Origin: a bacterium
GTDB taxonomy: Bacteria; Blakebacterota; Blakebacteria; Blakebacterales; Blakebacteraceae
DNA: 27,568 bases
NCBI GenBank assembly: GCA_025774205.1
Contig: JALGWK010000079.1
Location: 1-27,568 of the forward strand
Reading direction: 5' to 3'
Shown here: one piece after another, positions 1 through 27,568 of the stretch
How positions within the stretch are numbered: position 1 is the first letter of the stretch
Layout: every line of letters starts with the position of its first letter
Made by a program: the position numbers and the translations under genes
The notes under the pieces: generated by a model
Told to the model about the DNA's origin: nothing
Database searches by the model: none
What the model saw: only the letters and a program-made list of their open reading frames with translations

Positions 1-1
1 G

Positions 2-1025
2 CGCCGGTTCGGGGTGGCTGTCGATCCCGAGACCCAGATCGTCTCGCTCCTCGGCAGCAAGGAGGGGCTGGCCCACCTGCCGATCGCCCTCTGCGATCCC
101 GGCGACATCGGGGTTTTTCCCGATCCCGGTTATCTGATCTACACACCCGCGCTCCACCTGGCGGGCGCCGAACCGGTTGCCTACCCCCTCGATCCCGGGC
201 AGGGGTGGAGTCCCGACTGGGAACGCTTCGAAGAAATCCTGGCTGACCGTCAGCGGCAGGCAGGGGGTGGTGAACGACCGGTCACGCTTCGAAGAAATCC
301 TGGCTGACCGTCAGCGGCAGGCAGGGGGTGGTGAACGACCGGTCAGACTCATGATCCTCAATTATCCCCATAACCCGACCGCCGCCACCGCCGACAGTGA
401 CGATTTCGACCGGGCCGTGCTCAGCGGCCGCGCCCGGGGAGCCGTGGTGGTGAATGACAACGCCTACGCCGACATCGGTTTCGACGGCTACCGGCCGGGC
501 AGCATTCTGCAGGCGCCAGCCGCGGAAGGGGGCGCTGCCGGCTCCGGAGTGGTCGAGTTCCACAGCCTTTCGAAGACCTTCTCAATGGCGGGATGGCGGA
601 CTGCCTTCGCGGTCGGCGATCCGGAGGTGATCGCTGCCGTGGCCAGGGTGAAGACGTTTTACGATACCGGCAGCCTGGAGGCGATCCAGAGGGCGGCAGC
701 CGTGGCGCTCGATAACGCCGAGGAGATCGCCCGCACCGTGAGCGAACGGTACCAGGCCCGCCGCGACCTGCTTCTACCCGCCCTGCAGACCGTAGGGCTC
801 ACAGCCGACCGGCCCCGCGGCACCATCTACATCTGGGCCCGACTGCCCGGCGGGGGGACCGACGACCTCGGATTCTGTCGGGAACTGCTCGAGCAGGCCC
901 ACGTTGCCCTCAGTCCCGGATCGGCATTCGGTCCGGGCGGGGCGGGCTACGTGCGATTCGCACTGACGGCGCCGGAGGCGCGGCTGGAAGAGGCGGTCGA
1001 ACGACTGAAAGAGTTCGGAGGTTGA
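2..1025 (+). pseudogene. DapL-like class I/II aminotransferase, 5'-truncated by window edge and frameshifted
   Basis: PLP-dependent aminotransferase most like LL-diaminopimelate aminotransferases, which form LL-diaminopimelate for lysine and peptidoglycan. The open frame begins at base 2, so the N terminus lies outside the window. Visible family marks are GSKEGLAHLP, DPGDIGVFPDPGY, NYPHNPT, the PLP-lysine segment SLSKTFSMAGWR and a normal C terminus ending at the TGA at 1023-1025. The protein is split over two frames. The first frame runs to a TGA at 305-307 and the second carries everything from about 285 onward. The break is a perfect 61-bp tandem duplication (223-283 and 284-344). Removing one copy restores a continuous protein through ERPV/RLMILNYP. 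As written, no full-length enzyme is made. The product class is secure; the DapL assignment rather than another aspartate-family aminotransferase is inference. Confidence 0.85.
223..345 (+). repeat. 61-bp perfect tandem duplication inside the aminotransferase gene
   Basis: The unit beginning ACGCTTCGAAGAAATCCTGG occurs at 223 and again at 284. Identity is unbroken over 62 bases (223-284 versus 284-345), giving a 61-bp period. Because 61 is not a multiple of three, it shifts the reading frame. Perfect identity implies a recent event or an assembly artefact. Confidence 0.97.
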
Positions 1026-1450
1026 TGCAGGTGGATACCCTGAGGATAAACGGTCTCCGCTTCTACGGTTACCATGGCGAGATGGCGGTGGAGAAGGAGG
1101 GCGGGCAGGTCTTCGAGGTGGATGTGGAGATCCGTTTCGATCAACGGCCCTCGTCGGTGGATGACGACCTCTCGAAAGGTGTGGATGTACGGGAAGTGTA
1201 TCGTCGGATCAGGGAGGTGGTGCAGGGGCCTTCCCGCGATCTGGTGGAGACGGTGGCGCAGGATCTGGCCGACTCCCTGCTGGAGATCCCGCCGGTCGAG
1301 AGCACCCTGATCAGGTTGAAGAAACCGGCGGCCTACCGGTACGACGCGGAGGAGCCGGGATACGAGGTGGAAATCGAACGGTCGGCACCGGAAATCGAGC
1401 GGTCGGCAGCGGAGGTCGAGCAGTCGGCAGCGGAAGCGGGGCAGGAATGA
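1025..1450 (+). CDS. folB: Dihydroneopterin aldolase FolB
   Basis: Converts 7,8-dihydroneopterin to 6-hydroxymethyl-dihydropterin and glycolaldehyde in cytosolic folate synthesis; the next gene uses the product. The ATG at 1025 overlaps the upstream stop as TGATG. An in-frame TTG at 1022 is possible but less likely. The 141-residue product has the N-terminal INGLRFYGYHGE strand-loop, an active-site Glu candidate in LVETVAQ (E75) and a C-terminal Lys in RLKKPAA (K100). The core ends near residue 116. After that comes a family-foreign tail of three imperfect heptads (EIERSAP, EIERSAA, EVEQSAA) encoded by a 21-bp repeat. The Tyr usual near residue 54 of the family appears to be Val (GVDVREVY), which deserves an alignment check. 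Confidence 0.9.
   Translation: MQVDTLRINGLRFYGYHGEMAVEKEGGQVFEVDVEIRFDQRPSSVDDDLSKGVDVREVYRRIREVVQGPSRDLVETVAQDLADSLLEIPPVESTLIRLKKPAAYRYDAEEPGYEVEIERSAPEIERSAAEVEQSAAEAGQE
1370..1432 (+). repeat. Degenerate 21-bp tandem repeat encoding the FolB C-terminal heptads
   Basis: Three imperfect 21-base units each encode seven residues of the pattern E-(I/V)-E-(R/Q)-S-A-(P/A). They form the acidic, low-complexity end of folB. The period keeps the frame, so copy number could change without breaking the gene. Confidence 0.75.
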
Positions 1451-2019
1451 ACCGCGGCGGTCCCGATCAGCTCTGGCCAGAGGGGGCGGGGGGGGATATC
1501 CGTGTGGTCTACCTGGGACTCGGCGCCAACCTGGGTGACCGCACCCGGGCGATCAGGGCCGGTATCGAGGCGCTCGGCGAACTCGGCGTCCGTCCGGTGG
1601 CTCTCTCCAGCATCTATGAGAGTCCGGCCAAGTACATCTCCGATCAACCTGATTTCTTCAACTGCGTGGGGCGGTTCGAAACCACCCTCACTCCCGAAGA
1701 GCTCCTCAAAGCGTGCCAGGAGGTGGAACGGAGACTCGGTCGTCAGGATCGGGAGCGCTTCGGACCGCGTGAAATCGACATCGATATCCTCATCTACGAG
1801 GGAGAGTGTCTCGCGGTTGAGGAACTCTCGATCCCGCACCCCTCGATTGCCGAGCGGCTCTTCGTCCTGAAACCGCTGGCCCAGATCGCGCCCGACCTGG
1901 AGGTGCCCGGCCGGGGTGCCGTGACCGATCTGCTGCGGCGTGCCGAGCGGAGTCTGCCGCAGGAGGAGTACGTGACCAAGATCGGTGAACTGCCCCTCGA
2001 TCAGGGCGGAGCGGTGTGA
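1447..2019 (+). CDS. folK: 6-hydroxymethyl-dihydropterin pyrophosphokinase FolK
   Basis: Transfers pyrophosphate from ATP to 6-hydroxymethyl-7,8-dihydropterin, the step after FolB. The ATG overlaps the folB stop as ATGA, indicating translational coupling. The 190-residue protein has an extra N-terminal stretch of about 18 residues, then VYLGLGANLGDR, SSIYESPA, PDFFNCVGRFET and the HPPK signature RFGPREIDIDILIYEG with its metal-binding aspartates, followed by IPHPSIAERLFVLKPL. The C terminus is about 20 residues longer than a minimal HPPK. Its stop overlaps the following GTG. Confidence 0.95.
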   Translation: MNRGGPDQLWPEGAGGDIRVVYLGLGANLGDRTRAIRAGIEALGELGVRPVALSSIYESPAKYISDQPDFFNCVGRFETTLTPEELLKACQEVERRLGRQDRERFGPREIDIDILIYEGECLAVEELSIPHPSIAERLFVLKPLAQIAPDLEVPGRGAVTDLLRRAERSLPQEEYVTKIGELPLDQGGAV

Positions 2020-2270
2020 TCCTGCGCCAGCCGATCAGGAGCGAGGGGAGGGAACGGCGCCTCAGGGATGAATACCTGGTGGCAGTGGTAGAGGCGTATA
2101 ACTACTATTTTCTCCACTTCGAGGAGGCACCACTGCTTATCTTGCAGGGGCGGGAAATTGACGCGATCCTGGATGAACGGTTCGTGGAGGAACTGCTGAA
2201 TCTGCCTGGTGAGCCGCATTCAGGGATCCGGTTCTGGAATCCGATGGTCCGGTCGGGAGAGAACGGGTGA
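2016..2270 (+). CDS. C-terminal fragment of a deoxynucleoside kinase (84 residues)
   Basis: Starts with GTG at 2016, overlapping the folK stop (GTGA), and ends at 2270, overlapping the GTG of the next gene. Its residues align with the last third of the complete kinase directly downstream. EYLVAVVEAYNYYFLHFEEA matches DYLRSLNEAYNYYFFHYDAS, PLLILQGREID matches PLLVVNTSEID, and IRSEGRERRL matches the LID-loop region IRGRGRSFERRL. The P-loop, substrate-binding and DRS-type regions are absent, so it cannot be a kinase alone. It looks like the 3' remnant of a second, diverged kinase whose first two-thirds were deleted after folK. It remains open and has both coupling overlaps, so it may still be translated. 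A retained role, such as binding the full kinase, is possible but unsupported. Confidence 0.8.
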   Translation: MILRQPIRSEGRERRLRDEYLVAVVEAYNYYFLHFEEAPLLILQGREIDAILDERFVEELLNLPGEPHSGIRFWNPMVRSGENG

Positions 2271-2911
2271 AAGAAGCACGCTACATCGCGATCGAAGGTC
2301 CGATCGGGGTCGGGAAAACGAGCCTGGCAACCCTGCTGGGTCGGCGTCTGGGTGCCCGTCTGGTTCTGGAGCGCCCCGACGAGAATCCCTTTCTCGACGA
2401 CTTCTACAAGGATCCGAAGCGGTACGCGTTCAAGACCCAGCTCTTCTTCACCCTCTCCCGCTACATGCAGCAGCAGGACCTCGGCCAGCAGGATCTTTTC
2501 CATGACCTGGTGATCGCCGATTATCTCTTCGCGAAGGACAAGATCTTCGCCTACCTGACCCTCGACGACAAGGAAGTGGCTCTCTACGAGAAACTGGTCG
2601 ACCTTATCGAACCGGAGATCGAGGTACCCGACCTGATCATCTACCTGCAGGCCACCACCGAAGTCCTGCTCGATCGGATCCGGGGGCGGGGCCGCTCCTT
2701 CGAACGCCGGCTCTCCGAGGACTACCTCCGGTCGCTGAACGAGGCCTACAACTACTACTTCTTCCACTACGACGCCAGTCCGCTGCTCGTGGTCAACACC
2801 AGTGAAATAGATTTCGTGCACCGGCAGAGCGATCTCGATGACCTGATCGAGGAGATCAGGCGTCCCCACGCCGGCACAACCTTCTATGGCCCGGGGGGTA
2901 AGGGCTTATGA
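2267..2911 (+). CDS. Deoxynucleoside kinase (dNK/dGK family)
   Basis: Phosphorylates deoxynucleosides with ATP in the salvage pathway; the preferred base cannot be read from sequence. The 214-residue protein has the P-loop GPIGVGKTS (residues 11-19), ERPDENPFLDDFY, KTQLFFTLSRYMQ, the DRS-like segment VIADYLFAKDKIFA, the helix leading to DLIIYLQATTEVLLDRI and the arginine-rich LID RIRGRGRSFERRL. Length is normal for bacterial dNKs. GTG at 2267 overlaps the preceding stop, and the stop overlaps the panB ATG. It is the intact paralogue of the fragment just upstream. Confidence 0.92.
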   Translation: MKEARYIAIEGPIGVGKTSLATLLGRRLGARLVLERPDENPFLDDFYKDPKRYAFKTQLFFTLSRYMQQQDLGQQDLFHDLVIADYLFAKDKIFAYLTLDDKEVALYEKLVDLIEPEIEVPDLIIYLQATTEVLLDRIRGRGRSFERRLSEDYLRSLNEAYNYYFFHYDASPLLVVNTSEIDFVHRQSDLDDLIEEIRRPHAGTTFYGPGGKGL

Positions 2912-3750
2912 GCACCGGTCACGACGATCCGGCCTCGCGCGCGAGGGTTACCGTCAGGACCCTGCAGCGCATGAAGCAGAGCGGTGACACCATCGTCTGC
3001 CTGACGGCTTACGACGCTCTCCTGGCGCGGCTCCTCGACCGGAGCGGGATCGACCTGATCCTCGTCGGTGACTCCGCCGGCATGGTGATGGCGGGCCGGA
3101 AAGACACCCTCGGGGTGACCCTCGACGAGATGCTCCACTTCACCCGCTGGGCGGCCGAGGGGGTCGAACGGGCGATGCTGGTCGCCGACATGCCCTTCCT
3201 CACCTACCAGGTGAATCCCGATGAGGCGGTCCGGAACGCCGGCCGGTTCCTGGCCGAGGGCGGCGCCGAAGCGGTGAAGGTGGAAGGGGGACGCACGATC
3301 GCCCCCACCATCCAGCGGCTGGTCTCGATCGGTATCCCGGTCATGGGGCACCTCGGACTGACGCCGCAGAGCATCAACGCTTTCGGGGGGTACCAGCTCC
3401 AGGCCGTCGATGAAGCCGCCCGCGAACGGCTCCTGACCGACGCCCGGCTCCTGGAGGAGGTCGGCTGCTTCTCGATCGTGCTGGAGAAGATCCCGGCCGA
3501 TCTTGCCGAAGAGGTCTCCGGCGCCATATCGATCCCCACCATCGGGATCGGGGCGGGAGCGGGTTGTGACGGGCAGATCCTGGTCACCCACGACATGCTG
3601 GGACTCTTTACTGATTTCAAGCCGAAGTTCGTCCGCCGGTACGCTGAACTCGCCACCGATATCGAGGCGGCCGTCACCCGTTTCGTCGATGACGTGCGGG
3701 AGGGGACCTTCCCCGCTCCGGAAGAGTCGTACCGGGACGACGGGAAGTAG
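2908..3750 (+). CDS. panB: 3-methyl-2-oxobutanoate hydroxymethyltransferase PanB
   Basis: Makes ketopantoate from 2-oxoisovalerate using 5,10-methylene-tetrahydrofolate, which links the pantothenate genes to the folate genes upstream. The 280-residue TIM-barrel protein carries CLTAYDALLARLLD, LILVGDSAGMVMAG, the metal and substrate segment DMPFLTYQ, AVKVEGG, GHLGLTPQSI, the catalytic-Glu strand IVLEKIPADLA, and IPTIGIGAGAGCDGQILV near the C terminus. Length is typical. ATG at 2908 overlaps the dNK stop (ATGA). No defects seen. Confidence 0.97.
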   Translation: MSTGHDDPASRARVTVRTLQRMKQSGDTIVCLTAYDALLARLLDRSGIDLILVGDSAGMVMAGRKDTLGVTLDEMLHFTRWAAEGVERAMLVADMPFLTYQVNPDEAVRNAGRFLAEGGAEAVKVEGGRTIAPTIQRLVSIGIPVMGHLGLTPQSINAFGGYQLQAVDEAARERLLTDARLLEEVGCFSIVLEKIPADLAEEVSGAISIPTIGIGAGAGCDGQILVTHDMLGLFTDFKPKFVRRYAELATDIEAAVTRFVDDVREGTFPAPEESYRDDGK

Positions 3751-3758
3751 GCGCCGTC

Positions 3759-4625
3759 ATGCTGCGCCTGAACGAGCCATCCCGGATGCGGGAGTGGTCG
3801 AGGTCGCAGCGCTCTTCCGGCCGGAGTATCGCCCTCGTGCCCACCATGGGTGCCATCCATGCCGGTCATCTCTCCCTGGTTGATCTGGCCGCCGAACACG
3901 CCGACTGCGTGGTCGTCAGCATCTTCGTCAATCCCGCCCAGTTCGGGAAGGGGGAGGACCTCGGCGCCTATCCCCGCGACCTCGACCGTGACATCGAGCT
4001 CCTCTTCGACCTGCCGGTCGAGGCTCTCTTCCTGCCTGCCGAGTCCGATCTCTATCCCGGGGATTACAGCACCTGGGTCGAGGAGACCTCGATCTCACAG
4101 GGGTGGGAGGGTGCTTCCCGGCCCGATCACTTCCGCGGGGTCACCACCATCGTCACCAGGCTCCTGCTGGCCGTGGAGCCGGAGTTGCTGGTTCTGGGAC
4201 AGAAAGATGCCCAGCAGGTGGCGGTCATCAGCAGGATGATCCGCGATCTGCTCCTGCCGGTGGAGGTCATGGTCGGCGCCACGGTCCGGGAATCCGACGG
4301 TCTTGCCCTCTCGAGCCGCAACGCCTACCTTTCCGGAGATGAGCGCGGGCAGGCTGTCTGTCTTTTCGAGGCGCTGTCCGAAGCGCGTCGGCTCGTGTCG
4401 GGTGGGGAGGTCGATCCGGTGGTTGTCACGCGACATATGCGCGAGCGGATCGAACGGGAGCCGGATGCACGCATCGACTACCTTGCTGCTCTCGATCCCA
4501 TCACCTTCGAACCGGTCGACACCATTGCGGGCAGGGTCATGTTCTGTCTCGCGGTCCATATCGGCAGAACCCGTCTCATCGATAACGACATCGTTACGAT
4601 CCAGAGTGGCGGAGACACGGTCTGA
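3759..4625 (+). CDS. panC: Pantothenate synthetase PanC
   Basis: ATP-dependent condensation of pantoate with beta-alanine. The 288-residue product shows PTMGAIHAGHLSLV (HAGH is the HIGH-type motif), SIFVNPAQFGKGEDL, YPRDLDRD, DHFRGVTTIVTRLL, LGQKDAQQ and LSSRNAYLS (the KMSKS-type position). The start is the ATG 8 bases after panB. PanB supplies the path to pantoate and PanD downstream supplies beta-alanine, so the three genes form a complete local pathway apart from ketopantoate reductase, which is not in the window. Confidence 0.96.
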   Translation: MLRLNEPSRMREWSRSQRSSGRSIALVPTMGAIHAGHLSLVDLAAEHADCVVVSIFVNPAQFGKGEDLGAYPRDLDRDIELLFDLPVEALFLPAESDLYPGDYSTWVEETSISQGWEGASRPDHFRGVTTIVTRLLLAVEPELLVLGQKDAQQVAVISRMIRDLLLPVEVMVGATVRESDGLALSSRNAYLSGDERGQAVCLFEALSEARRLVSGGEVDPVVVTRHMRERIEREPDARIDYLAALDPITFEPVDTIAGRVMFCLAVHIGRTRLIDNDIVTIQSGGDTV

Positions 4626-4648
4626 CGCCACCCCAGCGGGAGAATCAG

Positions 4649-5005
4649 GTGCTGCTCACACTCCTGAAATCGAAGATCCAGCGGGCGAAAGTCACCCGGA
4701 CGGAGCTCTACTACCAGGGCAGTCTCACGCTCGATCCGGTCCTGATGAAGGCTGCCGGGATGCTCGCGGGCGAGATGGTCCAGGTGGTGAACCTCAATAA
4801 CGGGAGCCGTTTCGAGACCTATATCATCAAAGGGGAGACCACGGGCAACGGCGAGGTGGTCCTGAACGGGCCGGCCGCGAGGCTCGGTTACGTCGGGGAT
4901 GAGGTTATTATCCTGACATACGCGCAGATGACTCCCGACGAGGCTGCCGGCTACGAACCGCTGGTGGTCATGGTCGGTGAGAACAACCAGCCCCTGGAGG
5001 CGTGA
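4649..5005 (+). CDS. panD: Aspartate 1-decarboxylase PanD proenzyme
   Basis: Pyruvoyl enzyme making beta-alanine from L-aspartate. The 118-residue proenzyme has the self-cleavage pair Gly24-Ser25 in YYQGSLTLD; Ser25 becomes the pyruvoyl group. Other marks are KSKIQRAKVT at the N terminus, EMVQVVNLNNGSRFETY, NGPAARLGYVGDEVIIL and a normal C-terminal length. GTG start, 23 bases after panC. The stop at 5003-5005 overlaps a GTG at 5002 that is the expected start of the next gene. Confidence 0.96.
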   Translation: MLLTLLKSKIQRAKVTRTELYYQGSLTLDPVLMKAAGMLAGEMVQVVNLNNGSRFETYIIKGETTGNGEVVLNGPAARLGYVGDEVIILTYAQMTPDEAAGYEPLVVMVGENNQPLEA

Positions 5006-5749
5006 CCCATAGCGAAGCTCCCTGCCAGTCCGCCGGACGACGATAACACCGTACCCTCCTGCGCGATCGTACTCGCCGCGGGTGAGGGTACGAGGATGAA
5101 CAGTTCCCTTCCGAAAGTGCTCCACGAGGTCGGTGGCCGGACCATGCTCGACCATGTTGTTACGGCCCTCAAGAGGGCCGGCAGCGACACCATCATCGTC
5201 ACCGTCGGCTTCGGTCGGGAGATGGTAGAGGAAGAACTGCGGCAGCAGCACCCCGGGGCGAAGATCGCCGTACAGGAGGAACAGCTCGGAACCGGTGACG
5301 CCGCCCGGGTGGCGCTGTCCACGGTCCCCGACGATTGCCGGGAGGTCGGGATCTTCTGCGGCGACACACCATTATTGACGGCTGAGACCATCCGCGGCCT
5401 GGCCGCCGAGCACCGGGAACGCTCCGCGGCGGTCACCGTCCTGACCGCCGAGATAGCTGAGCCCGCCGGATACGGTCGGGTGATCAGGGATGAGTCCGGG
5501 TATCTCGCCCGGATCGTGGAGGAGAAGGACGCCACCGCCGAAGAACGGACCGTGCGGGAGATCAACGCCGGAACCTATTTTTTCAACCGTCAGGCGCTGG
5601 CCGGGGCCCTGCGCGGGCTCGACAACGACAACGCCCAGGGGGAATACTATCTGCCCGACACCATTTCACTCCTCCGGTCGAAGGGAGAACGGGTCGCGGC
5701 CTGGGCGGAGGCCGAGAGGATCATGTCGGCCAGGGGAGGAGCGGCATGA
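5002..5749 (+). CDS. GlmU-type nucleotidyltransferase, N-terminal domain only; start region disrupted
   Basis: Sugar-1-phosphate nucleotidyltransferase domain matching the uridylyltransferase half of GlmU: LAAGEGTRMNSSLPKVLHEV, EEQLGTGDAAR, CGDTPLL, EPAGYGRVIRD, RIVEEKDAT, EINAGTYFF and NDNAQGEYYLPD. It ends after about 230 residues, so the left-handed beta-helix acetyltransferase half is missing. Reaction inferred: UDP-GlcNAc formation or a related sugar nucleotide. The first ordinary in-frame start is ATG 5096, but this would cut the domain inside the nucleotide-binding loop; homology begins by about 5054. Upstream to the panD stop there is no in-frame ATG, GTG or TTG. The coupled GTG at 5002 is one frame away and hits TAA at 5044-5046. 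A single-base indel between 5005 and 5050, or a rare start such as ATA 5009, would explain this. Confidence 0.8.
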
Positions 5750-5783
5750 GACACAGTTTCGCCACGGGAGGAGCGGCATGAGA
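5729..5783 (+). repeat. Direct repeat carrying a Shine-Dalgarno and ATG, 32-bp period
   Basis: The 23-base unit GCCA(G/C)GGGAGGAGCGGCATGAGA occurs at 5729-5751 and 5761-5783 with one mismatch. Each copy contains GGAGG followed by ATG at normal spacing. The first ATG (5746) overlaps the stop of the GlmU-type gene and opens an 11-residue ORF. The second (5778) starts the LytR_C gene. The arrangement looks like a duplicated gene junction. Confidence 0.85.
5746..5781 (+). CDS. 11-residue mini-ORF between the GlmU-type gene and the LytR_C gene
   Basis: ATG 5746 is preceded by GGGAGGAG and overlaps the upstream TGA. The frame reads MRHSFATGGAA and stops at TGA 5779-5781, which itself overlaps the ATG of the next gene at 5778. 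It is created by the 32-bp duplication and is best seen as a by-product that keeps ribosomes coupled across the junction. No independent function is implied. Confidence 0.4.
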   Translation: MRHSFATGGAA

Positions 5784-6290
5784 TCTGGCCGACTGCGACA
5801 GGCCACTGACCGGAATCCCGGCTCCGTCAGCCGGCGACTCCTGGCCTACCTCGGGGTCATCTCCGGAGTGGCGGTGGTCGTTGTCGCGGTCGTCGGCCTC
5901 ACGATGTGTGAGAAACCCGACGAGGGGGCACCGACCGACTCCTTCACTGAACTGGAGGAGACGGACAGCGAGCGGGGCTCACCCGATCAGCGGCCGCAGG
6001 TGGAGGTCCTGAACGGCTGCGGCGTGTCAGGTGTCGCGGCCACAACCCATGAGTACCTCAGGCAGTTCGGATTCGACGTCGTGAACGTCGAGAATGCTCC
6101 GGCTTTCGATTACGCTGAGACCATCGTGATCGACCGGGGCGGGGACGAGCAGGTGGCCCGGCGGCTGGCGCGTGTCATCGGCACCGGAAATGTCATCCGG
6201 CAGGTCCGTCCCGACCTCATGCTGCAGGTGACGGTGATACTGGGCGCAGATTACGAAGGATTGAATCCGTATGGAGAGATCGAACCGTGA
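5778..6290 (+). CDS. Membrane-anchored LytR C-terminal (LytR_C) domain protein
   Basis: A 170-residue protein with a basic N-terminal segment, one hydrophobic span at about residues 24-45 (LLAYLGVISGVAVVVVAVVG) and then an acidic linker. It ends in a LytR_C-type domain from PQVEVLNGCGVSGVA through LRQFGFDVVNVENA to QVTVILGADYE. It is predicted to be anchored in the inner membrane with the domain outside the cytoplasm. In LCP proteins this domain follows a phosphotransferase domain, but that domain is absent here, so no enzymatic role can be given. Start chosen at ATG 5778, directly after GGAGGAGCGGC. The stop overlaps the rsfS GTG. Its position just before rsfS-argS suggests co-expression only. 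Confidence 0.8.
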   Translation: MRSGRLRQATDRNPGSVSRRLLAYLGVISGVAVVVVAVVGLTMCEKPDEGAPTDSFTELEETDSERGSPDQRPQVEVLNGCGVSGVAATTHEYLRQFGFDVVNVENAPAFDYAETIVIDRGGDEQVARRLARVIGTGNVIRQVRPDLMLQVTVILGADYEGLNPYGEIEP

Positions 6291-6694
6291 CCGTTCCGAG
6301 AAGTGAGCTGAGGGCGAAGAGCGAGGTCCCCTCCATCGACCTGGCCCGGGCCATTGCCGGGGCGGCCCTCGAGAAGAAAGCCACCGACATCCGCATCATG
6401 GATATGCGGGGGCTGACAACGATGACCGATTACTTCGTCGTTGTGACCATCTCGACCGATGTCCATTCGCGGGCCGTGGAGGGCGCCATCTCCGAGCAGA
6501 CCCGGGAGAGTTTCAACGCCCGGCCGTGGCATGTCGAGGGGGGCGAGGGAGGCCGCACGTGGGTCCTGATGGACTATGTCGACGTGGTGGTCCATCTCTT
6601 CGAAGCCGAAACCCGGGAATTTTATTCCCTCGAGCGGCTGTGGGGTGACGCGCCAACCGAGGAAGTGGCCGATCGGGAGGACCATACCTCATGA
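6287..6694 (+). CDS. rsfS: Ribosomal silencing factor RsfS (Iojap/YbeB family)
   Basis: Binds uL14 of the large ribosomal subunit and blocks subunit joining when nutrients are scarce. The 135-residue product has the typical core: LARAIAGAALEKKATDIRIMDMRGLTTMTDYFVV, then RAVEGAI, PWHVEGGEGGRTWVLMDYVDVVVHLF and the C-terminal REFYSLERLWGDAP. About 18 extra N-terminal residues precede the domain. The GTG start overlaps the previous stop (GTGA) and its stop overlaps the argS ATG (ATGA). Confidence 0.94.
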   Translation: MTVPRSELRAKSEVPSIDLARAIAGAALEKKATDIRIMDMRGLTTMTDYFVVVTISTDVHSRAVEGAISEQTRESFNARPWHVEGGEGGRTWVLMDYVDVVVHLFEAETREFYSLERLWGDAPTEEVADREDHTS

Positions 6695-8382
6695 CGCCAC
6701 TCATCGATCGGACGGTGGCGGCTGTCAGATCGGCGATCTCCGGGGCCATTTCGGCGGCTGGCTGGAGCCTCGATGAGGGGAGCATCGTCGTCGAGACACC
6801 CCGTGATCCCTCCCATGGCGACCTGGCCACCACGGCGGCCCTGGTGCTGGCGAAAGAGGTCGGGAAGAACCCGCGTGAGATCGCCGAGACACTCCAGGCA
6901 CGGATAGGGGAGTCACCACCCGCCGCGGATGTTGCTCCACTCAGTTCGATGGAGATCGCCGGACCCGGCTTTCTCAACTTCCGTTTCGCCGGCAGCTGGC
7001 TGGAGGGAGGCCTGGTCGAGACTCTCGAGCAGGGTGGCGAATACGGACAGAACGACCGGCTGGCAGGGCGTTCGATCCTCTTCGAGTTCATCTCCGCCAA
7101 TCCGACCGGTCCGCTGAACGTGGTAAGCGCGCGGGCCGCGGCGATCGGTGATACCCTGGCCGCCCTCTGGCAGGCAGCCGGAGCGCGGGCGGGACGGGAG
7201 TACTACATCAACGATGCCGGTCGACAGGTCCGGTTGCTGGGAGAGAGCCTGGAAGCCCGGGTGCTTCAGCTGCAGGGCGAGGAAGCCGTGGTGCCTGAAC
7301 AAGGGTACCACGGGGACTACCTGGTCGAGATGGCCGAACAGTTCCTTTCGGGGGAGGTCCCTGCCTGGTGGGGGGGATCGGACCGGGAGAAGCGGACCGA
7401 AGAGCTCTCCCGCTGGGCGACCGACCAGGTGGTTGCCGTCCAGAAGGAGATCGTCGAGATCTTCGGGCTCCACTTCGACACCTGGTTCCGGGAATCGAGC
7501 CTGCACGAGAGTGGCGCCGTTGAGGAGACGCTCGAGGATCTCCGTTCGAGGGGACACATCTACGAGTCGGAGGGTGCCGTCTGGTTCCGGTCGAGCGACT
7601 TCGGTGACGAGAAGGACCGGGTGCTGGTGACCGGGGACGGCCGTCCCACCTACCTGCTGCCCGATGTCGCGTACCACCGCGACAAGTATGCCCGCGGCTG
7701 GGAGACCCTGATCGACCTCTGGGGTCCCGATCATCACGGCTACATCGCCCGGATGAGCGCGGCGCTGGAGGCCCTCGGCCACGATCGCGAGGCATTCGAC
7801 GTCATGATCGTCCAGCAGGTGAACCTCCTGCGCGGCGGTGAGATCGTGAAGATGAGCAAGCGGGCAGGGCGACTGATCGAGATGGAGGAACTGCTCGAGG
7901 AAGTCGGCCGGGACGCCACCAGGTTCTTCTTCCTCATGCGGGGTACCTCCACCCACCTCGATTTCGATCTCGACCTGGCGGTCTCGGCGAACGAGGAGAA
8001 CCCGGTCTACTATGTTCAGTACGCCCACGCCCGGATCTCGAGTGTCCTCGAACACGCCCGCTCGGAGGGTCTCGATCCAGACGCCGAACTCGCCGGCGCC
8101 GATCTCACCCGGCTCATTGAGGCGGAGGAGCGGGGGCTCATGCGGCTCCTGGTCGATTACCCCGGCCTGGTCGCCGACGCGGCCGAGACCTTCGAACCGC
8201 ACCGGATCCCGGCCCATCTCAGACAGCTCTCAGCCGCCTTCCACCACTTCTATCACAACCACCGGGTGGTCGGTTCCGAACCGGCGGTGCAGGCGGCCAG
8301 ACTGGCGCTCTGCGCCGGAGTCCGGCAGGTCCTGGCCAACGGCCTGGCCCTCCTGGGAGTCGAAGCGCCCGACCGCATGTGA
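6691..8382 (+). CDS. argS: Arginyl-tRNA synthetase ArgS with variant HIGH motif
   Basis: Charges tRNA-Arg. The 563-residue class I enzyme has the N-terminal Add-1 domain (about residues 1-95), the catalytic core, KMSKRAGRLIEMEELL (7849 onward) and a C-terminal anticodon-binding DALR domain (YVQYAHARISSVL to the end). The first catalytic motif, normally ANPTGPLHVGH, reads ANPTGPLNVVSARAAAIGD. The HVGH tetrapeptide is therefore NVVS (7117-7128), with both catalytic histidines absent, while the flanking residues and the INDAGRQV segment are intact. I recall similar NVVSARAA forms in other bacterial ArgS, so this is probably a subfamily trait rather than damage. ATG overlaps the rsfS stop. Confidence 0.96.
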   Translation: MTPLIDRTVAAVRSAISGAISAAGWSLDEGSIVVETPRDPSHGDLATTAALVLAKEVGKNPREIAETLQARIGESPPAADVAPLSSMEIAGPGFLNFRFAGSWLEGGLVETLEQGGEYGQNDRLAGRSILFEFISANPTGPLNVVSARAAAIGDTLAALWQAAGARAGREYYINDAGRQVRLLGESLEARVLQLQGEEAVVPEQGYHGDYLVEMAEQFLSGEVPAWWGGSDREKRTEELSRWATDQVVAVQKEIVEIFGLHFDTWFRESSLHESGAVEETLEDLRSRGHIYESEGAVWFRSSDFGDEKDRVLVTGDGRPTYLLPDVAYHRDKYARGWETLIDLWGPDHHGYIARMSAALEALGHDREAFDVMIVQQVNLLRGGEIVKMSKRAGRLIEMEELLEEVGRDATRFFFLMRGTSTHLDFDLDLAVSANEENPVYYVQYAHARISSVLEHARSEGLDPDAELAGADLTRLIEAEERGLMRLLVDYPGLVADAAETFEPHRIPAHLRQLSAAFHHFYHNHRVVGSEPAVQAARLALCAGVRQVLANGLALLGVEAPDRM

Positions 8383-8516
8383 ACGGTTTCACAAGCAGCA
8401 CCTCCGTTATCGTCACGGAAGGCGCGGGAACCGACCGCGCGATCCCGCTGCGATCACTGAAAACAATCACGGAATTGGCTAAATCGTTGAAGGAGTTCAT
8501 CCGTCTGATTGAATGA
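8379..8516 (+). CDS. Unrecognised 45-residue ORF coupled to argS
   Basis: GTG 8379 overlaps the argS TGA in the GTGA arrangement used throughout this operon, and the frame stays open for 45 codons to TGA 8514-8516. The product begins MNGFTSSTSV and ends with an amphipathic basic helix of the pattern SLKTITELAKSLKEFIRLIE. I recognise no family. The coupling and helix-like periodicity favour a real small protein. Short length and the lack of independent evidence leave doubt; it might be the end of a decayed longer gene. Confidence 0.45.
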   Translation: MNGFTSSTSVIVTEGAGTDRAIPLRSLKTITELAKSLKEFIRLIE

Positions 8517-8538
8517 AGAACAGGTGGAGTGGTTGTAG

Positions 8539-8567
8539 TTGCCGGTCAGCCGATCCGACCATATCAT
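8539..8567 (+). promoter_or_regulatory. Candidate sigma-70-type promoter for the TPR lipoprotein gene
   Basis: TTGCCG at 8539-8544 and TATCAT at 8562-8567 are separated by exactly 17 bases, matching -35 and -10 consensus at 4/6 and 5/6 positions. They lie about 105 bases before the ATG at 8672, in the first real gap after the long argS operon. Confidence 0.45.
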
Positions 8568-8671
8568 TGAACGTTGAGCTCCACCTCACATCGCTTTACT
8601 GCCTCGATGCACCCTGTCTGCGTCCATGCGGATGACCTGCATCGGGATCGATCACAGGAGGCCCGATTCAC

Positions 8672-9757
8672 ATGAAGAAGGATGCCACGAGCAGAGGGAT
8701 CGCGCTCACACTTTCCTCCGCGGTACTTATCGCACTGGCCGTCGGTTGCGCGCCACCGGAGGTCACGTCCGCCACGCTCTACATGAACAACCAGGACTAT
8801 CCGGCGGCGAGGCAGGCGTTGGAAAAGGCCGTCGCGCTCTACCCGGACAACGCTGAGGCGCACCGGATCTTCGGTGATCTGGAGGCGAAGCAGCTGAACT
8901 GGTCCGAAGCCAAGCGGCACTTTGACATCGCCTACCGTTTCGGTACCCCCCCCATGAAGAATGAAGTTACGCGGATCCTGGAAGGATTCTGGCAGCAGTA
9001 CTACAACGACGGGGTAGCTTTCATCGGGCGGCAGGACCTGGAGGCGGCGATTACGGCTACCGAGGTCGCCACCATCCTCATCCCGGAGCGGCCCTCGTCC
9101 TGGAGAAACCTCGGCGCCATCCATGGCAACCTGGGCGACTTCGCCAAGGCCATCGAGATGTACAATATCGTCCTCGAGTACAGTCCGGATGACCCCCAGG
9201 CCCGGCAGAACATCGGCTTCATGTTCTACAACGAGGAGAACTACACCGAGTCGGTGAATTACCTAGAGCCGCTCATCGAGAATTCGATCGACGACCCGGA
9301 ATTCGTGCGCATCCTCGGGTTCTCCTACGGGAACCTGGAGCAGCGCGACAAGGCCCTCGCGCTCTACAACCGGGCCCTGGAATCCGATCCCGACAACCTG
9401 CTCAATCACATGAACCTGGCCGTGCTCTACGTCCAGGAGCTGGATTTCGACAGCGCCTTGCCCCACTACCTGCAGGTGGTCGAGTTGAATCCCTTCGATG
9501 CCGCGGCCATGACGGAGCTGGCGTTGATCTACCTCCAGCAGGAAGAGGAGGAGAAGGCTTTCCCCTTCCTGGAGAAGGCCATGGAGCTCAATCCCTCCGA
9601 TCCTGAAGTAGTGCAGCAGCTGGGTGTTTACTACTTCCGCCGCGGTGCCCGCCTCGAGAACGAAGAGGATGTCCGGCGTGGCCAGGAACTGATGCAGCGG
9701 GCCGAGCAGATCAGAAGCCTGCTGGGCATCACCGACCCGCCGCCGCCGTTCCGGTAG
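8672..9757 (+). CDS. TPR-repeat lipoprotein
   Basis: A 361-residue protein starting at ATG 8672 after CAGGAGGCCCG, a strong ribosome-binding site. The N terminus is a lipoprotein signal: KK, a hydrophobic stretch and the lipobox LAVGC (Cys at about residue 26). The rest is helical TPR array with repeat landmarks such as ALEKAVALYPDNAEAHRIFG, RNLGAIHGNLGDFAKAIEMY, ALALYNRALESDPDNLLNHM and FLEKAMELNPSDPEVVQQLG, ending in a proline-rich tip (DPPPPFR). Predicted to be lipid-anchored in the envelope and to act as a protein-binding scaffold; the partner is unknown. It stands alone between a promoter candidate and a hairpin. Confidence 0.85.
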   Translation: MKKDATSRGIALTLSSAVLIALAVGCAPPEVTSATLYMNNQDYPAARQALEKAVALYPDNAEAHRIFGDLEAKQLNWSEAKRHFDIAYRFGTPPMKNEVTRILEGFWQQYYNDGVAFIGRQDLEAAITATEVATILIPERPSSWRNLGAIHGNLGDFAKAIEMYNIVLEYSPDDPQARQNIGFMFYNEENYTESVNYLEPLIENSIDDPEFVRILGFSYGNLEQRDKALALYNRALESDPDNLLNHMNLAVLYVQELDFDSALPHYLQVVELNPFDAAAMTELALIYLQQEEEEKAFPFLEKAMELNPSDPEVVQQLGVYYFRRGARLENEEDVRRGQELMQRAEQIRSLLGITDPPPPFR

Positions 9758-9820
9758 CGCGGGATCCCTGAAGAGGGGCTCTGAGCGGTCGATCACATCG
9801 ACCGGCATGATCGATATGAG

Positions 9821-9852
9821 AACGCGCCATGGCCACAAGGTCGTGGCGCGTT
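9821..9852 (+). terminator. Strong stem-loop after the TPR lipoprotein gene
   Basis: AACGCGCCA (9821-9829) pairs with TGGCGCGTT (9844-9852). The inner bases continue the stem through GGCC/GGTC with wobble pairs, giving about 14 pairs closed by ACAA. There is no T-run after it, so it may be a factor-assisted terminator or an RNA-stabilising hairpin rather than a classic intrinsic terminator. Confidence 0.5.
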
Positions 9853-9904
9853 CCTGCGTTCAGGCCGTACGATGGCCTGCCAACCGGGAGCCGGCCGGGT
9901 GCGG

Positions 9905-9955
9905 GGCAGAGGTGACACGAGGGGTAGAGGTGTTACGACGAGGCAGAGGTGACAC
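9905..9955 (+). repeat. Three 14-bp direct repeats upstream of uppS
   Basis: GGCAGAGGTGACAC at 9905-9918, GGTAGAGGTGTTAC at 9923-9936 and GGCAGAGGTGACAC at 9942-9955 are spaced 18 and 19 bases apart. The first and third are identical. They end 25 bases before the uppS start. They could be operator sites or simply a degenerate tandem repeat. Confidence 0.6.
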
Positions 9956-9980
9956 TCCAGGTTAATAGACAGGAAGAGCA

Positions 9981-10748
9981 GTGACGCAGGAGAGCACAGC
10001 AGAAGATACACTGCGCGAGAAGATCCTCCAGCGGGAGGGCCTGCCGCGGCACGTGGCCATCATCATGGACGGGAACGGCCGGTGGGCACAGGCCCGGGAC
10101 CTGGAACGGGTGGAGGGGCACGCCGCGGGAGTGAAGACGGTCCGAACGGTTGTGGAGGCCGCCGGAGCCATCGATCTGGCCGTCCTTACGCTCTATACCT
10201 TCAGTCGCGAGAACTGGAAACGTCCCCTGAACGAGGTCCGTTCGCTCATGTTCCTGTTGAGCGAGACGATCGAAAACGAGCTCGAAGATCTGCTTCGCAA
10301 CAACGTGCGGCTCAGGATCACCGGAGACCTGGCAGAGATCCCTCCCGGGCCGCGTGGAGGGCTGCAGCGGGCGATCGACAGGACCTCGGGGAACGACGGC
10401 CTGATCCTCAACCTGGCGCTCAACTACGGCAGCCGGGGGGAGATCCTGGCCGCGGTAGACCGGCTCCTGGCCCGGCGCATGTCGAGCGGCCGGGTCGGTC
10501 CCCTGACGGAAGAGGAGTTCGAGGCGTGCCTGATGACCTCCGGCCTCCCCGATCCCGATCTACTGATCCGGACCAGCGGGGAGCAGCGGATCAGCAATTT
10601 TCTCCTCTGGCAGATCGCCTATTCGGAGATATGGTTCACCGATGTCCTCTGGCCCGACTTCGACGCCGGGACATTCTACCAGGCGATCCTCGACTACCTG
10701 GATCGTGAACGGCGTTTCGGCCGGACGAGCGAGCAGATAACGGAGTGA
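9981..10748 (+). CDS. uppS: Isoprenyl transferase (undecaprenyl diphosphate synthase) UppS
   Basis: cis-Prenyltransferase that extends farnesyl diphosphate with IPP to the C55 lipid carrier for peptidoglycan and glycan export. The 255-residue product has HVAIIMDGNGRWAQ (catalytic Asp30), EGHAAGVKTVR, LTLYTFSRENWKRP, LNLALNYGSRGEI and LLIRTSGEQRISNFLLWQIAYSEIWF, all family signatures. GTG start after AGGAAGAG. The stop overlaps the cdsA GTG. First gene of the uppS-cdsA-dxr-rseP run. Confidence 0.96.
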   Translation: MTQESTAEDTLREKILQREGLPRHVAIIMDGNGRWAQARDLERVEGHAAGVKTVRTVVEAAGAIDLAVLTLYTFSRENWKRPLNEVRSLMFLLSETIENELEDLLRNNVRLRITGDLAEIPPGPRGGLQRAIDRTSGNDGLILNLALNYGSRGEILAAVDRLLARRMSSGRVGPLTEEEFEACLMTSGLPDPDLLIRTSGEQRISNFLLWQIAYSEIWFTDVLWPDFDAGTFYQAILDYLDRERRFGRTSEQITE

Positions 10749-11590
10749 AGATGGCCGGTTCCGATCTCGGTATACGCACCCTGGTGGCCGCGGCGGGGAT
10801 CCCCCTCCTCCTGGGAGCGGTCTTCCTCGGCGGCTTCCCGTTCTTCTTCGTCGTGGCGGTCATCGCCCTGAGGGCGATCTGGGAACTCCCGCGGCTCTTC
10901 ACCGGGGAAGAGGGTGCCGGGCCGGTGCGGGTGGTCGGATCCCTGGGGGCCCTGGTTCTCCTCTCGGACGCCTGGCTGAACGGAGGCGCCAACTGGTCAT
11001 GGCTTACGCTGGCCGGCGCCGTGCTGATCATGCTGGTGGAGGTCTTCCGGCCGCATGAGGCCGGAGCCTCGCAGGTAGTCGGCGCGACCCTCACAGCCTG
11101 GTTCTGGGTCGCGATCCCGCTGGCCCACCTCCTCTGGCTCCGGGAGGCGCCGGGACTCCTCGGCTCGCCCCGGGGAACGGGCGCCTGGCTCGTCGTGGCG
11201 ATGTGGACCACGATCTGGATATCAGACTCCGCTGCCTACTTTGTCGGCCGTTCAATGGGGAAACGGAAGCTCTTCGAGGCAGTCTCTCCGAACAAGACGT
11301 GGGAGGGCACCTTCGCTGGTCTCTTCGCGGGCGCGGTCACCGGCCTGGCGCTGGCCCTGGCGATCCCCCAACTCTCATGGACGATCCCCTTCGGTCTCCT
11401 GCTGGGCTTCCTGATCGGTATCACGGCCGCGCTCGGCGATCTCATGGAGTCGCGACTCAAGCGGGGCGCGGATCTGAAGGATGTGGGAGAGATCCTGCCC
11501 GGTCACGGCGGATTCCTCGATCGATTCGATTCTACGCTGTTATCAGCCCCGTTCCTGTATTATGTCCTGATGTTGAGGGAAATCCTCTGA
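10745..11590 (+). CDS. cdsA: Phosphatidate cytidylyltransferase CdsA
   Basis: Integral membrane enzyme making CDP-diacylglycerol from phosphatidate and CTP. The 281-residue protein is hydrophobic, with about seven membrane segments. It carries WISDSAAYFVGRSMGKRKL, SPNKTWEGTFAG and the CdsA signature KDVGEILPGHGGFLDRFDS near the C terminus. GTG 10745 overlaps the uppS stop; ATG 10751 is an alternative start two codons later. No defect seen. Confidence 0.95.
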   Translation: MKMAGSDLGIRTLVAAAGIPLLLGAVFLGGFPFFFVVAVIALRAIWELPRLFTGEEGAGPVRVVGSLGALVLLSDAWLNGGANWSWLTLAGAVLIMLVEVFRPHEAGASQVVGATLTAWFWVAIPLAHLLWLREAPGLLGSPRGTGAWLVVAMWTTIWISDSAAYFVGRSMGKRKLFEAVSPNKTWEGTFAGLFAGAVTGLALALAIPQLSWTIPFGLLLGFLIGITAALGDLMESRLKRGADLKDVGEILPGHGGFLDRFDSTLLSAPFLYYVLMLREIL

Positions 11591-11621
11591 ACCGCTGCCA
11601 TCGCGGAGAGCTGGAGTCACC

Positions 11622-13055
11622 TTGAGCACCTGTCACGTCGCCATACTCGGTTCAACGGGATCGATCGGGACCAGCACCCTAGAAGTGCTGGAGGGCCTCG
11701 AGGCACAGGGGCACGACATCCGGGTGGCGGCCCTCGGGACCTGGCGCTCGGTGGAGAAACTCGTCGAGCAGGTGCGGCGCTGGAAGCCGGCCCTGGCCGT
11801 CGTCGCCGACGCCTCCCGGCTCGACGCACTCCGCAGCGCCCTCGACGGCTTCGAGCCGGCGCCGGAGATCGCCGGCGGGAGCGAGGCCATCCTGCGGGTG
11901 GCGACCCATGCCGAGGCGGAGATCATCGTGAACGCCATGGTCGGCGGTAACGGTCTCCTGCCTACGGTCAGGGCGCTCGAGGCGGGGAAGCGGGTGGCGC
12001 TGGCCAACAAGGAAGCGCTGGTGGTTGGCGGCCGCCTGGTCACCGACCTGGCCCGCCAGCCGCTCGGGAACGGGATCCCCCGCCTGATGCCGGTCGACAG
12101 CGAGCACAGCGCGCTCTTCCAGGCGCTGGGCGCGCATCCCGGGGAAGAGGTGGCCCAACTCATCCTGACCGCTTCCGGCGGTCCCTTCCGGGAGACGCCG
12201 GCCGACGAATTCCCTGCCATCACACCCCAGCGGGCCCTCAAGCATCCCACCTGGACCATGGGGCGGAAGATCACCATCGACTCGGCAACCCTCATGAACA
12301 AGGGGCTCGAGGTCATCGAGGCGCACTGGCTCTTCGATATCCCGGTCGACCGGATCGGTGTGGTCGTACATCCGCAGAGCATCGTGCACAGCCTGGTGGA
12401 GTTCGTTGACGGCAACTTCCTGGCCCATATCTCCGTACCTGACATGCGGCTGCCGATCCAGTACGCGCTGACCTATCCTGAACGGCAGCCGATCGCCGTT
12501 GGCAAGCGGCTGCGTGTCGACGAACTTGAAGATCTCCGGTTCGAGCCGCCCGACGAAGAGCGCTTCCCGTCGATCGGACTCTGCCGGGAGGCCGTGGTCA
12601 CCGGGGGGACGCTGCCGGCGGTTCTCAACGCCGCCAACGAGGTCGCCGTGGCCTCGTTCCTGACCGGAAATGTTTCCTTCCCCGGGATCACTCACACCAT
12701 ACGGCAGGTCATGGAGATGCATACACCGTTGCCCGATCCCGACCTCGGGGACCTCCTGGAGGCGAGCGCTGGCAGTGGAGAGATAACCGGTGCCGACGAT
12801 ACTGATACTGATAGTTGTTCTGGGAGTATTGATCTTCGTCCACGAAATGGGTCATTTCATGGTGGCGAAGGCGGTCGGGGTGCGGGTTCTGAAGTTCAGC
12901 CTCGGTTTCGGGCCGAGCATCTTCAGTTTCACCCGCGGCGAAACCGAATACGCGATCTGCTGGGTCCCCCTGGGCGGCTACGTCAAGATGGCCGGGGAGG
13001 ATCCCGAGGATATCGCCCAGGCCGAGGAAGAGGGCCGCGAACCGCAGCCGGGTGA
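11622..13055 (+). CDS. dxr: 1-deoxy-D-xylulose 5-phosphate reductoisomerase Dxr, with abnormal C-terminal run-on
   Basis: Second enzyme of the DXP isoprenoid pathway (DXP to MEP, NADPH and divalent metal). TTG start after GGAG. Visible motifs are GSTGSIGTSTLEV (NADPH), LANKEALVVGG, MPVDSEHSALFQ (metal site), ASGGPFRETP, HPTWTMGRKITIDSATLMNKGLEVIEA, VHPQSIVHSLVEF and LNAANEVAVASF. Normal Dxr proteins end near 385-400 residues, here at LGDLLEA (about nucleotide 12764). The open frame instead continues for about 95 low-complexity Gly/Arg-rich residues across the first 266 bases of rseP. In the adjacent frame the end would read RALAVER and stop at TAA 12784-12786, just before the rseP start. A one-base insertion or two-base loss near 12755-12770 is the likely cause. 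The enzyme core is intact. Confidence 0.93.
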   Translation: MSTCHVAILGSTGSIGTSTLEVLEGLEAQGHDIRVAALGTWRSVEKLVEQVRRWKPALAVVADASRLDALRSALDGFEPAPEIAGGSEAILRVATHAEAEIIVNAMVGGNGLLPTVRALEAGKRVALANKEALVVGGRLVTDLARQPLGNGIPRLMPVDSEHSALFQALGAHPGEEVAQLILTASGGPFRETPADEFPAITPQRALKHPTWTMGRKITIDSATLMNKGLEVIEAHWLFDIPVDRIGVVVHPQSIVHSLVEFVDGNFLAHISVPDMRLPIQYALTYPERQPIAVGKRLRVDELEDLRFEPPDEERFPSIGLCREAVVTGGTLPAVLNAANEVAVASFLTGNVSFPGITHTIRQVMEMHTPLPDPDLGDLLEASAGSGEITGADDTDTDSCSGSIDLRPRNGSFHGGEGGRGAGSEVQPRFRAEHLQFHPRRNRIRDLLGPPGRLRQDGRGGSRGYRPGRGRGPRTAAG

Positions 13056-14136
13056 TTTCTCCTACGCCAGTGTTCCCCGCCGTCTCGCGATCATCACGGC
13101 GGGCCCGATCATGAACATCATCCTCGCCCTCGTGGTCTACTTCGGGATCTACCAGATCGCCGGTCTCACCCATATCGACTCGACAGTGGTAAGCGATGTC
13201 GTCCCGGGTAGCCTGGCGGCCGGAGTCGGGGTCATGCCTGGTGACGAGATCGTCTCGATCGACGGGACCACGGTCGAGACCTGGCACGCCGCCATCGGAG
13301 CCATCAACGCAGGCATCGGCGTGATCCACGAGGTGGGGCTCCTGCGGGAGGGAGCCGGACTCTCCGTCGATCTGCCGAGCATCCTCGGGCCTGACGGCGG
13401 TCCGGTCGAAGGGGTGGAGGGGTTTTACGGCATGCTGCCCTTCTACGGCTCGCGGGTATCCACGGTCATCGACTCCGGCGCGGCGGCAGCCGCCGGCCTC
13501 GAGCCCGGCGACCGCATCACCCGGATCGGTGATACGCAGATCGGGAGCTGGCTCGAACTGAGAACAACCCTGGGCCCCCTGGCCGAGACTCCGGTCGAGG
13601 TCGCCTGGGAGCGGGAGGGGGAGAGCTTCACCTCCGTGGTCATTCCCGCCGCCCGGATCGATTCCATTTCCGGCGCGGTGCGCGGGTACCTCGGAGTGGG
13701 CTTCGATCCGAGCGATCTCCCCTGGTCGCATGTCTCCCTGACACCGGCGCGGGCCTTCAGTGAAGCCATCTCCGAGACGTGGGAGAAGGGCACCCTGATC
13801 GTCGATATCCTCGCCCGACTGGTGACCGGGCAACTCTCGATGCGGGAAACCCTCGGCGGACCGGTCATGATCGCCTCGGTGGCCAGAGATTCAGCCCGGG
13901 CGGGACTTCTCAGCCTGATGCTCTTTGTGGCCTTCATCAGTGTCAACCTGGGGGTGCTGAACCTCATGCCGATTCCGGTCCTCGACGGGGGACACCTGGT
14001 CTTCCTCGGCGCTGAGGCGATCCGGGGCAGACCGCTCTCGCTGAAGTTCCGCCTGATCGCGACCCAGGTGGGGATGGCGTTCATCATTCTCATCATGCTC
14101 TATGTGACTGTAAACGACATCATGAGAATCGTTTAA
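12790..14136 (+). CDS. rseP: Site-2 protease RseP with two PDZ domains
   Basis: Inner-membrane zinc metalloprotease that cleaves anti-sigma factors and signal-peptide remnants. The 448-residue product has the zinc motif HEMGH (residues 18-22) in the first membrane segment, the GxG-type strand WVPLGGYVKMAGE, a second membrane segment (IITAGPIMNIILALVVYFGI) and tandem PDZ domains, each with a VxPGxxAAxAGLxPGDxI-like stretch (VVPGSLAAGVGVMPGDEI and VIDSGAAAAAGLEPGDRI). The C-terminal metal-site motif is NLMPIPVLDGGH. GTG start after TGGAGAG. The first 266 bases overlap the run-on frame of dxr. Confidence 0.95.
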   Translation: MPTILILIVVLGVLIFVHEMGHFMVAKAVGVRVLKFSLGFGPSIFSFTRGETEYAICWVPLGGYVKMAGEDPEDIAQAEEEGREPQPGDFSYASVPRRLAIITAGPIMNIILALVVYFGIYQIAGLTHIDSTVVSDVVPGSLAAGVGVMPGDEIVSIDGTTVETWHAAIGAINAGIGVIHEVGLLREGAGLSVDLPSILGPDGGPVEGVEGFYGMLPFYGSRVSTVIDSGAAAAAGLEPGDRITRIGDTQIGSWLELRTTLGPLAETPVEVAWEREGESFTSVVIPAARIDSISGAVRGYLGVGFDPSDLPWSHVSLTPARAFSEAISETWEKGTLIVDILARLVTGQLSMRETLGGPVMIASVARDSARAGLLSLMLFVAFISVNLGVLNLMPIPVLDGGHLVFLGAEAIRGRPLSLKFRLIATQVGMAFIILIMLYVTVNDIMRIV

Positions 14137-14178
14137 GTGAACAGGAACGGCTTCCGAACGTCCTATCAGATGAGATGA
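14137..14178 (+). CDS. Possible 13-residue leader ORF
   Basis: GTG directly after the rseP stop opens a 13-codon frame ending at TGA 14176-14178, overlapping the ATG of the next gene as ATGA. It could couple translation of the TPR gene to rseP. Nothing beyond the arrangement supports it. Confidence 0.2.
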   Translation: MNRNGFRTSYQMR

Positions 14179-15446
14179 AGAGTGTACCACGGAATATGAG
14201 CTTCAGGCGCCCCGGGCGCCGAATCCTCCTCGCTGCGGGGATCGTGAGCGTGACGGCGCTGGCCACGACGCTACCGATCGTAACCGTTATAGCGGAACGG
14301 GCGCCTGTCCGACAAGCCGGGCAGGATACCGTCCGGGTGGTCGATCTCTCGACCCAGAACGCGTTCAACCGCCTCTGGATCACGGGAATGAAGTACTTCG
14401 AACTCCAGGAGTACTCCAACGCCATCCCGGCTCTCCGCCGCTGCAGTGAGATCGACTCCACCAACTTTGATGTGTGGTACTTCCTCGGGACCTGCTACTA
14501 CCAGGTCGAGGATCTCGAGTCTTCCATCGCCGCCTTCCAGGCCATCGTGCGGCAGGATCCCGAGCAGGAGACGGCGATCCAGAACCTTGCCAACATCTTC
14601 GGGGAGCAGGGGGAGGAGGAACTCCACACGGAGAAGTACGAACAGCTCCTCGAACTGAAGCCGGAGAATCCGGATTACCGGAAACATCTGATGGACCTCT
14701 ACCAGCACGCCGGCAACCGGGCCGGGGTCCAGCGACTCCTCGAGGAACATGCCGAGGTTGATCCCGGCAACGCGGAGGTGCAGCGCCGACTGGCCGCCCT
14801 CTACGGCGAGGGAGGTGACCGGGAAGCGCAGCTGACGGCGCTCGAGAGCGCCGTCGAACTCGATCCCACCAACCTGTCGAACCTGGAGCAGCTGGCCCGG
14901 ATCTACGCCATCGATCTCAACCGTCCGGTTGACGCCACCCGGCTCTACGGCATGATCGTGGACATCCAGCCGGAGAACCCGGTTGCCTGGCAGGTATGGG
15001 GCCGTTATCTCAACGCGACAGGTCAGCCCGACAGCGCGGTGGTCGCCCTCGAACGCTCGCTCGAGCTCGATCCGGCCCAGGCGGGGACCTACAGCGAGCT
15101 GGCGCTGGTCCTCTCCGACCGGCAGCGGTACGATGAAGCCCTCGCGTGGATCGAAAAAGCGCTTGAACAGGCGCCCGAGGATGCTTACGCCTATGTAGCC
15201 TGGGGTGATATCCTGCAGACACACGCTTTCGCCCAGGCCGACGAGGACGGGATCGTACCGTATGACGCCAAGATCATCCTTGAAGAAGCCATCGAGAAGT
15301 ACCGGAAGGCGCTCGAACTCGGCGGCGTCTCTGCCGCGATCATGCAGTACGCCGCCGCCGAAGCGGAGAAGCTCGAGCCGTTCCGCCGTACCCAGGCGGA
15401 GATCTTCATGGAAAATGCCCGTCGACGAATCCCGCCCCGGGTATAG
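14175..15446 (+). CDS. Exported TPR-repeat protein
   Basis: A 423-residue protein with a basic N terminus and a hydrophobic segment at about residues 16-40 (RILLAAGIVSVTALATTLPI), read as a signal anchor or uncleaved signal. About nine TPR units follow, for example GMKYFELQEYSNAIPALRRC, WYFLGTCYYQVEDLESSIAA, ALESAVELDPTNLSNLEQLA, ALERSLELDPAQAGTYSELA and ALAWIEKALEQAPEDAYAYV. No lipobox Cys was seen. Predicted periplasmic scaffold, function unknown. ATG 14175 was chosen because it keeps the basic region; ATG 14196 is possible. It shares architecture, not close sequence, with the TPR lipoprotein at 8672-9757. Confidence 0.82.
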   Translation: MKSVPRNMSFRRPGRRILLAAGIVSVTALATTLPIVTVIAERAPVRQAGQDTVRVVDLSTQNAFNRLWITGMKYFELQEYSNAIPALRRCSEIDSTNFDVWYFLGTCYYQVEDLESSIAAFQAIVRQDPEQETAIQNLANIFGEQGEEELHTEKYEQLLELKPENPDYRKHLMDLYQHAGNRAGVQRLLEEHAEVDPGNAEVQRRLAALYGEGGDREAQLTALESAVELDPTNLSNLEQLARIYAIDLNRPVDATRLYGMIVDIQPENPVAWQVWGRYLNATGQPDSAVVALERSLELDPAQAGTYSELALVLSDRQRYDEALAWIEKALEQAPEDAYAYVAWGDILQTHAFAQADEDGIVPYDAKIILEEAIEKYRKALELGGVSAAIMQYAAAEAEKLEPFRRTQAEIFMENARRRIPPRV

Positions 15447-15533
15447 TTCCAGGCCTGGCCCCGCGCCCCGCGCAGACACCCCCGACCTCCACCGCAGAGC
15501 CGTCCCGCTGACGGCCGGAAAGATGAACTGACC

Positions 15534-16823
15534 ATGGCACTCCCTGAACCATCGGCCCAGAGAGCGGCCGAGGCCCTCCAGAAGACCGATCCCGACATCT
15601 TCAACGTCCTCCGCGAGGAGGAGAGCCGTCAGCGATCACAGCTCGAACTGATCGCCTCGGAGAACTTCGTCAGCCCCGCCGTCCTGGAGGCGCTCGGATC
15701 GGTACTCACCAACAAGTACGCCGAGGGATTGCCCGGGAAGCGCTACTACGGCGGCTGCGAGGTGGTGGACAGGGCCGAGCGGGCCGCCATCGACCGGGCC
15801 TGCGCTCTCTTCGGCGCCGAAGCGGCCAACGTGCAGCCCCATTCGGGCGCGCAGGCCAACATGGCGGTCTACCTGGCCTTCATGGAGGCGGGTGACACGC
15901 TGATGGGACTCAACCTCTCCCATGGGGGGCACCTGACCCACGGACACCCCGTCAACTTCTCCGGCATCCTCTACAACGTGGTGCAGTACGGGGTCTCCCC
16001 CGAGACCGAGATGATAGACTGGGACGCCTTCGAAGCCATGGCCCACGAAGCAAAGCCGCAGGTGATCGTCGGGGGCGCCAGCGCCTACCCGCGCTTCTGG
16101 GATTTCGAACGGATGCGGAAGGTCGCTGACGAAGTCGGCGCGAAGCTGGTGATCGACATGGCCCACTTCGCCGGCCTGGTGGCCACCGGACACCATCCCT
16201 CGCCGATTCCGTGGTCGGACGCGGTCACCACCACCGTCCACAAGACCCTGCGGGGCCCGCGGGCCGGACTGATCCTCTTCCCCGAGGAGCACGCGAAGAA
16301 GATCAACAGCGCTGTCTTCCCCGGCATCCAGGGCGGGCCGCTGATGCACGTCATCGCCGCCAAGGCGGTGGCGCTCGGTGAGGCCTCCACCGAAGACTTC
16401 CGCGTCTACAGCGGCCGGGTGGTGGCTAACGCCGCCGCCATGGCGGAGGTATTCAACCAGCGGGGGGTCAAGCTGGTGAGCGGCGGCACCGACAACCATC
16501 TCATCCTGATCGACCTCAGGCCACAGGAACTCACCGGCAAGGACATCGAGGTGGTCCTCGAGTCGGCCGGGATCACGGTGAACAAGAACACCGTCCCCTT
16601 CGACGAGCAGTCACCCTTCGTCACGAGCGGCATCCGGATCGGCACCCCGGCCCTGACGACCCGGGGCATGCAGGAGCCGGAATTCGGGCAGATCGCGCAC
16701 TGGATCGCCGATATCATCCACGATCCGGAGAGTGAGGCTACCCGCCGGCAGGTGAAGGACGGAACCGTGGAAATGTGCTCCCACTTCCCGCATTTCGCCT
16801 GGGCTGACGGGGTTCCCGGTTAG
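15534..16823 (+). CDS. glyA: Serine hydroxymethyltransferase GlyA
   Basis: PLP enzyme converting serine and tetrahydrofolate to glycine and 5,10-methylene-tetrahydrofolate, the donor used by PanB and thymidylate synthesis. The 429-residue protein shows [70 protein letters not shown], the PLP-lysine strand [14 protein letters not shown] (Lys237), [19 protein letters not shown] and [13 protein letters not shown]. Full length and intact. Followed closely by the nucleotide genes comEB and nrdR, a common grouping. Confidence 0.97.
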
Positions 16824-16880
16824 TATAGAGGTATGTGATACCGGTGTACCCGGAAGTGGACACCCGCTGAGGAGCCGGGC

Positions 16881-17336
16881 ATGAGCCGTCCCGACTGGCC
16901 ATACTACTTCATGGACATCGCCGAACGGGTGGCGTTGCGTTCGACCTGTCCGCGGCGTTCGGTCGGGGCCGTGATCGTGAAACAGAAACGGATCCTCGCC
17001 ACCGGCTATAACGGCGCCCCCTCCGGGATGGACCACTGTACCGACGTCGGCTGCCTCATGGTCGATGACCACTGCATCCGCACCCTCCACGCCGAACAGA
17101 ACGCCATCATCCAGGCGGCCCAGTTCGGGGTGGGCACCCTGGGAGCGGAGATCTACTCCACCAGCAGTCCCTGCGCTTCGTGCGCCAAGATGATCATCAA
17201 CGCCGGGATGACGAAGGTGTGGTACTCGGAGGGGTATCCCGACGAGACGGCCTTCCGCTTCCTGGAGGAGGCCGGGATCGAGTTCGAGCAGATCGAGGTA
17301 GAGCAGATTGAAGCGCCTGACGGGGCGGAGGCCTGA
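16881..17336 (+). CDS. comEB: dCMP/deoxycytidylate deaminase (ComEB family)
   Basis: Zinc enzyme deaminating dCMP to dUMP, feeding dTMP synthesis. The 151-residue product has SVGAVIVKQKRILATGYNG, the catalytic HAEQNAI (zinc His plus catalytic Glu), and the zinc cysteines in SSPCASCAKMIINAG, plus the additional zinc-site-like residues C..DVGC..DDHC typical of the dCMP deaminase branch. The C terminus has a short acidic extension (IEVEQIEAPDGAEA). ATG follows GAGGAGCCGGGC. nrdR begins two bases after its stop. Confidence 0.92.
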   Translation: MSRPDWPYYFMDIAERVALRSTCPRRSVGAVIVKQKRILATGYNGAPSGMDHCTDVGCLMVDDHCIRTLHAEQNAIIQAAQFGVGTLGAEIYSTSSPCASCAKMIINAGMTKVWYSEGYPDETAFRFLEEAGIEFEQIEVEQIEAPDGAEA

Positions 17337-17337
17337 A

Positions 17338-17787
17338 ATGCGTTGTCCCCACTGCGGTGAGAACAACGACCGGGTGGTTGACTCCCGGGCCAGCCAGAAG
17401 GGCGGCTCGATCCGTCGCCGGCGGGAGTGCCTCAAGTGCGGCGAGCGTTTCACCACGTACGAATACGTGGAGGTCTTCAGCCTCGTCCTGATCAAGCGGG
17501 ACGGCCGGCGGGAACCGTACGACCGCCGCAAACTGCACGCCGGAATCATCACCGCCTGCATCAAGCGTCCGGTCTCCACCGAACAGATCGACGAGATGGT
17601 CCTCAAGATCGAGACGGCCCTGCAGAACCTGGGCCAGAGAGAGGTTGCGGCCAGCAAGGTGGGGGACCTGGTCATGATGGTACTGCACGCGATCGACCAG
17701 GTCGCCTACGTCCGGTTCGCAAGCGTCTATCGTGACTTCAAGACTGCCGACGAGTTCCGCCGCGAGCTCGATCGGCTGAAGGAGTAG
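17338..17787 (+). CDS. nrdR: Transcriptional repressor NrdR
   Basis: Represses ribonucleotide reductase genes in response to dATP/ATP. The 149-residue product has an N-terminal zinc ribbon (MRCPHCGENND...CLKCGERF), the basic segment IRRRRECLKC, then an ATP-cone (LIKRDGRREPYDRRKLHAGI to VAYVRFASVYRDF). The start was taken at ATG 17338, which puts the zinc ribbon at residue 1 as in the family; an upstream in-frame start inside comEB would add ten foreign residues. No NrdR box was recognised nearby and no ribonucleotide reductase gene is in the window. Confidence 0.95.
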   Translation: MRCPHCGENNDRVVDSRASQKGGSIRRRRECLKCGERFTTYEYVEVFSLVLIKRDGRREPYDRRKLHAGIITACIKRPVSTEQIDEMVLKIETALQNLGQREVAASKVGDLVMMVLHAIDQVAYVRFASVYRDFKTADEFRRELDRLKE

Positions 17788-17830
17788 GACAACGAAATGA
17801 TGCGAATGCCTGACCCGGGACACCAGCACC

Positions 17831-19210
17831 ATGTCTGATGACACGGCCGGCGGGACGATCCTCATCATCGACGATGAGAAGGGGATCCGCGATTCTCTCC
17901 AGCTCGTTCTCGAATACGAGGGATATCCCGTCCTGAAGGCGGCCACCGGTCGGGAAGGCCTCGACACAGTCGAGGGGAATGAACCGCATGTCATCCTCCT
18001 CGATGTGAAGATGCCCGGTCTCGACGGCATGGAGGTGCTCGAACGGCTCGATCCGCTGGAGAGCGGGCGGGTGGTCATCATGATCAGCGGTCACGCCGAT
18101 ATAGCCACCGCGGTAGAGGCGACCCGGATGGGTGCCTTCGACTTCCTCGAGAAACCACTCGACCAGGAGAAGGTTCTCCTCACCATCAGGAACGGCATGG
18201 CCCGGGCGCGGCTGGAGCGGCAGAACCGGCTCCTGCGCACCCAGGTGGAGGAGCGCTTCATCCTCGTGGCCGAGAGCGCCGCGATGCGGACCGTCCTCGA
18301 CCAGGTGGAACGGGTCGCGGCGAAGGAGCTGATCGCGCGCCGGATCCATGGTCTCTCCGGGCGGCGGTCCGCCCCCTTCGTGCCGGTCAACTGCGCCGCT
18401 CTGCCGGGGGGACTGATCGAAACGGAACTCTTCGGGCACGTGAAGGGGGCCTTCACCGGCGCCCACGCCAACAAGACCGGCAAGTTCGAACTCGCTGCCG
18501 GGGGCACCCTCTTCCTCGACGAGGTGGGGGACATGACCCTGCCGGCGCAGGCCAAGGTCCTGCGCGCGCTGGAAGAGGGAGTGGTGGAACAGGTCGGCGG
18601 CGACAGGGCGATCCGGGTCGACACCCGCGTGGTGGCGGCCACCAACAAGGACCTCGATGAAGAGATCGTCAGAGGTGATTTCCGACGGGACCTGCTCTAT
18701 CGGCTCCGGGTGGTCCCCCTCCACATCCCTCCGCTGCGTGACCGGAAGGGTGACATCCTCCCGCTCTGCGAGCATTTCCTGGCCTACTACTGCGCCATGG
18801 GGAAGCGGCAGCTGATTCTCCCCCCCGGCGAGGTGCGGATGAGCCTGGAGGAGTACTCCTGGCCGGGCAACGTCCGGGAGCTGCGCAACGCCATGGAACG
18901 GCTTGTCATCATGAGCCTGGGGGACACCATCACCCTCGATGATGTGACGGGCATACTCGGTTCGGTCTCGGCGGGCGCCGCCGCGGTCGATCTGCCGAAG
19001 GGGATCGAGGGGCTGGCCCGGGTGCTGGAGGAGGAACCCGGTCTCGGCCGGTTCCGGGATGAGGCGGAGAAGGTCTATCTCCTCACCGTTCTCGAGGAGC
19101 ACGGCTGGAATGTGAAGATGACCGCCGATGCCCTCGGTATCCAGCGTTCCAACCTCTATCGGAAACTTGATAAGCACGGTATCGAACGAGGCGATATATT
19201 GGAGGATTGA
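17831..19210 (+). CDS. NtrC-type sigma-54 response regulator lacking the Walker A loop
   Basis: Order: receiver domain (residues about 8-120; acidic D14/D15, phosphoacceptor D58 in LLDVKMPGLDG, S86, K108), AAA+ domain, and C-terminal Fis-type helix-turn-helix (MTADALGIQRSNLYRKLDKHGI). The sigma-54 contact loop GAFTGA, Walker B GGTLFLDEVGD, the arginine region FRRDLLYRLRV and sensor-2 WPGNVRELRN are all present. The ATP-binding loop, normally about 15 residues ending GESGTGKE, is absent: VERVA is followed at once by AKELIARRIHG (18317-18331). The lesion is in frame. ATP hydrolysis, and so open-complex formation at sigma-54 promoters, should be lost unless the gap is an assembly error. No partner histidine kinase is in the window. 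Confidence 0.9.
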   Translation: MSDDTAGGTILIIDDEKGIRDSLQLVLEYEGYPVLKAATGREGLDTVEGNEPHVILLDVKMPGLDGMEVLERLDPLESGRVVIMISGHADIATAVEATRMGAFDFLEKPLDQEKVLLTIRNGMARARLERQNRLLRTQVEERFILVAESAAMRTVLDQVERVAAKELIARRIHGLSGRRSAPFVPVNCAALPGGLIETELFGHVKGAFTGAHANKTGKFELAAGGTLFLDEVGDMTLPAQAKVLRALEEGVVEQVGGDRAIRVDTRVVAATNKDLDEEIVRGDFRRDLLYRLRVVPLHIPPLRDRKGDILPLCEHFLAYYCAMGKRQLILPPGEVRMSLEEYSWPGNVRELRNAMERLVIMSLGDTITLDDVTGILGSVSAGAAAVDLPKGIEGLARVLEEEPGLGRFRDEAEKVYLLTVLEEHGWNVKMTADALGIQRSNLYRKLDKHGIERGDILED

Positions 19211-19251
19211 GTCCACCCGGTCGATATATTGAAGGTCTGGATCCACCCGGT
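19192..19251 (+). repeat. Two 30-bp tandem copies spanning the response regulator stop
   Basis: Units at 19192-19221 and 19222-19251 agree at 25 of 30 positions; both begin CGATATATTG and end TCCACCCGGT. The first covers the last codons and stop of the regulator gene, so the 3' end of the gene has been copied into the spacer. Confidence 0.8.
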
Positions 19252-19267
19252 CGCCGGCATCCGGCGA
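19251..19267 (+). terminator. Small hairpin between response regulator and cupin
   Basis: TCGCCGG (19251-19257), loop CAT, CCGGCGA (19261-19267) form a perfect 7-bp GC-rich stem directly after the 30-bp repeats. There is no T-run. It may weakly terminate or separate the two genes. Confidence 0.35.
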
Positions 19268-19311
19268 TCGACTCTGCCACCCGGAACAGTCTGAACCAGG
19301 AGTCTCGAACG

Positions 19312-19680
19312 ATGTTCGTCAAGCATGCCGACGAAGAGCCGGTCAACGAGGTTGCGGCCGGTACGAACACCACCATGCAGGTCCTCGTCAGTTCCGACGA
19401 GGGCCCCAATTTCGCCCTCCGGCGATTCATCATGGAGCCGGGTGGGGGGATGCCGCTGCACACCAACGCAGTCGAGCACGAGCAGTACGTCCTGCGGGGA
19501 CGAGCCCGGATCCGGATGGGGGAGGAGACCGTCGAGGTTTCGGCCGACGACGTGACCTTCATCCCGGCCGGAGTGCCCCACTCCTACGAGGTCGTGGGAG
19601 ATGAGCGATTCGAATTCATCTGTGTGGTGCCGAATCAGCCCGACACGATCGAGATCGTCGAGGATGAGTGGCACTGCTGA
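19312..19680 (+). CDS. Single-domain cupin protein
   Basis: A 122-residue small beta-barrel protein. ATG 19312 follows CCAGGAGTCTCGAACG; the frame is open further upstream but those residues come from the repeat and hairpin region. Cupin motif 1 reads GGGMPLHTNAVEHEQYVLRG and motif 2 PAGVPHSYEV. The usual HxH pair of motif 1 is HTN, so one of the metal-binding histidines is Asn; the Glu and the motif-2 His remain. Substrate unknown. Gaps on both sides suggest it is transcribed separately. Confidence 0.85.
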   Translation: MFVKHADEEPVNEVAAGTNTTMQVLVSSDEGPNFALRRFIMEPGGGMPLHTNAVEHEQYVLRGRARIRMGEETVEVSADDVTFIPAGVPHSYEVVGDERFEFICVVPNQPDTIEIVEDEWHC

Positions 19681-19755
19681 GGCGGGAAATCGAGGAAATC
19701 GGCTGACTCACAAGGCAGGATTCATATCTTGTAATTGCTTCCGGCACCTGCAGCA

Positions 19756-19772
19756 ATGGCGGTTCATGCCAT
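19756..19772 (+). promoter_or_regulatory. Small inverted repeat upstream of the redox cluster
   Basis: ATGGC (19756-19760) and GCCAT (19768-19772) flank a 7-base spacer in the 126-base gap before the NuoE-like gene. It is a possible operator half-site pair. Clear -35 and -10 boxes were not seen in the gap. Confidence 0.2.
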
Positions 19773-19806
19773 AGGTGGGGATGAACATTTGAAGACGGGA
19801 TAGACT

Positions 19807-20268
19807 ATGGAGAGTGAATCGCGCCAGACAGACCGGGAGGTAACCCGTACCGTTGCCGGCATCCTCGATCAGCAGCGGGCGCGGGGAGACGCCGGCCGGA
19901 CCAACCTCATCTCGGTCCTCGAAGAGATCCAGGAATCGTTCGGCCACCTCCCCAGGCGGGCGCTGTACGCCCTCGCTTCCGAGACCGGTGAATCAATCAA
20001 CCGTCTCTACGGGCTGGCCTCCTTTTTCAAGTCGTTCTCCTTCGAGCCGAAAGGGAAGCATGTCGTTTCGGTCTGTATGGGAACAGCCTGTCACGTCCGC
20101 AAATCCCCGGAGATCGTCGAGGAATTCTCCTCCCAGCTCGGGATCGAACCGACTGCGACGACCGAAGGTCAAGGGGATCCTCAAGCAGATTCAGAAAGGG
20201 ATAGCCGTCCTGGATGTCGGCAGCGACCCGCGGATCTTCCCCGTCTCGCTCGCCTGTCCCCATTGTGA
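19807..20268 (+). pseudogene. NuoE/HydC-like [2Fe-2S] subunit, C-terminal cysteine region deleted and frameshifted
   Basis: Thioredoxin-fold subunit that carries the N1a-type [2Fe-2S] cluster in Complex I and bifurcating hydrogenases. From ATG 19807 the reading is normal: LISVLEEIQESFGHLPRRAL, INRLYGLASFFKSFSFEPKG, VSVCMGTACHVRKSPEIVEE (first two cluster cysteines) and LGIEPTATTE. Right after TTE (about 20166) the frame goes out of register and reads about 34 nonsense residues to TGA 20268. In the next frame at 20162 the family's last helix appears at once (PKVKGILKQIQKG). About 40 residues, including the last two cluster cysteines normally in VNCxGxCxxAP, are gone. As written the subunit cannot hold its cluster. 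Confidence 0.88.
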
Positions 20269-21241
20269 CACCTCGATCATGGATGCCGAACATCCGATCG
20301 ACGATCATCCTTCCTGTCATTTCACCATCCGTCATGAGGGTGAGGAGAGCCACCTCTGGCTGTCGGGCCTGTGGGGAAGCCCCCACGTGGAACTCGAACG
20401 GGAGGTGCCCGACGGCGCCATCGTTGAGTTCGCCTGCCCCCACTGCCGCGAAACCCTGGAAGCCTCGATCCTCTGCCCCAGTTGTGAGGCGCCGCTCCTG
20501 GCGCTTCGCCTGACCGGGGGGGGCGCCGCGTCGATCTGTTCGCGGCGGGGCTGCCCGGAACATCTGCTCGACCTGGAGGGGACGACCGACCTGAAGAACC
20601 ACCTCGACAGCCTCACGGCCAGTGGCCGTCCGCCGGGGAAACCGACGCTGGTCCTCTGTGCCGGGACCGCGGGACAGGCCAGCGGAGCCAACGACGTCCT
20701 CAGAGTCGCCAAGCGGTACATCCTGGAGAACGGGCTCCACGACCGCATTGAACTGCGTATCACCGGCTGCCAGGGCTTCTGCGAGATGGATCCCTTCGTC
20801 GTCATCGAACCGGGGCGGAACCTCTACCCCAAGATCGGGATGGATGACGTGGGTCGGATCATCGACGCCGCCCTCGAGGGCAACGTGGTCGAGGATCTGC
20901 TCTATCGTGAGCCGGGGGAGGAGAAACTCTACGAGAACAAGGAGGAGATCCCCTTCTTCAGGGACCAGGTGCGCACCATCCTCGGACGGAACGAGGATCT
21001 CGATCCTCTGCGCATCTCCGACTACTTCCGGCAGGGGGGATACAGCTCCCTGGCCGCGGTCATCGAACGGAACGATCCGGAATGGATCGTCGACGAGGTC
21101 GTGAAGGCGGGCCTGCGGGGCTGGCCCGCGACAACGGGGACGGCAAGGGGCCGACCTACCTGGTCTGCAACGCCGATGAGGGAGATCCCGGCGCTTTCAT
21201 GGACCGCTCCATCCTCGAGGGGAACCCCCACCTGGTCATAG
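20162..21241 (+). pseudogene. 5' part of a NuoF/HydB-like gene: NuoE tail, zinc-ribbon domain and N-terminal NuoF region
   Basis: This open frame has no ordinary start near its first homologous residue. It begins with the displaced NuoE tail (PKVKGILKQIQKG) and runs in frame into a zinc-ribbon-like module with four cysteine knuckles: CPHC (20255 on), CPHC, CPSC and CSRRGC. It continues into the N-terminal ferredoxin-like region of HydB/NuoF (LVLCAGTAGQASG ... ITGCQGFCEMDPF) and the start of the flavoprotein domain (LYENKEEIPFFRDQVR, GYSSLAAVIERNDPEWIVDEVVKAGLRG). At 21119-21121 it leaves the NuoF frame; the last 40 residues are nonsense. The second cysteine expected in CxGTxC is Gly (GGA 20672-20674). 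It is unclear whether the NuoE tail, zinc ribbon and NuoF are naturally fused or joined by deletion. Confidence 0.75.
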
Positions 21242-22440
21242 AGGGGATGGTGATCGCCGCTATCGCGATCGGGGCCACCGAAGGATTCATCTTCGTCCGC
21301 ACCGAATACCCCCTGGCGCGGAAACATACGGAAGTCGCCCTCCAGCACGCCCGTAACCATGGTCTGCTCGGGAAGAACATCCTGGCGAGCGGGATCGACT
21401 TCGATATCGAGATCGTCCGCGGGGCGGGGGCCTATGTCTGCGGTGAGGAGACCGCCCTGATCGCCTCGATAGAGGGGCGTCGGGGCATGCCGCGGCCGCG
21501 GCCGCCCTATCCGGTGGAGAAGGGGCTGTGGGGCCGTCCCACCTGCATCAACAACGTCGAGACCCTGGCCAACGTCCCGATCATCATCGAGCAGGGGAGC
21601 GAAGCCTACGCCGCGATCGGCGTGGAGGGCAATTCGGGGACGAAGATCTTCTCCCTGGTCGGGAAGATCAGGAACACCGGACTGGTGGAGGTGCCCCTCG
21701 GTATCCCGATCCGCAAGGTCGTCTACGATATCGGGGGAGGACCGCTCGAGGGACAGAAGATCAAGGCCGTGCAGACCGGCGGCCCCTCCGGCGGCTGTAT
21801 CCCGGAGGAACTCTTCGACCTCCCGGTCACCTTCGACAGCCTCACCGAGGCCGGGTCGATCATGGGCTCGGGGGGGATGATCGTGATCGACGAGGAAACC
21901 TGCGTGGTCGATCTGGCCAAGTACTTCCTCACCTTCACCCAGGAGGAGAGCTGCGGCCAGTGCCCCCCCTGCCGGGTCGGCAGCCGGGCCATGCTGGTAC
22001 TGCTTGACCGGATCACGGAGGGAACGGCCACCATGGCCGACCTCGACAAACTTGAGCAGCTGGCAGGAACGGTGCGGGAGGCCTCTCTCTGCGGTCTGGG
22101 TAAGAACGCGCCGAACCCGGTGATCACGACCCTGCGCTACTTCCGGGAGGAATACGTCGAACATATCGAGAAGAAGCAGTGCCGGGCCTTCACCTGTAAG
22201 CAGCTGATCACCTACACCATCGATGAGGAACGGTGCAACGGCTGCGGAGCCTGCTTCCGGGTGTGCAACGATGATGCCATCATCGGCGAACCGAAACAGC
22301 TCCACGTGATCGATCAGGATCGCTGTGTTCACTGCGGGAACTGCTTCGTGGTCTGTCCCCCGTCCCTGGCTGCGGTAGTGCGGACCAGCGGCGAGCTGAC
22401 CCGGTACGAGGAACCGGTGGTGAAAGCGAAGAAAGGGTGA
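21082..22440 (+). CDS. 3' part of the NuoF/HydB-like NADH-binding flavoprotein with C-terminal 2x[4Fe-4S] ferredoxin domain
   Basis: NADH-oxidising FMN and iron-sulfur subunit. Genuine homology starts at 21121 (LARDNGDGKG); the codons from ATG 21082 to there are out-of-frame reading of the preceding part. Present are YLVCNADEGDPGAFMDRSIL, IVRGAGAYVCGEETALIASI, GRPTCINNVETLANVP, QTGGPSGGC, the N3-type cluster ESCGQCPPCRVGS with CGLGKNAPNPV, and a bacterial-type ferredoxin tail (CNGCGACFRVC, CVHCGNCFVVC). The loop GRGGxGFPTGxKW that binds FMN/NADH and should sit between GLRG and LARDNG is missing, together with the frame (loss of roughly 37-40 bases). Without it flavin binding is doubtful. The stop is followed one base later by the NuoG-like GTG. 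Confidence 0.9.
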   Translation: MDRRRGREGGPAGLARDNGDGKGPTYLVCNADEGDPGAFMDRSILEGNPHLVIEGMVIAAIAIGATEGFIFVRTEYPLARKHTEVALQHARNHGLLGKNILASGIDFDIEIVRGAGAYVCGEETALIASIEGRRGMPRPRPPYPVEKGLWGRPTCINNVETLANVPIIIEQGSEAYAAIGVEGNSGTKIFSLVGKIRNTGLVEVPLGIPIRKVVYDIGGGPLEGQKIKAVQTGGPSGGCIPEELFDLPVTFDSLTEAGSIMGSGGMIVIDEETCVVDLAKYFLTFTQEESCGQCPPCRVGSRAMLVLLDRITEGTATMADLDKLEQLAGTVREASLCGLGKNAPNPVITTLRYFREEYVEHIEKKQCRAFTCKQLITYTIDEERCNGCGACFRVCNDDAIIGEPKQLHVIDQDRCVHCGNCFVVCPPSLAAVVRTSGELTRYEEPVVKAKKG

Positions 22441-22441
22441 G

Positions 22442-24049
22442 GTGGGCGTGAAGATCACAGTGAACGATCAGGTGCTCGACGCGAACGAGGGCGAGAGTGT
22501 CCTCGAGGTCGCGCTTCGACACGATATCGAGATACCGCACATCTGCTACCACCCGATCCTTCCGGCCAACGGTGTCTGCCGGATGTGCCTGGTCGAGATC
22601 GACGGGATCAACGGATTGCCGGCCTCCTGCAGTACGCCGGCGGCCGACGGCATGGTCGTGCATACCGAGACCGAAACGGTAAGGAACCGCCGGCGGGAGA
22701 ACCTGGAACTGATCCTGCTCGAGCACCCCTCCTCCTGCCTGGTCTGCTACAAGCGGGAAGCCTGCCAGACCTTCCGGCCGGAGAAGGAGAAGACCGGCGT
22801 GACCACCGGCTGCCAGAACTGTCCCAACAAGCACGACTGCGAGGTCCAGCGGCTGACCCTCGACCTGGGGATCACCGACCTGCCGGTGGGGAGCTTCTAC
22901 CGCAACGCCGAATTCGATCGTGACGATCCCTTCATCGAGAACGATCCCAACCTCTGCATCCTCTGCGGACGGTGCGAACAGATCTGCCAGTACCATCACG
23001 ATACTCCGGTCGTGGTCCTCACCGGACGCGGGCCGGATGCCCGGGTCGGTCAGGCCTTCGATCTGCCGTTGAACGCGTCCGGTTGCACCTTCTGCGGCGC
23101 CTGCGTCGATCTCTGTCCTACGGGTTCGCTCTCAGACCGGTTCGCCAGGTGGTACGGGGTGGCTGACGGTCTGGTCAAAACAACCTGTCCCTTCTGTGAC
23201 GCCGGCTGCGCCCTCGAGGTGAAGTCGGAGGGGCACCGCGTATTCTCGGCCACGGCGCTCGACCAGACGAAACCGCTCTGCGCCCTCGGCCGCTTCACTA
23301 TCCCTCCCTTCCTCTCGAGTCGCGACCGTCTCACCCATCCCAGGGTCATGGCGGGAGAGCGGCTGCGCGAGGTGACCTGGGAGGAGGCGTTCACGGCTGT
23401 GGCGGATGGACTCGCGCCCTTCAAAGGCGACACCTTCGCCCTGGTCTGCGACCGGTCGGGTACCGTCGAGGACCGCCACGCCCTCAGGGTATTCACCGAA
23501 GAGGTGATGGATTCATCGCATTATATCGAGATCGAGGATGGCGAGGAGCCGCGGGTCGAACTGCCGACCGGTGTGAAAGCGGTCCTGCTGACAGGCGACT
23601 TCCTCGAGGCCGATGCGCTTGACGCCCTTGAGATGGTCGTCGTGCTCGACTGTTATCCGAGCCCGGCCGCTGAAAAGGCCACGGCCATCCTGCCCGCCGC
23701 CATCCTCCTGGAGACGAAGGGGCACCTGGTGGATGAGAACGGGGTCGAGCGTCCGGCGAAACGGGCGGTCAGACCGGCCGGCCAGGCGAAGCAGGACCAT
23801 GAGATCATCACCGGCCTGATCACCGCCATGGGCGATGAAGGAACGGCCGGGAAGCTCACCGGGGAGATCGAGACCCGGATACAGGATTCTGAAGCCGAAC
23901 TGATCACCGAACGGGCCGAAGCGCCGGCGCCGGCCCTGGACGTGACGAAGATACGGACCCGCTACCGCGGTCACCTGATCGCTGCACGGGTCCCCGACGC
24001 GGGCGCGGTCCAGCCGGTTGCGGCCCCGGTTCCCTCGGAGGTGGTGTAA
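22442..24049 (+). CDS. NuoG/HydA-like iron-sulfur protein with short molybdopterin-type domain
   Basis: Electron-wiring subunit of 535 residues. Order: plant-type [2Fe-2S] domain (KITVNDQVLDANEGESVLEV; HICYHP...GVCRMCLVE...SC), a Cys/His cluster region (EHPSSCLVC ... CQNCPNKHDC), two [4Fe-4S] sites (CILCGRCEQIC, CTFCGACVDLCPTG), then the formate dehydrogenase-like [4Fe-4S] segment CPFCDAGC ... LCALGRF. A shortened molybdopterin-oxidoreductase fold (ILPAAILLETKGHLVDENGVE) ends the protein. Too short to hold a molybdenum cofactor and no H-cluster motif is present, so it resembles NuoG rather than a hydrogenase. GTG 22442 or GTG 22448 is the start. The stop TAATG overlaps the next ATG. Confidence 0.9.
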   Translation: MGVKITVNDQVLDANEGESVLEVALRHDIEIPHICYHPILPANGVCRMCLVEIDGINGLPASCSTPAADGMVVHTETETVRNRRRENLELILLEHPSSCLVCYKREACQTFRPEKEKTGVTTGCQNCPNKHDCEVQRLTLDLGITDLPVGSFYRNAEFDRDDPFIENDPNLCILCGRCEQICQYHHDTPVVVLTGRGPDARVGQAFDLPLNASGCTFCGACVDLCPTGSLSDRFARWYGVADGLVKTTCPFCDAGCALEVKSEGHRVFSATALDQTKPLCALGRFTIPPFLSSRDRLTHPRVMAGERLREVTWEEAFTAVADGLAPFKGDTFALVCDRSGTVEDRHALRVFTEEVMDSSHYIEIEDGEEPRVELPTGVKAVLLTGDFLEADALDALEMVVVLDCYPSPAAEKATAILPAAILLETKGHLVDENGVERPAKRAVRPAGQAKQDHEIITGLITAMGDEGTAGKLTGEIETRIQDSEAELITERAEAPAPALDVTKIRTRYRGHLIAARVPDAGAVQPVAAPVPSEVV

Positions 24050-24858
24050 TGTTCAGGGTCGTGAGCAACCGCAAGGTCACCCCCAACGCCCACGAGATGG
24101 TCGTGGAGGCGCCCGAGGTAGCCCGGACGGCACAGGCGGGGCAGTTCGCCCTTCTCATGGTGGACGAACATTCGGAACGGATCCCCTATACCCTGGCCGA
24201 CTGGGACGAAGCGACGGGGACGGTGACCTTCATCGTGCTCGAGGTCGGCAAGTCGACCGGCGACTTCGTGCACCGCCAGCCCGGCGACGAGGTCGCCCAC
24301 GTGGTCGGCCCCCTGGGGATGCCGCTCGAGGTGGAGAACTTCGGCACGGTCGCCTGCATCGGCGGCTGTTACGGGCTCGGCGGGATCGTCCCGGTAGGCA
24401 GGACCATGAAAGCGGCCGGCAACCGGGTGATCACCTACGTGGAGGCCCGGATGGAGGGGATGCACTACTACCTCGACAAGTACGAATCGTTCTCCGACGA
24501 GGTGGTCCAGACCACCACCGACGGTTCCAACGGCATCAAGGGTCATGGAGTGGACATCCTCGAGGCGAGGCTGAAGGAGGGGGTCCGGGTCGACCGGGTC
24601 TTCACCATCGGCTGCCCCTTCATGATGATGCTCACCGCCCAGGTGACCAAACCGCACGAGATCAAGACCTTCGCCGCCCTCAACCCGATCATGCTCGACG
24701 GCACCGGCATGTGCGGTGCCTGCCGCTGCACGGTCGGCGAGGAGACGAAATTCGCCTGCGTGGACGGTCCCTTCTTCGACGCCCACGAAGTCGACTGGCA
24801 TGAACTGAGAGACCGCCGCGCGGCCTATATCTTCACCGAACGGGACGTGTGCAAGTGA
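24049..24858 (+). CDS. NfnA/SudB-like FAD and [2Fe-2S] reductase subunit
   Basis: Small subunit of NADH-dependent ferredoxin:NADP oxidoreductase (Nfn) or sulfide dehydrogenase, belonging to the dihydroorotate-dehydrogenase-electron-transfer type. The 269-residue protein has the flavin barrel (QAGQFALLMVDEHSERIPYT, VGKSTGDF, DEVAHVVGPLGMPLEV), the NAD-binding half (ACIGGCYGLGGIVPVGRTM, TDGSNGIKGHGVDIL, TIGCPFMMMLTAQ) and the C-terminal cluster site LDGTGMCGACRCTVG ... FACVDGPFFD. The glycine-rich strand contains a Cys (GGCYGLGG) where Nfn proteins usually have GGG. ATG overlaps the upstream stop; the stop overlaps the next GTG. Confidence 0.92.
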   Translation: MFRVVSNRKVTPNAHEMVVEAPEVARTAQAGQFALLMVDEHSERIPYTLADWDEATGTVTFIVLEVGKSTGDFVHRQPGDEVAHVVGPLGMPLEVENFGTVACIGGCYGLGGIVPVGRTMKAAGNRVITYVEARMEGMHYYLDKYESFSDEVVQTTTDGSNGIKGHGVDILEARLKEGVRVDRVFTIGCPFMMMLTAQVTKPHEIKTFAALNPIMLDGTGMCGACRCTVGEETKFACVDGPFFDAHEVDWHELRDRRAAYIFTERDVCK

Positions 24859-26471
24859 GTGAGCAGAAGAAAGAGAACAATCCGGTGGAGCAGCCCGACA
24901 GCGGCCGGGAGGCAGAGGTCAGGACAGCCGACAACGGCAGCAAGGCTGATACCGGCAAGAAGACCGACGTCGGCCGGAAGGGCGACCGCGGTAAAAGGAT
25001 CGATACCAGCAAAAAGGGCACCTCGGTCCCGCGCCAGCCGATGCCGGAACAGTTGGCTGAGGACCGGGCCCACAACTTCGACGAGGTCCCCTTCGGCTAC
25101 TCCGAAGAGGTGGCCATGATCGAGGCCGCCCGCTGCCTGGCGTGCAAGAAGCCGAAGTGCCGCGACGGCTGCCCGGTCGAGATCGACATCCCCAGCTTCC
25201 TCCACCTGATCGAGGAGGGGCAGTTCGTCGAGGCGGCGCAGAAGATCAAGGAATCGAACCCGCTGCCGGCCGTCTGCGGCCGGGTCTGTCCCCAGGAATC
25301 GCAGTGTGAGGAGCTGTGCGTCCTGGCCATCAAGCACGAATCGGTGGCCATCGGTCGCCTGGAGCGCTTCGCCGCCGACTACGAGCGGAACGCCGGATCG
25401 ATCGAGGCCCCCGCCATCCTGGAGAAGAGCGGTAAAAAGGTGGCCATCGTCGGGGCGGGACCGGCCGGACTGTGCGTGGCCGGCGACCTGATCAAGCTCG
25501 GCCACGATATCACCGTCTTCGAAGCTCTGCAGAAGCCGGGTGGGGTGCTGATGTACGGCATCCCCGAGTTCCGGCTGCCCGAGGACATCATCAATGCCGA
25601 AGTGAATCTGCTCCACGAACTGGGCGTGGAATTCCGCTACGACTACGTCGTCGGCCGCAACGCCACCATCCCGGAGCTGCTCGCGGGAGAGTACGACGCC
25701 GTCTTCATCGGCAGCGGGGCGGGTTTGCCCTCCTTCATGAGGATCCCCGGCGAGAACCTGATCGGCGTCTACTCGGCCAACGAGTACCTGACCCGGGCCA
25801 ACCTGATGAAGGCCTACCTTTTTCCGGAATACGACACGCCCCCGATCGAGGCGGACCACGTCATCACCGTCGGCGGCGGCAACGTGGCCATGGATTCGGC
25901 CCGCACCGCCCTCAGGCTGGGCGCCCGATCCACCATCGTCTACCGTCGCGCCCGGGAGCAGATGCCGGCCCGTGACGAGGAGATCCACCACGCCGAGGAA
26001 GAGGGGATCGCCTTCAACCTGCTCACCAACCCGACCCGGATCCTCGGGAACGCGAAGCGGGAAGTGGTGGGGATGGAAGTCCTCCAGATGAAGCTGGGAG
26101 AACCTGATGATTCCGGGCGCCGCAGCCCGGTCCCGATCGAGGGATCGGAGTACGAGATCGAGTGCGACGCGGTGGTGGTCGCCATCGGCAACAAGCCGAA
26201 TCCGCTCATCCCGCAGACCATGAAGGACCTGGAGCTCACCCGCTGGGGCACCGTTGTCACCGAGGAGCACACCATGCAGACCTCGGTTCCGGGCGTCTAT
26301 GCCGGCGGTGACATCGTCTCGGGCGCGGCGACCGTGATATCGGCCATGGGGCAGGGGAAGATCGCCGCCAGGGCGATGGATCACTACCTCAGGACAGGGA
26401 AGAACCCCGATCCGCCGCCCCCCCCGGAGGAGAAGCCGAAGAAGAAGCCGAAGAAGAAGAAAACAGAGTAG
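24849..26471 (+). CDS. NfnB/SudA-like NADPH-binding FAD subunit (GltD family) with charged tails
   Basis: Large Nfn subunit, related to the glutamate synthase small chain. GTG 24855 overlaps the upstream stop and is the preferred start; 24849 is the longest frame. Residues 1 to about 58 are an unusual Lys/Asp/Gly-rich extension. The normal protein follows: MPEQLAEDRAHNFDEVPFGY, [4Fe-4S] sites CLACKKPKCRDGCPVEIDIP and CGRVCPQESQCEELC, FAD motif VAIVGAGPAGLCVAGDL, PGGVLMYGIPEFRLP, NADP motif VGGGNVAMDSARTALRLGA and VYAGGDIVSGAATVISAMGQ. It ends in five prolines and a Lys-rich tip (EEKPKKKPKKKKTE). The catalytic body is intact. Last gene of the cluster. Confidence 0.95.
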   Translation: MQVSEQKKENNPVEQPDSGREAEVRTADNGSKADTGKKTDVGRKGDRGKRIDTSKKGTSVPRQPMPEQLAEDRAHNFDEVPFGYSEEVAMIEAARCLACKKPKCRDGCPVEIDIPSFLHLIEEGQFVEAAQKIKESNPLPAVCGRVCPQESQCEELCVLAIKHESVAIGRLERFAADYERNAGSIEAPAILEKSGKKVAIVGAGPAGLCVAGDLIKLGHDITVFEALQKPGGVLMYGIPEFRLPEDIINAEVNLLHELGVEFRYDYVVGRNATIPELLAGEYDAVFIGSGAGLPSFMRIPGENLIGVYSANEYLTRANLMKAYLFPEYDTPPIEADHVITVGGGNVAMDSARTALRLGARSTIVYRRAREQMPARDEEIHHAEEEGIAFNLLTNPTRILGNAKREVVGMEVLQMKLGEPDDSGRRSPVPIEGSEYEIECDAVVVAIGNKPNPLIPQTMKDLELTRWGTVVTEEHTMQTSVPGVYAGGDIVSGAATVISAMGQGKIAARAMDHYLRTGKNPDPPPPPEEKPKKKPKKKKTE

Positions 26472-26501
26472 CGCCTGCTGGTTGCGGTCCAATTACAGGG
26501 T

Positions 26502-26514
26502 ATCGGTTACCGAT
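26502..26514 (+). promoter_or_regulatory. Near-palindrome after the redox cluster
   Basis: ATCGGT (26502-26507), one central T, ACCGAT (26509-26514) is a perfect inverted repeat 30 bases after the last cluster stop. GGTTGCGGTCC and GATTGCGGTCC flank it as a short direct repeat. Operator-like, purpose unknown. Confidence 0.25.
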
Positions 26515-26552
26515 TGCGGTCCGGTCAGGGATCAGCCATCGTTATGAACAGG

Positions 26553-26580
26553 AACCCCGCCTTCGAGCGGGGTTTTTCTT
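26553..26580 (+). terminator. Intrinsic terminator of the redox cluster
   Basis: AACCCCGC (26553-26560), loop CTTCGA, GCGGGGTT (26567-26574) form a perfect 8-bp stem followed by TTTCTTT. The remaining bases up to the next start at 26679 hold no recognisable gene; a TAGTAT at 26594-26599 is a weak -10 candidate without a matching -35. Confidence 0.92.
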
Positions 26581-26678
26581 TGGTGTGCGGGTGTAGTATC
26601 GTCATCTGGAGAACACTATCCCGGATGTCCGGAGCGATCCTCCGGATCCAATCCCCGAGCTGACCGGAGACCTGGCAG

Positions 26679-27568
26679 ATGGCTCACGAGCAGCAGGAAC
26701 CGCGGCAGGAACGGCGCCGGGACCAGCAGGAGCAGGAGCGGCAGCAGAAAGAACAGAAGCGGCAGCAGAAGGAACAGAAGCGGCAGCAGAAGGAACAGAA
26801 GCGGCCGGAACGGCAGCCGCCGCAGGGAAACAAACGGGCCCTGCTCGTGATCGTGCCGGCCCTGATCACCGGGCTGGTAACCGTATTCGCCGCGGTTATC
26901 GGCGACGATGATGAGCTGCAGGCTGCTCCCCTCCCGGTCACCGCCACCCACGGCATGGTGAGCAGCGCCCACCCCGCCGCGACCGCTGCGGGAGTGGAGA
27001 TACTGGAGGCCGGCGGGAACGCCTTTGACGCCTTCGTCGCGACCGCGGCCGCGCTCAACGTGGTCGAACCGGCGATGTCGGGTGTCGGCGGGTACGGCAC
27101 CATCGTCCTCTGGGACGCCGAGGCGGGAGAGGCGCACTTCCTCAACTCGAGCGGTCTCATCCCCCGCCGGGTCGATTCCGACGCCTACCGGGCGCCCACG
27201 CCGAACTACCGGCAGAACCGCCGGGGCGCGAAGGCCGTCTCCACCCCGGGCAACGCTGCCGCCTGGGAATCGATGTGGGAGCGGTTCGGCAGCCTGGAGT
27301 GGCAGCAGCTCTTCGAGCCCGCCATCCGGCTGGCCGAGGAGGGATTGGTCCTCGACGAGCGCTTCGCCGGTCTGATCAGGTACGCCTTCGACTCATTCCC
27401 CGAACACGCCCGCGCCTTCTACGGCAACAACGGTGAACCACTCGGACCGGGCGAACGGCTCATCCAGGCCGACCTGGGGCGGTCGCTCCGGATGATCGCT
27501 GAGCAGGGGGCGCAGGCCTTCCACGGGGGTGAGCTGGGCGAGGCGGTCGACCGTGCCATGCAGGCCGC
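26679..27568 (+). CDS. Gamma-glutamyltransferase, 5' part, with charged repeat tail and membrane anchor
   Basis: N-terminal-nucleophile hydrolase precursor that moves or hydrolyses gamma-glutamyl groups of glutathione-like compounds; the window ends before the autocleavage Thr. From ATG 26679 (GGAG upstream) the first 48 residues are almost all Gln, Lys, Glu and Arg, including three QQKEQKR-type heptads. A membrane span follows (ALLVIVPALITGLVTVFAAV), then family sequence: ATHGMVSSAHPAATAAGVEI, LEAGGNAFDAFVATAAALNV, VEPAMSGVGGYGTIVLWD, RGAKAVSTPGNAAAWESMWE and EPAIRLAEEGLVL. The catalytic domain is predicted to be periplasmic and the charged tail cytoplasmic. Ggt proteins usually have a cleavable signal peptide, so the tail is unusual. 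Confidence 0.92.
   Translation, partial: MAHEQQEPRQERRRDQQEQERQQKEQKRQQKEQKRQQKEQKRPERQPPQGNKRALLVIVPALITGLVTVFAAVIGDDDELQAAPLPVTATHGMVSSAHPAATAAGVEILEAGGNAFDAFVATAAALNVVEPAMSGVGGYGTIVLWDAEAGEAHFLNSSGLIPRRVDSDAYRAPTPNYRQNRRGAKAVSTPGNAAAWESMWERFGSLEWQQLFEPAIRLAEEGLVLDERFAGLIRYAFDSFPEHARAFYGNNGEPLGPGERLIQADLGRSLRMIAEQGAQAFHGGELGEAVDRAMQA
26739..26801 (+). repeat. Three 21-bp tandem repeats in the Ggt N-terminal tail
   Basis: Units at 26739-26759, 26760-26780 and 26781-26801. The last two are identical and the first differs at one base. Each encodes R-Q-Q-K-E-Q-K and keeps the frame. Near identity suggests recent expansion. Confidence 0.95.

Follow-up and report, generated by a model that had tools for sequence, protein, structure and literature searches.

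A bfuCBA-nfnAB operon with a cysteine-substituted NfnA: a candidate hydrogenase-free, Bfu-type bifurcating transhydrogenase

Introduction

Do a NuoEFG-like module and an NfnAB-like module that are encoded side by side form one enzyme, and if so, of what kind? The question is raised by the window (the whole 27,568-nucleotide stretch that was analyzed), in which domain and profile searches identified genes on the plus strand for NuoE-, NuoF-, NuoG-, NfnA/SudB-, and NfnB/SudA-like products, in that order. Two flavin-based transhydrogenases serve for comparison; Nfn and Stn represent different solutions to the same reaction, Nfn without HydBC and Stn without NfnA (PMC10482914), and they are nearly mutually exclusive among acetogens (PMC7483475). 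In StnC, a GltD domain is inserted at residues 102-565, and Stn, which has no NfnA homologue, functions without any NfnA (PMC10482914). A joining of two bifurcating modules has likewise been proposed for Bam-Bfu (PMC9304861). A full-text search of open-access papers found no description of the present cluster.

Results

Organization of the operon

The gene order given by the first-pass annotation agrees with the Pfam and NF004862/TIGR01316 matches, and the terminator that it placed at the end of the operon corresponds to an intrinsic terminator downstream of nfnB (Table 1). The sequence TAATG at 24047-24051 is common to the bfuA stop and the nfnA start, and the last 10 bases of nfnA also belong to nfnB. 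The same annotation counted five proteins, which was correct as to gene types and order, but bfuC and bfuB are broken by deletions relative to the intact operon of a same-genus sister genome, used here as the reference (G001; L013 = L022, JALGVQ01, Meg19_1012_Bin_119). The window bfuC lacks 104 bp, and two of its four cluster cysteines are gone; a further 53 bp are missing at the bfuC/bfuB junction, at about 20582, and bfuB lacks 40 bp at 21121, corresponding to the FMN glycine loop. G001 has two genes at this place, a bfuC whose 308-aa product ends in the zinc ribbon and a distinct bfuB; the single “zinc-ribbon/NuoF-like” gene reported earlier is therefore a fusion that arose when the 53-bp deletion joined the end of bfuC to bfuB. 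A programmed frameshift was ruled out because the breaks are deletions (104, 53, and 40 bp) and relatives have intact copies.

Table 1. Features of the operon in the window and the evidence for each; G001 is the sister genome.
Feature	Position	Strand	Evidence
bfuC (NuoE-like), thioredoxin-like [2Fe-2S] part	19807..20163	+	PF01257 9.8e-24; 66% identity to intact G001 BfuC residues 3-121; frame broken by 104-bp deletion vs G001
bfuC remainder, C-terminal zinc-ribbon-like domain with two CxxC pairs	20164..20614	+	67% identity to G001 BfuC 152-301; domain match 20207-20587
bfuB (NuoF/HydB-like), first part in frame 2, with the N-terminal thioredoxin-like domain and the beginning of the FMN domain	20585..21121	+	77% identity to G001 BfuB 4-182
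bfuB rest, FMN/NAD domain, SLBB, NADH_4Fe-4S, two C-terminal [4Fe-4S]	21100..22440	+	PF01512, PF10589, Fer4; 86% identity to G001 BfuB 189-633
bfuA (NuoG-like, 535 aa), Fer2, His-Cys3 motif, Fer4 pair, Fdh-type 4Fe-4S, truncated Mo-fold remnant	22442..24049	+	Pfam; 66% identity to G001
BfuA double C-x2-C-x5-C motif (H95 C99 C102 C108 ... C124 C127 C133)	22724..22840	+	Position where StnC carries its GltD domain
nfnA (SudB-like, 269 aa)	24049..24858	+	NF004862 324 bits (cut-off 220); motifs
NfnA Cys107 codon (GGGxG to GGCYG)	24367..24369	+	37/38 operon NfnA vs 0/81 standalone
NfnA Cys189 codon (GPxxMM to GCPFMM)	24613..24615	+	37/38 operon NfnA vs 0/81 standalone
nfnB (SudA/GltD-like, 540 aa)	24849..26471	+	TIGR01316 595 bits (cut-off 471.75); 513 bits to T. 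maritima NfnB 4ylf_B; motifs
Intrinsic terminator, operon end	26550..26577	+	z = -2.9

The NuoEFG-like genes encode a Bfu core

The Bfu family is defined by a BfuB with FMN-binding 51K, SLBB, NADH_4Fe-4S, and ferredoxin-type 4Fe-4S domains (Schut et al. 2022, PMC9304861). This domain set was recovered in BfuB by Pfam (PF01512, PF10589, and Fer4), with the SLBB match in the window, at 24.5 bits, slightly under the cut-off of 27; the B1, B3, and B4 ligands and H543/C549/C554 are conserved across the family, and the nearest solved homologues are 9n5u_B, 9bov_B, and 7t2r_B. The NuoE-type [2Fe-2S] cysteines of BfuC (C92, C97, C133, and C137) are kept in all 27 intact copies. BfuA carries Fer2_4, Fer4, and a weak Molybdop_Fe4S4 match, the combination of 2Fe-2S and 4Fe-4S ferredoxin domains characteristic of BfuA in the Bfu family, and 22 cysteines and one histidine are invariant among 33 family members. 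The NuoEFG-like part is a member of the known Bfu family (BfuABC).

The related enzyme types were excluded one by one: an ordinary complex I N-module, because BfuB carries an additional ferredoxin domain and no neighboring gene encodes a membrane subunit; an FeFe hydrogenase, because BfuA lacks an H-cluster; and a formate dehydrogenase, because there is no Mo site. Pfam found no Fe_hyd domain (Fe_hyd_lg_C, H-cluster) in the window BfuA, where the Molybdopterin match covers just 71 residues, bearing out the earlier statement that no H-cluster, molybdenum site, or membrane subunit is visible. A GltD domain is absent from BfuA both in the window and across the family. Fe_hyd_lg_C proteins adjoin the operon in two other genomes (G036 and G246), and those tested resemble sensory types; none adjoins it in the window or in G001.

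A canonical NfnB and a remodelled NfnA

NfnB conserves both [4Fe-4S] ligand sets, the b-FAD arginine, and the NADP(H) site, and on these sequence features it is canonical. Operon copies of NfnB were not recovered as one clade in the NfnB tree, which leaves a single NfnB origin unsupported. NfnA keeps the a-FAD strand ERIPYT and the canonical [2Fe-2S] motif (DGTGMCGACRx10CV, against the pattern DGTGMCGxCRx10CV), but the canonical NAD(H) loops were not found in the window copy, which reads GGCYG and GCPFMM. The third glycine of GGGxG and the proline of GPxxMM are replaced by cysteine in 37 of 38 operon NfnAs and in none of 81 standalone NfnAs; NAD(H) handling at the operon NfnA is therefore probably altered. 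Wherever one of the two cysteines is present, so is the other, and both stay unchanged among proteins as low as 42% identity. GGC[YF]G plus GC[TP] marks the operon type, and the operon NfnAs form one clade in the NfnA tree (SH-aLRT 99). This replacement and its restriction to the Bfu operon are the new point. NfnA also has Glu in place of Gly132 where strand 2 ends, a change that could nonetheless favor binding of the NAD(H) ribose. AlphaFold models from two-sequence alignments (mean pLDDT 48 for NfnA and 37 for BfuA) were too weak for use.

Linkage across genomes

The first-pass annotation had proposed looking in other genomes for this five-gene set with its order kept, and had named unlinked Nuo- and Nfn-like operons, or a constant hydrogenase or formate dehydrogenase partner, as evidence to the contrary. 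Neither of the latter was found. Among loci with this type of BfuA and sequence beyond bfuA, nfnA follows directly in 37/37, and nfnB comes next in all 33 where it is visible; the order bfuC-bfuB-bfuA-nfnA-nfnB holds in each uncut locus, spanning at least 17 families and at least five phyla. This recurrence in dozens of other genomes is more than chance. BfuA was not found upstream of standalone NfnA in any of the 41 neighborhoods examined, and in 12 of 14 operon carriers, the operon NfnA is the sole NfnA in the genome. BfuA and NfnA are fused in single open reading frames in genomes of two families (G257, 834 aa; G209, 849 aa). These two fusions may be one event. Apart from the sister genome, a BfuA search of genome contigs gave a single distant hit.

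Discussion

A proposed five-subunit enzyme

The chances are about even that the operon encodes one five-subunit, cytoplasmic, hydrogenase-free bifurcating transhydrogenase of the Bfu type, Stn-like but with a remodelled NfnA kept; the complex itself, the electron route, its direction, and bifurcation are all predictions. BfuB and BfuC would form the bifurcating core, in which NAD(H) would react at the FMN and the C-terminal clusters would serve ferredoxin; BfuA would act as an iron-sulfur wire, and NfnB would be the third-substrate module, binding NADP(H) at its FAD, linked to BfuA by NfnA. The NfnA FAD pocket would then be no ordinary NAD(H) site and would relay electrons within the complex, possibly via the cysteine pair. 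In net terms the enzyme would, like Nfn and Stn, reversibly couple NADH and reduced ferredoxin to 2 NADP+. A path in series through NfnA would require a retuned potential, because that of the P. furiosus NfnA [2Fe-2S] cluster, about +80 mV (PMC6405883), is too high for feeding BfuBC. The larger hydrogenase-free complex suggested at first pass is well supported by the genomic evidence (the unbroken 37-locus linkage, the BfuA-NfnA fusion, the predominance of single NfnAs, and the single NfnA clade). It is placed more precisely in the Bfu family, where Stn represents the Nfn type. More tentatively, and with the balance somewhat against it, the NAD pocket of NfnA may have become a cysteine-pair site beside the flavin, placing two bifurcating modules in one particle with a new flavin-dithiol or flavin-cluster relay and possibly a fourth substrate, in a class of transhydrogenase distinct from both Nfn and Stn.

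Three other readings were weighed. The cysteine pair could instead have gained a role in catalysis or metal binding, as a redox-active disulfide or cluster beside the a-FAD. NfnAB would then bifurcate NADPH, reducing ferredoxin along with a thiol/disulfide or polysulfide acceptor rather than NAD+, while the Bfu module would balance NADH and ferredoxin. The strict pairing and fixation of the cysteines, the retained [2Fe-2S] and FAD motifs, and the original description of P. furiosus NfnI as a sulfide dehydrogenase (PMC6405883) point that way, but the neighborhood contains no substrate candidate and the BfuA-NfnA fusion suggests a role for NfnA within the complex; this reading is unlikely. Still less probable are two separate co-transcribed enzymes, BfuABC with an unspecified third substrate and NfnAB, both serving redox balance: the modules are never apart in 37 loci of at least five phyla, a BfuA-NfnA fusion exists, NfnA is altered in the operon setting only, and no other third-substrate gene adjoins BfuA, even though NfnB is almost indistinguishable from standalone NfnB and its operon copies do not form one clade. 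Least probable is a split Stn, in which the NfnB clusters feed BfuA directly and NfnA is a structural remnant without a redox role; the extra BfuA C-x2-C-x5-C at the GltD-NuoG join of StnC and the dispensability of NfnA in Stn (PMC10482914) are in its favor, but the FAD and [2Fe-2S] ligands of NfnA are still conserved and its two new residues are fixed, not drifting.

Relationship to known systems and significance

The proposed enzyme is close to Stn and Nfn-Bfu (compared here as Sporomusa ovata StnABC and Thermococcus sibiricus Nfn-Bfu; Bfu Type 1, BfuB clade 53), with which it shares a BfuBC core, the BfuA wire, a GltD-type NADP(H) module, the lack of a hydrogenase, and the best solved BfuB homologues (9n5u and 9bov). 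It departs from Stn in that NfnB is a separate canonical subunit rather than a GltD domain within the BfuA/StnC polypeptide, at whose position the operon BfuA has the extra C-x2-C-x5-C, and in that a remodelled NfnA is present in 37/37 loci. Like NfnAB of P. furiosus (NfnI), T. maritima, and C. kluyveri, it has the NfnB [4Fe-4S] motifs, b-FAD arginine, and NADP site, and an NfnA with the a-FAD strand and Asp-Cys3 [2Fe-2S]; unlike them, it is always linked to bfuCBA, and GGC[YF]G and GC[TP] replace GGGxG and GPxxMM. The BfuABC core is common to FeFe-HydABC, NiFe-HydABCSL, Fdh-Bfu, and Bam-Bfu, whereas here NfnAB is the accessory module, and H-cluster, NiFe, Mo/W, and HdrA parts are all lacking.

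The NfnA signature offers a simple marker for finding such enzymes and helps avoid their misannotation as ordinary NfnAB or complex I. As a widespread operon with both Nfn and Bfu modules and a modified NfnA, this cluster could link Nfn to Stn, and it could be used to test how two bifurcating modules couple.

Conservation of the bfuCBA-nfnAB operon

The window (contig C270 of a 3.09-Mb, 527-contig, 86% complete assembly, from a phylum with only four genomes in the comparison set) encodes, in order, NuoE-, NuoF-, NuoG-, NfnA- and NfnB-like proteins (bfuC, bfuB, bfuA, nfnA and nfnB). The coupled, terminator-closed gene set described in the first-pass annotation was borne out: bfuA ends and nfnA begins within a single TAATG, the nfnA and nfnB frames share 10 bases, and a good terminator follows. 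The zinc ribbon placed there on the NuoF-like protein instead belongs to the BfuC C-terminus, the end of BfuC having been joined to bfuB by a 53-bp loss. That loss, at the bfuC/bfuB junction, is one of four relative to the same-genus genome G001 (JALGVQ01), which has the same neighborhood with all five operon genes intact; the others remove 104 bp from bfuC, 40 bp from the bfuB FMN loop, and 42 bp, in frame and spanning Walker A, from the upstream sigma-54 response regulator. With three of the four losses hitting essential motifs, and all four lying within ∼3 kb of otherwise well-conserved coding sequence, the comparison suggests a recurring assembly fault of the contig, the alternative being real, recent decay of the genes.

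A BfuA profile search of 386 genomes across the bacterial domain recovered 13 clear family members, including that of the source genome, with a score gap between 421 bits and the 358 bits of the next group, whose matches begin at model position 122, as expected for formate dehydrogenase-like proteins. The profile also identified 25 members among 132 genomes of one phylum, members in 4/4 and 3/4 genomes of two small phyla, and a single member in another small phylum. The fixed gene order that the first-pass annotation proposed seeking in relatives was present in the fetched neighborhoods: nfnA lay immediately 3′ of bfuA in all 37 loci reaching past bfuA, and nfnB came next in all 33 where it was visible. 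In G257 and G209, BfuA-NfnA is a single open reading frame (834 and 849 aa), and as their NfnAs are sisters in the NfnA tree, these may represent one fusion event. The operon NfnA is the sole NfnA in 12 of 14 carrier genomes tested, and no BfuA lay near standalone NfnA (encoded outside such operons) in the 41 loci examined, for which flanks of 1.5 kb (30 loci) or wide flanks (11 loci) were covered.

Bfu enzymes, Nfn and Stn have all been described before. Stn is stated to lack NfnA and Nfn to lack HydBC (PMC10482914), and acetogens almost never have both (PMC7483475). Full-text searches of the open-access literature found no description of a bfuCBA-nfnAB cluster or of the NfnA cysteine pair described below.

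Table. Coordinates of the operon and related loci.
Locus	Feature	Position
Window	bfuC-bfuB-bfuA-nfnA-nfnB	19807-26471
Window	Terminator	26550-26577
Window	Sigma-54 response regulator (loss at 18322)	17831-19210
L063	G350 locus	564-6377
L016	PF01645-type Bfu cluster	3024-7857
L017	PF01645-type Bfu cluster	57-4837
L018	BfuB-GltD/NfnB-like fusion	124-3162
L061	BfuB-GltD/NfnB-like fusion	7570-10728
L195	BfuB-GltD/NfnB-like fusion	5031-9230
L196	BfuB-GltD/NfnB-like fusion	5805-9044
L020	Hydrogenase-like locus (G036)	5186-8953
L058	Hydrogenase-like locus (G246)	1493-2818
L191	Zinc-ribbon protein, standalone nfnA	3476-7047
L192	Zinc-ribbon protein, standalone nfnA	2443-5946

Subunits and the NfnA cysteine pair

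BfuB and BfuC conform to the published Bfu core definition (PMC9304861), and zinc-ribbon-bearing BfuC proteins also occur in other Bfu loci. In BfuA, 22 cysteines and one histidine are invariant across 33 family members; it has two C-x2-C-x5-C motifs, versus one in FeFe-hydrogenase BfuA and in the same-genome NuoG, the second lying at the point (BfuA about 101-127) where a GltD domain interrupts StnC (102-565; PMC10482914). NfnB resembles canonical NfnB (513 bits against the T. maritima protein) far more than it does the GltD portion of Stn-type enzymes (344 bits), and its two cluster motifs and NADP site are conserved.

Of 38 operon NfnAs, 37, including that of the window, carry Cys at two positions of the NAD(H)-binding half, one being the third Gly position of GGGxG and the other the Pro position of GPxxMM, whereas 81/81 standalone NfnAs have Gly and Pro there; the Cys-Cys proteins form one clade, and these counts are of non-independent events. 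Gly132 is replaced by Glu alongside the pair (36/38), and the FAD strand and [2Fe-2S] ligands are retained. G246 has an additional second NfnA with ordinary residues. By homology to plant-type ferredoxin-NADP reductases, the two loops are expected to border the nicotinamide and pyrophosphate site next to the flavin, which should place the two cysteines close together. The only operon NfnA without the cysteine pair, in G350, is encoded with bfuB, a different BfuA bearing a degenerate C-terminal GltD domain, and NfnB; this NfnA, with ordinary NAD loops, branches as sister to the Cys-Cys proteins when the two trait columns are left out of the tree, which suggests, but does not prove, that operon linkage is older than the cysteine change. 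The locus may represent a stage intermediate between Nfn-Bfu and the bfuCBA-nfnAB operon.

Related Bfu and zinc-ribbon loci

A further Bfu cluster, comprising bfuC, bfuB, a short BfuA and a ∼530-aa protein that matches the FMN-type domain of glutamate synthase (PF01645, 42 bits), is present twice in the source genome, with related clusters elsewhere (L194, L196, L197). BfuB-GltD/NfnB-like single polypeptides are encoded in the source genome (contig C53) and three others; comparable BfuB domain additions are known from Hydrogenedentota (PMC11406978). In some relatives, G036 and G246, the neighbor of the operon is an [FeFe]-hydrogenase-like protein of apparently sensory type (Fe_hyd_lg_C with FeS), joined in G036 by HATPase, DRTGG and PHP genes. 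The BfuC-type zinc ribbon also occurs on a ∼290-300-aa protein directly 5′ of standalone nfnA (L191 and L192, from G132 and G179; also G032) and, in G132, on an N-terminal extension of NfnB.

Proposed reaction

BfuB would provide the NAD(H) site and NfnB the NADP(H) site, ferredoxin would react at BfuB and perhaps also at NfnB, and BfuA with the remodelled NfnA would link the modules. Caution is needed energetically, since the P. furiosus NfnA-type [2Fe-2S] potential of ∼ +80 mV (PMC6405883) would be too high for driving BfuBC; one of three arrangements would be required, in which the operon NfnA cluster is retuned, NfnB feeds BfuA directly through the extra cluster, or the a-FAD of NfnA serves another acceptor, e.g., a disulfide. 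The net reaction of the operon-encoded enzyme would probably be that of Nfn and Stn, in which NADH and reduced ferredoxin are coupled reversibly to 2 NADP+.
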